Of a stretch of DNA of 64,000 nt, positions 1-64,000 are shown piece after piece. Within the stretch, counting starts at the first letter, position 1, and every line of letters starts with the position of its first letter. A program made the translations under genes and the position numbers. The notes under the pieces were generated by a model. It was not told where the DNA came from. It ran no database searches and worked only from the letters and a program-made list of their open reading frames with translations. The stretch is from Flammeovirgaceae bacterium 311 (GTDB taxonomy: Bacteria; Bacteroidota; Bacteroidia; Cytophagales; Cyclobacteriaceae), in assembly GCA_000597885.1 (NCBI GenBank), contig CP004371.1, positions 6,584,501 through 6,648,500 on the forward strand, given 5' to 3'.

Positions 1-54
1 AGAACTGAATTGTACGGGTACAGATCAAACGTAACCCCATTTTATATAGTATAG

Positions 55-85
55 GGCAGCTATATATTACATAAGTATAGCTGCC
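55..85. repeat. Perfect inverted repeat (stem-loop)
   Basis: Two 10-base arms, GGCAGCTATA at 55-64 and TATAGCTGCC at 76-85, are exact reverse complements around an 11-base AT-rich loop. The hairpin lies about 107 bases past the stop of the last glycosyltransferase of the minus-strand operon. It could end that transcript or one entering from the left, but no clear T-run follows on either strand, so the terminator role is inference. Nothing else is recognised in positions 1-191. Confidence 0.45.
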
Positions 86-191
86 TGTATTCAATGAGCT
101 GTTACCAACCAATGATCACCGAAGCGGGAGAATTAGATTTGAGTCCGAAGATGAGATGGGGAACAGCAGGCCTTTAGTGCCTGCAGCTGGT

Positions 192-1118
192 CTATCTGAG
201 AGCGGCTTGCATGCTGGGGGATGGATGCCCTGGTTTAGCCGTTCTGTAGCCAACATTCCACCAAAGGCCCCTTATAAAGTTTTTAAGATGTATCGGTTGT
301 CTTTTCAGGATGTACTTCAGCAAGCCTTTAGGAATAACACAAGTCACTAAAAACAGGGAAAATAAAGTAAACTGAAACGGGCTGGTATTCCGCCGCATGA
401 ACAACACCCTGTTGCGGGTGTGGTAGTAAGCTTTTAAAGGGCTCTCTTTACCTACCGAAACCGACTCCTTGTGAAATATTTCACCTTCTGCCTGATAGTA
501 GATTTTGAAACCGGCTCTTTTGATCTGCTCAGCCCAATCCAGCTCCTCATAGTATAGGAAGAAAATATCAGGCATGGCACCTACTTTTTCAATTACTTCC
601 TTTTTCACCATCATGGCGGCTCCATGGGCAAAGTTAGTATAGCCTGACTTATCGTGCTGCCCCTGGTCCTCCTGCTTATGGCCTATGGCAACTGCCTGGC
701 CTGTAAAAGGATTCATGGCAGTATAACCTGCGTATTGAATAAGGGTAGGATTGGAGAAATATTTAATCTTGGGGCTTACAACGCCAATGGCCGGATCTTT
801 CTGAAATGGCTCCAGAAGCTTATCGAGCAGGTCTGGCGTTACTTCTGTATCGTTATTTACAATGAAAATATAATCACCTTTTGCAGCTGCTATGCCTATG
901 TTGTTGCCTCCTGCAAAACCCAGGTTCTGCTCATTTCTGATAAAGCGCACATATGGGTAGTTGGTTTTGATCAGTTGGGTAGGATCTTCTGCCGAGGCAT
1001 TATCTACCATGATAATTTCATAGTTATCATAACTGAGCGCCCTGCAGGAGTCCAGAAATTCACAACTTACTTTTAACTGATTATAGCTTAGGATAACGAT
1101 CGATACTAAGGGTTTCAT
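192..1118 (-). CDS. Family 2 glycosyltransferase (rhamnosyltransferase-like)
   Basis: This 308-residue protein begins with the GT2 hallmark VSIVILSYN, followed by a nucleotide-binding segment (EIIMVDNAS), the NLGFAGGNNIG loop and the metal-binding region FIVNNDTEV near residue 90, all typical of GT-A fold rhamnosyl- and galactofuranosyl-like transferases. A later FFLYYEELDW segment matches the acidic catalytic region of the same subfamily. A hydrophobic stretch near residues 245-270 could tether the C-terminus to the membrane. It is the last gene of a minus-strand operon, starting 4 bases after the second GT2 gene, so it likely adds a sugar to the lipid-linked unit begun by the phosphoglycosyl transferase at 2310-3419. 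The donor and acceptor sugars cannot be read from the sequence. Confidence 0.9.
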   Translation of the reverse strand: MKPLVSIVILSYNQLKVSCEFLDSCRALSYDNYEIIMVDNASAEDPTQLIKTNYPYVRFIRNEQNLGFAGGNNIGIAAAKGDYIFIVNNDTEVTPDLLDKLLEPFQKDPAIGVVSPKIKYFSNPTLIQYAGYTAMNPFTGQAVAIGHKQEDQGQHDKSGYTNFAHGAAMMVKKEVIEKVGAMPDIFFLYYEELDWAEQIKRAGFKIYYQAEGEIFHKESVSVGKESPLKAYYHTRNRVLFMRRNTSPFQFTLFSLFLVTCVIPKGLLKYILKRQPIHLKNFIRGLWWNVGYRTAKPGHPSPSMQAALR

Positions 1119-1122
1119 CAGA

Positions 1123-2307
1123 TTAATGCTGTATTTGTGTATGGTTGTGAGGAGTGTGTATAAAGCGGCTGTCTGCGTTCTTTAGCTTAAACAAGATCAG
1201 GAACATAATAAAGAACACACGTGGTACGGTAGCCAATGCCCGTAAAAAACGGCTGTCGACCAGGAAATTACCAAGTCCTAGCAGTATAGCAAATACGTAC
1301 AGCAGAAAGCATGCAGTCCAGACAGACAAACCTGCAGCCGAGATCTGAGGGAATAAGGCAAACACTGCAAAGCTAATGGTTGCCAGGCCCAGCAGCAGAA
1401 TACGCGGGAGCATTAAATTGCCCATTACTGACTGGTTAAAATAGTCGAGGTTGCCCTTAAAGAGCTGCTTGAAACCAAGCACAAAAGATTCACGCAGGTA
1501 TTTAAACTGGCTGCTCACCCACCTGCGGCGCTGGTTCTGAAATTTATCCGCATTATCAACCTTTTCATCATAAACAAAGGCATACGGATGATATTTGATA
1601 AACCTGCGGCGGCGCAAAATATCCAGTTGTAAAATTTTATCGAAACCACCAATTGCTTTATTGGAGGTAAGGGCTTCTTTAACCAGTTGGTAATCGAAAG
1701 CCATGCCTGAACCAATAATAGGGGCAGAGAGACCAATGGCATTGAAACCTCTGCGGAAAAGATGGTTATTTACCCGCTCGCTGGCTGCATCGAGCACTGC
1801 AAAGGAGGTATTGAGGTTTTTGGCTGTACGGCATCCCTGAACGGCTACTTCGCCCTGTTCAAATTCAGCAGCGATCTTGCGCAAAAAGTCAGGTTCCATC
1901 ACGTTATCTGCATCCAGAATAACAGCAATATCGTAAGGTTCTTCAATTTGGGAGAAAGCTGTATTTAGCGCTTTGGCTTTGGTGCTCTTGTCAAAAGAGA
2001 CTTCGATAACACGAATGGGTAGCGTACGTAATTTTGTAAGGGTATCCGGGTGCAGGGAGTCTGCAACAACCACCACTTCATACCGGCTTTTAGCGTATGA
2101 CTGATTCAGTGCCTCCTGTGCGGTGTGAAAAATCACACCATCTTCTTTATAGGCCGGAATCATGATACAAATTCTAAATCGGTCCTGGCTGGAGAAACGG
2201 TTTGGGAAGCGGCGCAGGCGTCCTGCCAGTGCCGGAATAAAAATGTACAGACCAAAGACCAGAAGATAAGCAAGCAGGGAGTATTCCAGTATTTTTAAAA
2301 CTATCAT
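1123..2307 (-). CDS. Membrane-bound processive-type family 2 glycosyltransferase
   Basis: The 394-residue protein has an N-terminal membrane helix (about residues 8-28), then a GT2 domain with IMIPAYKE, a DADN metal-binding motif near residue 132, and a QRRRW motif near residue 260. The last motif is the acceptor/product-binding signature of BcsA/hyaluronan-synthase-like enzymes. Two or three C-terminal helices follow (about residues 295-375), the expected topology for enzymes that act at the inner membrane. It lies 2 bases downstream of the sugar-phosphate transferase gene and 4 bases upstream of the second GT2, so the three are almost certainly co-transcribed for a surface polysaccharide. 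Whether it is truly processive is not decidable from the motif alone. It lacks a PilZ domain, so direct c-di-GMP control is not indicated. Confidence 0.88.
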   Translation of the reverse strand: MIVLKILEYSLLAYLLVFGLYIFIPALAGRLRRFPNRFSSQDRFRICIMIPAYKEDGVIFHTAQEALNQSYAKSRYEVVVVADSLHPDTLTKLRTLPIRVIEVSFDKSTKAKALNTAFSQIEEPYDIAVILDADNVMEPDFLRKIAAEFEQGEVAVQGCRTAKNLNTSFAVLDAASERVNNHLFRRGFNAIGLSAPIIGSGMAFDYQLVKEALTSNKAIGGFDKILQLDILRRRRFIKYHPYAFVYDEKVDNADKFQNQRRRWVSSQFKYLRESFVLGFKQLFKGNLDYFNQSVMGNLMLPRILLLGLATISFAVFALFPQISAAGLSVWTACFLLYVFAILLGLGNFLVDSRFLRALATVPRVFFIMFLILFKLKNADSRFIHTPHNHTQIQH

Positions 2308-2309
2308 TA

Positions 2310-3419
2310 TTAAACCGATTCTTTTTGTAGCAGCGCGGGCACGGTTTGTGCCATTATTTTAATGTCAAACCAAAGGGAACATTCATCGGCATACTGCATG
2401 TCCAGTGCAATACGTTCTTCTGCCGACATTTCTTTTTTACCTCTTTTGGTTACCTGCCAGAGGCCGGTGATGCCGGCAGGTGCCAGAAAACGCTTAGACC
2501 ACAGGTCACGGGTAATTTTTTCTGCTTCGTACAGTGGCAGTGGACGGTTGCCTACGATAGACATATCACCAATCAGCACATTGATAAGCTGCGGAAGTTC
2601 GTCAAGACTGGTGTTACGCAGAAAACGTCCGAAACGGGTAACCCTTGGATCATTATCAAACTTCAGGAAGGAAACTCCGGAGCTGGAATCATACTGATTT
2701 AAGGCAAGGAGTTTATTAATTTCCTGGTCAGCACCAATACGCATGGAGCGAAACTTGTAAAAGTTAAAAATCTTATAGCCGGTACCCACACGTTTGGAGA
2801 CATAGAACACCGGGCCGGGAGATTCCAGCTTGATCATCAGTGCCAGCAGCAGAAATATAGGGCTAAGGAATAGCAGTAGCGTAAAAGATACGATGATATC
2901 AAATGCCCTTTTGATTGCTGAAATGCGCAGCTGCGGAAAATAAATGGTGGAGTGGTTCTCTTCCAGTCTTTCATCCCGGGTAAGGTGCAGAAATTCCAGT
3001 CTGGAACATAAGTCTTCTATATTTACTTCACCGGCGTAAAAATCATCTGCACCGGCCATCTTAGCTTTCAGCTTGTCGGCAAGGCTGGGATTATCGAGCA
3101 GGAGTATGCTGGGCACCTTACGCAGGTTAGGGCATCTTTCCAGGTTAGCAATAAAAGTATATGCCTCATCGCCCTGCATGTCTTCCTGACAGAGGATCGC
3201 ATAGGGGAGGGGGGATTTAGCGTAAACATCGGCCAGTAGCTTAACATAGGCTTTGAAAGCGTCTTTATAAAGAACACATCTGTAGCCTTCGTTTTGCAGT
3301 TGCTGAACCAAAACGCTATTGATATCCTGTCCAATACATATAATAGTATTGGAAAAGACAGGAGTAGCTGGTACATCAAGTTTTCTACGCATCTGCCACA
3401 GACTGTTTATGGTTGTCAA
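2310..3419 (-). CDS. Phosphoglycosyl transferase fused to a degenerate receiver-like domain
   Basis: The C-terminal half (about residues 165-369) is a bacterial sugar transferase (monotopic phosphoglycosyl transferase). It shows KRAFDIIVS leading into a re-entrant hydrophobic helix, [19 protein letters not shown], the catalytic DELPQ, and [12 protein letters not shown]. Such enzymes attach the first sugar-phosphate to undecaprenyl phosphate. The N-terminal 150 residues resemble a CheY-like fold, ending in an AGADDF segment like the AGAAGCL of real receivers. The position of the phospho-acceptor Asp appears to be Gln (LCQEDM) and the conserved Lys is missing, so it would be a pseudo-receiver. 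The listed start is TTG at 3419. An ATG at 3392 gives a protein nine residues shorter and reduces the overlap with the upstream response regulator from 35 to 8 bases, so it is a serious alternative. Confidence 0.85.
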
Positions 3420-3777
3420 TAACTAGATTAATTGCCTTTAGTAAATCAGGCGGATTGAATGGTTTTGTCAGGCAGCCTGCTGCTCCGGCAGTCATGCACC
3501 GGTCTTTGGTTGCGCTATCATCAAATCCAGTTAACATGATCACAGGAATATCCCGGTAGTAACCACTGCGTTTTAAATGGTTAAGAAGGTCAAAGCCATC
3601 TAATTGGGGCATATCGATATCCGACAATATGAGGTCAGGTAAATTGCCTTTATCCATCCAGATAAGTCCTTTGTGTCCATTCTCCACAGTTACGACCTCA
3701 AATTGCTCCTTAAGCAAAAAATTCAGGAGTGTACGCACAAAATAATCATCCTCAACAATTAGAACTCGCTTACGCAT
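3385..3777 (-). CDS. Single-domain response regulator (CheY-like)
   Basis: The 130 residues form one receiver domain and nothing more. Visible are the acidic pair Asp10-Asp11 in VEDD, the phospho-acceptor Asp53 in LILSDIDMP, the switch Thr in VIMLTGF, and the conserved Lys in CLTKPFNP. There is no DNA-binding or enzymatic output domain, so it must act by protein contact. It is the first gene of the exopolysaccharide operon and its 3' end overlaps the phosphoglycosyl transferase gene, which itself has a receiver-like N-terminus. A direct interaction between the two is an attractive inference. No cognate histidine kinase lies next to it. Confidence 0.93.
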   Translation of the reverse strand: MRKRVLIVEDDYFVRTLLNFLLKEQFEVVTVENGHKGLIWMDKGNLPDLILSDIDMPQLDGFDLLNHLKRSGYYRDIPVIMLTGFDDSATKDRCMTAGAAGCLTKPFNPPDLLKAINLVIDNHKQSVADA

Positions 3778-4397
3778 AGTTTTATAAATTTAAAAAATGG
3801 CTGAATGTTAAATGATCATTTCTGTAGTCTATGCAAAATACAAAAATTGATCTGGCTAAAGAATTGCTAATTTCTTTAGTGGTTAGTGAGAACGCCCATA
3901 AAAAATATAATTATCGCTCCTCACAAAATTACGAAATTGAAACATCAGAACAAATTATTGAACATTTCATTTCGTTCTATTTGAATTAAGATTTTATTAA
4001 AAAATTAAACCTGGTATATCTTACCCGTAATACTTACGGTGAGTCTATCTTTTTGGTTTATATATTGATAAAAAAATCTCACTCTTTAAAAGTGGGTACT
4101 CATTTAAACTCCTATCTTAAAAAAAGGTTGCTTCTGCCTTTGATAATAATATGCTGAAATTCCAGTGCAGAAAGCGCATACGTTTGAAGTTGTTTGAAAG
4201 TATGGTAGTCGCTTAGCACCCCCTGCTATTTAAATTGATTCTAAATAATATAATGGTTTGATCATATTCTATAAACAACTGATAATCAGCACTATATCAT
4301 ATAACACTAAATTAATAAGTAACAGAAAAGATTATTTATCCTAGTTGTTTAAAAGGTGTACCGGTCGTAGATTTGTGCCGAATTTTAGAGATATAAC
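3778..4397. other. Divergent AT-rich intergenic region
   Basis: About 620 bases separate the response-regulator operon (minus) from the act respiratory operon (plus). The stretch is clearly AT-rich, has no supported reading frame, and contains no tRNA-like or repeat structure that I can recognise. Its right end carries the promoter described separately at 4345-4375. Its left end must carry the promoter for the minus-strand operon, but I found no convincing TAnnTTTG box there. Confidence 0.6.
4345..4375 (+). promoter_or_regulatory. Bacteroidota-type promoter for the act operon
   Basis: TTG at 4345-4347 is followed after 20 bases by TAGATTTG at 4368-4375, an exact match to the Bacteroidota consensus TTG-N19-21-TAnnTTTG recognised by the primary sigma factor (RpoD/SigABfr) of this phylum. 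Transcription would start a few bases after 4375, leaving a leader of only some 15 bases before the ATG at 4398. The spacing and match are visible; activity is inferred. Confidence 0.6.
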
Positions 4398-5768
4398 ATG
4401 TCGGAAAATCATCTAGATTTGCTGAAAGAAAGCGTCTCGAAACCGGGATTTCTGCGGTCATTTGCGGTTTTGATGTTGGCTGGCCTACTATGTTTAGGCA
4501 GCGCACCAGTTTTAGCTCAGGCACAGGCAGGAGCAAGCCAGGAACAAGCACAGGATGCAGGCGAGGAAATCAACAAAGCACCTGTTGAAACACCCTCGGC
4601 ACCAGGGGCTATCCCCGAATCTGAGGAGGCTGTTGCTGCAGGTGCAGCCCTGTTCAGAAACAACTGCCAGCAATGCCACGCAATACGCGAAGTAGTGGTA
4701 GGACCGGCGCTTCAAAATGTTCATCAGCGCCGGGATGTGGAATGGCTTAAGGCCTTTATCCGCAATTCTCAAAAAGTAATCCAGTCTGGAGATCCTTATG
4801 CTGTAGCCTTATATAATCAGTATAATAAGACCCAGATGCCAGCCTTCAACTTTAAGGATGATGATCTGTTGGCAATACTGGCTTATATCAAAACAGAATC
4901 AAATGTTGCGCCAGGCAACGATCAGGGAGTTGCTTCTCCTGATTCCGAAAACAAAGGCCTGGAAGGCGGACAGGGAGCAGGTGCAACACCGGGTTATATC
5001 ACTGTTATATTAGTAGTATTGGGTATTGTACTGGTGCTGGTGCTGGTGGTACTTGCGCTGGTGCTGGCTGTATTACGCCGTTACCTGACCCAACGCTCAG
5101 ACCTGGATGCTGCCGATAAGGAAATCATCGATAGCCGCATCAGTCTTAAAGGCGTAGTAACCAGCAGGCCTTTCTTATTCCTGCTGATCTTTATTTTTAC
5201 AGCGGTTGTCTTTAAAAATGTAATCGACGGCTTGTACAGCATAGGTGTACAGCAGGGATACATGCCAACTCAGCCAATTGCCTTCTCGCATAAATTGCAC
5301 GCCGGCACTTACCAGATTAACTGTAACTACTGCCACACTGGGGTTTATAAGGCTAAATCTGCCAATATTCCATCTGTTAATATCTGTATGAACTGCCACA
5401 ATACTATCAAGACTGAGTCTCCTGAGATTCAAAAACTGTATGCAGCTCAGGATAATAATGCTCCTATTGAGTGGGTGCGTATTCACAACCTCCCGGATCT
5501 GGCATATTTTAACCACGCCCAGCATACCAGTGTGGGTGGCCTTGAGTGCCAGACCTGCCATGGCCCTATACAGGAAATGGATGTGGTGTATCAGTACAGC
5601 AAACTTACCATGGGCTGGTGTATTAACTGCCACCGCGAAACAGAGGTAAGAACCGAAGGAAATGAGTATTACGATAAGCTTGTGAAACTACATGAAGTAA
5701 GCACAGCTACAGGTAATATGACTGTTGAAGACATTGGCGGTCTTGAATGTTCACGCTGCCACTACTAA
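4398..5768 (+). CDS. actA: Alternative Complex III subunit A with extra N-terminal cytochrome c domain
   Basis: This 456-residue membrane-anchored multiheme cytochrome c is the electron-exit side of Alternative Complex III. Six CxxCH heme motifs are visible with first Cys near residues 90, 309, 330, 384, 408 and 451. The last five form the pentaheme ActA core. The first (CQQCH) sits in a separate class I cytochrome c-like domain of about 100 residues, placed between an N-terminal signal or anchor helix (19-43) and a helix at about 200-226. A further helix at about 255-273 precedes the pentaheme part. The extra domain may pass electrons onward to an oxidase CuA site. It is the first gene of the act-cox operon, with a promoter 23-53 bases upstream of the start codon. 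Confidence 0.93.
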   Translation: MSENHLDLLKESVSKPGFLRSFAVLMLAGLLCLGSAPVLAQAQAGASQEQAQDAGEEINKAPVETPSAPGAIPESEEAVAAGAALFRNNCQQCHAIREVVVGPALQNVHQRRDVEWLKAFIRNSQKVIQSGDPYAVALYNQYNKTQMPAFNFKDDDLLAILAYIKTESNVAPGNDQGVASPDSENKGLEGGQGAGATPGYITVILVVLGIVLVLVLVVLALVLAVLRRYLTQRSDLDAADKEIIDSRISLKGVVTSRPFLFLLIFIFTAVVFKNVIDGLYSIGVQQGYMPTQPIAFSHKLHAGTYQINCNYCHTGVYKAKSANIPSVNICMNCHNTIKTESPEIQKLYAAQDNNAPIEWVRIHNLPDLAYFNHAQHTSVGGLECQTCHGPIQEMDVVYQYSKLTMGWCINCHRETEVRTEGNEYYDKLVKLHEVSTATGNMTVEDIGGLECSRCHY

Positions 5769-5806
5769 AATTAAAATCAATATCTTATTGATATTATATA
5801 GATAAG

Positions 5807-8800
5807 ATGAGCGACAACAAAAAAAGATACTGGAAAGGTCTGGAGCAGCTTCAAAATAAAGAAGGCTTTGTGCGTGCCAATGAGCATGAGTTTCCGGAGT
5901 ACTTGCCAATAAATTCCAATCACGGAGAAGGTGGGCCTTCCAGACGTGACTTCTTAAAAATGATGGGCTTTGGTATTGCAGCAGTTTCTCTGGCAGCCTG
6001 CGAAGCTCCAGTAAAGTATGCCATACCTTACCTTAATAAGCCTGCTGATGTAGATCCTACCATCCCTAACTTTTATGCCTCTACCTATGCTCATGGCGGA
6101 GATTACTGTAGCATAGTAGTTAAAACCAGGGAAGGCCGTCCTATCAAGATTGAAGGTAACCAGTATTCTAAAATCAGCCAGGGGGGTACTGATGCCCAGG
6201 TGCAGGCTTCTGTACTTAGTCTTTACGATCATACCAGATTACAGGGACCTGTTGCTGTTAAAGAAGGTGGCGATGTTGAGAAGGTAAGCTGGGAGGTGTT
6301 GGATAAAACTACCATTGGCCGCTTACGCCAGGCCAGAAACCTGCGCATTGTAAGTAATACAGTACTTAGCCCCAGCACAAAAGCAGTTATCGGTGATCTG
6401 ATCAGCACCTATGGTGGTGAGCATATCATGTATGATCCTGCCTCCAGCTTTGCCTTGATCGAAGCACACAGAGAAAACTTTGGACAGGCAGCTGTGCCTT
6501 CTTACGATTTCACCCAGGCTGAAGTGATTGTAGGTTTCAACGCAGACTTCCTGGGTACCTGGTTGTCTACCGTAGAAAATAACAAGCAATACAGCAAAAC
6601 TCGTAAAGTGAGCGAAGTTAATAAAACTATGTCTCGCCATTACCAGTTTGAATCCCTGATGACGATTACCGGAGCCAATGCTGATTACAGAACACCCATC
6701 AGACCCTCTGAAGAAGGAATGGCAATAGCAGCACTTTATAACCTGATTGCAGGTGGTAATGCAACTTCGGTTAATACTGGCAGACAGGCAGGTGAAATCA
6801 AAAATCTACAGAAAGCTGCAAATGATCTGATCAAAGCCCGTGGCCGCAGCCTTGTTGTCTCTGGTTCTAACGACATTGCTGTGCAGCGAATGGTGAATGC
6901 AATCAATCAGGCACTGGGTAACTACGGTACAACCATACAGATCAATAATCCTGCTTACTATAAGCAGGGCGATGACCGTAGGATGGCGCGCTTTGTACAG
7001 GATGCTGCCAATGGGCAGGTGGATGCCGTTATTTTCTATGACTGTAATCCAGTTTATGATTATGCAGGTGGTGCAACGCTGGCCAATGCGCTAAGTAGCA
7101 ACAAAGTACAGTTTGCAGTTTCTACCTCCTATAAGCTGGATGAAACAGCAGTATTGTGCAATTTGGTAGCGCCTGATCATCATTACCTGGAGTCATGGAA
7201 CGATTATGAGCCTAAGCAGGGTCAGTATAGCCTGGCACAGCCTACAATTCGTCCAATCTTCGAAACCCGGCAGGCACAGGAAAGCTTTTTGCTCTGGACC
7301 AGCGGAACAGCTACACCTTATTTCGATTACCTGCGGAACCGCTGGAGAAGCAGCCAGTTTGCGCAGCAGAGCGAGATAGTAGATTTCCAGACATTCTGGG
7401 ATACTGTACTCTTCACTGGTGTTTACGTGCCTGGTGATGGACTGAATATTATGATTACACCGGGTGGTGCCGATGAAGTGATCGAAGGTGGTCCCTCTAA
7501 AGCAATGACTACACCAGATAGTGTTGCTACCAATGCAGCAGCAGTAAACAGAACAACTATAAATACACCTATAGTTGGTACTGCTACTGCTGTTGAGCCA
7601 GTGCAGCAATTAAACTATACCGGAAATGCTGATGCAGATGCCAGAGCCATTGCAGGTACGTACAAGACTAATCCTGCTAATGTTGAGCTGGTAATCTATC
7701 AGAAAATAGGTATCGGAACCGGCCGTCAGGCTAATAATCCCTGGTTACAGGAACTTCCTGATCCAATTACCAAAGTTACCTGGGATAACTACCTGACTAT
7801 TCCAATCTCCCTGGCAAATGAATGGGGAATGGAAAATGAGTTAGGACAGGGTAAAACCAAATTTGCCAACCTTAAGATTGGTAATGCAGAACCAGTGAAG
7901 GTTCCTGTACTTATACAGCCTGGCCAGGCCAACGGAACAGTTGGTATTTCTCTTGGCTATGGCCGTAAGGTAGCGGGTTTAGTGGGTGATAATGTTGGTG
8001 TTAATGCATATCCATTCCTTAGAATAGATAACACAGGCGTAGTACACTACAACCAGCTGGAAAGTGTAAGTGTAGAGCTTGTAAACGACAATTACTACCT
8101 TGCCCAGACTCAGACACACCAGACCTTCATGGGGCGCGAAACTGTCATACAGGATTCCACTCTGGCTGAGTACCAGGCTGATTCTAAAGCAGGCCGATTC
8201 GAACCTAAAATTGCTACTTCTCATGGTCCAATGGATCCCAACGCTGTCAGCCTCTGGGATGGCCACGTGTATCCAAACCACCACTGGACCATGGTAATTG
8301 ATATGAATAGCTGTACCGGCTGCAGTGCCTGTACCATTGCCTGTAATGTAGAAAACAATATACCAGTAGTAGGTAAAGCAGAAGTGCTGAACCGCCGTGA
8401 TATGCTGTGGCTGCGCATAGACCGCTACTATAGTTCAGATTCTGTAGATAACTTAAGGGAAATGGAACAAGCTTCGGAAAACCCCGAAGTAACCTTCCAG
8501 CCTATGCTGTGCCAGCACTGTAACAATGCTCCATGCGAAACGGTGTGTCCGGTAGTAGCTACCACGCACAGTACAGAAGGCCTGAATCAAATGGCCTATA
8601 ACCGCTGCATTGGTACCCGTTACTGCGCTAACAACTGCCCATATAAAGTACGTCGCTTCAACTGGTTTAAATACCACGATAACGAGGAGTTTGCTTTCAA
8701 TACGCCAATGAGCACCGATTTAGGTAAAATGGTGCTGAACCCGGACGTAACTGTCCGTGCCCGTGGTGTAATGGAGAAATGTACCTTCTGCGTGCAAAGA

Positions 8801-9061
8801 ATTCAGGCAGGTAAACTCAACGCCAAGCGTGAAGGTCGCCGTCCGCTGGATGGAGAGATTGTAACTGCATGTGCCAGCGCCTGTCCTACAGATGCCATCA
8901 CATTCGGTGATATCAACGATCCTGATAGCCGTGTACGTGAGCTGCTTGAAATGGAAAAAGAAGGCCGTGCATACAACGTACTTAAAGAGATTGGTACCCG
9001 TCCGAATGTGTACTACCTCACCAAGATCCGTAACAAAGACCTGGAACAAACAACTGCATAA
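5807..9061 (+). CDS. actB: Alternative Complex III subunit B (molybdopterin-like plus iron-sulfur protein)
   Basis: The 1084-residue protein has a twin-arginine-like signal (SRRDFLKMMGFG, about residues 46-57) followed by SLAAC, a possible lipobox. About 750 residues of molybdopterin-oxidoreductase fold follow, which in this family binds no molybdenum cofactor. The C-terminal 250 residues hold four iron-sulfur binding sets: CTGCSACTIAC near residue 836, CQHCNNAPCETVC, CIGTRYCANNCP, and CTFC paired with CASACP. In characterised complexes these form three [4Fe-4S] and one [3Fe-4S] cluster. It carries electrons from the quinol site to ActA on the periplasmic face. It lies 38 bases after actA and 18 before actC. 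Confidence 0.95.
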   Translation: MSDNKKRYWKGLEQLQNKEGFVRANEHEFPEYLPINSNHGEGGPSRRDFLKMMGFGIAAVSLAACEAPVKYAIPYLNKPADVDPTIPNFYASTYAHGGDYCSIVVKTREGRPIKIEGNQYSKISQGGTDAQVQASVLSLYDHTRLQGPVAVKEGGDVEKVSWEVLDKTTIGRLRQARNLRIVSNTVLSPSTKAVIGDLISTYGGEHIMYDPASSFALIEAHRENFGQAAVPSYDFTQAEVIVGFNADFLGTWLSTVENNKQYSKTRKVSEVNKTMSRHYQFESLMTITGANADYRTPIRPSEEGMAIAALYNLIAGGNATSVNTGRQAGEIKNLQKAANDLIKARGRSLVVSGSNDIAVQRMVNAINQALGNYGTTIQINNPAYYKQGDDRRMARFVQDAANGQVDAVIFYDCNPVYDYAGGATLANALSSNKVQFAVSTSYKLDETAVLCNLVAPDHHYLESWNDYEPKQGQYSLAQPTIRPIFETRQAQESFLLWTSGTATPYFDYLRNRWRSSQFAQQSEIVDFQTFWDTVLFTGVYVPGDGLNIMITPGGADEVIEGGPSKAMTTPDSVATNAAAVNRTTINTPIVGTATAVEPVQQLNYTGNADADARAIAGTYKTNPANVELVIYQKIGIGTGRQANNPWLQELPDPITKVTWDNYLTIPISLANEWGMENELGQGKTKFANLKIGNAEPVKVPVLIQPGQANGTVGISLGYGRKVAGLVGDNVGVNAYPFLRIDNTGVVHYNQLESVSVELVNDNYYLAQTQTHQTFMGRETVIQDSTLAEYQADSKAGRFEPKIATSHGPMDPNAVSLWDGHVYPNHHWTMVIDMNSCTGCSACTIACNVENNIPVVGKAEVLNRRDMLWLRIDRYYSSDSVDNLREMEQASENPEVTFQPMLCQHCNNAPCETVCPVVATTHSTEGLNQMAYNRCIGTRYCANNCPYKVRRFNWFKYHDNEEFAFNTPMSTDLGKMVLNPDVTVRARGVMEKCTFCVQRIQAGKLNAKREGRRPLDGEIVTACASACPTDAITFGDINDPDSRVRELLEMEKEGRAYNVLKEIGTRPNVYYLTKIRNKDLEQTTA

Positions 9062-9079
9062 ATTATAAAGCGATAACCT

Positions 9080-10456
9080 ATGCAAATATCTGCACCAGTC
9101 CGGGAACCGTTGGTAACCGGTGGTAAAACCATCAAAGACGTTACCTACGATATAAGCCGGCATGTAGAAGCACCCCCTACCAATCCACGCTGGCTGCTGG
9201 CTATGGCGGTTTCCTTAGGCCTGCTGGCAATTGGTACCTATGCTGTATTCCGTACTGTTTGGGATGGCATTGGTATGTGGGGAAATAATAAAACAATTGG
9301 CTGGGCCTGGGATATTACCAACTTCGTTTGGTGGGTAGGTATCGGTCATGCAGGAACGCTGATTTCTGCAGTACTCCTGCTGTTCCGTCAGAAATGGCGT
9401 ACCTCCATCAACCGTGCTGCAGAGGCGATGACGATCTTCGCGGTTATCTGCGCACTGCAGTTCCCGATCTTGCACACCGGCAGGCCCTGGTTATCCATTT
9501 ACTGGGTGTTTCCGCTGCCTAATACCTGGGGCTCTCTTTGGGTGAACTTTAACTCACCGCTTCTCTGGGACGTGTTTGCGATCTCTACCTATTTTACTGT
9601 ATCGCTGGTGTTCTGGTACATTGGTCTTATTCCTGATTTTGCAACCATCCGTGACCGCGCCAAAGGAACCATTGCACGTGCTGTGTATGGCGCGCTTAGC
9701 TTTGGCTGGACAGGCGGTGCCAAAACCTGGCAGCGTTATGAGACCGTATCGCTGATCCTGGCGGGTCTTGCCACCCCACTGGTACTATCGGTGCACACCA
9801 TCGTATCCTTTGACTTTGCTACTTCAGTAATTCCTGGCTGGCACACCACCATTTTCCCGCCATACTTCGTTGCAGGTGCAATTTTCTCTGGTTTTGCCAT
9901 GGTACTTACCCTTATGCTGATTACCCGCAAGGTGTACAAACTGGAGGATTATATTACCATGGGCCACATTGAGCTGATGAACATCATCATCATCATCACC
10001 GGTTCTATTGTGGGTGTGGCTTATATCACAGAGCTTTTTGTTGCCTGGTACAGCGGGGTAGAGTACGAGCAGTACGCCTTCCTGAACAGAGCAACCGGTC
10101 CTTATGCCTGGGCTTACTGGACCATGATGACCTGTAACGTAATCTCACCACAGCTCTTCTGGTTCAAGAAAATTCGTACCAGCATAGTAGCTACCTTCAT
10201 ACTTAGTATTATCGTTAACATAGGCATGTGGTTCGAGCGATTTGTGATTATTGTTACTTCGCTGCACCGCGACTACCTGCCTTCCAGCTGGGCTATGTTT
10301 TCGCCAACTATTTACGATGTTGGTGTATATGTCTTTACCTTCGGCCTTTTCTTTACGCTATTTTTCCTGTTTGCCAAATTCTTCCCGGTAATCAACATGG
10401 CAGAGGTAAAAAGTGTACTGAAATCATCTTCATCTACTGAACAGATTAACCGATAA
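9080..10456 (+). CDS. actC: Alternative Complex III subunit C (NrfD-like quinol-binding membrane protein)
   Basis: The 458-residue integral membrane protein belongs to the NrfD/PsrC family. It has about ten hydrophobic helices starting at residue 40, including [20 protein letters not shown], which is the characteristic helix carrying the conserved His of the family. ActC provides the menaquinol oxidation site next to the ActB clusters. Gene order act A-B-C-D-E-F is intact, with ActC 18 bases after actB and 5 bases before actD. Confidence 0.95.
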
Positions 10457-10461
10457 ACAAG

Positions 10462-10998
10462 ATGGCAGTAGCACATACAGATAATTATATACTAGGCCTC
10501 TACGACGACGAAGATTTGTTGATGGACGCTATCAGGCATGTACGCAAAAATGGCCTGATCATAGAAGAGGTATATTCACCGTTTCCTATTCACGGGTTAG
10601 ATGAAGCATTAGGATATAAAAGAAGCCGCCTGCCTGTAGCAGCCTTTTTGTTCGGTATGCTGGGTACTTCTCTTGCGCTGATCATGCAGATCTATATGCT
10701 GGGATTTGACTGGCCCATGATTATTGGTGGTAAGGATTTTGTAGCTTTACCGGCCTTTATTCCTGTAACTTTTGAGCTTACCGTACTGATTTCTGCATTG
10801 GGTATGGTAGCTTGCTTTATGGTGATCAGTAACCTGAAGCCTTATGGTAAGCCAAGGATCTTTGATCCGCGCAGCACAGATAACCTGCATGTAATGGCCA
10901 TTAACCTGAAAAGCAACAGGCTTGCTCCTGCAGAAATCAGGGATATTCTTGCTGCAACCAGAGCTGCGGAGATCAATGATAAATCATTTGAACTTTAG
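10462..10998 (+). CDS. actD: Alternative Complex III subunit D (DUF3341)
   Basis: The 178-residue protein has a cytoplasmic N-terminal domain of about 55 residues containing LYDDEDLLMDAI and VYSPFPIHGLDEALG, both typical of DUF3341/ActD. A hairpin of two membrane helices follows (about residues 58-80 and 97-118), with a short C-terminal domain. ActD is a structural subunit without cofactors. Its position between actC and actE supports the call as strongly as its sequence does. Confidence 0.94.
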   Translation: MAVAHTDNYILGLYDDEDLLMDAIRHVRKNGLIIEEVYSPFPIHGLDEALGYKRSRLPVAAFLFGMLGTSLALIMQIYMLGFDWPMIIGGKDFVALPAFIPVTFELTVLISALGMVACFMVISNLKPYGKPRIFDPRSTDNLHVMAINLKSNRLAPAEIRDILAATRAAEINDKSFEL

Positions 10999-11003
10999 TA
11001 CCT

Positions 11004-11654
11004 ATGCTGAATAGACTATATATCAATATACTTGGCTGTGCAGCCCTTTTTGCCGGTTTATCAGGCTGCAGTGCCGGGGGAGATCATCCTGGTATGGAGT
11101 TCGCCCCGCAGATGTATCACTCGGTACCCTATGAGCCCCTTAGCCAGATTACAGATGAATCTCAGGGTAAATGGTTAAGCACCAAAGCAGATGAAAGGGG
11201 AGAGTTCTTTAACTCCAACCCCTACAATCCCAACCGGATGAACATGCGCCTTCCTGCAGAGCATACTGTTACCAGAAACGGACAGGGCATCTTACCTTTC
11301 CGCCTGCCAAAGGATAGCATAGGGGGAGATTACTACCTGCAACAGGCAGCTACTACCCTTGAAAACCCATTACCAGCATCTCAGCAGGTACTCGATAACG
11401 GCAAGGTATTATATACCAATTTCTGTTATCCCTGTCATGGTGCCGAAGGCAGAGGCGACGGGCCGGTAGGGCTGGTGTATAAAGGTGTAGCCAACCTTGC
11501 GGGCGGTCAGGTTGCTGAGGCGTCAGAAGGACACATCTTCTATGTAATTACACATGGCAGAGGTCGTATGTGGCCGCATGACAAGCAGATTAGTGTAGAA
11601 GATCGTTGGAAGATAGTTCACTACGTTCAAACCCTTCAACAACAAGGTCAATAA
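11004..11654 (+). CDS. actE: Alternative Complex III subunit E (monoheme cytochrome c lipoprotein)
   Basis: The 216-residue protein starts with a lipoprotein signal ending in LSGC near residue 22, so it is probably lipid-anchored on the periplasmic side. The single heme site is CYPCH near residue 142, followed by GAEGRGDGP. A GRGRMWPH segment about 40 residues later supplies the likely Met axial ligand, a common class I cytochrome c layout. ActE receives electrons from ActA/B or hands them to the oxidase. It ends 17 bases before the ATG of actF. Confidence 0.93.
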   Translation: MLNRLYINILGCAALFAGLSGCSAGGDHPGMEFAPQMYHSVPYEPLSQITDESQGKWLSTKADERGEFFNSNPYNPNRMNMRLPAEHTVTRNGQGILPFRLPKDSIGGDYYLQQAATTLENPLPASQQVLDNGKVLYTNFCYPCHGAEGRGDGPVGLVYKGVANLAGGQVAEASEGHIFYVITHGRGRMWPHDKQISVEDRWKIVHYVQTLQQQGQ

Positions 11655-11671
11655 CGATAATAACCTCATTG

Positions 11672-13102
11672 ATGGAACATCCTATCCATAGTATAGACGA
11701 ACGTTACACATTTTCTTCGGGCCTGAAGAAAGTACTGGGTATTGTGCTGATAATAGGCGTAGTGCTCCTTGCCGGAGGTATCATAATGGGAGTAATGGGT
11801 GTTGGAGAACACCACGAAACCAGTACCGACGCAGCGAACCCTCTTTATAATCTGAAAGAGGCAAGTGAGACACCATTCACCACGCAGGGACGGAATGAAA
11901 TGAGCCCGGAATCTGGTGTGGTAGAGCATGGTGCCGCACATGGCGACGAAGCTCACCCCAGAGGTTCCGGACATGCCGCTGCCGATGCAGCTACCAGTCA
12001 TGAAGGGCCAACATGGCTTACAAGACTATACTCCAATTTCTGGATCAATAACCTGTTTTTTACCGGCCTAGCCGTAGCAGGTCTCTTCTGGGTTGCTATT
12101 CAGTACGCAGCGCAGGCAGGCTGGTCTACCAGTTTTGAACGTATACCACTGGCAATGGCCAGCTGGTTACCCATTGCAGCGGTATTGATGCTGGTTACCT
12201 GGCTTATTGCTAACCATGATCTTTTTCACTGGACCCACGAAGGACTTTATGATGAAACGGGGCCGGATTATGATCCCATCATTGCCAATAAAAGAGGCTA
12301 TCTGAATACCTTCTTCTACCTGGCCCGCATGATTGCTTTTTTTGCAATATGGATTGTGTTCTTTTTCCTGATCCGTCGTGAATCAGGTCGGGAAGACCTT
12401 AATGGAGGTACTTCTTACTGGTATACTTTACGGAAATACTCTGCCATATTCCTGGTACTGTTTGCAGTAACTTCCTCAATGGCTGCCTGGGACTGGGTAA
12501 TGTCTCTTGACCCTCACTGGTTCAGCACGCTTTTTGGCTGGTATGTATTTGCAAGCTGGTGGGTAAGTGCCATTGCTGCCATTACCCTTATTGTGGTGCT
12601 GCTGCGTGAAGCAGGCTACCTGAAGATTGTGAATGCCAACCACCTGCACGACCTGGGTAAGTTTATGTTTGCCTTTAGTATTTTCTGGACCTACCTGTGG
12701 TTTTCACAGTTCCTGCTGATCTATTATGCAAATATTCCGGAAGAGTCTATCTACTACATCGAAAGACTTACCAGCGATTATTATTCGCCTATATTCTTTA
12801 TTAACCTGATCCTGAATTTCTTCTTTCCATTCCTTGTTCTGATGACAAGAGATGCTAAACGTCATACAATATTCCTGAAAATAGTTTGTTCGGTTGTGTT
12901 GTTTGGTCACTGGCTGGATTTTTACCTGATGGTAACACCGGCTGTTATGAAAGACTTTGGTGGATTCGGGCTGATGGAAGTTGGACTGATCCTAGTATAT
13001 GCTTCAGCATTTGGTTTTGTGGTAATGGGTGCTCTTACAAAAATGGGCCTTATTCCAAAGCATCACCCCATGCTGCAGGAAAGCATGCACCATCATATTT
13101 AA
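11672..13102 (+). CDS. actF: Alternative Complex III subunit F (ActC-like membrane protein)
   Basis: ActF is a polytopic membrane paralogue of ActC with about ten helices, containing WDWVMSLDPHWFSTLFGWY and FWTYLWFSQFLLIYYANIPEE, segments highly typical of the family. The frame is open from 11606, inside actE, but the ATG at 11672 (MEHPIHSIDERYTF) lies 17 bases after the actE stop and gives the usual N-terminus, so I place the start there (476 residues). An N-terminal helix is followed by a variable His-rich periplasmic loop. ActF is thought to contribute to proton handling, but that is family knowledge and is not visible here. Confidence 0.93.
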   Translation: MEHPIHSIDERYTFSSGLKKVLGIVLIIGVVLLAGGIIMGVMGVGEHHETSTDAANPLYNLKEASETPFTTQGRNEMSPESGVVEHGAAHGDEAHPRGSGHAAADAATSHEGPTWLTRLYSNFWINNLFFTGLAVAGLFWVAIQYAAQAGWSTSFERIPLAMASWLPIAAVLMLVTWLIANHDLFHWTHEGLYDETGPDYDPIIANKRGYLNTFFYLARMIAFFAIWIVFFFLIRRESGREDLNGGTSYWYTLRKYSAIFLVLFAVTSSMAAWDWVMSLDPHWFSTLFGWYVFASWWVSAIAAITLIVVLLREAGYLKIVNANHLHDLGKFMFAFSIFWTYLWFSQFLLIYYANIPEESIYYIERLTSDYYSPIFFINLILNFFFPFLVLMTRDAKRHTIFLKIVCSVVLFGHWLDFYLMVTPAVMKDFGGFGLMEVGLILVYASAFGFVVMGALTKMGLIPKHHPMLQESMHHHI

Positions 13103-13130
13103 TTTTTAACGCATAATAAGTCGGACAGTA

Positions 13131-14210
13131 ATGTTTGGAATCCTGATAGCCATTGGCGTAATCATCCTGTTAGCGATACTGATGCTCCTTTACCGGGTGT
13201 ATACACTTGTAAGTGTAGCACGAGGTACCGATAAAATCAGAGTATCTGCCAGTAATAAAGTTAATGCCATCCTGTTCCTGGTCTTTTTGATCGTGATGGG
13301 TGGTCTGTTCTTCTGGTATTCTTTTGATGCCTATGATGAGTACCAGCAGCCGGTTGCTGCCCAGCATGCAGATGACTATGAGTCGCTTTTCTGGGCGACC
13401 ATGTGGGTGTCTGTTGCCGCCTTCATGCTCACTAATATTGCGCTGTTCTATTTTGCCTTCCGGTATCAGTATAAGGAGGGCAGAAGAGCTCTTTTCTATC
13501 CCGATAACACCCGCCTTGAAATTGCCTGGACCATTATTCCTGCTATCGTGCTTGTTTCGCTGGTATTTGGTGGCTTTAAGGTATGGAATGATATGACAGA
13601 GGCTGCTCCGGAAGAAGCAGAACAAATCGAGATCATGGGGTATCAGTTTGCCTGGGAAGCTCGTTATCCGGGTGCCGATAATAAGCTTGGGGATTTTGAT
13701 TTCCGGCTTATCTCTCCAGAAAATCCTATGGGTTTAAGCACTGAAGATCCTGCTTCTATGGATGATTTTATACCACTGGAGATACACCTGCCAAAAGGTG
13801 TTCCTGTGGAAATAAAAATTCGGGCACGCGATGTAATACACTCAGTAAGCTTACCGCACTTCCGCCAGAAGATGGATGCAGTGCCTGGTATGCCGACCCG
13901 TCTGTGGTTTACACCCACCAAGACTACCGCTGAGATGCGCAAAGAGCTGAACGACCCGGATTTCAACTATGAATTAGCCTGTCAGCAGATTTGCGGACGT
14001 GGTCATTTCTCTATGAGAAAAATAGTTGTAGTAGACGAACCTGCAGATTATGAAAGATGGAAAAGAGAGCAGGAGCCATGGATAGAACCAGGCGGACAGG
14101 AACCATCGGAAGGTGAACTTGACGTGAATCTTCGGACACAGGAGGCAGTAGACGCTGCAGGCACAGAAACAGAGACGGTAGAAGCAGCTACCACCACTAC
14201 TCAACAATAA
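13131..14210 (+). CDS. coxB: Cytochrome c oxidase subunit II
   Basis: The 359-residue subunit has two or three N-terminal helices (about residues 3-23, 45-65 and 85-110) and a cupredoxin domain. CuA ligands are present: His in DVIHSVSLP, and CQQICGRGHFSM near residue 284, giving the two Cys, the Glu-position carbonyl, the His and the Met. The C-terminal tail is acidic and Thr-rich and carries no CxxCH motif, so this is an aa3-type and not a caa3-type subunit. The cytochrome c that feeds it must therefore be separate, with ActE or the N-terminal domain of ActA as natural candidates. It follows actF by 28 bases in the same operon. Confidence 0.95.
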   Translation: MFGILIAIGVIILLAILMLLYRVYTLVSVARGTDKIRVSASNKVNAILFLVFLIVMGGLFFWYSFDAYDEYQQPVAAQHADDYESLFWATMWVSVAAFMLTNIALFYFAFRYQYKEGRRALFYPDNTRLEIAWTIIPAIVLVSLVFGGFKVWNDMTEAAPEEAEQIEIMGYQFAWEARYPGADNKLGDFDFRLISPENPMGLSTEDPASMDDFIPLEIHLPKGVPVEIKIRARDVIHSVSLPHFRQKMDAVPGMPTRLWFTPTKTTAEMRKELNDPDFNYELACQQICGRGHFSMRKIVVVDEPADYERWKREQEPWIEPGGQEPSEGELDVNLRTQEAVDAAGTETETVEAATTTTQQ

Positions 14211-14227
14211 AATACTAAAGCTAAAGA

Positions 14228-16108
14228 ATGGCAACCATACATACTGATAACTCCCATGGTGCTCATGCCGATCTGCATGAAGAACATGCGCATCATGAAA
14301 GCTTTATTACCAAATACATTTTTTCTACCGACCATAAAATGATTGCCAAGCAATACCTGGTTTCAGGTTTGCTTTGGGCATTTGTGGGTGGTGCGCTTTC
14401 AATGATGTTCCGCCTGCAGCTGGGTTTCCCTGAAATGAGTCAGGAATGGCTGCGGCCAATCCTGGGCGACTGGATTAACAGCAGTGGTAAAATCGACCCT
14501 GAATTCTATCTGGCCCTGGTAACCATGCATGGTACCATCATGGTATTCTTCGTGCTTACAGCAGGTCTTAGCGGTACATTCTCTAACTACCTGATCCCGC
14601 TGCAGATTGGTGCCCGCGATATGGCATCAGGATTCATGAACATGTTATCCTACTGGTTCTTCTTTCTTTCCAGTGTTATCATGTTCTGCAGCTTGTTTGT
14701 AGAGACAGGTCCTGCAGGTGTTGGCTGGACGGTGTATCCACCGTTAAGTGCATTACCCACAAGTATTAGCGGAGCCGGCATGGGTATGACCCTCTGGTTA
14801 ACCTCTATGTCATTGTTTATCGTTTCGCAGCTATTGGGTGGTATCAACTACATCGCCACGGTAATCAACCTGCGTACCAGGGGCATGTCATTCGCCAAGC
14901 TACCATTAACCATCTGGGCGTTTTTTCTGACGGCTGTATTGGGTCTGCTGGCTTTCCCGGTGTTATTTGCAGCTGCTTTACTGCTGATCTTCGACCGTAG
15001 CTTCGGTACCAGCTTCTACCTGGCAGAAATTTACCTGAATGGCGAAGCACTTCCACACGTGGGTGGTAGCCCACTCTTGTATCAGCACTTGTTCTGGTTC
15101 CTGGGTCACCCCGAAGTATACATCGTTATCCTGCCGGCACTGGGTATCACATCAGAGATCATTGCCACAAACTCCCGTAAGCCTATTTTTGGTTACCGTG
15201 CCATGATCGGTTCACTGCTGGGTATCTCTGTACTCTCATTCGTTGTGTGGGCACACCATATGTTCGTATCAGGCATGAGCCCCTTCCTGGGATCTGTATT
15301 CATGTTCCTGACGCTGATCATTGCCGTACCATCGGGGGTGAAGGTCTTTAACTACCTTACCACCCTCTGGCGGGGTAATATAGTCTTTACGCCGGCTATG
15401 TTGTTTTCCATAGGCATGGTATCGCTATTCATATCAGGTGGTATCACAGGTATCTTTTTGGGTAACTCAGCCATAGACGTGTACCTGCACGATACCTATT
15501 TTGTGGTTGCACACTTTCACCTGGTAATGGGAGCTGCAGCTTTCTTCGGCATGATGGCTGGTGTTTATCACTGGTATCCGAAAATGTTTGGAAGGATGCC
15601 TGATAACAAGCTGGGATATGTTCACTTCTGGTTAACTTTTGTTGGTGTTTACATGGTGTTCTTTCCCATGCACTACATTGGTATTGCCGGGTTCCCACGC
15701 CATTATTATACCTGGACTAACTTCCAGGCATTTAGCGGATTTGCAGATCTTAATGCTTTTGTAACGGTTGCAGCGCTTATTACCTTCAGCTCGCAGCTGA
15801 TATTCGCCTTCAACTTTTTCTATAGCATGTGGTTTGGCCGCAGGGCTTCTGCTAATCCATGGCGCTCCAATACCCTGGAGTGGACTACGCCTGTTGAACC
15901 CGGACATGGTAACTGGCCTGGTGAGATCCCAACTGTTTACCGCTGGCCATATGACTATAGCAAACCAGGTGCAATTGAAGATTATATACCGCAAAACATT
16001 CCTTATAGCATGACGCCAGGCTCTAACCTGCCACATGAAAATGAACTGGTAGACAGGGAGAAGGATGATGATGCGATAATTGTTGATGAAACTGACACCA
16101 CCAAATAA
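14228..16108 (+). CDS. coxA: Cytochrome c oxidase subunit I
   Basis: The 626-residue catalytic subunit shows all heme-copper oxidase signatures. TMHGTIMVFF carries a low-spin heme a ligand. GHPEVYIVILPALG near residue 294 holds the CuB His and the cross-linked Tyr. WAHHMF near 343 gives the two other CuB His ligands, and VAHFHLVMG supplies the heme a3 and heme a ligands. The Glu-free XGHPEVY context and twelve helices fit a type A oxidase. The last 60 residues are hydrophilic. Its 3' end overlaps the start of ctaA by 23 bases, which suggests translational coupling. Confidence 0.97.
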   Translation: MATIHTDNSHGAHADLHEEHAHHESFITKYIFSTDHKMIAKQYLVSGLLWAFVGGALSMMFRLQLGFPEMSQEWLRPILGDWINSSGKIDPEFYLALVTMHGTIMVFFVLTAGLSGTFSNYLIPLQIGARDMASGFMNMLSYWFFFLSSVIMFCSLFVETGPAGVGWTVYPPLSALPTSISGAGMGMTLWLTSMSLFIVSQLLGGINYIATVINLRTRGMSFAKLPLTIWAFFLTAVLGLLAFPVLFAAALLLIFDRSFGTSFYLAEIYLNGEALPHVGGSPLLYQHLFWFLGHPEVYIVILPALGITSEIIATNSRKPIFGYRAMIGSLLGISVLSFVVWAHHMFVSGMSPFLGSVFMFLTLIIAVPSGVKVFNYLTTLWRGNIVFTPAMLFSIGMVSLFISGGITGIFLGNSAIDVYLHDTYFVVAHFHLVMGAAAFFGMMAGVYHWYPKMFGRMPDNKLGYVHFWLTFVGVYMVFFPMHYIGIAGFPRHYYTWTNFQAFSGFADLNAFVTVAALITFSSQLIFAFNFFYSMWFGRRASANPWRSNTLEWTTPVEPGHGNWPGEIPTVYRWPYDYSKPGAIEDYIPQNIPYSMTPGSNLPHENELVDREKDDDAIIVDETDTTK

Positions 16109-17165
16109 ATCTTACGCAAAATCATACGGTAAACTGGCTGTAATTACCATTATGGCCGTTTACCTTTTGATTTTGGTAGGAGGTATAGTTCGCAGCAGTG
16201 GTTCCGGCATGGGTTGCCCCGACTGGCCAAAGTGTTTTGGCAGCTGGGTTCCACCCACAGATGAGTCGCAGTTGCCTGCAGATTATCAGCAGGTATACCT
16301 GGAGAAACGACTGGCAAAAAATGAGCGTCTGGCCAATTTTCTGGAGCGCATAGGCATGGGAAACACAGCCCATGAATTACGAACCGAAGAAGCCATACTC
16401 CAGGAGTCGGAATTCAATGTTGTTAACACCTGGATCGAGTACATCAACAGGTTAGTAGGGGTAGCAATAGGCTTACTCATTATTGCCACCTTTATTCGTT
16501 CTTTAAAATTCTGGAATTACAAAAGAAGCATTACCCTGCTTAGCGGCATTGCACTGGTACTGGTAATTTTTCAGGGGTGGCTGGGGGCTCTGGTTGTTTC
16601 AACTAACCTGCTGCCCTGGATGGTTACCATCCATATGCTACCTGCCCTGTTACTGGTTGCACTGCTTGAGCTGGCGTCTTACAGGGCACAGGAGCAGCCT
16701 GCCAGGTATTTTACTCAGGCAAAGGGTGCAACTGCAGCGCTCTGGGCAGCAATTGTTTTAACGGTACTGCAGGTGGTGATAGGCACCCAGGTACGCGAAG
16801 CAATAGATACGATCGCTGCCGGTATGGCTTATCAGAACAGGGCACTGTGGGTGGATCAACTGGATGTAGTTTTTTACATCCACAGATCTTTTTCCTGGTT
16901 GTTGCTACTGGCCCATATTTATTTGCTGTATATCTGCATAGGGGCAAAAAACAGGGAACTTACCCGTTGGGCAACTGTTTTGCTGGTAATAGTGCTGGCA
17001 GAGGCAGGCGTTGGTATCATACTGGCTTATTTTGGATTTCCTGCCGTGTTGCAGCCAGTACATCTGCTGCTGGGCACACTTTTATTCGGATTGCAATTTT
17101 ATATGTTATTAATAGTGCGTAGCAGTACTACGCAACAGGTAAATTATAAACTTCAAACATGTTAG
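16086..17165 (+). CDS. ctaA: Heme A synthase (CtaA/COX15)
   Basis: This eight-helix membrane enzyme oxidises the C8 methyl of heme O to give heme A for subunit I. The N-terminus has VGGIVRSSGSGMGCPDWPKC (Cys44 and Cys50), the conserved extracytoplasmic Cys pair. His residues in the helices at VVNTWIEYINR, MVTIHMLPA, YIHRSFSW and LQPVHLLLG are the usual heme ligand positions. A TTG at 16080 would add two residues, but the ATG at 16086 is preferred. The gene overlaps coxA by 23 bases and ctaB by 7 bases. Confidence 0.93.
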   Translation: MKLTPPNKSYAKSYGKLAVITIMAVYLLILVGGIVRSSGSGMGCPDWPKCFGSWVPPTDESQLPADYQQVYLEKRLAKNERLANFLERIGMGNTAHELRTEEAILQESEFNVVNTWIEYINRLVGVAIGLLIIATFIRSLKFWNYKRSITLLSGIALVLVIFQGWLGALVVSTNLLPWMVTIHMLPALLLVALLELASYRAQEQPARYFTQAKGATAALWAAIVLTVLQVVIGTQVREAIDTIAAGMAYQNRALWVDQLDVVFYIHRSFSWLLLLAHIYLLYICIGAKNRELTRWATVLLVIVLAEAGVGIILAYFGFPAVLQPVHLLLGTLLFGLQFYMLLIVRSSTTQQVNYKLQTC

Positions 17166-18055
17166 CAGCTAATACTAGTAAATCACAAGCTGTAGTAGTA
17201 GCAGATTATCTTAAAATACTGGCTGAGCTGCTAAAGTTCAGACTTTCATTTCTGGTAGCTTTCTCTTCTGCCTTTGGTTATTTACTGGCTATGCAGGGAC
17301 CGGTTCAGTGGGGACAGATTATCATGCTTTCGCTCGGAGGTTTTTTGGTATCAGGTGCGGCCACTACCATCAATCAGGTGCTGGAGCGTGATTACGACCG
17401 GCTGATGAAAAGAACCATGAACCGCCCAATCCCAACGGGACGTGTTTCTATACAGGAAGCGCTGATGATTGCTGCCGTAGCAGGTGGTATTGGCCTGGTG
17501 CTGCTCACCCTGTACACAAACGTACTTACAACTGCTTTATCGGCTCTGTCGCTTCTGCTCTATAGCTTTGTGTATACGCCCATGAAAAGGGTAGGACCCA
17601 TTGCCGTTCTGATCGGTGCTTTCCCCGGGGCTTTACCTCCTCTGTTAGGCTGGACGGCTGCCACAGGAGCCATTTCTACCGAGGCACTGATATTATTCGG
17701 AATACAATTCGTCTGGCAGTTTCCACACTTCTGGGCCATTGCCTGGGTGGCAGATGAAGATTATAAAAGAGCTGGTTTCAAACTATTGCCACAGGGCGGG
17801 CAGAAAGACCTGCGTACTGCCATACAGATTATGTCTTACACACTGTTTCTGTTACCCCTGGGCCTGTTACCCACCAAACTGGGCATCACCGGTATCAATT
17901 CAGCACTGGTCGCAACTATTTGTGGGGTGTTGTTCCTGTTTCAAACTTTCACCTTAATGAAAGACTGCAGCCAGAAATCTGCTTTGCGTCTTATGTTTGG
18001 CTCATTCATATACCTGCCAGTTGTGCAGATTGCTTATTTATTGGATAAAGTATAG
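17159..18055 (+). CDS. ctaB: Protoheme IX farnesyltransferase (heme O synthase)
   Basis: The 298-residue UbiA-family membrane prenyltransferase converts heme B to heme O by adding a farnesyl group. The first Asp-rich region is visible as NQVLERDYDRLMKRTMNRP near residue 75. The second loop (ADEDYKRAGFKLLP) lies near residue 195. About nine helices are predicted. It starts 7 bases inside the end of ctaA, so the two heme A biosynthesis steps are translationally linked in the oxidase operon. Confidence 0.95.
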   Translation: MLAANTSKSQAVVVADYLKILAELLKFRLSFLVAFSSAFGYLLAMQGPVQWGQIIMLSLGGFLVSGAATTINQVLERDYDRLMKRTMNRPIPTGRVSIQEALMIAAVAGGIGLVLLTLYTNVLTTALSALSLLLYSFVYTPMKRVGPIAVLIGAFPGALPPLLGWTAATGAISTEALILFGIQFVWQFPHFWAIAWVADEDYKRAGFKLLPQGGQKDLRTAIQIMSYTLFLLPLGLLPTKLGITGINSALVATICGVLFLFQTFTLMKDCSQKSALRLMFGSFIYLPVVQIAYLLDKV

Positions 18056-18074
18056 TGGAGTAGTGGAGAAAAAT

Positions 18075-18662
18075 ATGCAAAATATCAACTTAACACATGC
18101 GGAAGGGCCCCAGCAGACCCTTACCATGAATCCCAGCAAGTTTATTGTATGGCTATTTATTGTAGCTATTTTCATGATGTTTGCCGGCTGGACAAGTGCT
18201 TTTCTGGTAGCTCGCTCTGAGGGGGCATTCCTGAACAATGAATTGCCTCAGCTGTTTACCATTACAACCGTAATCCTGTTAATCAGCAGTGTTACCATGC
18301 ACCTGGCAAAAAACGCTGTAAAAAAGGATAACCTGGCAGCTGCACGTCTTCTTTTGGGCTTTACCCTGATATTAGGGATTGCATTTCTGGTAGGCCAGTG
18401 GCTGAGTTTCAATGACCTGATCGCACAGGATATTTATTTTGTAGGCGGCAGTGCCATTCAAAGCTTTCTTTATGTATTGCCTTTTATGCACGGTGTGCAT
18501 ATTATTGCGGGACTTATCTTTGTAGCCATCGTCATGTATCGCCTGCAACGCTTTCAGATACATGGCAGAAACATGGGCTCTATTGAAATGTGCACTACCT
18601 TCTGGCATTTTTTAGACGGGCTTTGGCTATACTTGTTCTTCTTTCTAACAATGAACGCATAA
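18075..18662 (+). CDS. Cytochrome c oxidase subunit III family protein (first copy)
   Basis: This is a heme-copper oxidase subunit III-like protein with five helices. The open frame begins at 17997 inside ctaB, but the ATG at 18075 (MQNINLTHAEGPQQ) gives the normal cytoplasmic N-terminus, so the CDS is 195 residues. Recognisable pieces are FAGWTSAFLVARSEG, FLYVLPFMHGVHIIAG with conserved His residues, and MCTTFWHFLDGLWLYLFF near the C-terminus. It is shorter than the second subunit III gene just downstream. Bacteroidota oxidase operons commonly carry two such genes in tandem. Confidence 0.9.
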   Translation: MQNINLTHAEGPQQTLTMNPSKFIVWLFIVAIFMMFAGWTSAFLVARSEGAFLNNELPQLFTITTVILLISSVTMHLAKNAVKKDNLAAARLLLGFTLILGIAFLVGQWLSFNDLIAQDIYFVGGSAIQSFLYVLPFMHGVHIIAGLIFVAIVMYRLQRFQIHGRNMGSIEMCTTFWHFLDGLWLYLFFFLTMNA

Positions 18663-18693
18663 ACCTTAACTGATCTAAACTTTACCTGATTCT

Positions 18694-19452
18694 ATGGCAA
18701 CCGAAACCGTTAGCATGAATAGACCAAAGCGGGGCCTGTGGGATGGCGGCCAATCACCCATGAATGCCAGCTACGGCAAACTGATGATGTGGTTCTTTCT
18801 GCTCTCAGATGCTTTTACTTTTTCCGCTTTGCTTGTAGCCTATGGCATGATCCGCTACAGCAACCTGGCAAACGAAACGGCAGTTGGAGGGGTAGGGACC
18901 TATGTTCCTTCTCAGGAAGCATGGCCTGTACCTGATATGGTCTTCAATGCAGTTCCTTTCCTGCATGGTGTATTCTTACCACTGGTATTTGTAGGCATCA
19001 TGACCTTTATCCTGATCATGAGCAGCGTTACCATGGTACTGGCCGTAGAGGCAGGACACCGTATGGATCGCCGTGCTGTGCAAAAATATCTGCTGTGGAC
19101 AATCCTTGGTGGTATCACTTTCCTGGGTTGCCAGGCATGGGAGTGGGGTCACTTTATAGCCGGTTCCGATACAGGCATATCACTGGCCGATGGCACAAAA
19201 TTTTATGGTGCTAACCTGCATATCAATGAATATGGTCCACAGCTGTTTGCCGACCTGTTCTTTTTCATCACAGGCTTCCATGGTACACACGTATTGAGCG
19301 GTGTAGTGCTGCTGATCCTTATTTTCTTTAACACGGCTGTAGGAACTTATGAACGCCGTGGCCATTACGAAATGGTAGAAAAAATTGGTTTATACTGGCA
19401 CTTTGTTGACCTGGTGTGGGTATTTGTATTTACGTTCTTCTATTTGATCTGA
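18694..19452 (+). CDS. coxC: Cytochrome c oxidase subunit III (second copy)
   Basis: The 252-residue protein has about six to seven helices. It shows MWFFLLSDAFTFSALLVAYG near residue 35, CQAWEWGHFI with the typical EW pair near 145, FFFITGFHGTHVLSG near 190, and YWHFVDLVWVFVFTFFYLI at the C-terminus, all strong subunit III signatures. Subunit III binds lipid and stabilises proton uptake by subunit I. It follows the shorter paralogue by 31 bases. Confidence 0.95.
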   Translation: MATETVSMNRPKRGLWDGGQSPMNASYGKLMMWFFLLSDAFTFSALLVAYGMIRYSNLANETAVGGVGTYVPSQEAWPVPDMVFNAVPFLHGVFLPLVFVGIMTFILIMSSVTMVLAVEAGHRMDRRAVQKYLLWTILGGITFLGCQAWEWGHFIAGSDTGISLADGTKFYGANLHINEYGPQLFADLFFFITGFHGTHVLSGVVLLILIFFNTAVGTYERRGHYEMVEKIGLYWHFVDLVWVFVFTFFYLI

Positions 19453-19471
19453 TCCATTAACATATACTTCC

Positions 19472-19807
19472 ATGGCTCAAATAAACGACCATCACGATGC
19501 GGAGGTAACACCTCAGCCAGCAAATAAAGAGCATATCAGAAAGATATGGATGACGGCCCTTTTACTAGGTGCCGTTACTGCAGTAGAATTTATCATTGCC
19601 TTTACCATGGAGGCAAACATGCTAAGAGTTGCCATCTTTATTGGCCTTACCATTGTAAAAGCCTTTTACATAGTGGCAGAGTTCATGCACATGAAGTATG
19701 AAACAAAATCTTTGGCCTGGAGTGTTATTTTACCCACCATCTTTATTGTCTGGCTAATCATAGCCTTGCTAACAGAGGGTGGCCAGGTACTACAGGGAAG
19801 AATGTAA
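19472..19807 (+). CDS. Cytochrome c oxidase subunit IV
   Basis: The 111-residue protein has a polar His-rich N-terminus followed by three hydrophobic helices (about residues 27-45, 52-70 and 83-100). IVKAFYIVAEFMHMKYE in the second half is typical of the prokaryotic subunit IV family. It is the last gene of the operon, 19 bases after coxC and directly before a strong terminator. Confidence 0.9.
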   Translation: MAQINDHHDAEVTPQPANKEHIRKIWMTALLLGAVTAVEFIIAFTMEANMLRVAIFIGLTIVKAFYIVAEFMHMKYETKSLAWSVILPTIFIVWLIIALLTEGGQVLQGRM

Positions 19808-19811
19808 ATAT

Positions 19812-19838
19812 AAAAGCCGGTTTTGCCGGCTTTTTTTC
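19812..19838 (+). terminator. Rho-independent terminator of the act-cox operon
   Basis: AAAAGCCGG and CCGGCTTTT form a nine-base stem around a TTTTG-type loop, followed by seven or more T residues. It begins 5 bases after the subunit IV stop codon and closes the 15-kb act-cox unit. Confidence 0.92.
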
Positions 19839-19877
19839 TTTAAGGTAAATTATTCTGATCTCCCGGCTGTTTAAGAA

Positions 19878-20543
19878 ATGGGGTTGAATAAAATTCAAAT
19901 GCGTAAACTAATCTTCTTATTCATTTTGCTGCTCATACCGGTAGGCATTATCCTGTTCCTGCACCGCTATGGACAGAATCATTACGAAATTCCGGTATAC
20001 TTCAGCAACGCTGCTGATATGTCGTCAGACATATGTGTATTTCCCGAAGGACAGCACCATGTGCCGGTATTTGCTTTTACAGATCAGGATAACCGTCTTG
20101 TAAGCGAAGCCTGGCTGGAAGATAAAATAACGGTGGTGGACTTTATCTTCACAAACTGCCCCACCATGTGCAAAGATATGTCGGCCGAAATGTTGCGAGT
20201 ACAGGAAGCTTTCAGGGACGATTCCGAACTGCAGTTACTTTCGTTTACTGTAGATCCGGAGTACGATCAGCCACGGGTGCTAAAAGAGTATGCTGAAAGA
20301 ATTGGTGTAAAAGAAGACAACTGGCGCTTTCTGACCGGTGATAAATCGCCGCTTTATGATGTTGCCCGCTGTGGTTTTTTACTGCCGGTACAGGCTGGAA
20401 ACAGTGGTTCAGATGATTTTATCCATAGCAACAAGTTTATACTGGTAGATGGACAGCGCCGCATCAGGGGATATTATGATGGCGATAACCGCCAGGAGGT
20501 AGACAGGCTTGTTCAGGAAATACGAATCTTAAAAATGGAGTAG
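19878..20543 (+). CDS. SCO1/SenC copper chaperone for cytochrome oxidase
   Basis: The 221-residue thioredoxin-fold protein has an N-terminal anchor helix (about residues 9-27). The copper-binding motif is FTNCPTMCKDM near residue 95. The conserved distal His appears in SDDFIHSNKFILVD near residue 175, after the LLSFTVDPEYD strand. It delivers or reduces copper for the CuA centre of subunit II. It sits just downstream of the oxidase terminator and probably begins a second assembly operon. An ATG at 19902 (MRKLIFLF) is an alternative start that trims eight residues. Confidence 0.92.
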   Translation: MGLNKIQMRKLIFLFILLLIPVGIILFLHRYGQNHYEIPVYFSNAADMSSDICVFPEGQHHVPVFAFTDQDNRLVSEAWLEDKITVVDFIFTNCPTMCKDMSAEMLRVQEAFRDDSELQLLSFTVDPEYDQPRVLKEYAERIGVKEDNWRFLTGDKSPLYDVARCGFLLPVQAGNSGSDDFIHSNKFILVDGQRRIRGYYDGDNRQEVDRLVQEIRILKME

Positions 20544-20550
20544 TTGTAAA

Positions 20551-21141
20551 ATGGCCGAACTGATATACCCCAGGAACGAAAAGAATCTGCTGCGTGGCAT
20601 TATTGCCGTTTCAGTAGCAGTACCACTGGTAGTAGCTTTTCTTTTGTTTTCACCCTTCAAGGTAAACCTGCCTGTAGAGCTGGTTCAGCATTTCCCAACA
20701 GTAATTGCCACCCTTAACAGTTTCACGGCTGTACTATTGGTTGCAGCACTTGTTGCTGTTCGTAAACGTAACATAAAGCTGCACCGCCAGCTAATGCTGG
20801 GTGCCATGGCTTTGGGCGCGCTGTTCCTGGTTTTTTATGTACTTTATCATGCCAGTGTTCCCTCTACTAAATTTGGTGATGTAAATGGCGATTATGTGCG
20901 TGATGCTGCCGAGCAGGCTGCAGTAGGCTATAGCCTCTATGTGTATACCTTTGTCTTGCTCACCCATATAGTATTTGCAGCAGTAGTATTGCCTTTTGTA
21001 CTGATGGCTGCCTATTTTGCGTTAAAAGATAATATAAGACTACACCAGAAGGTTGTAAAGTGGGCATACCCCATGTGGCTATTTGTTAGCATCAGCGGTG
21101 TGATGGTGTATTTTATGATCAGACCTTATTATCAGTTTTAG
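20551..21141 (+). CDS. DUF420 membrane protein, likely oxidase assembly factor
   Basis: The 196-residue protein has five hydrophobic helices with conserved His residues, as in NIKLHRQLMLG, YVLYHASVPSTKFGD and RLHQKVVKWAYPMW. This matches DUF420, the family of Staphylococcus CtaM, which is needed for heme A-containing oxidase activity. Its place 7 bases after SCO1 and near the oxidase genes supports an assembly role; that role is inference from family and context. Confidence 0.85.
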   Translation: MAELIYPRNEKNLLRGIIAVSVAVPLVVAFLLFSPFKVNLPVELVQHFPTVIATLNSFTAVLLVAALVAVRKRNIKLHRQLMLGAMALGALFLVFYVLYHASVPSTKFGDVNGDYVRDAAEQAAVGYSLYVYTFVLLTHIVFAAVVLPFVLMAAYFALKDNIRLHQKVVKWAYPMWLFVSISGVMVYFMIRPYYQF

Positions 21142-21147
21142 CAGAAA

Positions 21148-21423
21148 ATGATGAAGCGCATTCATAAAAGTGTATTTTTCTTCATGGGATTTTTAGTGCT
21201 GCTGGTAAATCAGGCTAGTGCACAATGTGCCATGTGCAGGTCTACGCTGGAAAGTAATGTAAGCGACGGCTCTTTTCTATTAACCAGTGATAACCTGAAT
21301 ACAGGGATCATCTATCTGTTTGTTACTCCTTACTTACTGATCATGGCTGTTGGTCTGATCTGGTATTACAACGCACGCAAAAATGCCCGAAATATCCACC
21401 GCAGAAGCTATTCTCAAATCTAA
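21148..21423 (+). CDS. Small conserved membrane protein with CxxC motif
   Basis: The 91-residue protein has a cleavable-looking signal sequence ending at ASAQ, then QCAMCRSTLESN, and one C-terminal helix (about residues 55-75) followed by a basic tail. The CxxC motif faces the periplasm and could bind metal or redox partners. Its reading frame overlaps the following DUF983 gene by 41 bases. Its place after SCO1 and the DUF420 protein suggests a role in oxidase assembly, but the function is unknown. Confidence 0.75.
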   Translation: MMKRIHKSVFFFMGFLVLLVNQASAQCAMCRSTLESNVSDGSFLLTSDNLNTGIIYLFVTPYLLIMAVGLIWYYNARKNARNIHRRSYSQI

Positions 21424-21781
21424 ATGCCCGCGTTGCCATAGGGGTAATATCTATGTACACCCTGCCTATCATACCGGCTTCAGCAAAACCAACAAGCTGT
21501 GCCCGCACTGTGGACTGATGTTTGAGCGGGAGCCGGGTTTCTTTTTTGGTGCCATGTACATCAGCTATATGTTCACAGTTGCAATTTTGCTTGGCACTTC
21601 TTTTGTACTATATTTTGGATTCGATGATCCACCGCTATTGGTTTACCTTCTGAGCGTTCCTTTGGTTACCCTGCTGCTTTTACCCCTAAGTTTCAGGTTT
21701 TCCCGGGTGCTTTATCTGTATGCCTTTGGTGGAGTAAGCTATAACAGGTCTTATGCAAAAGGCCCGCTGAATCCAAAATAA
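21383..21781 (+). CDS. DUF983 zinc-ribbon membrane protein
   Basis: The 132-residue protein begins with a four-Cys zinc ribbon (CPRCHRGNIY, then CPHCGLMF), followed by EPGFFFGAMYISY, the family signature, and two helices (about residues 60-80 and 85-105). DUF983 proteins are often encoded beside cytochrome oxidase or its assembly genes. The ATG at 21383 lies inside the previous gene, in another frame, and no later start would keep the zinc ribbon, so the 41-base overlap appears real. Confidence 0.87.
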   Translation: MPEISTAEAILKSKCPRCHRGNIYVHPAYHTGFSKTNKLCPHCGLMFEREPGFFFGAMYISYMFTVAILLGTSFVLYFGFDDPPLLVYLLSVPLVTLLLLPLSFRFSRVLYLYAFGGVSYNRSYAKGPLNPK

Positions 21782-21786
21782 AGACT

Positions 21787-24700
21787 ATGCTTAACCACTT
21801 GCGCTTTTCATGGCAGCTTGTTCCTTACATCATTTTACTGGCAGGCCTGCTGGTATGGTGGGGAGCCGTGGCACTGGCTCCGGAGCCGCACGAGAAGGTA
21901 AGCAACACACTGCAGGAAGAAAGCAGGAAAATTGAACAAAGGCTGCAGGAGATTACAAATGTGCTGCAGCACCATGCAGATCAGCCTTTTTCCTACCTGC
22001 CTAAAAAGCTCCCTTATCCCTATTACATTTACACCAGCGAGCAACCCTGGTTCTGGTCAGATTACCACCTGCTGCCATCATACTCACTCCTGAAGTCTGG
22101 ATTACCGGTACAGTTCCTGAACATGCCCGATGGCCAGTTTCTGGCCTATCAGCGGGAGGTAGTACTGGCAAGCAAATCTTATAATATTTTTATGCTACTG
22201 CCGCTGCAGAGCACTCTTTTTGAAGCTTACGCTGGTCAGCGCTATAACCCGGAAATTTTCTCATCGGCTTCCTTTAGCCTTAGTGCAACCAAAGCAGAGG
22301 GTTTTAGTCCGGTTTACCTCCAGTCTGTAGATGAACCGCTCTTCTGGCTGGCACTCTCCCCCGGCTATGCCAGGGGGTATGAAAACCTGCTTGAGCTGGC
22401 AGCATGGTTTGTATTGCTTGGTTTTTTAGGGGTGGCAGTCGTGTTCTGGCGCGAAGCCTATCATTATGCAGGAGTAGAAAAGAAGAAGTTTTTAGTATAT
22501 GCAGCCCTTTTTCTGGTTGTCCGGGTACTGATGCTGGCACCCGATCTGCCACATCGGATCTATCCGCTTTCCATCTTTAACCCACAATATTATGCATCTT
22601 CCAGCCTGAATCCTTCTCTGGCAGACTTTCTGCTGAATGTACTTTTTTTACTGGGGGTACTTTTGCTTGTATGGCCATATCGGAAATTTATAGTGCTTAA
22701 GCTGGAAGACTGGGCAGGCCTGCGCTTTTTCAACCTGATAGCAGTTGTGTGGGTGCTGCTTGGATTGCTGCTGCATTACTACCTGATGCGCCTGCTTTTT
22801 TATCATGCCCAGTTTTCTCTGGATATCACACAAAATATTGAACCATCTCTTCTAAAAATTCTCGCCTGGGGAGTGGTGGCCATTGTATCGGTTCTGTTCT
22901 TTCTTTTCACACACCCGGCCATGAGCTGGCTGAGAAGCAGCAGATTCAGGCAGAAGGATATACTGCAGATAGGAGTATTGTTACTGTTGTGGTGCCTGGT
23001 ATTGGTCTGGATTTCTCCTGTAAGCTTATTTTTGCTGCCTGCCTTGGTATTTTATGGTTTTCTCTACAGGCAGCTTACCCGCAGATCACCCGCTCCCAAG
23101 CTCAACTATACGCTCTTTATATATTTGTTCGGAGCAGCCATAATTTGTGCGCTTTCTGCCTCACTGGCCCTGCACAGTCAGCGCAAAACCAGTTTACTTG
23201 CCGAAAAAGAAAGGCTGGCATCGCAGGTGCTTACCGAAAGGGATCTGGTAGGTGAGTACCTGCTTCATGAAGCAGCCCTTAACATCCAGAATGATCCATA
23301 CATCGTAAACCGTTTTCTTAGTCCACTATTCAGCAAAGAGGGCATTGAACAAAAAATCAGAAGACAGTACCTCAGCCGCTATTTTGACAAATATGAAATA
23401 GCCATCCGTCTTTTTGGGCTGGGAGGCTATCCGCTTAGCAACCAGTATACAGCTTCTTATTTTACACTGGAGCAACAGGCAATGGAGCAGGGCGAATCTA
23501 CCGGCCTGGAGGGTTTGTACCGCTTTAGCGGCGAGGGTGTAGGAGACTACAGCTATAAAAAGTTCGTGCCGGTATATTTCCAACAGTCTGCTATAGGCTA
23601 TGTATTGATGGAGTCGAGGCTGAAACGTTACCAGCCCCGTACCGTATATCCGGAGTTGTTTACCAGCCAGCAGCTAACGGAGCCTCTTTTCGAAAGAAGT
23701 AATTACGCAGTTTTTGTGAATGGAAGACTGCGCTTCGATGCGGGTGAATTTGATTACCTGCATTTGTTTCCGGATGATCTGCTTGAGGATGAGCAGCTGT
23801 ATCAGGAGGGGGTTTTTACCCAGGATTATCACCACTATGCCCTCAGGGGCGAAGACAACAGGGTTGTAGTGGTATCCAGTCCGGCACAGCCCTTTAGCAT
23901 TATTTACGCTAATTTCTCATTTCTGCTCCTGTTCCTGCTTTTCCTGATTACACTCTATGTAATTGGATACCTGCTGATCAAGCGCCTGTCGGTGCGCTAC
24001 CTGAACTTTACCACAAAGATTCAGCTCTACCTTAACTTTGCAATTTTTCTTCCACTGCTCATCATTACGGTATCCACACTTAGTCTTATCAGCCAGAGTT
24101 ACCGAAAGGAAACAGAACAGCAGTTTTTTGATACGGCAGAAAGCATCAGCAGGGGCATGTCAGATCTGTTGCAGGATTATCAGCAGGGATATATTGACCG
24201 GGAAATGCTTGGCACAAACCTGGACCGTATTTCACGCTATACTGAAACCGATATACATCTCTTCGATACGCAAGGGATTTTACAGGCAACGAGTCAGCCG
24301 GCTATTTACCAGAAAAATTACCTGGCGCCGGTAATCAACCCATACGCACAGGCTGAAATCGTGGAACAACACCACCGGCAGACTATCTTAACCGAAACGG
24401 TTGGCAGGCTGCAATACCGCTCTGCCTATGTTGCAGTAAGGAGCAACAGCAGTGGAGAACTGCTGGGTATCGTAAGCGTTCCTTTCTTTGATTCTGGTTA
24501 TGTACTACAGCGGCAGCTGTCGGCTATCTTTTCTAACATCGTTTCTATTTTTGCCACCCTGTTCCTGGTGTTCCTGCTGCTGCTGTATGTGTTTTCAAAG
24601 GAGTTGACGGCACCACTCCGCTATATAGCAGACCGGCTAAGACTTATCAGTTTAACAGGTAAAAATGAACCCTTAAGCTGGCCTACCGAAGATGAGATAG

Positions 24701-25485
24701 GTCTGCTGGTGCGTGAGTACAACCATATGCTGCTGAACCTGCAGGCCAGTAAAGAAGCACTCTCCAGATCTGAAAAAGAGAGTGCCTGGCGCGAAATGGC
24801 CAAGCAGGTAGCACATGAGATTAAAAATCCGCTTACGCCTATGCGGCTTAGCCTGCAGCACCTGAACCGCCGCCTACAACCCTCTTTAGAGGAAGCTGAA
24901 AAAGACAGGGTGAACAGATCCTTTCAGTCAATTCTGGATCAGATTGATACGTTAAGCGATATCGCTACCAGCTTTTCGGCTTTTGCCAAAATGCCGGCCC
25001 CACGGCAGGAGAGCTTCGATGTGGCAGCTGTGCTAAGCAGGGTGGTGCGGCTCTACACCAGCGATCAGCACTATCAGCTGGAGGTAGCTATACCGGATGG
25101 TACCTGGCTGGTGCAGGGAGATGAGCAAATGATGCAGCGTACGTTCAATAACCTCATCCTGAATGGCATACAGGCTGTGCCTTCCGACAGGCAGCCACAG
25201 CTGGAAATAAGCCTTGAGGAGAAAGAAATACATAAAGTTTTGATCAAAATAAAGGACAATGGTACAGGCATCGCTGAAACTATACGTCATAAAGTATTTG
25301 TTCCTAACTTTAGTACAAAAAACAGCGGTTCCGGATTAGGCCTGGCCATTGCTAAAAGAGGAATAGAGCATGCCGGTGGCCGGATCTGGTTTGAGAGTAA
25401 TTCAGAGCAGTATGCGATGGAGGGCGCTCACAGCCGCGACGAAGCAGGTACTACCTTCTTCATAGAATTGCCTTTGGTGAACTAA
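21787..25485 (+). CDS. Very large NtrY-like sensor histidine kinase
   Basis: The 1232-residue kinase has an N-terminal helix, a first extracytoplasmic region of about 170 residues, and then a block of six to eight helices (about 205-465) unlike ordinary sensors. A second extracytoplasmic region follows (about 470-715), then two helices near 720-790, a third sensing segment, a helix near 925-945, a HAMP-like linker and the catalytic core. The H-box is VAHEIKNPLTPMRLSLQHL near residue 1011. The ATP lid region shows NLILNGIQA, DNGTGIAE and GSGLGLAIAKRGIEHAGG. The NPLTP context is typical of NtrY-type kinases. No response regulator is adjacent. Its stop codon directly abuts the ATG of the next gene. 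Confidence 0.9.
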   Translation: MLNHLRFSWQLVPYIILLAGLLVWWGAVALAPEPHEKVSNTLQEESRKIEQRLQEITNVLQHHADQPFSYLPKKLPYPYYIYTSEQPWFWSDYHLLPSYSLLKSGLPVQFLNMPDGQFLAYQREVVLASKSYNIFMLLPLQSTLFEAYAGQRYNPEIFSSASFSLSATKAEGFSPVYLQSVDEPLFWLALSPGYARGYENLLELAAWFVLLGFLGVAVVFWREAYHYAGVEKKKFLVYAALFLVVRVLMLAPDLPHRIYPLSIFNPQYYASSSLNPSLADFLLNVLFLLGVLLLVWPYRKFIVLKLEDWAGLRFFNLIAVVWVLLGLLLHYYLMRLLFYHAQFSLDITQNIEPSLLKILAWGVVAIVSVLFFLFTHPAMSWLRSSRFRQKDILQIGVLLLLWCLVLVWISPVSLFLLPALVFYGFLYRQLTRRSPAPKLNYTLFIYLFGAAIICALSASLALHSQRKTSLLAEKERLASQVLTERDLVGEYLLHEAALNIQNDPYIVNRFLSPLFSKEGIEQKIRRQYLSRYFDKYEIAIRLFGLGGYPLSNQYTASYFTLEQQAMEQGESTGLEGLYRFSGEGVGDYSYKKFVPVYFQQSAIGYVLMESRLKRYQPRTVYPELFTSQQLTEPLFERSNYAVFVNGRLRFDAGEFDYLHLFPDDLLEDEQLYQEGVFTQDYHHYALRGEDNRVVVVSSPAQPFSIIYANFSFLLLFLLFLITLYVIGYLLIKRLSVRYLNFTTKIQLYLNFAIFLPLLIITVSTLSLISQSYRKETEQQFFDTAESISRGMSDLLQDYQQGYIDREMLGTNLDRISRYTETDIHLFDTQGILQATSQPAIYQKNYLAPVINPYAQAEIVEQHHRQTILTETVGRLQYRSAYVAVRSNSSGELLGIVSVPFFDSGYVLQRQLSAIFSNIVSIFATLFLVFLLLLYVFSKELTAPLRYIADRLRLISLTGKNEPLSWPTEDEIGLLVREYNHMLLNLQASKEALSRSEKESAWREMAKQVAHEIKNPLTPMRLSLQHLNRRLQPSLEEAEKDRVNRSFQSILDQIDTLSDIATSFSAFAKMPAPRQESFDVAAVLSRVVRLYTSDQHYQLEVAIPDGTWLVQGDEQMMQRTFNNLILNGIQAVPSDRQPQLEISLEEKEIHKVLIKIKDNGTGIAETIRHKVFVPNFSTKNSGSGLGLAIAKRGIEHAGGRIWFESNSEQYAMEGAHSRDEAGTTFFIELPLVN

Positions 25486-28400
25486 ATGCTAATAATCAGG
25501 CTACTATGGTGCTTACTGGCGCTTCCTCTGTTGGTGCACGCGCAAACAACAGACGGTGACGCTGTGTGCCGTTGGCTACAGCCTTCTGCAACGCCTGGCC
25601 CACTGGATAGCCTAAGCGTAATCCCTAAAAGCATCAGCCTTTCTGCTGCTGATTTGCAGTGGCAGTACAACCCCTCCGAGGGAACAATACAATTTTCAGG
25701 CGATAATTTACCAGATTCGGTTTTGGTATGTTATACCCGTTTGCCATACAGCCTGCATAAACCTGTACAGAACCGCACACTTGCTGAATACGATTCGCTG
25801 GCTCCCTTTAAGCTGCGGCCCCGTAACAAAAATGAGGTGTGGCAGCAGGAAGAACTCTTCAGCTCCGATGATATTCAGAAAAGTGGCAGCATCAGCCGTG
25901 GGATTTCCTTTGGAAATACTCAGGATGTATTTGTTCAATCAGCACTAAACCTGCAGCTGGAAGGCATGCTAACTGACAAGATAGGCCTGCGGGCTTCTAT
26001 TTCAGATCAGAATATTCCTTTTCAGCCAGATGGAAATACCCAGAACCTGCAGGAGTTCGATAAGGTGTTTGTGGAGCTCTATACCGACAGCAGTTCGCTC
26101 ATTGCTGGTGATTTGCAGATGCGCAATACCAACGGAAGCTTTTTGCGCTATCAGCGTAATGTACAGGGACTCTCATTCCGCACCCGTTCTTCATGGCTAA
26201 GTAAGGGATCAGGAGAAACTACCGTATCTGCCGCCGCCGCCAGGGGGCAGTTTAATGCGGTAGAACTGGAACCTGTGGAAGGTATGCTGGGTCCGTACCG
26301 CCTGCAGGGGGCAAACGGACAGGGATATGTTATGGTACTTGCCAATTCAGAGCGCGTATTTCTGGATGGACGGCTTTTACAGCGGGGGTACCAGTACGAT
26401 TATATTATTGATTATAACCTGGGCGAAATATCTTTTACTCCGGGTACCATTATTACGCGCTACTCCCGCATACGGGTAGAATATGAATATGCCGATCAGC
26501 AGTACCGCCGGGGTATTATGAGCGCAGGCCATACCCATGCAAAAGGCAGATTTGAATTCTTCAGTGGTTTTTACCAGGAGAAGGATAACCGCTATCAGCC
26601 TCTTTTCTTTGACTTGAATGAGCAGGATATGCTGCGGCTCAGTGAGGCGGGCGATACCTTTGCAAACCTCTGGGCTGCCTCCTCCGACAGCGTGGGATAT
26701 ACAGCAGATTTGCTGCTGTACCAGCAAAAAGATACCCTGGATGCCGATGGCCAGCCAAGGCAGATTTATGTGTACAGCACCGATCCGGCAAGCGCTCATT
26801 ACCGGCTGGGCTTTACACAGGTAGGGCAGGGAAACGGCAATTATGAGTTACAGGAAATTACCCCCAGGGGAAGGGTTTATCGCTGGGTATCGCCGGCAGG
26901 AGGTGTGCCCCAGGGCCAATACGAGCCTGTAAGGCTGCTGCAGGCTCCCAGGAAGCGTCAGGTAGTGACAGGAGGGGGCAGCTATCGTTTAGGTAAGTTT
27001 GGAAAAGTATATGCTGAGCTTGCGGTGTCTGAATTTGACCAGAACCTGTTCAGTGAGCTGGAGGAGCAGGACGATAAAGGCCTGGCACTAAAAAGCGGGT
27101 ATAGCATTGATGGACTGCCAGTGTTTTTCGATCCGGCCTGGCATTGGAAAGCAGGAGTGGAATATGAACTTACTAACCAGAATTTTACGCCCATAGACCG
27201 CTTCAGAACAGTGGAGTACGATCGCTACTGGGGCTTGTTACCGCAGCAGGGCTGGGGGGTACAGCCGCTTCCATATGGAGTAGATGACCACCTCATCAGC
27301 CTTTGGGGCGGGATGGAAAAAGATGCTGCTAACCGTCTTCTTTATCATTACCGGCACAGGAACCTGCCAGGCCTGGTGCAGGGATGGCAGCAGGAGATTG
27401 AAGGCGCTAAAACCATGGGAATCCTGGCGGCAACCGCCAGCCTCTTTCTGATGGAAAATGAGCAGGATGAACTGCTTGTGAAGTGGCAGCGGCTGGTGCT
27501 GGACCAGAACCTGAACTTTAAGCACTTTGTGCCTGGCTATGCTTATACCCATGAGCAAAATGTTTACCAACAGGCTCAAACCGATTCTGTACTTACCTCT
27601 GCCCAGTACTTCAGGGAGCACCGCTTTTATGTGCGCAACCCGGCAGCCATGAGCAGCCGCTACCTGCTGGAGTACAGCATCAGGGAGGATAAAGCACCTG
27701 TTTTGGGAGAAATGCAGGAGGCTAATGATGCGCAGCTCTTTCGGGCACAGTGGTATACCAACCCGGATTTGCCCCAGCAGCTTGGGTTTCAGATGAGCTA
27801 CCGGCAGAGCCAGGCGCTGCTGGATAGCCTGGAAGACAGCAATGAAGAACGTATTCTTACCGGTCAGCTGCAGTGGAACAGCCTGTTGTGGGATGGAGCC
27901 TTCCGGCAGCAGCTTACTTATAATGCAGGCAGTGGCAGGGAAATAAAGCGTGATTATGTTTATGTGAAGGTACCGGCAGGGCAGGGTACCCATGTATGGC
28001 GTGATAACAATGGCGATGGTGAGCCGCAGCTGGAGGAGTTCTTCGAAGCTGTGCTGCCCGACGAAAAGATTTACATCCGGATACTTGTGCCCAGTAATGA
28101 GCTTACACAGGCTTATAGTTCTGAACTTCAATACAGGCTCACCCTCAACGGACCTGTGGACTGGCGCGACAGAACCGGAATGCTCAGGGCCATGCAGCCC
28201 CTTTCAGCTACCCTGAGTGTACGACTTAATCAGAAGTTAACGGAAGGCTCTAACCTGGAGCGCTTTTTACCAGCCTCTGCCGGATTAGCCGAAGTAGGTT
28301 TGCTACACCGCAGGCAGCAATGGCAGCTAAACGTCTTTTATAACAGGAGCAACCCGGAGTGGGGTATCGAAGGCGGTTTTCATCAGAATACCCGCAAACA

Positions 28401-28959
28401 GTTGCTTAGTAACGGCTACGAGATCAGCGATTACGCCCAGTACCACCTTAGCGCCCGCCGTAGCTTTACCCGCACCTGGAATATTCAGCTGCAGGGCATG
28501 GTGGGCGAGCAGGAAGATTTATCGGATTTCCTGAAAGACCAGCGCTATGACGTACACTTCTGGGGGCTGGAGCCAAAGCTTACCTGGCGCCCCATGCAGC
28601 AGCTGGAGCTTGACCTTAGTGGCCGCATCAGGCAAAAAGAAAACATGCTGTGGCAGGAAGAGCAGGAAAATGCACAGCTACGTGAGCTGGGTTTAGGTTT
28701 TTTGCTAAGCCGCCAGCTTACCACCTCCATTCGCGGACAATTGCGCCTGGTGCAGATCGATTATGCGGGAAGTACCAACACCCCTGTAAGCTATGCACTG
28801 CTGGAGGCGCTAAGACCAGGCAATAACTGGACCTGGAACCTGCAGCTGCAGCAGCGGGTTATGAGAGGTTTAATGCTGAATGTGGTATACGATGGCCGCC
28901 GCTCAGAAAATACTGTAGTGGTACACACAGGCCGCATGATGCTTCGGGCAATGTTCTAG
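25486..28959 (+). CDS. Large probable outer-membrane protein of unknown function
   Basis: The 1157-residue protein begins with a signal peptide cleaved after about VHAQ (residue 20). The rest is rich in alternating polar and aromatic beta-strand patterns such as GISFGNTQDVFVQSALNLQ and YHLSARRSFTRTWNIQLQG. Its last residues, TGRMMLRAMF, end in Phe as many beta-barrel proteins do. A HVWRDNNGDGEPQLEEF segment near residue 835 looks like an EF-hand-type calcium loop. I do not recognise a named family. It starts at the base after the kinase stop codon, so it is translationally coupled to it and may be the surface component that the kinase monitors or serves. This link is inference. Confidence 0.82.
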   Translation: MLIIRLLWCLLALPLLVHAQTTDGDAVCRWLQPSATPGPLDSLSVIPKSISLSAADLQWQYNPSEGTIQFSGDNLPDSVLVCYTRLPYSLHKPVQNRTLAEYDSLAPFKLRPRNKNEVWQQEELFSSDDIQKSGSISRGISFGNTQDVFVQSALNLQLEGMLTDKIGLRASISDQNIPFQPDGNTQNLQEFDKVFVELYTDSSSLIAGDLQMRNTNGSFLRYQRNVQGLSFRTRSSWLSKGSGETTVSAAAARGQFNAVELEPVEGMLGPYRLQGANGQGYVMVLANSERVFLDGRLLQRGYQYDYIIDYNLGEISFTPGTIITRYSRIRVEYEYADQQYRRGIMSAGHTHAKGRFEFFSGFYQEKDNRYQPLFFDLNEQDMLRLSEAGDTFANLWAASSDSVGYTADLLLYQQKDTLDADGQPRQIYVYSTDPASAHYRLGFTQVGQGNGNYELQEITPRGRVYRWVSPAGGVPQGQYEPVRLLQAPRKRQVVTGGGSYRLGKFGKVYAELAVSEFDQNLFSELEEQDDKGLALKSGYSIDGLPVFFDPAWHWKAGVEYELTNQNFTPIDRFRTVEYDRYWGLLPQQGWGVQPLPYGVDDHLISLWGGMEKDAANRLLYHYRHRNLPGLVQGWQQEIEGAKTMGILAATASLFLMENEQDELLVKWQRLVLDQNLNFKHFVPGYAYTHEQNVYQQAQTDSVLTSAQYFREHRFYVRNPAAMSSRYLLEYSIREDKAPVLGEMQEANDAQLFRAQWYTNPDLPQQLGFQMSYRQSQALLDSLEDSNEERILTGQLQWNSLLWDGAFRQQLTYNAGSGREIKRDYVYVKVPAGQGTHVWRDNNGDGEPQLEEFFEAVLPDEKIYIRILVPSNELTQAYSSELQYRLTLNGPVDWRDRTGMLRAMQPLSATLSVRLNQKLTEGSNLERFLPASAGLAEVGLLHRRQQWQLNVFYNRSNPEWGIEGGFHQNTRKQLLSNGYEISDYAQYHLSARRSFTRTWNIQLQGMVGEQEDLSDFLKDQRYDVHFWGLEPKLTWRPMQQLELDLSGRIRQKENMLWQEEQENAQLRELGLGFLLSRQLTTSIRGQLRLVQIDYAGSTNTPVSYALLEALRPGNNWTWNLQLQQRVMRGLMLNVVYDGRRSENTVVVHTGRMMLRAMF

Positions 28960-28974
28960 CCCGTTCTTTAGAAT

Positions 28975-29006
28975 AAAAAGCCAAAGCGTTCAGCAATGGC
29001 TTTTGT
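28975..29006. terminator. Bidirectional terminator between convergent genes
   Basis: AAAAGCCA at 28976-28983 pairs with TGGCTTTT at 28997-29004 around a 13-base loop. The A-run on the left and T-run on the right let it serve both the plus-strand outer-membrane gene and the minus-strand ABC transporter gene. The stem is short, so strength is uncertain. Confidence 0.65.
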
Positions 29007-29034
29007 ACTTTGCATACTGCAGCTGCTTAAAAAA

Positions 29035-29802
29035 TTAACCCCCGTTTTCTTCTTCGTTTTGTTTATATGATTTTGCCAGTTTATTGGCAAATACAAATTC
29101 GTTAAGTTCCGGAACATTGGTGCTCAAGATCTGATCATTACTGCCTTCCCATAATTTTCTGCCTTTGTATAGGTAAATAATATGGTCACCAATTCCCATT
29201 ACAGAGTTCATGTCGTGGGTAACCACCACGGTAGTAATATTAAGTTCCTTGGTAATTTCAGCGATCAGATCATCGATTACAATAGAAGTTTGCGGGTCCA
29301 GGCCACTGTTGGGCTCATCCACAAACAGGTATTTCACATTATCAACAATGGCACGGGCTATGCCCACCCTTTTTTTCATACCTCCGCTTATTTCAGAAGG
29401 CATTTTTTTATTGGCATTCTCCAGGCCAACCCGCTCCAGGCACCAGTTTACCCGCTCTGTTTTTTCTTTTGGGCTTAGGCCGCTCTTCAGGGTTAACGGA
29501 AACATAACGTTCTGCTCTACCGTCATGGAGTCGAAAAGAGCCCCACCCTGGAAGAGCATACCTATATCCTGTCTGATGTTGGTTCTTAAGTCTTTATCGC
29601 CCTTGCTAAAGTTTCGCCCGTCGTAGAGGATCTCGCCACTATCGGGCTCAATCAGGCCTACAATTATTTTAAGCAGCACACTTTTACCGGTACCGCTGGA
29701 GCCTATAATCAGGTTTGTTTTTCCGGGCTTAAACTCACCGCTTACGTCCAGGAGCACATCCTTGCCATCAAAGCTCTTTTTAATATTTTTAAATTCAATC
29801 AT
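29035..29802 (-). CDS. mlaF: MlaF-like ABC transporter ATP-binding protein
   Basis: The 255-residue ATPase has Walker A (GSSGTGKSVLL) near residue 35, the signature SGGMKKRVGIARA near 140, Walker B (YLFVDEPNSGLDP) and the switch His in VVVTHDM. The signature with GGMKKR is characteristic of the Mla/Ttg2 family that moves phospholipids between inner and outer membrane. It follows the MlaE permease gene by 41 bases on the same strand. No MlaD (MCE) gene follows in the window. Confidence 0.9.
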   Translation of the reverse strand: MIEFKNIKKSFDGKDVLLDVSGEFKPGKTNLIIGSSGTGKSVLLKIIVGLIEPDSGEILYDGRNFSKGDKDLRTNIRQDIGMLFQGGALFDSMTVEQNVMFPLTLKSGLSPKEKTERVNWCLERVGLENANKKMPSEISGGMKKRVGIARAIVDNVKYLFVDEPNSGLDPQTSIVIDDLIAEITKELNITTVVVTHDMNSVMGIGDHIIYLYKGRKLWEGSNDQILSTNVPELNEFVFANKLAKSYKQNEEENGG

Positions 29803-29843
29803 AGTTTAGTGCATATAAAACGCTAAACGAGAGCCGGATAGAA

Positions 29844-30575
29844 TTAGTTAAGCATCAACTCGGCCAACAGATAATCGGCCAGCAGAATGGCAATACAGGA
29901 GCTGGTTACGGCACGGGTGCTGCTTTCGCCTACTTCCAGGGCACCGCCTTCGGTGTAAAAACCCTTATAGGCTGAGATAGAAGCAACCAGGAAAGCAAAT
30001 ACCACAGATTTAATGAGCATGAAAGTAACAGTAAACTCATTAAAGCCGTAGCGGATTCCATATATATAATCCTGTGCTGAAGATATGTCGCTAAGCGTTG
30101 CGGCCAGAAAGCCGCCGTATAAAGATAAAAATGCAGCCAGGATTACCAGCATCGGGTACATGATCATGGAAGCAAAGATCTTTGGCAACACCAGGTATCC
30201 CACAGAGTTAACACCCATTACTTCCAGAGCATCTATCTGATCGGTAATACGCATGGTGCCCAGCTGGCTGGCAATTTTAGAACCCACCTTGCCCGCAAAT
30301 ACTATGGCAGTAATAGTAGGGGCCAGCTCCAGAATGGTCATGTCCCGAACAATATTACCAATAATGTAGTCTTCGATAAGTGGACTAACTATGTTATAAG
30401 AAGTTTGTACCGCTGTTACCGCACCAATGAAAGTAGAGACAATAGCAACGATAAAAACTGAATTTACCCCTACGCTGATGGATTCATCGATGATCAGACG
30501 TACATATGTACGGAACGATTCCATGTTGTTGAACATAGAACCTAAAAAAATAACATAACGCCCGAGCGATTTCAT
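29844..30575 (-). CDS. mlaE: MlaE-like ABC transporter permease
   Basis: The MlaE family permease has about five to six helices and the signatures VSTFIGAVTAVQ, GKVGSKIASQLGTMRITDQIDAL and VMGVNSVGYLVLPKI. The frame is open to 30665, but the first 30 residues are unlike the family and run into the upstream gene. The ATG at 30575 (MKSLGRYVIFLG) gives the normal N-terminus and a 243-residue protein. It forms the inner-membrane core of a lipid transporter together with MlaF just downstream, and is transcribed divergently from the dehydrogenase gene at 30653. Confidence 0.9.
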   Translation of the reverse strand: MKSLGRYVIFLGSMFNNMESFRTYVRLIIDESISVGVNSVFIVAIVSTFIGAVTAVQTSYNIVSPLIEDYIIGNIVRDMTILELAPTITAIVFAGKVGSKIASQLGTMRITDQIDALEVMGVNSVGYLVLPKIFASMIMYPMLVILAAFLSLYGGFLAATLSDISSAQDYIYGIRYGFNEFTVTFMLIKSVVFAFLVASISAYKGFYTEGGALEVGESSTRAVTSSCIAILLADYLLAELMLN

Positions 30576-30652
30576 GCAGCCTATGGGTAGTTTAGGTACG
30601 AAAATACAATTATCCACTAAAATTACTTGAAAAGCCCGTATATTTCGAAAAA

Positions 30653-31378
30653 ATGAGCCATACAAGAGAGAAAGGTTTGGTAGTGATTACCGGCGGCACT
30701 AAAGGCATGGGCCGCGCTCTGGTAGAACGATTCTTCAGGGAAGGTTATCCTGTAATTACCTGTAGCAGAAATGAGCAGGATCTGGAACAGCTTAAAAATC
30801 AGTATACAAGTAGTAAGGCAGAAGGCAGCATCTATGTGCATGCTGCCGACCTGAGCAAAAAGCAGGAGGTAGAGGCCTTTGCCGAAGCTGTTAAAGCAGT
30901 TGAAATGCCTATTGATATACTCATCAATAACACAGGAGTATTTGAACCCGGACAAATCCAGACCGAGGAAGAAGGTGTGCTGGAGCGCACCATGGAAACC
31001 AATGTGTACAGTGCCTACCACCTTACCCGCAGACTTTTGCCACTAATGGTCGGCAAAAAGCAGGGACATATATTCAACATGTGCTCTACTGCCAGTATTA
31101 CAGCCTATACCAATGGCGGCTCTTACTGCATCAGTAAGTACGCACTTCTGGGTTTTTCAAAAGTGTTACGTGAGGAGCTCAAGGAGCAGGGCATCCGGGT
31201 AACTTCTGTATTGCCGGGGGCTACCCTTACGGCAAGCTGGGAAGGAGTAGATCTGCCTGAAGAACGATTTATGAAATCAGAAGACATCGCCGATCTGATA
31301 TGGGCAACGTGGCTGTTGAGCAGCCGAAGCGTAGTAGAAGAAATACTCATCAGGCCGCAGTTGGGAGATTTAGCCTGA
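30653..31378 (+). CDS. Short-chain dehydrogenase/reductase
   Basis: The 241-residue classical SDR has the nucleotide-binding TGGTKGMG near residue 14, the INNTG motif near 92, the catalytic Ser in CSTAS and the YCISK (YxxxK) motif near residue 162. Gly-rich positions and length fit NADP(H)-using 3-ketoacyl reductase-like enzymes, but the substrate is unknown. It stands alone between the divergent Mla genes and ispG. Confidence 0.9.
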   Translation: MSHTREKGLVVITGGTKGMGRALVERFFREGYPVITCSRNEQDLEQLKNQYTSSKAEGSIYVHAADLSKKQEVEAFAEAVKAVEMPIDILINNTGVFEPGQIQTEEEGVLERTMETNVYSAYHLTRRLLPLMVGKKQGHIFNMCSTASITAYTNGGSYCISKYALLGFSKVLREELKEQGIRVTSVLPGATLTASWEGVDLPEERFMKSEDIADLIWATWLLSSRSVVEEILIRPQLGDLA

Positions 31379-31447
31379 CCGGCTGAACCCCCTGCAGCCC
31401 CCTTTTGTTCTTAAGAAGTTAACAAAAAATTAGCTGCTGACAGCAAT

Positions 31448-33451
31448 ATGAATACAGCAGAGAAACAAATTCAGCACTTGAAACAATACTGTAACAGCCT
31501 TACTTCTTATAGCCGCCGGCTTAGCCGCGAAGTATATATTGGCGACTTGCCTATGGGCGGTCTTAACCCTATCAGGGTGCAGTCCATGACCACCATCGAC
31601 ACCATGGATACCAGGGGAAGCGTAGAGCAAACCATACGTATGGTAGAGGCAGGATGTGAGTATGTGCGTATTACAGCACCAAGTCTGAAGGAAGCCCGCA
31701 ACCTGGGCGAGATCAAAAAAGAATTACGCAGCAGGGGATACAGCGTACCCTTGATCGCCGATATACACTTTACCCCAAATGCAGCAGAGCTGGCGGCACG
31801 TCTGGTAGAGAAAGTGCGCATTAACCCGGGCAATTATGTCGATAAGAAGAAATTCGATATTGTAGAGTATACTGATGCCCAGTACGAGCTTGAACTGGAG
31901 CGCATCCGTGAAAAGTTTATTCCCCTGATCAGGATTTGCAAGGAGCATGGCACTGCCATGCGTATTGGAACCAACCACGGCAGCCTTTCCGACAGAATCA
32001 TGAGCCGTTATGGCGATACCCCCCTGGGCATGGTAGAGTCGGCGCTGGAGTTTCTGCGTATTTGTGAAGAATTCAGCTATTATGATATTGTGCTCTCCAT
32101 GAAAGCCAGTAACACACAGGTAATGGTGCAGGCCTACCGCCTGCTGGTACAAAAGCTGGAAGAAGAGGGCTTGCAACCTTATCCGCTGCACCTTGGCGTA
32201 ACCGAAGCTGGAGAAGGTGAAGATGGCCGCATTAAATCTGCCGTTGGTATAGGCACCCTGTTGGAAGATGGGCTGGGTGATACCGTGCGTGTGTCCCTTA
32301 CCGAAGAGCCGGAGGCCGAAGCACCAGTGGCAGCTGCGCTGATTAACCGCTACAACAACAGGACAGGGCATGGCGCCATAGAACCGCTGCAGCACATTCC
32401 TATAAACCCTTTTAGTTACCACCGCCGCGAAACCCGGCAGGTAGAAAATATTGGCGGCGGCCAGGTACCCAGGGTAATTGCCGATTTTAGCGCCCATGGC
32501 AATATCGAAATGAAAGACCTGAAGGCAATTGGGCATTTTTACCTGCCCGAGCTTGATAAATGGAAGATGAACGACCTGGGTGCAGACTTTGTGTTCAGTG
32601 GCGATCGGGCAATCTCCTTTATGTTGCCGAATGGTTTGCGGGAGATCCTGAATTATACTTCCTGGCTAAAGCAACCTGATCAGAAAACTTGTTACCCGCT
32701 CCTAAGTGCGGAGCAGTACCTGCAGCCAGGGCAGCAGAGGCATCCGGCACTTAACTTTATACACTTGGATGCTGAAGATGCCCGTCCGGAGCTGCTGGCA
32801 CTGCTAAGGGACGACAACACAGCGGTTGTACTGCTGGAAACCCAAAACAGCCATGCTATGGCAGCACTGCGCCGCTTCTTTTTCAGGCTGATGGAAGCAG
32901 GAGTAGCGGCTCCTGTAGTAGTACACCGTACTTATAAAGGTCTGACTGCTGATGAACTGCAGCTCTATGCTGCTACCGATGTTGGAGGCCTGCTTATTGA
33001 TGGTTTGGGTGATGGTGTGATGCTTAGCCAGGATAAAGCAGAACATTCAGTGGATGTTGATAAGCAGCTGGTAACCAAGACACTAAACAGCCTGGGCTTT
33101 GGGATACTTCAAGCTGCCCGTACCCGCATGACCAAAACAGAGTACATCAGCTGCCCGAGCTGTGGGCGTACCCTTTTTGATTTGCAGGAAACTACTGCTA
33201 TGATCCGGAAGCGTACCGATCACCTGAAAGGGGTGAAAATTGGTATCATGGGTTGTATTGTAAACGGCCCTGGCGAGATGGCAGATGCCGATTATGGCTA
33301 TGTGGGCAGCGGCAAAGGTAAGATAACCTTATACCGCGGACAGGAGGTAGTAAAGAGGAACGTTCCCTCAGAAAAAGCTGTTGATGAATTAATTGGGCTT
33401 ATACGTGAAGATGGCCGTTGGCTTGAGCCCGCAATCATAGATTACGCATAG
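31448..33451 (+). CDS. ispG: 4-hydroxy-3-methylbut-2-enyl diphosphate synthase, long form
   Basis: IspG makes HMBPP from methylerythritol cyclodiphosphate in the MEP pathway for isoprenoids. At 667 residues it is much longer than the roughly 370 of E. coli IspG and has the three-domain layout of Bacteroidota and plants. The TIM-barrel start is at about residues 35-300 (GGLNPIRVQSMTTIDTMDT; MRIGTNHGSL), an inserted domain follows at about 300-545, and the iron-sulfur domain is C-terminal. The cluster ligands are in CPSCGRTLFDLQ near residue 567 and GCIVNGPGEM near 602. The gene is followed 9 bases later by a small conserved membrane protein. Confidence 0.96.
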   Translation: MNTAEKQIQHLKQYCNSLTSYSRRLSREVYIGDLPMGGLNPIRVQSMTTIDTMDTRGSVEQTIRMVEAGCEYVRITAPSLKEARNLGEIKKELRSRGYSVPLIADIHFTPNAAELAARLVEKVRINPGNYVDKKKFDIVEYTDAQYELELERIREKFIPLIRICKEHGTAMRIGTNHGSLSDRIMSRYGDTPLGMVESALEFLRICEEFSYYDIVLSMKASNTQVMVQAYRLLVQKLEEEGLQPYPLHLGVTEAGEGEDGRIKSAVGIGTLLEDGLGDTVRVSLTEEPEAEAPVAAALINRYNNRTGHGAIEPLQHIPINPFSYHRRETRQVENIGGGQVPRVIADFSAHGNIEMKDLKAIGHFYLPELDKWKMNDLGADFVFSGDRAISFMLPNGLREILNYTSWLKQPDQKTCYPLLSAEQYLQPGQQRHPALNFIHLDAEDARPELLALLRDDNTAVVLLETQNSHAMAALRRFFFRLMEAGVAAPVVVHRTYKGLTADELQLYAATDVGGLLIDGLGDGVMLSQDKAEHSVDVDKQLVTKTLNSLGFGILQAARTRMTKTEYISCPSCGRTLFDLQETTAMIRKRTDHLKGVKIGIMGCIVNGPGEMADADYGYVGSGKGKITLYRGQEVVKRNVPSEKAVDELIGLIREDGRWLEPAIIDYA

Positions 33452-33460
33452 CATAGCTTT

Positions 33461-33652
33461 ATGAAAAAACAAAACGAAGAAAGCTGGCGCGATTATTTTG
33501 CGCTGGGCGATGTATTTGGTTATTTCTTTCGAAAGAAAGATCCGAGCCGCCCAAATAATTTTAACATACGCATGATGCACGGCATCAATAAAATAAGCAT
33601 TCTAATATTTCTGGCAGGGGTGATTTATATGATTTTAAAGCGGGTACTCTAA
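33461..33652 (+). CDS. Small conserved single-helix protein
   Basis: The 63-residue protein starts MKKQNEESWRDYFALGDVFG, has a basic middle (FRKKDPSRPNNFNIRMMHG) and ends in one hydrophobic helix (about residues 45-60). It resembles a small Bacteroidota family of unknown function (I believe DUF6728, from memory). It is 9 bases downstream of ispG and its stop codon lies inside the loop of the terminator hairpin, so it is probably co-transcribed with ispG. Confidence 0.75.
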   Translation: MKKQNEESWRDYFALGDVFGYFFRKKDPSRPNNFNIRMMHGINKISILIFLAGVIYMILKRVL

Positions 33653-33669
33653 GGAGCCCGCTTTTTTTG
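33637..33669 (+). terminator. Rho-independent terminator of the ispG unit
   Basis: AGCGGG at 33639-33644 pairs with CCCGCT at 33657-33662 and is followed by seven T residues. The stop codon of the small protein (33650-33652) is inside the loop. Confidence 0.85.
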
Positions 33670-34006
33670 TTTTCTTATGCCTGTGCCTACTGAGGTCTGT
33701 ACGCACTCATTTCTACATAAGTTCACTACAATGCCACAAGCACAGAAAATTAATATTATATGAAAAATTAGGATTATAAATTGAATATTATGTTTTTTGA
33801 ATAAGCCATTTAATTTTGATGCTTAAACAGCAAAATACTTTGCTGTTTGTAACGCTTTATGAATACCACCTTACCGACTTATTTGTCAAGGCAGTAAAAG
33901 GCTTGGTCAAATCATTGATAAGATATTAAGGCACTTTAAGCCTGAAGTGGATTTGAAAAAGCTTGACAGATTATGATTATCAGATAAGAAACTATTCCTT
34001 TTCCTT
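33670..34006. other. Intergenic region with a tight hairpin
   Basis: This AT-rich stretch of about 340 bases has no supported reading frame. It holds one perfect 10-base inverted repeat, AAACAGCAAA at 33825-33834 and TTTGCTGTTT at 33839-33848, with a four-base loop. No T-run follows directly, so the hairpin may be a weak terminator, an RNA end or part of a small RNA; nothing more can be said. The promoter for the GDSL hydrolase gene must lie here, but no consensus match is evident. Confidence 0.5.
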
Positions 34007-34621
34007 ATGTTGCAATATTTAGCTCTTGGAGATTCCTATACCATAGGAGAAGCTGTGGCGGAGCAACAAAGCTGGCCCCATCAATTAGTGAATAAACTGA
34101 GGGAGCAGGCAATAGATGTGGCAGCGCCCAAACTGATTGCCACCACTGGCTGGACTACCGGCGAGCTGCTGGCTGCCATTGAAAAAGAAAATCCCCCTTC
34201 TGCCTATAACCTGGTGAGCCTCCTGATAGGAGTGAACAATCAGTATCGGGGCTATCACCTGGATTTATACAGAGAAGATTTTACAAGACTGGTACAAAAA
34301 GCTATCTTTTATGCCCGCAAAAAACCGGAGGGTGTATTTGTGCTTTCTATTCCTGATTATGGTGTAACGCCCTTCGCTGCAGAAAAACAACCACAACAAA
34401 TCTCAAGAGAAGTAGAGGAGTATAACACCATCGCTCAAGGTATATGTCAGCGTCTGGGAGTAACTTATTATAATATTACTGAAAACAGTAAAAGGGCAGC
34501 ATTAGAGCCTGATCTGCTGGCTGATGATAAATTGCATCCTTCGGGTAAAATGTATACTGAGTGGGTAGAACAAATTTACCCCAATGTAGTAAAACAAATA
34601 AGATTGCTGCAAAAAGTCTAA
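34007..34621 (+). CDS. SGNH/GDSL-family hydrolase
   Basis: The 204-residue esterase-like protein has the block I motif YLALGDSYTIGEAV at the N-terminus (nucleophile Ser11), block III LLIGVNNQYRG near residue 70 with the oxyanion Asn, and the catalytic Asp/His pair in DDKLHPSGKMY near residue 182. No signal peptide is present, so it is likely cytoplasmic. The family cleaves acyl esters or thioesters; the natural substrate is not predictable. Single-gene unit. Confidence 0.92.
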   Translation: MLQYLALGDSYTIGEAVAEQQSWPHQLVNKLREQAIDVAAPKLIATTGWTTGELLAAIEKENPPSAYNLVSLLIGVNNQYRGYHLDLYREDFTRLVQKAIFYARKKPEGVFVLSIPDYGVTPFAAEKQPQQISREVEEYNTIAQGICQRLGVTYYNITENSKRAALEPDLLADDKLHPSGKMYTEWVEQIYPNVVKQIRLLQKV

Positions 34622-34866
34622 GCTTGAAGTATAACTTTAAGCTTTCAGAATAACAGTTCTGGATTACAATTACTTAGTCAGTAGTTTGCAGCAAAGGCCA
34701 AACAAAAGCGTTGGAAGGCCCTGATATCTGTCTTTCAACCTAAGCATCCTGCTTTGGGCACTCCGTAAATGAACGGTGCACATGTAGGATTATGAATAAG
34801 ATAGAAATGTATTTTGCTGAAAATTCATAAAACTTTGTGAAGTAGCCCAGAAGAAGTAGAAAGATT

Positions 34867-35214
34867 ATGAAGATGAAGGTTATAAAAGGCCTGTTCGCAA
34901 TATTAACGTCTGTATTGATGCTGCAATCCTGTCAGGAGAGAATGATTTGCCCTGCTTATCAGTCTACCTTTATACTGGATGATGAAGTACGGTACCAGCT
35001 TTTTACACGCTTTGAAAAAGACAGCATTCCCAAGCATTATGCCGGAGTTAATAAGAGCACCTATGGACTTATAGAGCCTATTGGCCGTAAGAAACGGGAA
35101 AGATCAATGGCAATTGTAACCATGCGTACAGTAATGCCTCCTAAAACCGAAGACAGTTTAACAACATCAGCCACAGATATAACGCCCCTTAGACGTGAAA
35201 TGGAGCGGGAGTAG
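34867..35214 (+). CDS. Hypothetical small lipoprotein
   Basis: The 115-residue protein starts with a basic N-terminus and a hydrophobic segment ending in MLQSC near residue 22, a plausible lipobox, followed by QERMICPAYQSTFILDD. The remainder is polar, with a basic KKRERS stretch and a Thr- and charge-rich end. The MICPAYQS pattern reminds me of small Bacteroidota lipoproteins of unknown function. It stands between the GDSL hydrolase gene and the bidirectional terminator before leuS. Confidence 0.7.
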   Translation: MKMKVIKGLFAILTSVLMLQSCQERMICPAYQSTFILDDEVRYQLFTRFEKDSIPKHYAGVNKSTYGLIEPIGRKKRERSMAIVTMRTVMPPKTEDSLTTSATDITPLRREMERE

Positions 35215-35258
35215 TTTGTTGATTGTTTCTTCAGATAAGATATTGCCCTGACAGGCAA

Positions 35259-35296
35259 AAAGAAAGCACCTGCTGAAATGTAGGTGCTTTCTTTTA
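35259..35296. terminator. Bidirectional terminator
   Basis: AGAAAGCACCT at about 35261-35271 pairs with AGGTGCTTTCT at about 35282-35292 around a GCTGAAATGT loop, flanked by A residues on the left and T residues on the right. It separates the plus-strand lipoprotein gene from the minus-strand leuS. Confidence 0.88.
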
Positions 35297-35312
35297 TTAT
35301 TGTTACTGCTGC

Positions 35313-38102
35313 TTAAACCACAATATTTACAATACGCTTAGGTACAATTATGATCTTCTTTGGAGGTTTTCCTTCGGTCCATTTCTGAACCTGCTCCGAA
35401 GCTAAAATCTCCCGCTCCATATCCTGCTGCGGAGTGTCTATCGCAAACACCATTTTAGCACGCATTTTTCCATTGATGGAAATAGGGTACTCAAAGCTTG
35501 ATTCCTGCAGGTACTCCTCGTTATAATCAGGGTAAGGTGCCACCACAACCGAAGTCTGGTGCCCCAGCAGGTGCCAAAGTTCTTCGGCAATATGAGGTGC
35601 ATAGGGAGCAACAATCAGTACCAGTATTTCCAGCACCTCCTTTTTATTGCATTTAAGTGCAGAAAGCTCATTTACACAAATCATGAAAGCCGGTACGCTG
35701 GTATTGAAAGAGTAGCGGTCAATATCTTCTGTAGCCTTTTTTATAGCTGTGTGCAGTACTTTCAATTCCTCTCTGGTAGCAGCGGCATCAGAAACAGCAA
35801 AGTTTCCACCCTCATCATAGAATAGCCTCCAGAGCTTGCGCAAAAATTTATATACGCCATCAATGCCCTGGGTGCTCCAGGGTTTGAATTGCTCCAGTGG
35901 CCCCAGAAACATCTCGTACAAACGCAGGGTATCGGCTCCATAACGCGCAATCACTTCGTCCGGATTTACCACATTGTATTTAGATTTGGACATTTTCTCC
36001 ACTTCTGAGCCACAGATATATTTACCCCTATTGGTGCCATTTTCCTCCAGGATAAATTCAGCATTAGCCAGATCAGGCCTCCACTGACGGAAAGCCTCCA
36101 GGTCCAGCACATCATTGTCTACCAGGCTGATTTCTACATGCAGCGGAGTAACATCGTACCTATCCTTTAGGTTGAAGGAAACAAAGGTATTTGTTTGGTT
36201 ATTAAGACGATATACAAAATTGGAGCGGCCCTGGATCATACCCTGGTTGATCATTTTACGGAATGGCTCCATCACCGATACCTTATTAATATCGTAAAGA
36301 AACTTAGTCCAGAAGCGGGCATACAGCAAGTGGCCTGTAGCATGTTCTGCTCCGCCAATGTAGAGGTCAACTGCTTGCCAGTACTCCTGTGCTTCCTTGC
36401 TCACAAACTCCTGCTGGTTTTTTGGATCCATATAGCGGAAGAAATACCAGCTGGAACCTGCCCAGCCCGGCATGGTATTCGTCTCCAGCGGATGGCCGCT
36501 GCGAGTTTTCCAATTGCGTGCTCTTGCCAGGGGAGGCTCGCCACTTTCGGTAGGCAGGTATGCATCTACCTCTGGCAAGCGCAGGGGCAGCTCGTCGTCT
36601 TCCAGCAATTGCGGTATATCATCTTTGAAGTACACAGGAAATGGCTCCCCCCAGTAACGCTGCCTGCTGAAGATGGCATCGCGCATGCGGAAATTGGTGC
36701 GGCCCTTTCCTATACCTTTTCGCTCCAGCCAGCGTACAGCAGTACGCATGGCTTCTGCAACCGTCAAATCATTTAGGAAGTCACTGTTGATAATGGTACC
36801 TTCTTTGGCAGGATGGGCTTCATTTTCAACATCGCCACCGGAAACTACCTGCCGGATGGGCAGCTGATAATGCTTTGCAAAAGCCCAGTCGCGGCTATCA
36901 TGAGCGGGTACAGCCATTACAGCTCCTGTTCCATAACCAGCAAGTACATAATCGGCAATCCAGATGGGGATACGCTCACCATTGAAAGGGTTAATGGCAT
37001 AGGCACCGGTAAAAACACCAGACACGGTTTTTACATCACTCATCCGGTCACGTTCCGAACGGTTTTTTGCTGTTTCTACATATTCGTTCACAGCAGCCTG
37101 TTGTTCTGCTGTGGTGATAATATCTACCAGCTCATGTTCCGGGGCCAGTACCAGGAATGAAACGCCGAAAATTGTATCGATGCGGGTGGTAAATACCTTT
37201 ATCTTCTCTTTAAACTCATCATCGGTTTCAAAGAACAGCTCTGCGCCCTCAGAACGGCCTATCCAGTTGCGCTGCATTTCTTTTACGGCTTCCGGCCACT
37301 GGATGAACTCAAGATCATTCAGCATCCGCTCGGCATAGGCTGTAATGCGCAGACTCCACTGCCGCATTTTTTTGCGAACTACCGGGAAACCACCTCTTTC
37401 AGATACTCCATCTTTTACTTCTTCGTTAGCCAGCACTGTACCCAGGGAAGGGCACCAGTTAACAGTTGCATCTGAAAGATAAGCCAGACGGTAGTGCAGC
37501 AGGATTTGCTCCTTTTCAGCCTCAGACATAGCTCTCCAGGCATTGGCAGAAAATTGCGGTGTTTCATCATCGCAGCTGGCATTCAAGCCGGTATTACCTG
37601 ATTTTTCAAACCTTCTGATCAGTTCGCTGACCGGTAAGGCTTGTTCCTGCTCCTGATCATAGTAGTGCAGAAAAAGCTGTTTAAAAATCCACTGGGTCCA
37701 TTTGTAGTAATCAGGATCTGAAGTGGCAAATTCACGGTTCCAGTCAAAGGAAAAGCCAATATTACGTAGCTGCTCCTTGTAGCGGCGAATGTTCTGTTCT
37801 GTGGTAACAGCCGGGTGCTGGCCTGTTTGAATGGCATATTGCTCTGCAGGGAGCCCGAATGCATCGAAGCCCATCGGGTGCAGCACATTGTAACCCTTCA
37901 TGCGTTTGTAGCGGGAAACAATATCAGATGCGATATAGCCAAGGGGGTGCCCCACGTGTAAACCCGCACCGGAAGGGTAGGGGAACATATCGAGTGCGTA
38001 AAATTTAGGCCTGTCGTGGTCTATTTCTGTTCTGGAAATGTTCGTTTCCTGCCAGTGTTTCTGCCACTTTTTTTCTATTTCCTGAAAATTGTATTCTGCC
38101 AT
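35313..38102 (-). CDS. leuS: Leucyl-tRNA synthetase
   Basis: The 929-residue class I synthetase charges tRNA-Leu. The HIGH motif appears as HVGHPLGY near residue 50, and KMSKSKYN lies near residue 705, following the CP1 editing domain with its [15 protein letters not shown] segment. A C-terminal anticodon-binding region ends in [15 protein letters not shown]. It is somewhat longer than the E. coli enzyme (860), which is usual in Bacteroidota. Monocistronic, with a possible -7 box upstream. Confidence 0.98.
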
Positions 38103-38124
38103 GGGTGGATTTCTTGAGCGGGTA

Positions 38125-38132
38125 CAAAGTTA
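38125..38132 (-). promoter_or_regulatory. Possible -7 box of the leuS promoter
   Basis: On the minus strand the sequence reads TAACTTTG, an exact TAnnTTTG match, 22 bases upstream of the leuS start codon. A TTG lies 12 bases further upstream instead of the expected 19-21, so only the -7 element is convincing. Confidence 0.35.
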
Positions 38133-38224
38133 GCGTAAATAGGTCAAAAAATAATGTCTGAGTATAAACAAAGCCCTAGTTAGCAGATTAATCTCTATAA
38201 GATGCTAACCTAAAAAATAACATT

Positions 38225-38569
38225 ATGGATAACAGATGGCTGTTTTTTAACAGTTTGAAAAACATATCGGTTGTTAAAGCTGATCATGACAAAACCGGAT
38301 CCCTGCAGGATGCAGTTATTGATCTGCAGTCTGGCGAGATAGCTTTATATACCTTAAGCAGTGGAGGTTTTCTTGGATTAGGCGGAGATCGGGTAGCCTT
38401 ACCTCCAGATGCCCTGCAATTTGCCGGCGATGAAGCAAGGCTGCTGGCAGACAGCGCAAGTCTGGACAGAGCACCCGGAACAGCAACTGCCTGGCCCGAG
38501 CATATGGACAGCACCTTTATTGAAGATGTACACCGGCACTGGGGTTATCGTAAGAACAGGTCTTTGTAA
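38225..38569 (+). CDS. PRC-barrel-like protein
   Basis: The 114-residue soluble protein contains DAVIDLQSGEIALYTLSSG, followed by GFLGLGGDRVALPPDALQF. This beta-rich pattern is that of PRC-barrel domains in bacterial small proteins (strand, turn, the Gly-rich GLGG loop, and the VALPPDAL strand). The domain would cover residues 5-75. The last 40 residues are polar. PRC-barrel proteins bind partner proteins or RNA; its role is unknown. A terminator follows immediately. Confidence 0.7.
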   Translation: MDNRWLFFNSLKNISVVKADHDKTGSLQDAVIDLQSGEIALYTLSSGGFLGLGGDRVALPPDALQFAGDEARLLADSASLDRAPGTATAWPEHMDSTFIEDVHRHWGYRKNRSL

Positions 38570-38576
38570 AAAAGAA

Positions 38577-38606
38577 AATCCCCGTACTACTACGGGGATT
38601 TTTTAT
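38577..38606 (+). terminator. Rho-independent terminator
   Basis: AATCCCCGTA at 38577-38586 pairs with TACGGGGATT at 38591-38600 around a CTAC loop, followed by a run of T residues. It ends the PRC-barrel-like gene. Confidence 0.9.
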
Positions 38607-38640
38607 GTTATTTCTGATAAAGCAATATTTTTGATCACAA

Positions 38641-38853
38641 TTATTCTGCCTTGGCTAAATGTAGTTTTGCGCTGCGTTGCAAAACAGGAGAAGTTTCCCT
38701 TTCGTATAAAGGAATCTGTTTAGCCTCTTCAGGGATTTTAACATGCTGCCTGCGCACAGATCTGTAGCGATTAAGCAGATAGGAGAAAAATATTAATGCC
38801 AGGGTTAAGAAAACTGAAGCACAAACATTTAGCACTATAGCCGAAGGAGTCAT
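38641..38853 (-). CDS. Hypothetical small membrane protein
   Basis: The 70-residue protein has one hydrophobic helix near the N-terminus (about residues 8-28, VCASVFLTLALIFFSYLL) and a basic, polar C-terminal tail. I recognise no family. It lies between the terminator of the PRC-barrel-like gene and another small membrane-protein frame on the same strand, downstream of the RND exporter gene. The open frame and helix are visible; that it is expressed is an inference. Confidence 0.5.
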   Translation of the reverse strand: MTPSAIVLNVCASVFLTLALIFFSYLLNRYRSVRRQHVKIPEEAKQIPLYERETSPVLQRSAKLHLAKAE

Positions 38854-38972
38854 AGAAAAGACTTTGAGTTATGAGTAGGTTGAACCCTGCACAATATTAA
38901 AGTTTTCAGTGCATCAAAAAAAGCATTTGTAAGCTTGACTCCCGAAAATAACAAAAAAATAACAATAAACTT

Positions 38973-39128
38973 TTAGGGCTTACTTTTTGGCGGATCTTTT
39001 TCCGGTGGCCTTTTTTGCGACGCATGCGTTGTGCCGGTATCATTGCCAATATTTTTCTTTCTTTTATAACTGATGCTAAACACAATTGCCAGCACGATAA
39101 CTAATATGATTACTAATGTAAAAGTCAT
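38973..39128 (-). CDS. Possible 51-residue single-helix protein
   Basis: A short frame starts at ATG 39126-39128 and ends at TAA 38973-38975. It encodes MTFTLVIILVIVLAIVFSIS followed by a basic turn (YKRKKN) and a polar, Pro- and Lys-rich tail. This is a textbook one-pass small membrane protein. It lies 58 bases after the stop of the RND exporter gene on the same strand and could be co-transcribed with it. No family is recognised, and the length makes chance occurrence possible. Confidence 0.45.
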   Translation of the reverse strand: MTFTLVIILVIVLAIVFSISYKRKKNIGNDTGTTHASQKRPPEKDPPKSKP

Positions 39129-39186
39129 GATTAAAAAATTGGTTGCTTCTAATAATTTAAACTAAGAATATCCTATTAAGTTTCAG

Positions 39187-41466
39187 CTATTTGCCAATTG
39201 GCAGAGGCTGCTGCTTTGCTCTTTTCCTCTTGATGAACAGCACCACCAGTACTGGTAAAAGTGTTAAATCGGCTATCACTGCAAATACGAGTGTAAGGCT
39301 TACCAGCAGACCTGTGTAGAAGGTACTGCCAAAGCTTGAAAGGATCAGGGTAAGAAAGCCTCCGGCCAGTATAACGGATGTGATGATGATAGCCTTTCCT
39401 GTAAAAATATAGGTGTTTTTAACAGCATAGAGCGGACTGCGTCCTTTATTAAGTTCAAATTTCAGCTTGCTTAAAAAATGAATGGTATCGTCTACGGCAA
39501 TACCGAAAGCAATGGTGAAAATTATTGAAGTTGATGCTTTCAAATATATACCAAAATACCCCATAATACCTGCAATCATCAGCAGGGGAACCAGGTTAGG
39601 GATCAGGGCGATAATGACCATCCGAAAAGATCTGTAGAGCAGGCCAACAATCAGGGCAATTATACCAAAGGCAATGCTCAGACCTTCCAGCATATTGCGT
39701 GTAATATATTCTGCATTTTTATCCACCAGCAGCGAGGTGCCCGTTACACGAAAGTCAATCAGGCTGCTGTTTATGTTCTGTGCCAGAAAAAGCTGCAGTT
39801 CTTTATTCTTTTCCTCACTTATGTTGCTCCCCCAGTCGGGCATTCGCCCGCTGATCCGGCCAAGCCTTCCCTGTTGTGCTACCAGGGGAACTGCTTTGCT
39901 GCTTTGTTCCAGTCTTCGTAAAAAGCCTGCAATCCTGGCATAGTCACGCTTGTTTTCCGGTAATCTAAAATAGGCTGCCTGGCCTCCGTTAAGGGCTCTG
40001 TTCACACCTTTAACCAGGAGGAGTGGAGAAACTACGCCCTTCACACCATATTCCTGCTCCAGGTATGTATTCAGTTTTTGGATTTCTGCCAGTACGGCGG
40101 GATCATATACCGTGCGGCTGCTGTCTGCGACTATAATAGCGCCTTCAAAAGGCTTGTTGCCGCCAAAGTGCTCGTCAAAAAAATATACATCCTGTTTCAG
40201 GGGGTCATTCTCCCTTATATCTTCCAGAAGAAAGGTATTGCTTTCCAGCCGGCTGATGCCCACCACAGAGAGCAGTAATAGTATCCCATAGGCTGCAAGT
40301 ACCCGGTAGCGATGGCGAATTACCCTGTTGAACATGCGGCGTAGTGTACCCACCCATAGCAGTCGGTTTTGGGCACGGTCAACCACTTTTGGTGTTTTCA
40401 TTAATACCAGAACAGAGGGCAGAACAGTAAATGCCAGTATAAAGGCAATAAATACACCTGCAGCTACATAAAGACCAAAATCACGGATAGGCTTTATATT
40501 GGTGGTTAAAAGGGTTAAAAAACCAACAGATGTGGTCAGGGAGGTTAGAAAGGTGGCCATCCCTATTTCTTTCATGGTTAACCGGATGGCCTCTTTTTTG
40601 GGATGCCCGTTCCTAAGCTCCTCTATGTATTTGGTAAGGATATGCACTACATCAGACATGCCCACTACAAACATAATGGTAGGCATAAGTACCATCATTA
40701 CATCCAGCATTTTGCCTGTGGCAGCCATCAGGCCCAGGATCCACACAACTGTTAAAACCACCACCAGTATAGGCACAGCTACTCCCCACAGGGATCGGTA
40801 AGCCAGCGTCAGAAAAATAATAACCAGCACCAAAGAGGCTCCTGCAAAAACAGCAAACTCCAGCTGCATTTTTTCCACATATACCGATTGTGCCCGCACC
40901 TTGCCTGCCAGATGAACTTCATCGAAGGGGTGCGGGGCAAGTATCTGGTTTACCTGCAGCATGAGAGAATCGGCCTGTTGTTTGCTGATTTGCTGCTTGT
41001 GGTTAATTGCAATGGCAACAGCAGGTGTGTTGGGCGCTAAAAGTGTACCCATCACAGCAGGGTTAGCCCATAATTCAGCGCTGTCCAGGGCATAATACCG
41101 GGGCTGGTCTATGCGCAGTGCCGGCGGCTCAAAAATACCTAAAGGTCCGATGATTGGATTTTTAAGATTGGTTACAGAAAGCACCTGCCGGGTAAGTGGC
41201 AGGTTGTCCAGGGCGCGGGTTACTGAATCAAGTCTTTGCAGAAAGTCCTGCTGAAATACACCGGCTTTGTTTTCAATCCCAATTAATAGAAAATCATTGT
41301 CGTTCTCGAACTGCTCGCGGTACTCAAGAAAAAACTCCAAATCCTGATCGCCGGTGGGGAAGAAATTTTCAAAATTATAATCGAAACGTAGCCTGGTAAT
41401 AAAAAAGCCTGCCACAAGGGTCAGGAGCCCAATTACAAGCAGGGTACGTTTGGCCAGCTTATGCAT
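39187..41466 (-). CDS. RND-superfamily (MMPL-type) exporter
   Basis: The 759-residue protein has twelve predicted helices in two repeats: one helix, a large periplasmic domain (about residues 35-200), then five helices, and the same again (second domain at about 405-575). Conserved pieces include GMSDVVHILTKY near residue 270 and FGIAVDDTIHFLSKLK near residue 650, the Asp-bearing transmembrane motif used for proton coupling. This layout fits the MMPL/hopanoid-transporter branch of RND proteins, which work without TolC and move lipids or hydrophobic molecules. It is encoded alone, so the cargo is unknown. Confidence 0.88.
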   Translation of the reverse strand: MHKLAKRTLLVIGLLTLVAGFFITRLRFDYNFENFFPTGDQDLEFFLEYREQFENDNDFLLIGIENKAGVFQQDFLQRLDSVTRALDNLPLTRQVLSVTNLKNPIIGPLGIFEPPALRIDQPRYYALDSAELWANPAVMGTLLAPNTPAVAIAINHKQQISKQQADSLMLQVNQILAPHPFDEVHLAGKVRAQSVYVEKMQLEFAVFAGASLVLVIIFLTLAYRSLWGVAVPILVVVLTVVWILGLMAATGKMLDVMMVLMPTIMFVVGMSDVVHILTKYIEELRNGHPKKEAIRLTMKEIGMATFLTSLTTSVGFLTLLTTNIKPIRDFGLYVAAGVFIAFILAFTVLPSVLVLMKTPKVVDRAQNRLLWVGTLRRMFNRVIRHRYRVLAAYGILLLLSVVGISRLESNTFLLEDIRENDPLKQDVYFFDEHFGGNKPFEGAIIVADSSRTVYDPAVLAEIQKLNTYLEQEYGVKGVVSPLLLVKGVNRALNGGQAAYFRLPENKRDYARIAGFLRRLEQSSKAVPLVAQQGRLGRISGRMPDWGSNISEEKNKELQLFLAQNINSSLIDFRVTGTSLLVDKNAEYITRNMLEGLSIAFGIIALIVGLLYRSFRMVIIALIPNLVPLLMIAGIMGYFGIYLKASTSIIFTIAFGIAVDDTIHFLSKLKFELNKGRSPLYAVKNTYIFTGKAIIITSVILAGGFLTLILSSFGSTFYTGLLVSLTLVFAVIADLTLLPVLVVLFIKRKRAKQQPLPIGK

Positions 41467-41593
41467 GCAGTAGTGGTAAAAAATATTATAGCCGCCAAAC
41501 TTCTTGTCTTTGTGTTTGTCTGGCGGTATTTTACGAGTCCGAAATTAACAAAGTTTTTAAACAGGCACGTTCTATTTTCAGAAGCACAGATCT

Positions 41594-42388
41594 ATGCAGC
41601 AATACCTCAACCTTATGCAGCACATCCTTGATAAAGGGGTAGCCAAAGAAGACCGTACCGGCACCGGGACCATTAGTGTTTTCGGTTATCAGATGCGCTT
41701 TGACCTGTCAGAAGGCTTTCCACTTGTTACTACAAAAAAACTGCACCTGCGCAGTATTATCCATGAACTACTCTGGTTTTTGCAGGGTAGTACCAACATA
41801 CAATACCTTAAAGAAAATAAAGTAAGCATCTGGGATGAGTGGGCTGATGAAAACGGAGAATTAGGCCCTGTTTATGGATATCAGTGGCGCAGCTGGCCGG
41901 CAGCAGATGGCCGCCATATTGATCAGATTACTAACCTGATCAGCCAGATAAAGCGTAATCCAGATTCCAGGCGATTAATGGTAAGTGCCTGGAATGTTGC
42001 TAACATTGAGCAAATGGCCCTGCCTCCCTGCCATGCTCTTTTCCAGTTTTATGTGGCAGAAGGCAGGCTTTCCTGTCAGCTCTACCAGCGTAGTGCAGAT
42101 GTGTTTTTAGGAGTGCCTTTCAATATAGCTTCCTATGCACTGCTTACCCTCATGGTGGCCCAGGTGTGCGGGCTGCGGCCAGGCGAATTCATTCATACCC
42201 TTGGCGATGCCCATCTTTATAGAAATCACCTGGAACAAACACAGCTGCAGCTAAGCCGGGAGCCAAAACCATTGCCCAAAATGCTGCTAAACCCGGAGGT
42301 AAAAGACATCTTCAGCTTCCGGTTCGAGGATTTCACCTTAGTGGATTACGACCCACACCCGCATATAAAAGGAGCAGTGGCTGTTTAA
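41594..42388 (+). CDS. thyA: Thymidylate synthase
   Basis: The 264-residue enzyme, identical in length to E. coli ThyA, methylates dUMP to dTMP with methylene-tetrahydrofolate. The catalytic Cys is in [12 protein letters not shown] near residue 145. [21 protein letters not shown] near residue 165 contributes dUMP-binding Arg and Asn, and [12 protein letters not shown] is the conserved C-terminus that closes over the site. It is convergent with the class IV aminotransferase gene and shares a terminator hairpin with it. Confidence 0.98.
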
Positions 42389-42423
42389 GCCCTTTTGCTT
42401 CAGGAAGGCTATAGTTTTTACAC

Positions 42424-42473
42424 GAAAAACAGCATGTGCGCAGCTTTTACAACAACTGTGCACATGCTGTTAT
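42424..42473. terminator. Shared terminator hairpin between thyA and the aminotransferase
   Basis: AACAGCATGTGCGCAG (42428-42443) pairs with CTGTGCACATGCTGTT (42456-42471), a 16-base stem with one G-T wobble, around a 12-base loop. On the minus strand it runs into TTTTT, so it best fits termination of the aminotransferase gene; on the plus strand the T-run is short. Confidence 0.7.
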
Positions 42474-42495
42474 TGCTAATGTATGGTGCCAGATA

Positions 42496-43308
42496 TTATG
42501 CATCAGACCTGTACATATCAGGCAGCAGCGACCAGAGTTCTTCCAGATCAGTACTATATTGTTTGCTGCCTGCCTGCTGTACAGGCTGAAGTCCGCCAAC
42601 ATTAGTGCATACCAGCTTATCGACCTTTTCCAGCTCGTCGGGCCGGGCCAGCACTTCAAATACAGGCTCGCCTTTTTCAATCATCTTACGCATAAGCCAG
42701 GATCGCATAACACCGGCAACACAACCACTGTCCAGGGCTGGTGTATACCAGCGATTGCGTTTCTTCCAAAACAGGTTGGCAGCAGTGGCCTCTGCTATTT
42801 CGCCTCGGTGATTCAGCAAGATCAGTTCTTCCCTGTTTTTATAGTTTTTTTCGTGGCTGGCCATTACATAGGGCAGGGCACTGATTGTTTTGACAAAAGA
42901 CCAGCGAGAGGGGAGCAGGGTGACGTCTTCTGAAAAGCAGATCTGCTTTCTTACCTGGATCTGCGGTGCTACTGTTGCAGAGGCAGCCAGCATGGTATTC
43001 ACCTCGTTAGTTTCAGGCGTATATAAACCTTCGCCACTACGCCAGATCCACAGGCGCATGCGCTGCCAGCCTGTAGTACCATCGGCTAGCTGCCTGATCT
43101 GTGTCTCCAGTTGTAAATTTGGGGATAACTGAAGTCCCAGTGCGGGCAGGCTCCTTTTTATTCTTGATTCATGCAGTTGTAGCAGCGGGCATACACCATT
43201 GTAAATTATCATGGTTTCAAAACAACCATCGCCAAATCGAAATCCCCGGTTCTGAAGGTCTGCAGCAACATCAGCAGAAATACTTTTTCCATTTAGCAGT
43301 GCATTCAT
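42496..43308 (-). CDS. Class IV aminotransferase (aminodeoxychorismate lyase/branched-chain type)
   Basis: This PLP enzyme of fold type IV has FRFGDGCFETMIIYNG near residue 20, the catalytic Lys in SHEKNYKNREE near 145, GEIAEATAANLFW with the conserved Glu near 165, and PALDSGCVAGVMRSWL near 190. The frame is open up to 43641, but those extra 111 residues are antisense to sdaAB and show no family similarity. The ATG at 43308 (MNALLNGKSISAD) gives a normal 270-residue protein. Length and motifs fit PabC, which makes 4-aminobenzoate for folate. D-amino-acid or branched-chain aminotransferase activity cannot be excluded. Confidence 0.85.
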   Translation of the reverse strand: MNALLNGKSISADVAADLQNRGFRFGDGCFETMIIYNGVCPLLQLHESRIKRSLPALGLQLSPNLQLETQIRQLADGTTGWQRMRLWIWRSGEGLYTPETNEVNTMLAASATVAPQIQVRKQICFSEDVTLLPSRWSFVKTISALPYVMASHEKNYKNREELILLNHRGEIAEATAANLFWKKRNRWYTPALDSGCVAGVMRSWLMRKMIEKGEPVFEVLARPDELEKVDKLVCTNVGGLQPVQQAGSKQYSTDLEELWSLLPDMYRSDA

Positions 43309-43382
43309 ATAAGAAATTAACCATTTATAAAGTATTACTACGTAGCTTTCCCTAATTTGTCTACCATTGTAAAGAGAGCACC

Positions 43383-44060
43383 ATGTCTGACAAAAGCAGT
43401 ATATTTGATATGATCGGGCCGGTAATGATTGGGCCCAGTAGCAGCCATACGGCTGGTGTAGTACGTATAGGCAGGGTAGCCAGGCGCATCTTAGGGGGGC
43501 AGCCCGATGAGGCAAAGATAACGTTTTACAATTCTTTTGCCCGTACCTATGAAGGGCATGGTAGCGACAGAGCTGTATTGGCGGGCCTGATGGACTATAA
43601 AACCGATGATGTTCGCATCCGTCAGGCACTGGATCTGGCAAAGGAGCAGGAGCTGAAGTACAGCTTCCGTTCTGTAGGAAATGCCTCTACCCTGCACCCG
43701 AATACCGTAAAGCTGGAGCTGAAAAAAGAGGAGCGTTTGGTGGAGGTTACCGGCGAAAGTCTGGGGGGTGGCGTTATCAATATTGCAAAGCTAGATGGTT
43801 TTACCGCTAATTTTAGTGCAGCGCTGCATACCCTCATCATTACCGCCCGCGATGTGCCCGGAAGTATTGCCTTTATTTCCAGTGTGCTGGCCAATGATAA
43901 CTGCAACATAGCCACCATGACGGTTTCCCGTAAAGGCCGTAACGACCTGGCGCTGCTGGTCATTGAAATGGACTCCGGCATTGCACCAATCGTAAAGCAA
44001 TACCTGGAGTACCTGGATTGGGTAACAGAAGTGATTTACATTCCGGATATAGATTTTTAA
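43383..44060 (+). CDS. sdaAB: L-serine dehydratase, beta subunit
   Basis: The 225-residue protein starts with DMIGPVMIGPSSSHTAGVVRIG, the strong signature of the beta chain of iron-sulfur L-serine dehydratase. The C-terminal third (about residues 150-222) is an ACT-like domain (ITARDVPGSIAFISSVLAND), usually an amino-acid-binding regulatory part. The enzyme converts serine to pyruvate and ammonia. The alpha chain with the iron-sulfur cluster is not in the window. The TolC-like gene begins 3 bases after its stop. Confidence 0.92.
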   Translation: MSDKSSIFDMIGPVMIGPSSSHTAGVVRIGRVARRILGGQPDEAKITFYNSFARTYEGHGSDRAVLAGLMDYKTDDVRIRQALDLAKEQELKYSFRSVGNASTLHPNTVKLELKKEERLVEVTGESLGGGVINIAKLDGFTANFSAALHTLIITARDVPGSIAFISSVLANDNCNIATMTVSRKGRNDLALLVIEMDSGIAPIVKQYLEYLDWVTEVIYIPDIDF

Positions 44061-44063
44061 TTT

Positions 44064-45527
44064 ATGACACGTTATTTTCTACTGCTTGTACTATTTTTTA
44101 CAGGACCTGTTGTGCATGCCCAGCAGCCGGCTGAACAGGCGCCAGCTGATCTGGGGAGCCGCATATCATTACAGGAAGCTGTTGAGTATGCCTGGCGTAA
44201 TAATATCCAGATACGGCAAAGCCAGCTGCAGGTACAGGCTAGTGAAATCGATTACCTGCAGTCCAGGCTTGTACGGCTGCCAAGCTTAAACGGACAGGCT
44301 GCACACAGCTATGCCTTTGGCCGCACAATTGACCCATTTACAAACCAGTTTACTACTGATCCGATCCGCTATAACAGATTCAGTGTTTTTAGTTCAGTAG
44401 ATATTTTTGCTGGTTTTCAGGCGCTCAACCAAATCAAGTCACGCTATGCAGAGCTGGAGGCTACACGCCAGGATGCTGCAGAAGCCAGGAATATTGTAGG
44501 GCTGCAGGTAACAGATGCTTATTTGCAGGTGTTGTTGAATCAGGAACTGGCCTCAATTTCACAGCTACAGGTAGCTACCTCTCAGGAGCAGCTGAATCGC
44601 ACCCGCATACAGGTAGATGCAGGCTCATTACCACAGGCTAACCTTTATGATGTAGATTCACAGCTGGCAGCAGATGAAGTTTCTGCTGTTAATGCAGAGA
44701 ACAACCTGGAGCTTGCTAAATTAAACCTTTTGCAGACCTTACAGCTGCCCGGTGGCCAAAATGTGGAAGTGGAGCCAATAGAGATCGATATGTCAGGATT
44801 GCAGCTAACCATCACTTCACCAGAGGAAATTTACGCCATAGCCGTGGAAAATCAGCCGCAAATCAGGGCAGCATACAACCGTCAGGATGCTACACAGTAT
44901 AGCCTCCAGGCTGCAAAAGGATCCCTTATGCCCAGTTTGTCACTGAGTGGTAACATCACTACACAATATTCAAGTATTGGTACAGAAAGAGATATCCTCA
45001 CCCTGCCAGATTTTATTGAAACAGAAGCAGGTTATGTTCAGGGTACTGATCAGGTAGTTATCATACGTCAGCCAAGCACACAGGTAGTGGTGAACGAAAT
45101 ACCATTCTGGGACCAGCTGGATCTTAACCGCCAGCAAAATGTAAGCTTGAACCTGGATATACCGATATTCAATAATTATCAGGCCCGCAGGCAGGTTGGC
45201 CTGGCAAGGATTCAGAATCGTAGTGCCGATCTGGAGCTGGAAAGGGTCAAAAACCAGCTTCGTACCAGCATAGAGCAGTCTTATGCCGATGCCAGGGCGG
45301 CTGCTAAGCGATATGCAGCACTACAAAAGCAGGTAGAATCGCTGGAGCTGGCATTTAGAAATGCTGAAATTCGCAGAGAAGTAGGTTCTATCAGTACTTA
45401 TGATTTTACCTTTGCAAAAAATAATTTGGATAGGGCACGTGCAGAGCTGGCACAGGCAAAATATACATATGTTTTCAGTCTAAAAGTAATAGACTTCTAT
45501 TTAGGCAATCCATTGACCCAAGAATAA
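44064..45527 (+). CDS. TolC-like outer-membrane efflux protein
   Basis: The 487-residue protein has a signal peptide cleaved after about VVHAQ (residue 19). The usual duplicated coiled-coil plan is visible: ISLQEAVEYAWRNNIQIRQ near the N-terminus, LQVTDAYLQVLLNQELASI near 150, the repeat QIRAAYNRQDATQYSLQAAKG near 275, and a long C-terminal helix region with IEQSYADARAAAKRYAALQKQ. It forms the trimeric outer-membrane channel of a tripartite exporter. It is followed 9 bases later by a HlyD-type adaptor. Confidence 0.93.
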   Translation: MTRYFLLLVLFFTGPVVHAQQPAEQAPADLGSRISLQEAVEYAWRNNIQIRQSQLQVQASEIDYLQSRLVRLPSLNGQAAHSYAFGRTIDPFTNQFTTDPIRYNRFSVFSSVDIFAGFQALNQIKSRYAELEATRQDAAEARNIVGLQVTDAYLQVLLNQELASISQLQVATSQEQLNRTRIQVDAGSLPQANLYDVDSQLAADEVSAVNAENNLELAKLNLLQTLQLPGGQNVEVEPIEIDMSGLQLTITSPEEIYAIAVENQPQIRAAYNRQDATQYSLQAAKGSLMPSLSLSGNITTQYSSIGTERDILTLPDFIETEAGYVQGTDQVVIIRQPSTQVVVNEIPFWDQLDLNRQQNVSLNLDIPIFNNYQARRQVGLARIQNRSADLELERVKNQLRTSIEQSYADARAAAKRYAALQKQVESLELAFRNAEIRREVGSISTYDFTFAKNNLDRARAELAQAKYTYVFSLKVIDFYLGNPLTQE

Positions 45528-45536
45528 TCCATAATC

Positions 45537-46910
45537 ATGGCAGTTAGAAAAAAATCAAATCGAAAAACGTATCTCTATTTAGGTGGAGCACTTCTATTAT
45601 TAGTTGCCTTAGTAATGGTGGCCAGGGCAGCCGGCTGGATTGGCACTCCAGAGGGAGTAGAAGTAGAGCTTGCAGAGGTAGGACGACGGTCCATTGTGGA
45701 GAAAGTAGGTGCCAGCGGCATGATTCAGCCTGAAACTGAAGTAAAAATTAGCCCGGATGTTCCCGGTGAAATCACTGAGCTATATGTTGAAGAAGGGGAT
45801 TCAATCAAACCCGGACAGCTTTTACTAAAAATACGTCCTGATAACTTTCAGTCAGCCCTTTCCAGAACACAAGCCAATTTTAATGAGCGTAAGGCAAACC
45901 TGGCCTCTTCACAAAGCCGCATAACTCAGGCAGAGTCGCAGCTTGAGCAGGCCAGAAGCCAGTATGAGCGTAGCGAAAAGCTGCATAAGCAGGGTGTTAT
46001 CTCCGATGCTGATTTTGAACAGGCCCGTTTAAATTTCAGAGTAGCACAGCAGGATCTTGAATCTGCAAAACAAAATGTTCAGGCTGCCCGCTACCAGGTA
46101 GAAAGTGCCGGTGCCACAGTGCGTGAAGCCCAGGAAAACCTGAACCTTACCTCGGTATTTGCTCCTATGGGAGGTATTGTATCAAAGCTAGATGTAGAGA
46201 AAGGTGAGCGCGTGGTAGGAACCTCTCAAATGGCTGGTACAGAAATGCTGCGCATTGCAGATCTTGGCAGCATGGAAGTTCAGGTCGATGTAAATGAAAA
46301 CGACATCATTAGGGTAAACATTGGTGATACGGCTATTATTGATGTAGACGCTTATGCTTATCAAAATAAAAAGTTCAAAGGGGTAGTAACTGCTATAGCC
46401 AACACAGCTAATAACAAATTATCTCCCGATGCTGTAACAGAATTTCAGGTTAAAATAAGGATACTAAACTCATCCTATCAGGACCTGATTAACACCGGCA
46501 GAAGATCGGCTCCATTCCGGCCAGGCATGACAGCAAGCGTAGAAATCATTACCAACCGCAAAGACAATGTGCTTTCTGTACCGCTAGCAGCTGTAACAAC
46601 ACGCGAAGAAGGATCTCCTAAAACGACAGAGGGAGAAGATAATGCAGATGCAAATCCTAAAACTTTGCCTAAAACCACTGCCGAGATAAAAGAAGTAGTA
46701 TTTCTGGCCAATGAGGGTAAAGCAAAGAAAGTTGAAGTACAAACCGGTATTAGTGATTTTGAATTTATAGAAATTACTCAGGGTCTGGAGCCTGGGCAAA
46801 AAGTGGTAGCAGGTCCCTATGTTGTCGTTACCAAGCGCCTGAAAGATGGAGAAACAATCAGAGCTGCAGAAAAGAAAGAGGAGGATACTCAGGTAGCCTC
46901 AAATAAATAA
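45537..46910 (+). CDS. HlyD/MacA-type membrane-fusion (adaptor) protein
   Basis: The 457-residue adaptor has an N-terminal anchor helix (about residues 13-33), a lipoyl half-motif (SPDVPGEITELYVEEGDSIKPGQ) near 75, a long coiled-coil hairpin (about 105-205), and the second lipoyl half (TSVFAPMGGIVSKLDVEKGERV) near 205. A beta-barrel domain follows, with a membrane-proximal domain that carries a polar insert near residue 360. It would bridge the TolC-like channel to an inner-membrane pump. The expected MacB-like ABC permease is absent downstream, where a 1.27-kb non-coding stretch begins. Confidence 0.93.
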   Translation: MAVRKKSNRKTYLYLGGALLLLVALVMVARAAGWIGTPEGVEVELAEVGRRSIVEKVGASGMIQPETEVKISPDVPGEITELYVEEGDSIKPGQLLLKIRPDNFQSALSRTQANFNERKANLASSQSRITQAESQLEQARSQYERSEKLHKQGVISDADFEQARLNFRVAQQDLESAKQNVQAARYQVESAGATVREAQENLNLTSVFAPMGGIVSKLDVEKGERVVGTSQMAGTEMLRIADLGSMEVQVDVNENDIIRVNIGDTAIIDVDAYAYQNKKFKGVVTAIANTANNKLSPDAVTEFQVKIRILNSSYQDLINTGRRSAPFRPGMTASVEIITNRKDNVLSVPLAAVTTREEGSPKTTEGEDNADANPKTLPKTTAEIKEVVFLANEGKAKKVEVQTGISDFEFIEITQGLEPGQKVVAGPYVVVTKRLKDGETIRAAEKKEEDTQVASNK

Positions 46911-47214
46911 AATACTCGAATTAATAGCTTTGTAAGATAACATATGCCGGCAATTTTCTTAGGTGGGTTAATGCTTATTACGGGATGGGATATTGCTGCC
47001 ATACCCACTTTCATTTACAAGTCAATTTGAGTAGATCAGCAATGTGGGTTTTGCAAATATTTTAGACTTTTGTATGTTAAATATAGTTATGGCTTACTGG
47101 TGTTGATGATATGTAAGCCAACAGCTGTGCAAGTAAAAGCAATTGTCATTCATAGGAAGAGTCAATTTAGATCCACTAAAGTATTAAGTATATTGAAAAT
47201 TTGGTTCTGTACAT

Positions 47215-47253
47215 AAAAGAAGCCCAGCAATAATCATTAGCTGGGCTTCTTTT
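47215..47253. terminator. Perfect 14-base-stem terminator hairpin
   Basis: AAAAGAAGCCCAGC (47215-47228) and GCTGGGCTTCTTTT (47240-47253) are exact reverse complements around an 11-base loop, with A-rich and T-rich ends suiting termination on both strands. It lies 300 bases past the adaptor gene and just before the end of the minus-strand remnant. Confidence 0.88.
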
Positions 47254-47278
47254 ATTGTTTATATCTTAGCTCTTTAAC

Positions 47279-47515
47279 TCATGGAATTCTTAGGCTAAGA
47301 TTTACCTTCGCGAAAAGCGGGTTATCAATATCATCTTTCAAACGAAATGGCTCATCAGCCATGTGACTTCTGAAGAAATTATCATCGTGATTACTAAAAT
47401 AAAGGTTGTAGCACAGGCTTGCCTGTACCGAAAACAATAACGTGCGGGCAAAGCAAGGTGAAAAATATTCTAAATCTTAGTCCAGGTTTCTTAGGTTCGG
47501 GAACACCCATGCTGT
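47279..47515 (-). pseudogene. Frameshifted C-terminal remnant of an outer-membrane protein gene
   Basis: On the minus strand one frame reads MGVPEPKKPGLRFRIF from about 47510. Near 47460 the coherent coding pattern moves to another frame, which continues RTLLFSVQASLCYNLYFSNH and DEPFRLKDDIDNPLFAKVN and ends SLRIP before a TGA at 47279-47281. The second part looks like the last strands of a beta-barrel protein, but a stop codon precedes the first part and there is no room for a full gene. The change of frame plus missing 5' end suggests decay. The family is not identified. Confidence 0.45.
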
Positions 47516-48180
47516 TGTCTACCTAAACTGCAGGTTTATTCATACAGTAGCAGTTACTCTGAAAAATAAAACCAACTGCACAATACTTATGGACTAAAAT
47601 CTAAATATAGAATGAAGCCACAGGAGAGCTAGATCCCTGTGTTTATACAGCCAATATTAATTGCATGATGTGTTTATAAATCCACGGCTTAGCTAAAGGC
47701 TCCGACAAGTGTTTTAAAATATGCGTTCTAAAATTTAGCACATTCATTAAACATATCATCTAATGTGCTGTTAGGCTTTCAAAGATGATTTACCGTTATC
47801 ATCTATGTTATTTTCAAATTATGATATGATAAAAATTAGTTAATGTAGTTTTTATTGTAGTTAAATGTTATTACATTAGATGTTGTAACCGTTTAAAAAT
47901 CAATCCTCTATCTCCATTGCTTAGTGCATATTCAAAGTAAGAATTAAATACATTGGATAGCTCTCTAAGCGCAACTTTTATATATTTATTTATAGCAATT
48001 ACTGTTGTTAATTTTTTAATATGTAATAGTAATTTACTGTCAATTATATTTTAATATTTGGTCAAAGCTTCATGGGCTATGGCCATTAATTATTACTTGT
48101 CGAACATTATATGAAATGTTATGATATAGTATGTGCTGTCCTTTTCATGCCTTTACTGAAGTAACTATTCCGGATTTTTT

Positions 48181-51100
48181 ATGGAGCCCTCAAATTTTTT
48201 GAATTCATCTTTAACCCCTATCACTGCTAATCCGCTACACCCTGCGCAGCATGAGGTTTATTACGATCAGATACTTAATATAAATAGCTCCCACTATAAC
48301 CTAGGAGGTTATATTCTATTAAAGGGGCAGGTGCATACGGAAAAATTAAAGTCAGTACTTAAAACATTGCCAGAGATATTTGATGTACTAAGACTGAAGT
48401 TTGATTTTACTAATGAGGATCCTTGTTGTTCTTTTTTAGAGGAGCCTGAAGAGATTGTCCTTCAGGAATTAGATTTCAGAAATGAGGCTAAGCCAAAAGA
48501 ATGTGCTCTGGAATGGATGCAGACACAGTTTAATAAGACTTTTGATTTAAAGGGACAACTTTTTGAACATGCGCTGTTGACAATATCTGATGATGAACAC
48601 TGGCTGTATGGGCGCTATCATCATTTAATAACAGATGGGTATGGCTTTACCATCTGTTGCCAGTATATTGCCCAAGGCTACTCAAAACAGCTTAGTGCAG
48701 CAGCAGCAAAACAACACTACCACTCCTATGAAAAGGAGGTAATAAAAGCGATTGCCTATATAGACTCCGAATCTTATCAAAAGGATGCTTTATACTGGAG
48801 AACACAATTCAAAGAATTACCCGATCCTTTACTTAGAAAAAAAAACAAGCTGCAGCTGGCAGAAGTGGTCCAGAGCAAAACTAAAATTATAGGCATCACA
48901 GAGCATCAGGCGCAATTTTTAGAAGCCTTAATGTCAGTAACAGGTATAAGCCTGCAGCAGCTAACACTAGCTGCATTAAGCATTTATTTTGCTCGTACTG
49001 AAAACAGGAAGCAGATAATTTTTGGTGTTCCGGTTCATAACCGCAGAAACAAACTGCAGCGGGTTACCATGGGTATGTTTGCGGGAATGATTCCTTTTAA
49101 AGGGTTTTATGATGCCGAGCTATCACTGGCAGATTTTTTACAGAAATTTAAACTTCAGCAGCGAAATGATTACAGGCACCAAGGGTATCCCATCAGCCAT
49201 TTGAACAGAGAACTGAAATTGATGTCAACGGGCAGAAGCCAGATATTTGATGTAGCGGTTAACTATGCCCTTTTAGATTTTGAAATTGCATTTGACGGAC
49301 TTCAGGCAAAAACTTTTGATATGGCCAGCCAATCAGAAATGTACCCGTTACATTTCTGGTGGAGGGACTACGGCAAACAGCAAGCATTACAGTTACGAAT
49401 TGATTACCAGCTGGCTTATTTCTCCGAAGAAGAAATTGAGCAGCTCGGCCGGCGCCTGCTTTTTTTGCTGGAGCAGTTTCCTGCTGCCCTTGATAAGCGG
49501 GTGGGTGATATTCGGCTTGTAACTGATCAGGAGCAACAGTATCTGCTGGAACTTTCAAATCATGCAACAACAACTTTTCCTGAAAATAAAACACTGGTAA
49601 CTCTCTTTGAAGAGCAACTCAAACAAAATCCTGATGCCACGGCAGTGGTCTTCAAAGATGAGCGGCTTACTTATAGGGAGCTTAACAATAGCTCTAACCA
49701 GCTGGCCCATTACCTGCAGCAGAATGGGATTAAAGAAGAAAGTCTGTTACCCCTGTGCGTTGACAGATCTTTAGAAATGATCATCGGGTTGTTAGGAATT
49801 CTTAAAGCAGGTGCGGCCTATGTGCCCATAGATCCGGCTTATCCGAAAGAAAGAATTCAGTATATGCTCCGGGATACCGGGGCTACCCTTGTGCTATGCA
49901 CAGCTGCTACCCTGGAGCTTTTTACAGATGCTGAAGACCAGACGTTGGTGCTCCTAGATGAGGACTGGCATAAAATAGCAGCAGAATCTGCAGAAAAGCC
50001 TGTTAACGACTTGCAACCCACCAATCTTGCCTACGTGATTTATACTTCAGGCACAAGCGGTAAGCCCAAAGGAGTACTGGTGGAGCATCGTAGCGTAGTA
50101 AACCTTATTCATCATCAGACTAGAGTATTTGGTATAGGTAAAGATGAAAAGATACTGCAGCTTTCCAACTATGCTTTTGATGCTTCCATAGAACAAATCT
50201 TTCTGGCCCTTTGCAATGGAGCAAGCCTGGTGGTACTGCCTAAAGAAACAATGCTGGATCCTGATAAGCTGGTACGATTAATCAGCGAACAGGAGATTAC
50301 TCATTTGCATGCTACGCCTTCTTTTTTAAAGCAGCTTTCACCCGGGAGATACAAGCAATTAAAAAGGGTAATTGCTGGGGGAGAGGCTTGTCCGGAAAGT
50401 TTGGCTACTGCCTGGGAAGACTATGTACAGTTTTATAATGAGTATGGTCCTACAGAAACCACTATAACAGCAACAGAATATACCTGGTCTTCTGAATGTT
50501 TAGGGAGTGAAAAAATGGTCCCCATTGGCAGACCAGTGGCTAATACTAGCGTTTATGTGGTAGACTCCGAAGGTAGGCTGGTGCCAAAAGGTGCTTCGGG
50601 AGAATTATTCATTGGTGGGGTGCAGGTGGCAAGAGGTTACCTCAACAGGCCTGATTTAACTGCAGAAAAGTTCGTTGACAATAAATTTTCTAATGACAGG
50701 GAGGAAAGGCTCTATAAAACCGGCGACCTGGTAAGGTGGCAGCCCGATGGTAACCTGGTTTACCTGGGCCGTCTGGATGACCAGGTTAAAATTAGGGGTT
50801 ACCGCATAGAAATCGGTGAGGTGGAAAGCGTACTCAACCAGTGCAGCGGTGTAAAAGAGGCTGTTGTTCTGGCAAAGACAGATGCCTCCGGCAATAATCG
50901 TTTACTGGGCTATGTAGTACCCGAACAAGCTTTCGACAGAGACGCTATCCTCAGCCAGATAAAGCAGGTGCTTCCGGAGTATATGGTTCCATCTTTGATC
51001 ATAGAAACCAAAGAAATACCCCTGACCTGGAATGGAAAAGTAAATAAAAAAGCCCTCCCTGAAGATATTGACAGCATAGACCTTAAGAACCGCTATGTTG

Positions 51101-54100
51101 CCCCCCGTAATGGGACAGAGGAGCAATTAGTATTAATTTGGCAGGAGCTGCTTGGGCTTGACCGAATTGGGGTGGAAGATAACTTCTTTGAGCTGGGGGG
51201 GCATTCGCTTTTAGCAACCCGCCTGCTGTCTGTGCTTCGTAAAACATTTCAGCTGGAACTGCAGGTGAAAGATATATTTTCCCATCCTACAATTGCCAGC
51301 CTGGCAGGGGAATTACTAGCAAAAGGTAAGGGAAATGTATTGCCTTCAATTGTTCCTGCTAACAGATCAGGCAGGCTGCCGCTATCTTTCTCCCAGGAAC
51401 GTCTGTGGTTCATAGATCAGCTACAGGGTAGTAGTCATTATCACCTTCCTGCAGTTTTCCGACTCCGGGGCAATCTTAATAAAGAAGCGCTTTCTGCTGC
51501 TTTCCGCCAGATAATCCGTCGGCATGAGGTGCTCCGCACTGTAATCCGGCAGGAAGAAGGAAAGGGATACCAGCTGGTACTGGATACAGAATGGGAGTTA
51601 ACCAGCAGGGATGGTAGCTCATTTGCAGATACAACTGCATTGCATCATTTTATTCAATCATATATTCAGGCGCCATTTAACTTAAGCAAGGATTGTATGC
51701 TGCGGGCAGTGCTGGTGGAGCATTCGGAGCAGGAGCATCTGCTGGTGGTAGTGCTTCACCACATAGCTTCAGATGGTTGGTCTGTTCCCATTCTCGCCCG
51801 TGAACTGGCACGTCTTTATCAAACCGGGGGCGGTGTTACGGCCGCTGGTTTGTCACCTTTAGCTATTCAGTATGGCGACTATGCGTTGTGGCAGCGCAAA
51901 CATCTGCAAGATTTGCAGGATGAACAGCTTGCTTACTGGAAGCAAAAGCTGAACGGACTTGATGCATTAGAGCTTCCTACAGACTATGCTCGGCCGGCAG
52001 TAAAAAGCAATGCTGGTGGTATGATCACATTGAAGCTGGACCGGAAGTTGGTGCAGGAGCTGGAGACATTCTCCAGGAAGGAGGAGGTTACACTGTTTAT
52101 GAACCTGCTGGCAGCCTTTAAGGTGCTGCTGTATCGCTACAGCGGACAGGAAGATATTTGTGTGGGCAGTCCTATAGCAGGCCGTAGACTTCCCGAATTA
52201 GAGACGATGATTGGCTTTTTTGTAAATAGTCTTGCATTACGAACACAAATAAAACCCGATCAGAATTATCGCTCCCTGCTACAGGAGGTAAAAGCCACTA
52301 CACTGGAGGCCTATGAGCACCAGGATGTTCCCTTTGAGAAGGTGGTAGAAGCAATGGGCGTGATCAGGGATATGAGTCGTAGTCCCCTGTTTCAGGTAAT
52401 GTTCTCAATGCAGAATACCCCTGCAGAGCCATTCCTTCAACTGGGAGATCTTAGCTGCACTTGGGAGCCAATAGAGAGCCATACTGCCAAATTCGATCTA
52501 AGCGTTAACGCAGTAGTTGATAAGGATGAAATAGTAATAAGTGCAGAATTCAGCAAAGACCTTTTCTCAGCTACAACCGTAGCGCGTATGCTGGGTCATT
52601 ACCAGTTGCTTTTATCTCAGCTGCTACAGAATCCACATTCAGCTGTATCCCAGCCCGAGCTGGTAACCCATCAGGAGAAGCATCAGCTCATTGAAGAATT
52701 TAACGCTACAGCAGCAGCCTATCCTTCAGACAAGACATTGGTGGAGCTGTTTGCAGCCCAGGCAGCAGGCACACCAGAAGCAGTAGCAGTGGTAGATGCA
52801 TCAGCCTCACTGACCTACAAAGAGCTGGATGAACGCAGCAACCAGTTAGCCCACTACCTTATCAGCAAGGGTGTAACAGCAGAAACACTGGTGCCCCTGT
52901 GCCTGGAGCGGAGCATCAATTTAGTAGTAGCCCAGCTGGGGGTGCTCAAAGCAGGCGGAGCCTATGTACCCATAGATCCTTCTTACCCACAGCAGCGGAT
53001 CCAGTATATGTTAGAAGACACAGCAGCATCTATAGTGCTAAGCAGCAGTGCTTACCGGGAGCTGCTGGGAGAAAGAGCAGAAGCCATTCTTTTAGACAGC
53101 CAGAGGGAGGAGATAGCTAAAGAATCTGCAGCCAGTCCAGCTGTAGCGCTTGATCCCTCTAAGCTTGCTTATGTGATCTACACCTCTGGATCTACGGGTA
53201 AACCAAAAGGAGTGCTGGTGGAGCACCGTGGGGTGGTGAACCTTTGCTCCTGGCACATCAGGGAATATGGGCTTTCAACAGAATCAAGATCCACTATGAT
53301 GGCAGGAGTAGGCTTTGATGCTTCCGTGTGGGAAGTATGGCCGGTGCTGCTTTCAGGAGCAGGTCTTTATGTAGTGAAGGATGAGCAGCGCCTGCAGGCA
53401 GAGGAGCTTTTAGGCTTCTACAGCCAGCGAGCCATCACCCACAGCTTTGTACCCACTGCCCTTGTAGAGGGGCTGCTAAAGCTGGAACAGCCAAAGGAGC
53501 TGAAACTACAGTGGGTACTCACAGGCGGAGACCAGCTGCGGGAGGTATCCACAGCTCATCTGCCCTGGAAGCTGGTGAACCACTACGGACCAACAGAGAA
53601 CACAGTAGTAGCATCAGCTTATACCCTGAAAGCTACAGAAGAAGGCTTACCACCTATAGGCAAGCCCATCAGCAACACCAGGGCCTATGTGCTGGACAAG
53701 CAGGGCAGGCTGGTGCCAGAAGGTGTAGCCGGGGAGCTGTGCATAGGAGGTGTACAGGTAGCAAGAGGCTACCTGTACAGAGAGGAGTTAACAGCAGAGA
53801 AGTTTGTCAGAGATCCTTTCTCATCTGATGAAGAATCCAGGATGTACAGAACAGGCGACCTGGTCAGGTGGCGGGGAGATGGAGAGCTGGAGTACCTGGG
53901 CAGGATAGATGACCAGGTGAAGATCAGGGGCTACAGGATAGAGCTGGGCGAGGTAGAGAGTGTGCTGCGCCAGTGCAGCGGTATCAAGCAGGCAGTGGTG
54001 CTGGCAAAGCAGGATGCAGGGGGCAACAAGCGTCTGATCGGCTATGCAGTAGCAGCAGGAGCATCAGCCATAGATAAGGCAGCCATCGCAGAAGAGATGA

Positions 54101-57100
54101 AGCAAAGGCTGCCAGAGTACATGGTGCCAGCCATTCTGGTAGAGGTAGAGGAGATCCCTCTCACTGCCAATGGCAAGGTAGACAGAAAGGCCCTGCTGCA
54201 GCTAGACACTTCAGAAGCACTTACTTCTTCCTATGTAGCCCCCAGCACAGCAATAGAAGAAAAGCTTGCTCGGATATGGCAGGAGCTGCTGGGGGTAGAA
54301 AAGGTAGGGGTGGAAGATAACTTCTTTGAGCTGGGAGGAGATTCCATCATCACCATACAGCTGGTGAGCAGGGCCAGGAGAGCAGGATTCTCTTTCCAGC
54401 CCCGCGATGTGTTCGAGCACCAGACCATAGCCTCTCTTGCAGGGGTAGTAGCTAAAGAAGCAGTCATTGACGCAGAGCAGGGAGAACTAAGTGGAGAGGC
54501 AGGCTTACTGCCCATCCAGCAGTGGTTCTTCGAGCAGGACTATGCGCAGCCTAACCACTTTAATCAGTCTCTCCTGCTCAAGGTAAGCAAAGAAGTAACT
54601 GAAGAAGCACTGGATAGAGCAGTGAAAGCCCTGGTGGCCCGTCATGATGCCCTTCGTTTCACTTACAGCAAAGAAGCAGGCGCATGGCAGCAGGCATATG
54701 GAGCAAAAGAAGGAGCACTGATCGTAGAAGATCTTTCTGCTGTTAACGCACAGGAGCTTGGTAGCAGGATAGAAGAGCAGTGCGAGGAGTACCAGCAGCG
54801 CCTGGACCTGGAGCAGGGAGAGCTCTACAGGATGGTGCTGCTGAAAACACCACAGCAGCAGGAGGCAAACAGATTATTCCTGGTGATCCACCACATAGCC
54901 GTAGACGGAGTAAGTTGGAGGATCCTGTTGGAAGAGCTGGAGCAGAGCCTGCAGGCCATCAGCCAGAACAAAGCAGTAGCACTGGGCGCAAAGAGCAGCT
55001 CCTACCGCCAGTGGCAGGGGGCTCTGCAGGAGTATGCTAAGACGAAAGCCATACGCCAGCAGGACTATTGGCAGAAAGTAGCTAAAGCAGCCTTCATCCT
55101 TCCTGTAGATAAAGAAGCAGGAGCTTCTTTTGTGGAGGACCAGAGAACAGTAAAAGTAGCACTGGATGCAGAGCTTACCCAGGCCCTGTTAACAGAGGTA
55201 AATAAGGCATACAACACGCAGATCAATGATATCTTACTGGCAGCCCTTGCCCGCACCCTTGGCAGCTGGAGCAGCCAGCAGCAGGTGGTGATCGGGCTGG
55301 AGGGCCATGGCAGGGAAGATATCTCTTCGAAGCTGGACATCAGCCGGACCATTGGCTGGTTCACCAATCTATACCCGGTGCTGCTCTCGCTCAAAGGAGC
55401 GGAAGAGGCATCAGATGTGATACAGACGGTGAAGGAGCAGTTGCGGCAGGTGCCTGACAAAGGCCTTGGCTGGGGAGCACTGCGCTACCTGCACCCAGAG
55501 CAGCAGGTGCGGGAAAGCCTCTCCACAGCAAATACATTCCAGCTTACCTTCAACTACCTCGGGCAGCTGGATAATGTAATCAGTGCCAGCCAGTGGTTTT
55601 CCGGTGCGCAGGAATCAGCAGGTTCTTCCATTGGAAAATATAATAAGCGATCTACAAGTCTTGATATCACTGCTTCCATAACCGAAGGTCAGCTGGTGCT
55701 TAACTGGCGCTATGGAGGTAAGCATTACCAGGAAGCTACTATAACAACTTTGGCAGCTGATTTCTTAGATTGTCTTGAAAATTTAATCCGCCATTGCCAG
55801 GGAAAAACAGTTCCTCAGGCTACTCCTTCAGATTATGGTCTGACTGGGAAAGTGGAGTATCGGGAACTGGAAGCATTTCTGGCAACAGAGCAATATGGTA
55901 AACCACTCCGGGAGCAGATCAGTACACTCTATGGATTAACCCCAATGCAGCAGGGGCTGTTGTTTCATGGCCTGTATGATAAAACTTCACCTGCCTACAT
56001 AGAGCAACTTAATTGCAGGCTTACAGGAGTAGATGTTGATGCATTCCGGAAGAGCTGGGAATATATTATTCAGCAACACAGCATCCTTAGGAGCTCCTTC
56101 CATCAGAACCTGAGTATACCTGTACAGTGTGTTCATCATTCGGTGGAGCTACCTTTTGAGCTGCTTGATTTCAGGAATGCATCGGAAGAGGAGCAAAAAG
56201 AGCAGTTGTCAGCTTTTATGGAGGCAGACGCAAAGAAGGGCTTTGACTTCAGCCAGGCGCCGCTGCTGCGGCTCAGCCTCTTCAGGTTATCAGAAGATAG
56301 CTTTCAGATGGTCTGGACGCACCACCACCTGTTGCTGGATGGCTGGTCAATGCCGGTACTGATGCAGGAGCTGCTAAACACCTACGAGCGCCTTAGCAAA
56401 GGGGAGCAACTGCCACAGGTAGAAGAAGACCGCTATGAAGACTTCATCCGCTACCTGGACAAAAAAGATCCGCAGCAGGCAGAAGTGTTCTGGAGAGAAT
56501 ACCTGCAGGGAGTAGAAGAACCAAGTTTACTTCCTTTTGTAGACAGCAGAAGGGACCGCACCAAAGGCGGGGCCAAGTATGCACATGTACACCTTCAGCC
56601 CGGGGAAGAAGATCAGCAGCAGCTGCAGCAGTATGTGCAGGAGAATCGCCTGACGATGAACACACTGGTGCAGGGCGTATGGGTATACCTGCTCTCTTCC
56701 TATACAGGACAGGCAGATGCTGTCTTTGGCGTAACGGTAGCAGGCAGGCCAACAGAATTAGAAGGATCAGAAACAAGAGTAGGACTCTACATCAACACCC
56801 TTCCACTACACGCACATGTTGCAGCAGAGCAGCCGGTAAGGGAGTGGCTGCTGGCCCTTCAGCAGGGGCATAGTGCAGCAAGAGAGCATTCCCACACCGC
56901 CCTTTCTGCTATTCAGCAGTGGCAGGGAGTAAAGGGAGATCTCTTCGACAGCCTGCTGGTATTCGAGAACTATCCTATGGGAGAGGTATTCTCTCGCAGC
57001 TGGAGCCTTCAGGTAGAGGGTCTTCATATGGAAGAACATACCAACTACCCGTTGTCGATCATTGCCAAGGGGTCCAGGCAACTTTCGATTGAATTCAGTT

Positions 57101-60100
57101 ACAATGCAGCCCTGCTAAGCCAGCAACAGGTAGAAAGGATAAAGGAGCACTTTGCAGCCGTGCTCCATCAGATCATCTCACAACCCCATGTGACAGTTTC
57201 GCAACTAGAGCTGGTAACACAGCAGGAGAAGCATCAGCTCATTGAAGAATTCAACGCTACAGCAGCAGCCTATCCACAGGAAGAGACACTTGTTTCTCTA
57301 TTTGCAGCCCAGGCAGCAGGCACACCAGAAGCAGTAGCAGTGGTAGATGCATCAGCCTCACTGACCTACAAAGAGCTGGATGAACGCAGCAACCAGTTAG
57401 CCCACTACCTTATCAGCAAGGGTGTAACAGCAGAAACACTGGTGCCCCTGTGCCTGGAGCGGAGCATCAATTTAGTAGTAGCCCAGCTGGGGGTGCTCAA
57501 AGCAGGCGGAGCCTATGTACCCATAGATCCTTCTTACCCACAGCAGCGGATCCAGTATATGTTAGAAGACACAGCAGCATCTATAGTGCTAAGCAGCAGT
57601 GCTTACCGGGAGCTGCTGGGAGATAGTGCAGAAGCCATTCTTTTAGACAGCCAGAGGGAGGAGATAGCTAAAGAATCTGCAGCCAGACCAGCTGTAGCGC
57701 TTGATCCCTCTAAGCTTGCTTATGTGATCTACACCTCTGGATCTACGGGTAAACCAAAAGGAGTGCTGGTGGAGCACCGTGGGGTGGTGAACCTTTGCTC
57801 CTGGCACATCAGGGAATATGGGCTTTCAACAGAATCAAGATCCACTATGATGGCAGGAGTAGGCTTTGATGCTTCCGTGTGGGAAGTATGGCCGGTGCTG
57901 CTTTCAGGAGCAGGTCTTTATGTAGTGAAGGATGAGCAGCGCCTGCAGGCAGAGGAGCTTTTAGACTTCTACAGCCAGCGAGGCATCACCCACAGCTTTG
58001 TACCCACCGCCCTTGTAGAGGGGCTGCTAAAGCTGGAGCAGCCAAAGGAGCTGAAACTACAGTGGGTACTCACAGGCGGAGACCAGCTGCGGGAGGTATC
58101 CACTGCACATCTTCCCTGGAAGCTGGTGAACCACTACGGACCAACAGAGAACACAGTAGTAGCATCAGCTTATACCCTGAAAGCTACAGAAGAAGGCTTA
58201 CCACCTATAGGCAAGCCCATCAGCAACACCAGGGCCTATGTGCTGGACAAGCAGGGCAGGCTGGTGCCAGAAGGTGTAGCCGGGGAGCTGTGCATAGGAG
58301 GTGTACAGGTAGCAAGAGGCTACCTGAACCTGCCAGAGCTGACAGGGGAGAGGTTTGTCAGAGATCCTTTCTCATCTGATGAAGAATCCAGGATGTACAG
58401 AACAGGCGACCTGGTCAGGTGGCGGGGAGATGGAGAGCTGGAGTACCTGGGCAGGATAGATGACCAGGTGAAGATCAGGGGCTACAGGATAGAGCTGGGC
58501 GAGGTAGAGAGTGTGCTGCGCCAGTGCAGCGGTATAGAGCAGGCAGTGGTGCTGGCAAAGCAGGATGCAGGGGGCAACAAGCGTCTGATCGGCTATGCAG
58601 TAGCAGCAGGAGCATCAGCCATAGATAAGGCAGCCATCGCAGAAGAGATGAAGCAAAGGCTGCCAGAGTACATGGTGCCAGCCATTCTGGTAGAGGTAGA
58701 GGAGATCCCTCTCACTGCCAATGGCAAGGTAGACAGAAAGGCCCTGCTGCAGCTAGACACTTCAGAAGCACTTACTTCTTCCTATGTAGCCCCCAGCACA
58801 GCAATAGAAGAAAAGCTTGCTCGGATATGGCAGGAGCTGCTGGGGGTAGAAAAGGTAGGGGTGGAAGATAACTTCTTTGAGCTGGGAGGACATTCGCTGT
58901 TGGCAACACAGATGGTTTCTTCAGTTCGTAAAAATTTCAAATCGGAACTGCAGATCAAAGATGTATTTGCCAATCCTACGCTTAAAGACATTGCTAAGCA
59001 ACTGCAGTTGGGAAATGGATCAACGCTCCTGCCACCAATAGTTGCCGTTCCGCACGATAAAGAAGCTAAGCTCCCTTTATCCTATTCACAGGAACGGCTA
59101 TGGTTTCTTGATCAGCTCTATGGCAGTACCCATTATCATCTGCCGGCAGTATTCAGACTTCAGGGGAAATTAGACGTTCCTGGTTTCGAAGAAGACTTCA
59201 GGGAAATAGTAAAGCGTCATGAAGCGCTTCGCACCGTTTTCATCCAGCAGGAGAGTGTGGCTTTCCAACAGGTGATGGATGCTGGAGACTGGGAGTTAAG
59301 CTTTATGGATGCTGATGCTTTTGTAGACCCTGCCGCCATTCACGGACTGGTTCAGAAAACAATACAGCAACCTTATGATCTCAGCAAGGACTTTATGCTG
59401 AGGGCAGTGCTGCTGCGCATTTCAGAGCAGGAACACCTGCTGATCGTTGTGCTGCATCACATTGCCTCCGATGGCTGGTCTGTGTCAGTACTGGTAAAGG
59501 AACTTACAGAGCTTTATAGTGCGAGAACACAAAACAGAAGAGCCATCCTTCCAAAGCTGGCTATACAGTATGCCGACTATGCCCTGTGGCAGCGCGAGTA
59601 CCTGCAGGGAGAAGTGCTGGAGGAGCAGACCACTTACTGGAAGCAGAAGCTTTCCGGTGTAGAGGCACTACAATTGCCAACGGATTTTGTGCGGCCATCC
59701 GTACAAAGCACAAGAGGTGGCAGGCTTGAGCTAAGCCTAAGCAAGGAGTTAAGCCGGCAGCTGGAGATATTCTCTCAACAGGAGGGGGTAACTCTTTTCA
59801 TGAGTTTGTTGGCAGCCTTTAAGGTGTTGCTGTATCGTTACAGCGGGCAGGAAGACATCTGCGTGGGTAGTCCCATAGCAGGCAGGGTACAGCCAGAGCT
59901 TGAACCCATGATTGGCTTTTTTGTCAATACCCTCACCCTTCGCTCGGAACTTAGTGGCGAAAAGAGTTTTAAAGAGCTGCTGAAGCAGGTGAAGCAAACA
60001 ACATTGGATGCTTATTCGCACCAGGATCTTCCCTTTGAGAAGGTGGTGGAGGCCGTAGGTGTCAACCGTGACATGAGCCGCAGTCCTCTCTTCCAGGTGA

Positions 60101-62226
60101 TGTTTTCGCTGCAGAACACACCTGCTGTGCCAACTATTGAGCTGGGTGGGCTTACCTTGAGCAACGAATCCATAAAAAATCCTACTACAAAGTTCGATCT
60201 GACCCTGGACGTTACTGTGCGGCCGGAAGGTCTTCAACTGGAGGTAGAGTACTGTTCCGATCTCTTTATGGAAGCAACAGTAGTGCGAATGGTGGAGCAT
60301 TATCAGTGTCTGCTTTCAGAAATGTTGGAGACTCCCGCAAAAGCAATTGATCAGCTCCCGCTTTTAGGAAAGAAGGAGCGCAAACTATTACTGAAAGGCT
60401 TCAATGATACAGAGGCTGTCTATCCTAAAGAAAAGTCCCTGGTAATGTTGTTTGAGGAGCAGGTGGCAAAAACACCTGATGCCGTAGCAGTAGAATTTGA
60501 TGGTAATGAGCTGACATACGAGCAGCTAAACAACAAATCAAACCAGCTGGCCCATTACCTGCAGCAAAAAGGTGTGGGTGAAGAAAGCCTCGTGCCTGTA
60601 TGCATAGACCGGTCACTTGAAATGGTGATAGGGCTGCTGGGCGTGCTGAAAGCTGGGGGAGCTTATGTGCCGCTTGATCCATCCTATCCGCAGGACCGCA
60701 TAAGTTATATGCTTGAAGATACAGCAGCAGTACTTGTATTGGGCGGCAGTAACTACAAAGCTATGCTTACAGCAGAAGGGGAGCGCCAGCTGGTGCTGCT
60801 CGATGAGGACTGGCCGCTGATTGCACAGGAGCCTTTAGGCAATCTGGACATTAAACCAAAGCCTTCCAACCTGGTCTACGTCATCTACACATCAGGCTCT
60901 ACGGGAAAGCCAAAAGGCGTGCTGATCCAAAATCAGTCCCTGGTGAACTTCCTTTATTCTATGGTAGATCAGCTGGAAGTACAAGCCGGGGCAAGCTTAC
61001 TGGCCGTTACCACCTATAGCTTTGATATCTCTTACCTTGAGCTATACATGCCGATGCTGGTGGGCGGAAAGGTAATTCTGGCCAGCAGAGAAACCGCAAT
61101 GGATGGTGCGCTGCTACAGGAAAAGCTGGCTGTACATCAGCCATCTTACATGCAGGCAACCCCTGCAACCTGGCAGATACTGCTGGATAGTGACTGGGAA
61201 AATAAGGAAAACATTACCATCCTTATAGGGGGAGAAGCCGTTAGGGAAACCCTGAAAAATTCGCTCACAAAGCTAAGCAAGCGGGTATGGAACTTATATG
61301 GGCCAACAGAAACAACCATCTGGTCTACCTGTAAAGAGCTTAAAGCAGCCGAAAAAGTAACGATAGGCAAACCTATCGCCAACACCCAAATTTACATACT
61401 CGACAAGGCAGGGGCTCCTGCTCCTGTAGGTGTGGCAGGAGAGCTGTGTATTGGAGGCGACGGATTGGCCCGAGGATATTTAAACCGCACAGAACTAACG
61501 GCCGAACGCTTTGTGCCGGATCCTTTCAGCCAAAATCAGGGAGCCAGAATGTACAGAACAGGAGATCTTGCCCGCTGGCTGGCCAATGGAGAAATTGAAT
61601 ACCTAAGCCGCCTTGACGATCAGGTGAAAATCCGTGGATACAGGATAGAATTAGGGGAAATAGAAAGTGTGCTGCAGCAATGCGATGGTGTAGGCCAGGG
61701 CGTGGTAGCTGCCAGAACAGATAGTACAGACGGAAATAAAAGATTGGTAGGCTATGTTGTACCCCAAGGAGCTATCAGAAAAGAAGCTATTATAGCACAG
61801 CTTAGGGCAAGACTGCCCGAATTTATGGTTCCAACAGTCATAGTTCCACTAGAAGAGCTGCCGCTGACGCCAAATGGCAAAATAAACCGCAAAGCCTTGC
61901 CTGAACCAGATGTATCTAAACTGCTTATCAATCAGTATGTAGCACCACGAAACGATACAGAAGAGAAATTGACACACATATGGCAGAACCTGCTCAAGCT
62001 TGATCGTGTGGGCGTAAAGGATAACTTTTTTGAATCAGGAGGAGACTCCTTGTTAGTGGTTAGGGCTGTTTCCCTGATCAGGCAGGAGTTCTCACTGGAT
62101 ATACCTGTTGATACACTGTTCAAATTAAGCTGTATTGCCGATTTGGCAGAATATATAGATGCTGTGACTATAGACACTGATCAGCAGGATTTAGATGACG
62201 AAGACGTCGAAATTTTCGAATTATAA
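48181..62226 (+). CDS. Four-module nonribosomal peptide synthetase (C-A-T, C-A-T-E, C-A-T, C-A-T)
   Basis: The 4681-residue synthetase has these domains, with active residues: C1 (HHLITDG, His147); A1 (about 475-985); T1 (Ser1009 in GGHSLL); C2 (HHIASDG, His1193); A2 (about 1500-2025); T2 (Ser2055 in GGDSII); E (HHIAVDG, His2237); C3 (HHLLLDG near 2715, DCL-like LTPMQQGLLFHGL); A3 (about 3017-3540); T3 (Ser3572); C4 (HHIASDG, His3759); A4 (about 4060-4590); T4 (Ser4623 in GGDSLL). There is no thioesterase, and the protein ends in an acidic tail (DLDDEDVEIFEL). Pocket residues read by eye are A1 DAEHIGEIT (unassigned), A2 and A3 DAWFLGHVV (like the Leu code DAWFLGNVVK), and A4 DILQLGLIW (Gly code). 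The predicted product fragment is X - D-Leu - Leu - Gly. All HHxxxDG and Ser sites are intact. Confidence 0.96.
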   Translation: MEPSNFLNSSLTPITANPLHPAQHEVYYDQILNINSSHYNLGGYILLKGQVHTEKLKSVLKTLPEIFDVLRLKFDFTNEDPCCSFLEEPEEIVLQELDFRNEAKPKECALEWMQTQFNKTFDLKGQLFEHALLTISDDEHWLYGRYHHLITDGYGFTICCQYIAQGYSKQLSAAAAKQHYHSYEKEVIKAIAYIDSESYQKDALYWRTQFKELPDPLLRKKNKLQLAEVVQSKTKIIGITEHQAQFLEALMSVTGISLQQLTLAALSIYFARTENRKQIIFGVPVHNRRNKLQRVTMGMFAGMIPFKGFYDAELSLADFLQKFKLQQRNDYRHQGYPISHLNRELKLMSTGRSQIFDVAVNYALLDFEIAFDGLQAKTFDMASQSEMYPLHFWWRDYGKQQALQLRIDYQLAYFSEEEIEQLGRRLLFLLEQFPAALDKRVGDIRLVTDQEQQYLLELSNHATTTFPENKTLVTLFEEQLKQNPDATAVVFKDERLTYRELNNSSNQLAHYLQQNGIKEESLLPLCVDRSLEMIIGLLGILKAGAAYVPIDPAYPKERIQYMLRDTGATLVLCTAATLELFTDAEDQTLVLLDEDWHKIAAESAEKPVNDLQPTNLAYVIYTSGTSGKPKGVLVEHRSVVNLIHHQTRVFGIGKDEKILQLSNYAFDASIEQIFLALCNGASLVVLPKETMLDPDKLVRLISEQEITHLHATPSFLKQLSPGRYKQLKRVIAGGEACPESLATAWEDYVQFYNEYGPTETTITATEYTWSSECLGSEKMVPIGRPVANTSVYVVDSEGRLVPKGASGELFIGGVQVARGYLNRPDLTAEKFVDNKFSNDREERLYKTGDLVRWQPDGNLVYLGRLDDQVKIRGYRIEIGEVESVLNQCSGVKEAVVLAKTDASGNNRLLGYVVPEQAFDRDAILSQIKQVLPEYMVPSLIIETKEIPLTWNGKVNKKALPEDIDSIDLKNRYVAPRNGTEEQLVLIWQELLGLDRIGVEDNFFELGGHSLLATRLLSVLRKTFQLELQVKDIFSHPTIASLAGELLAKGKGNVLPSIVPANRSGRLPLSFSQERLWFIDQLQGSSHYHLPAVFRLRGNLNKEALSAAFRQIIRRHEVLRTVIRQEEGKGYQLVLDTEWELTSRDGSSFADTTALHHFIQSYIQAPFNLSKDCMLRAVLVEHSEQEHLLVVVLHHIASDGWSVPILARELARLYQTGGGVTAAGLSPLAIQYGDYALWQRKHLQDLQDEQLAYWKQKLNGLDALELPTDYARPAVKSNAGGMITLKLDRKLVQELETFSRKEEVTLFMNLLAAFKVLLYRYSGQEDICVGSPIAGRRLPELETMIGFFVNSLALRTQIKPDQNYRSLLQEVKATTLEAYEHQDVPFEKVVEAMGVIRDMSRSPLFQVMFSMQNTPAEPFLQLGDLSCTWEPIESHTAKFDLSVNAVVDKDEIVISAEFSKDLFSATTVARMLGHYQLLLSQLLQNPHSAVSQPELVTHQEKHQLIEEFNATAAAYPSDKTLVELFAAQAAGTPEAVAVVDASASLTYKELDERSNQLAHYLISKGVTAETLVPLCLERSINLVVAQLGVLKAGGAYVPIDPSYPQQRIQYMLEDTAASIVLSSSAYRELLGERAEAILLDSQREEIAKESAASPAVALDPSKLAYVIYTSGSTGKPKGVLVEHRGVVNLCSWHIREYGLSTESRSTMMAGVGFDASVWEVWPVLLSGAGLYVVKDEQRLQAEELLGFYSQRAITHSFVPTALVEGLLKLEQPKELKLQWVLTGGDQLREVSTAHLPWKLVNHYGPTENTVVASAYTLKATEEGLPPIGKPISNTRAYVLDKQGRLVPEGVAGELCIGGVQVARGYLYREELTAEKFVRDPFSSDEESRMYRTGDLVRWRGDGELEYLGRIDDQVKIRGYRIELGEVESVLRQCSGIKQAVVLAKQDAGGNKRLIGYAVAAGASAIDKAAIAEEMKQRLPEYMVPAILVEVEEIPLTANGKVDRKALLQLDTSEALTSSYVAPSTAIEEKLARIWQELLGVEKVGVEDNFFELGGDSIITIQLVSRARRAGFSFQPRDVFEHQTIASLAGVVAKEAVIDAEQGELSGEAGLLPIQQWFFEQDYAQPNHFNQSLLLKVSKEVTEEALDRAVKALVARHDALRFTYSKEAGAWQQAYGAKEGALIVEDLSAVNAQELGSRIEEQCEEYQQRLDLEQGELYRMVLLKTPQQQEANRLFLVIHHIAVDGVSWRILLEELEQSLQAISQNKAVALGAKSSSYRQWQGALQEYAKTKAIRQQDYWQKVAKAAFILPVDKEAGASFVEDQRTVKVALDAELTQALLTEVNKAYNTQINDILLAALARTLGSWSSQQQVVIGLEGHGREDISSKLDISRTIGWFTNLYPVLLSLKGAEEASDVIQTVKEQLRQVPDKGLGWGALRYLHPEQQVRESLSTANTFQLTFNYLGQLDNVISASQWFSGAQESAGSSIGKYNKRSTSLDITASITEGQLVLNWRYGGKHYQEATITTLAADFLDCLENLIRHCQGKTVPQATPSDYGLTGKVEYRELEAFLATEQYGKPLREQISTLYGLTPMQQGLLFHGLYDKTSPAYIEQLNCRLTGVDVDAFRKSWEYIIQQHSILRSSFHQNLSIPVQCVHHSVELPFELLDFRNASEEEQKEQLSAFMEADAKKGFDFSQAPLLRLSLFRLSEDSFQMVWTHHHLLLDGWSMPVLMQELLNTYERLSKGEQLPQVEEDRYEDFIRYLDKKDPQQAEVFWREYLQGVEEPSLLPFVDSRRDRTKGGAKYAHVHLQPGEEDQQQLQQYVQENRLTMNTLVQGVWVYLLSSYTGQADAVFGVTVAGRPTELEGSETRVGLYINTLPLHAHVAAEQPVREWLLALQQGHSAAREHSHTALSAIQQWQGVKGDLFDSLLVFENYPMGEVFSRSWSLQVEGLHMEEHTNYPLSIIAKGSRQLSIEFSYNAALLSQQQVERIKEHFAAVLHQIISQPHVTVSQLELVTQQEKHQLIEEFNATAAAYPQEETLVSLFAAQAAGTPEAVAVVDASASLTYKELDERSNQLAHYLISKGVTAETLVPLCLERSINLVVAQLGVLKAGGAYVPIDPSYPQQRIQYMLEDTAASIVLSSSAYRELLGDSAEAILLDSQREEIAKESAARPAVALDPSKLAYVIYTSGSTGKPKGVLVEHRGVVNLCSWHIREYGLSTESRSTMMAGVGFDASVWEVWPVLLSGAGLYVVKDEQRLQAEELLDFYSQRGITHSFVPTALVEGLLKLEQPKELKLQWVLTGGDQLREVSTAHLPWKLVNHYGPTENTVVASAYTLKATEEGLPPIGKPISNTRAYVLDKQGRLVPEGVAGELCIGGVQVARGYLNLPELTGERFVRDPFSSDEESRMYRTGDLVRWRGDGELEYLGRIDDQVKIRGYRIELGEVESVLRQCSGIEQAVVLAKQDAGGNKRLIGYAVAAGASAIDKAAIAEEMKQRLPEYMVPAILVEVEEIPLTANGKVDRKALLQLDTSEALTSSYVAPSTAIEEKLARIWQELLGVEKVGVEDNFFELGGHSLLATQMVSSVRKNFKSELQIKDVFANPTLKDIAKQLQLGNGSTLLPPIVAVPHDKEAKLPLSYSQERLWFLDQLYGSTHYHLPAVFRLQGKLDVPGFEEDFREIVKRHEALRTVFIQQESVAFQQVMDAGDWELSFMDADAFVDPAAIHGLVQKTIQQPYDLSKDFMLRAVLLRISEQEHLLIVVLHHIASDGWSVSVLVKELTELYSARTQNRRAILPKLAIQYADYALWQREYLQGEVLEEQTTYWKQKLSGVEALQLPTDFVRPSVQSTRGGRLELSLSKELSRQLEIFSQQEGVTLFMSLLAAFKVLLYRYSGQEDICVGSPIAGRVQPELEPMIGFFVNTLTLRSELSGEKSFKELLKQVKQTTLDAYSHQDLPFEKVVEAVGVNRDMSRSPLFQVMFSLQNTPAVPTIELGGLTLSNESIKNPTTKFDLTLDVTVRPEGLQLEVEYCSDLFMEATVVRMVEHYQCLLSEMLETPAKAIDQLPLLGKKERKLLLKGFNDTEAVYPKEKSLVMLFEEQVAKTPDAVAVEFDGNELTYEQLNNKSNQLAHYLQQKGVGEESLVPVCIDRSLEMVIGLLGVLKAGGAYVPLDPSYPQDRISYMLEDTAAVLVLGGSNYKAMLTAEGERQLVLLDEDWPLIAQEPLGNLDIKPKPSNLVYVIYTSGSTGKPKGVLIQNQSLVNFLYSMVDQLEVQAGASLLAVTTYSFDISYLELYMPMLVGGKVILASRETAMDGALLQEKLAVHQPSYMQATPATWQILLDSDWENKENITILIGGEAVRETLKNSLTKLSKRVWNLYGPTETTIWSTCKELKAAEKVTIGKPIANTQIYILDKAGAPAPVGVAGELCIGGDGLARGYLNRTELTAERFVPDPFSQNQGARMYRTGDLARWLANGEIEYLSRLDDQVKIRGYRIELGEIESVLQQCDGVGQGVVAARTDSTDGNKRLVGYVVPQGAIRKEAIIAQLRARLPEFMVPTVIVPLEELPLTPNGKINRKALPEPDVSKLLINQYVAPRNDTEEKLTHIWQNLLKLDRVGVKDNFFESGGDSLLVVRAVSLIRQEFSLDIPVDTLFKLSCIADLAEYIDAVTIDTDQQDLDDEDVEIFEL
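52750..54339 (+). repeat. Long intragenic repeat, copy 1 (A2 region)
   Basis: This covers almost all of adenylation domain 2 through the start of T2 and matches 57301-58890 at a constant offset of 4551 bases with no insertion or deletion. Only scattered differences are seen, most clustered in three short patches: GERAEAI/GDSAEAI, GFYSQRA/DFYSQRG and YLYREELTAEKF/YLNLPELTGERF. The match ends sharply where T2 becomes GGDSI and T3 becomes GGHSL. Confidence 0.9.
57301..58890 (+). repeat. Long intragenic repeat, copy 2 (A3 region)
   Basis: This is the second copy of the A2/A3 direct repeat. A weaker match extends upstream to about 57209 (52658 in copy 1). Repeats this long and this similar in one gene are prone to recombination and to misassembly. 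The start of a third related copy is seen at 63919-64000 in the next synthetase gene. Confidence 0.9.
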
Positions 62227-62286
62227 CAACTGAAGTTCTGGTACTTTTTAATCACAATTCAACTCTGAGTTTTTAATATTTTTTCT

Positions 62287-64000
62287 ATGAGTAACACTTT
62301 TACGGAAGTTATTGGCATTCTAAGCAAGGCAAAAAAAGAGGGGATCTCCATTTTTCTGGATGGCGACAAACTTAAATTTAAGGTTGAAAAGAATAAAACC
62401 TTAGATAAGTTATTCATTGAAAAGATTAAGGAAAATAAACTGGCCATCATTGATTTCCTAAGTAGCGAGGAAGGAAATGTTAAGAAACTAGATGTTCAAC
62501 AAAAAAAGATAAAACCTGTCAAGCGGGAGGATTATCAAACTATCCCCCTGTCCTTTTCCCAGGAGCGGTTATGGTTCATCGACCAGTTGCAGGGCAGCAG
62601 CCACTACCATTTACCGGCAGTCTTTCGCCTGAAGGGAGCGCTGGATGTAGCAGGATTGGAGGAGTCTTTCCGCCAGATCCTGGAGCGGCATGAGTCACTT
62701 CGCACTGTTTTCCTCCAGCAGGAGGGCGAGGCTTATCAGCAGATCATGGATGCTGCTCACTGGCAGATGGGCTACAGAGAAGCCCCTGTACAGGATAGTG
62801 CTTCCTTAAGAGCATTGGTAGAGGGGGCAGCAGCACAGCCTTTCGACCTAAGCAAAGACTATATGCTGCGCGTGGAGCTGTTAAAGCTTTCTGAACAGGA
62901 GCACCTGCTGGTGGTGGTGCAGCACCATATTGCCTCCGATGGCTGGTCCTTATCGGTACTGGTAGGAGAGCTTACGGAGCTATACAAAGCAAAGCAGGAA
63001 AACAGGGAGCCCCGCTTGCTTCCCCTGCCCATCCAGTATGCCGACTATGCCCTATGGCAGCGCGAGTACCTGCAGGGAGAGGTGCTGGAGGAGCAGAAGC
63101 AGTACTGGAAGCAGCAGCTTTCAGGTGTGGAAGCCTTATCTTTACCTACAGACTATGTACGTCCGCCGGAGCAGAGCACGCGCGGTGGCAGGCTAAGCTT
63201 CAGCCTGGACAAAGGGCTAAGCCAGCAGCTGGAGCAGTTCTCCAACGAGCAGGGGGCCACACTTTACATGAGCCTGTTGTCAGCCTTCAAGGTGCTGCTG
63301 TATCGCTACAGCGGTCAGGAGGATATCTGCGTGGGCAGTCCTATCGCAGGCAGGCTGCAGCCGGAGGTAGAGCCCCTGATTGGCTTTTTTGTCAACACCC
63401 TTGCCCTTCGCAGCGATCTTAGCGGCAACAAGAGCTTCAAAGAGCTTGTAGAGCAGGTAAAAGGGACAACACTGGAGGCATACAAGCACCAGGACCTGCC
63501 TTTTGAGAAGGTAGTGGAGGCAGTAGGTGTAGCCAGGGACAGAAGCAGAAGCCCACTCTTTCAGGTAGTGTTTACCCTGGATAATACGCCTGAAATGTCG
63601 CAGGTAAAATTAGGTGAACTTATTCTTACTGCAGAGAACCTTGAAAATGCTACAACCAAGTTTGATCTTATTCTGAGTGTAAGCAAGCATACAGATGGTA
63701 TGCGCATGCATGTAGAATACTGCACCGACCTCTTTGCGGAGGCAACTATAGCCCGGATGATGGAACATTACCAGCGCCTGCTTGCTCTGGTGATGGCAGA
63801 TCCCGCAACAAAAATAGATGAGCTGCCCCTTTTGAATATTCAGGAAGAACAGCAGCTGATAAAAGAATACAACGCTACAGCAGCAGCCTATCCTTCAGGC
63901 AAGACATTGGTGGAGCTGTTTGCAGCCCAGGCAGCAGGCACACCAGAAGCGGTAGCAGTAGCAGATGCATCAGCCTCACTGACCTACAAAGAGCTGGATG
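62287..64000 (+). CDS. Second nonribosomal peptide synthetase, 5' part (TubC docking - C - A...)
   Basis: The frame is open from ATG 62287 to the right edge (571 codons) with no stop, so the gene is cut by the window. Residues 1-58 (start MSNTFTEVIGILSKAKKEG, then ISIFLDGDKLKFKVEKN and ending KLAIIDFLS) match the TubC N-terminal docking domain. After a Lys-rich linker comes an LCL-type C domain with SFSQERLWFIDQLQGSSHYH near residue 88 and HHIASDG at His213. From about residue 530 an adenylation domain begins with EYNATAAAYPSGKTLVELF, almost the same as A2 of the first synthetase. The gene starts 60 bases after the first NRPS and is surely co-transcribed. It adds at least one more residue, probably Leu if the A domain stays like A2. 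Confidence 0.93.
   Translation, partial: MSNTFTEVIGILSKAKKEGISIFLDGDKLKFKVEKNKTLDKLFIEKIKENKLAIIDFLSSEEGNVKKLDVQQKKIKPVKREDYQTIPLSFSQERLWFIDQLQGSSHYHLPAVFRLKGALDVAGLEESFRQILERHESLRTVFLQQEGEAYQQIMDAAHWQMGYREAPVQDSASLRALVEGAAAQPFDLSKDYMLRVELLKLSEQEHLLVVVQHHIASDGWSLSVLVGELTELYKAKQENREPRLLPLPIQYADYALWQREYLQGEVLEEQKQYWKQQLSGVEALSLPTDYVRPPEQSTRGGRLSFSLDKGLSQQLEQFSNEQGATLYMSLLSAFKVLLYRYSGQEDICVGSPIAGRLQPEVEPLIGFFVNTLALRSDLSGNKSFKELVEQVKGTTLEAYKHQDLPFEKVVEAVGVARDRSRSPLFQVVFTLDNTPEMSQVKLGELILTAENLENATTKFDLILSVSKHTDGMRMHVEYCTDLFAEATIARMMEHYQRLLALVMADPATKIDELPLLNIQEEQQLIKEYNATAAAYPSGKTLVELFAAQAAGTPEAVAVADASASLTYKELD

Follow-up and report, generated by a model that had tools for sequence, protein, structure and literature searches.

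What peptide is assembled by the nonribosomal peptide synthetase (NRPS) genes that run off the end of the window, the whole 64,000-nucleotide stretch analysed here from a bacterium related to Cesiribacter? The original prediction, made from the window alone, described an intact four-module synthetase and the start of a second, forming an assembly line that continues past the window and makes X–D-Leu–Leu–Gly–(Leu). Both ORFs were found, with the following features:

48181..62226, + strand: NRPS1, modules M1–M4, 4681 aa (ORF and domain matches)
48232..49548, + strand: M1 condensation (C) domain, acyl-starter type by sequence (Pfam Condensation 5e-63; best PDB match 7C1K, 4.6e-30; own clade in tree)
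49582..51057, + strand: M1 adenylation (A) domain, aligned pocket code DAEHIGEITK (predicted basic, perhaps Arg)
51370..52689, + strand: M2 C domain, LCL type (family match, tree)
52717..54195, + strand: M2 A domain, aligned pocket code DAWFLGHVVK (predicted Leu); exact 1211-bp run in common with M9
54496..55806, + strand: M2 epimerization (E) domain (family match, motifs; E clade in tree)
55924..57240, + strand: M3 C domain, DCL type (family match, tree)
57268..58746, + strand: M3 A domain, aligned pocket code DAWFLGHVVK (predicted Leu)
59062..60393, + strand: M4 C domain, LCL type (family match, tree)
60421..61899, + strand: M4 A domain, aligned pocket code DILQLGLIWK (predicted Gly)
62287..64000, + strand: NRPS2, first 571 of 10,634 aa (ORF open at the window end)
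62317..62463, + strand: TubC-type N-terminal docking domain of NRPS2 (Pfam TubC_N 2.5e-6, 27.9 bits against a cut-off of 26)
62536..63858, + strand: M5 C domain, LCL type (family match, tree)
63886..64000, + strand: start of the M5 A domain; the window ends before the pocket, and the predicted Leu comes from the aligned code outside it

NRPS1 has the domain order C-A-T, C-A-T-E, C-A-T and C-A-T for M1 to M4 (motifs and family matches), and the part of NRPS2 within the window comprises a C domain and the start of an A domain. As predicted, the line extends further: NRPS2 has 10,634 aa, with modules M6–M12 and a thioesterase outside the window. The gene runs to the contig end (G000:C1:6665617), resumes at the contig start and stops at C1:13074; the contig break sits inside NRPS2 and is crossed in frame, with 0 leftover bases and a reading frame open over all 10,634 aa. 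This continuity is supported by a relative, G099, in which the counterpart gene (9591 aa) is unbroken and encodes the same domains at the place of the break. Together, NRPS1 and NRPS2 span 15,315 aa without an internal stop and form 12 modules (4 + 8), with 12 A, 12 C and 5 E domains in order and a terminal thioesterase, recognised by Pfam where NRPS2 ends (Thioesterase, 1.9e-23); a family-model search of the genome placed all condensation-family matches (17/17) in these two proteins. HHxxxDG is present in 17/17 C/E domains, and 12/12 A domains carry both Lys517 and the A5 motif, while the T motif was found by pattern in 11 of the 12 modules and read in alignment in the twelfth (M12, GGDSL). 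With repeated C-A-T modules bearing catalytic motifs and a release domain at the end, NRPS1 and NRPS2 are type I modular NRPSs.

Pocket codes were read from an alignment of the 12 A domains in GrsA numbering, using what we take to be the pocket positions and the reference codes for Gly, Ser and Phe. The Leu-like codes claimed for M2 and M3 (both DAWFLGHVVK) and the exact Gly code claimed for M4 (DILQLGLIWK) are confirmed; the Leu and Gly reference codes given in PMC12283262 are DAWFLGNVVK and DILQLGMIWK. M1, which had been left without a clear substrate, reads DAEHIGEITK and is now narrowed to a basic residue, and the epimerization assigned to M2 agrees with an E domain recognised by motifs, family match and its place in the E clade. 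The bracketed Leu at position 5 stands as a residue, the M5 pocket being DAWFLGHVVK and Leu-like, but could not be read inside the window, since the pocket lies past the window end and only about 38 residues of the A domain fall within. Across the 12 modules, the codes give X–D-Leu–Leu–Gly–Leu–X–X–D-Ser–D-Leu–D-X'–D-Leu–aromatic, so that the order first proposed survives re-reading as residues 1–5 of a predicted 12. No code among the 12 reads as Asp or Dap, the latter judged against what we presume to be the Dap codes. The assigned stereochemistry is internally coherent: when 44 C/E domains of three genomes were placed in a tree, each of the 13 DCL domains proved to come immediately after an E domain.

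We propose, with moderate confidence, that the two synthetases act colinearly to build an N-acylated cationic 12-residue lipopeptide that is exported from the cell. Confidence goes no higher because the proposal depends on all 12 modules being real and on an acyl chain, while explanations by artefact or by a non-lipid N-terminus each take a share. The starter C domain would attach an acyl donor, probably fatty acyl, to residue 1; the TubC-type docking domain may aid transfer from NRPS1 to NRPS2; the five E domains would set the D configuration at residues 2, 8, 9, 10 and 11; and the terminal thioesterase would release the chain, in linear or cyclised form. The product is likely an N-acylated cationic dodecapeptide, predicted from the codes as acyl-Arg–D-Leu–Leu–Gly–Leu–Arg–Arg–D-Ser–D-Leu–D-Arg–D-Leu–Phe, with Arg written for each basic residue and Phe for the aromatic residue. 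With Phe as the aromatic residue, the calculated mass of the linear C12-acylated 12-mer is 1681.124 with Arg ([M+3H]3+ 561.382), 1569.100 with Lys and 1513.037 with Orn, and that of the C14-acylated Arg form is 1709.156; cyclisation would lower each by 18.011, and the product of the 11-module relative, YIM B00369, would lack the mass of one X residue (156.101 for Arg, 128.095 for Lys, 114.079 for Orn). Such a cationic amphipathic lipopeptide would most simply be antimicrobial or surface-active.

The identity of the basic residues (X in M1, M6 and M7; X' in M10) bears most directly on this formula. PMC12283262 (section 11) describes a trend for Arg of D, A/V, E, D, I/V/L, G, A, V/I, T/D and K at the ten pocket positions. 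M10 agrees at 9/10 positions and M1, M6 and M7 at 8/10, the X codes differing at Glu 322 and His 278; the Leu, Ser and aromatic codes of the line reach 6/10 and the Gly code 5/10. The codes point to a basic residue in all four modules, with Arg slightly ahead of Orn, Lys and Dab, a lead weakened by the Orn/Lys code DMEDVGSVDK, which also reaches 8/10 and thereby equals M1, M6 and M7 (the Orn code DGEDHGTVTK reaches 7/10). That the same assembly line incorporates Orn, Lys or Dab in place of Arg is a serious possibility, falling a little short of an even chance. Glu239 also occurs in the Lys codes of BacB-M1 (DAESIGSV) and of the pyoverdine Lys module of P. syringae (DGEDHGTV), both from PMC3207962, and the BacB code matches M6 at 6/8 positions. 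Against it stand the 9/10 of M10 and the Arg/homoarginine code DVESIGGVTK, which departs from the Arg trend at 278 and 322, the same two positions as M1, M6 and M7. Our own assignment of X favoured Lys first, from the BacB code, and then Arg after the trend in PMC12283262. A literature text search with the full X codes gave no match; the shorter strings DAEHIG and DAEDIG matched papers that, by title, concern a cell-cycle inhibitor and eggshell.

Turning to the N-terminus, the best PDB match of the M1 C domain is 7C1K (108 bits, 4.6e-30), the starter C domain RzmA-Cs (PMC7804268). The control domains behave differently: the best match of M2 C is Txo2 (303 bits; RzmA 63 bits), and that of M3 C is McyB (312 bits), with RzmA absent at 1e-10. 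The 44-domain tree, made without reference starter domains, separates 3 starter, 14 E, 13 DCL and 14 LCL domains. By these sequence relationships, the C domain of the first module is of the acyl-starter kind. RzmA-Cs, its closest solved relative and the sole domain of that system compared, uses acyl-CoA (PMC7804268). However, an N-terminus that is unmodified, or that bears an acetyl or an aryl group, would not make the product a lipopeptide in the surfactant sense, and we judge this unlikely while leaving it a real share. Rhizomide A, the product of RzmA, bears an acetyl chain (PMC7804268), and the C domains of EntF and MxcG are close relatives of M1 C: EntF (85 bits) and a non-starter domain of TycC (78) outrank the CDA starter C domain (66; 4JN3), and the best NCBIfam model is MxcG, at 162 bits far below its whole-protein cut-off. 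On the other side, the CDA starter domain is itself among the better matches, and the EntE model gave 21 matches in the genome with 0 above cut-off (best 189.5 against 723.55 bits). The lack of an EntE match above cut-off speaks against the dihydroxybenzoyl cap raised by the MxcG and EntF matches, which was set back. Scanning ten neighbouring proteins revealed no fatty-acyl ligase. NRPS1 as a whole exceeds the curated NCBIfam cut-offs for AusA (2671 against 2500) and SolG (2338 against 2200); these identities were provisionally set aside because the scores sum over 6 and 4 repeated stretches, respectively, and the architectures differ.

For the proposed acylated dodecapeptide, the module count also matters. 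G099 encodes proteins 61–67% identical to these NRPSs (67% for NRPS1), and its line has 11 modules, with a predicted order equal to that of the 12-module line minus one X; the codes of the 11 common modules are identical in 6 cases and differ at one position in 5. The extra module, M7, lies within a perfect tandem repeat (unit 3147 bp, 2.83 copies, about 8.9 kb, 0 differences over 5766 compared positions) that begins between the A5 and A7 motifs of M5 and ends shortly ahead of A3 in M8, each unit holding Asub, T and C together with a complete Acore. In addition, the Leu modules M2 and M9 share an exact 1211-bp run, while the longest exact run among the Leu modules of G099 is at most 40 bp. These runs may reflect gene conversion and duplication in the recent past, or may stem from the assembly. 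M7 looks like a very recent copy that makes the peptide one residue longer than that of G099. Tentatively, and at somewhat less than even probability, we read this as the natural insertion of a module, seen not long after it happened, in which an exact in-frame tandem duplication took the line from 11 to 12 modules and added one cationic residue, ongoing gene conversion is homogenising the five Leu A domains in two genes, and the enlarged line works.

Alternatively, the repeat and the identical Leu stretches could be assembly or polishing artefacts and the real line could have 11 modules, as the zero differences over the repeat and the single X module at this place in G099 would suggest. We consider this improbable, though by no means negligible: the reading frame stays open through all repeat copies, assembly of the genome into a single contig suggests reads able to span the 8.9 kb, the M2–M9 run sits in two different genes, and the contigs of the fragmented genome G030 break at Leu modules, which is what near-identity of these modules would produce there as well. 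A domains could be read in G030 for M1, part of M2, M4, M8, M10 and M12, and none of the contigs among its 12 matches holds a full-length M6–M7, which fits either module count. The large genome searches drew on samples of 390 family and 395 phylum genomes. A silent or decaying cluster without any product is very improbable: its rarity (counting this genome, 3 of 390 in the family match the starter region at 1e-60) and the absence of a regulator among the ten neighbouring proteins scanned would fit, but the catalytic motifs are kept throughout, the 15,315 aa are free of internal stops, thioesterase, PPTase and exporter genes are in place, and the codes are kept in G099.

The neighbours of the 12-module line include genes for a stand-alone thioesterase, an MFS transporter and a PPTase, and two possible export genes lie upstream:

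44064..45527, + strand: TolC-type outer-membrane efflux protein, possible export gene (Pfam OEP 2.5e-46)
45537..46910, + strand: HlyD/RND-type periplasmic adaptor, possible export gene (Pfam HlyD_D23 1.4e-18; NCBIfam RND_mfp 2.6e-47)

We would guess that the adjacent MFS protein, and perhaps the TolC/HlyD pair too, exports the product. An upstream ORF in L014 equals the TolC-type gene in length (487 aa), and in G099 a possible counterpart by size and order is an ORF of 495 aa, located downstream of that genome's NRPS genes. No MbtH match was found in the genome, which we take as no argument for or against, and scanning the window for Rfam families and tRNAs gave no matches.

Among described systems, the chitinopeptins of Chitinophaga eiseniae and C. 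flava are also Bacteroidota NRPS lipopeptides, with beta-hydroxy-Asp and Dap among their 14 or 15 residues; PMC9248904 describes C-starter domains in 3/4 clusters, E domains embedded in the line and, in a figure legend, a TE domain, as in the present line. However, that cluster family, with 14–16 modules, beta-hydroxy-Asp and Dap, does not take in a line of 12 modules, and its clusters carry hydroxylation and sbnA/sbnB-like genes (PMC9248904), none of which occurs among the ten neighbouring proteins scanned here. The pedopeptins and isopedopeptins of Pedobacter are Bacteroidota cyclic lipodepsipeptides reported to contain 2,3-diaminopropanoic acid, along with Thr, D-Phe and Val in the isopedopeptins, and do not have the order that we predict. 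Acore recombination, as described in PMC8097286, exchanges subdomains inside A domains, as is likewise seen here between M6/M7 and M8, but the repeat unit here takes in Asub, T and C along with an entire Acore. Searches confined to the literature, on the codes, genus and product class, yielded no described product that we recognised among the matches listed; pairing Cesiribacter with biosynthetic gene clusters returned one paper, on phosphogypsum microbiomes going by the abstract. Of two broader searches, one had no Cesiribacter among the 15 matches listed of 4,039, and the other, judged by titles and opening lines of abstracts, had nothing like this product among the 15 listed of 157. Machinery of this kind is well known, and its product here has no recognised description in the literature searched.

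A branch of the Cytophagales that has received little study would here provide a cationic lipopeptide whose entire sequence is predicted. Comparing the relative, with 11 modules, and this strain, with 12 and a perfect repeat, would amount to a natural experiment on adding a module without breaking the line, which is an aim of NRPS engineers. If the insertion is recent and the enlarged line works, it would reveal module boundaries that are tolerated in nature.

The window spans positions 6584501–6648500 of contig CP004371.1 (C1) of Flammeovirgaceae bacterium 311, whose synthetase locus consists of two giant genes:

Window 48181–62226: NRPS1, an intact open reading frame
Window 62287 onward: NRPS2, an open reading frame that remains open past the window end

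These correspond to the complete four-module synthetase and the beginning of a second one in the original prediction. Continuation of the assembly line past the window was likewise borne out: the genome is one contig of 6,665,617 bases, and NRPS2 is open up to its final base, with zero bases left over, and resumes at the contig start, whose first base begins a frame-0 stretch of 4357 aa ending at C1:13074. Across the contig ends NRPS2 totals 10,634 aa (6277 + 4357), and the two parts meet at the N-terminal end of the M10 C domain. Because the counterpart in the relative Cesiribacteraceae bacterium YIM B00369 is unbroken (9591 aa) and carries the same domains at the junction site, we take it that the chromosome is circular and that the contig breaks within NRPS2. 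Every condensation-family match in the genome (17 among 18 scored candidates) falls within this locus, the sole NRPS locus detected.

NRPS1 is laid out as Cs-A-T, C-A-T-E, C-A-T and C-A-T (modules M1–M4; Cs denotes a starter condensation domain). NRPS2 opens with a docking region and C-A-T modules M5, M6 and M7, followed by C-A-T-E in each of M8, M9, M10 and M11 and C-A-T-TE in M12. Alignment of the A domains gave the pocket codes DAEHIGEITK (M1), DAWFLGHVVK (M2, M3, M5, M9 and M11), DILQLGLIWK (M4), DAEHIGEVTK (M6 and M7), DVWHLSLIDK (M8), DAEDIGEITK (M10) and DAYVVAAVCK (M12). By comparison with reference codes, we take M4 to select Gly (exact code), M8 Ser and M12 an aromatic residue. The code shared by five modules is one residue from the common Leu code DAWFLGNVVK (PMC12283262). 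Motifs and alignment reproduced the modules and codes predicted for NRPS1; the bracketed Leu for M5 was right, although that pocket lies beyond the window end and was unreadable there.

When 44 C/E domains from three genomes were placed in a maximum-likelihood tree, built with no reference domains and with groups named by position and PDB searches, they fell into starter (3; support 100/99), E (14; 100/99), DCL (13; 100/100) and LCL (14; 90/94) groups, and an E domain immediately precedes 13/13 DCL domains. Among solved relatives, the M1 C domain best matched RzmA-Cs (7C1K, 108 bits; a structure from the RzmA-Cs study, PMC7804268), followed by EntF (85), TycC (78) and the CDA starter C domain (66). 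As controls, the M2 C domain placed Txo2, Txo1 and TycC on top (RzmA, 63 bits), and the M3 C domain McyB, bacitracin synthase 3, PvdL, tyrocidine synthase 2 and SrfA-C, with RzmA absent from its PDB matches at 1e-10.

No paper was found to contain the full codes of M1, M6, M7 and M10, and we designate their residue X. PMC12283262 reports a trend (D, A/V, E, D, I/V/L, G, A, V/I, T/D, K) for the majority of 37 Arg domains, which M10 fits at 9/10 positions and M1, M6 and M7 at 8/10; the line's other codes fit at 6/10 (Leu, Ser, aromatic) or 5/10 (Gly). The same source lists DVESIGGVTK for Arg/homoarginine, which departs from the trend at the same two positions as M1, M6 and M7. Counting against Arg, DMEDVGSVDK (Orn, also Lys) fits at 8/10 and DGEDHGTVTK (Orn) at 7/10, and the BacB Lys code agrees with that of M6 at 6/8 positions (PMC3207962). 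Judged from these codes, X is with good confidence predicted to be a basic residue, among which Arg would hold a small lead.

Upstream of the NRPS genes lie a TolC-type protein and an HlyD-type adaptor; downstream are a stand-alone thioesterase, an MFS transporter and a phosphopantetheinyl transferase. The 1.27-kb gap between the adaptor gene and NRPS1 (window 46911–48180) holds no ORF >52 aa, gave no match in an Rfam scan and is possibly a long leader or promoter region; the corresponding gap in a relative's locus (L014) is ~0.8 kb. Some 14 kb beyond the transferase gene, a 601-aa ORF, acyl-CoA synthetase-like by eye, lies on the minus strand (C1:30771–32576; 10771–12576 of L012, a stretch of the same contig) and might conceivably provide the acyl donor. 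Elsewhere, the Pfam matches across window 5807–18055 are those of an ordinary set of respiratory genes (Fe-S protein, NrfD, ActD of alternative complex III, COX2, COX1 and a UbiA-type prenyltransferase), and a 1157-aa ORF (window 25486–28959) with zero Pfam matches at 1e-3 immediately follows a 1232-aa histidine kinase-type protein.

For the M1 starter region, a named genome collection, from which records of strain 311 itself may be omitted, returned two loci, in Cesiribacter sp. SM1 (75%) and YIM B00369 (61%). Including strain 311, the region occurs in 2/3 whole genomes of the genus and, at E ≤ 1e-60, in 3/390 family genomes; at 1e-50, 9/395 sampled phylum genomes match, the eight others being only 27–30% identical. 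At a loose E ≤ 1e-3, 54/196 family genomes match, as expected for condensation domains generally. Two family members are NRPS-rich, G013 (6.1 Mb) and G072 (8.7 Mb), a first look giving 105 and 87 candidate condensation domains (seven each scored). The YIM B00369 line has 11 modules (X-Leu-Leu-Gly-Leu-X-Ser-Leu-X-Leu-aromatic), with E domains at the same modules as in strain 311; six of the 11 shared codes are identical and five differ at one position, and NRPS1 is 67% identical overall. Fragments of the SM1 locus yield six codes, four identical to those of strain 311, one identical but lacking the last residue, and M10 (DAEHIGEVTK) differing at two positions. Earlier work has described lipopeptides made by NRPSs (PMC9248904), starter C domains (PMC7804268) and recombination of the Acore (PMC8097286); no description of the 12-module line or its product was recognised among the literature matches listed.

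Inside NRPS2, beginning 842 bases beyond the window end, is a perfect 3147-bp tandem repeat of 2.83 exact copies (8913 bases, C1:6649342–6658254), with 5766 consecutive positions identical at lag 3147 (C1:6649342–6655107). M6 equals M7 exactly, and M8 has the same N-terminal A part but a different, Ser-type core. In YIM B00369 NRPS2, no exact run exceeded 41 bp at lags 3000–3299. The five Leu A domains are 89–97% identical pairwise within strain 311, 70–78% within YIM B00369 and 68–72% between the two (25 pairs), and those of strain 311 cluster with the single readable Leu A domain of SM1 (support 100/99). An exact run of 1211 bp is common to M2 of NRPS1 and M9 of NRPS2; the Leu modules of YIM B00369 share 40 bp at most, and exact runs between the two genomes at matching places are 16–20 bp. 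Assembly or polishing effects may possibly lie behind the exact repeat and identical stretches. Module gain through duplication is established in the field, and duplication with gene conversion inside the locus would leave the trace seen here, a repeat together with identical Leu stretches. The perfect 3147-bp repeat is a good test case for assembling repetitive synthetase genes.
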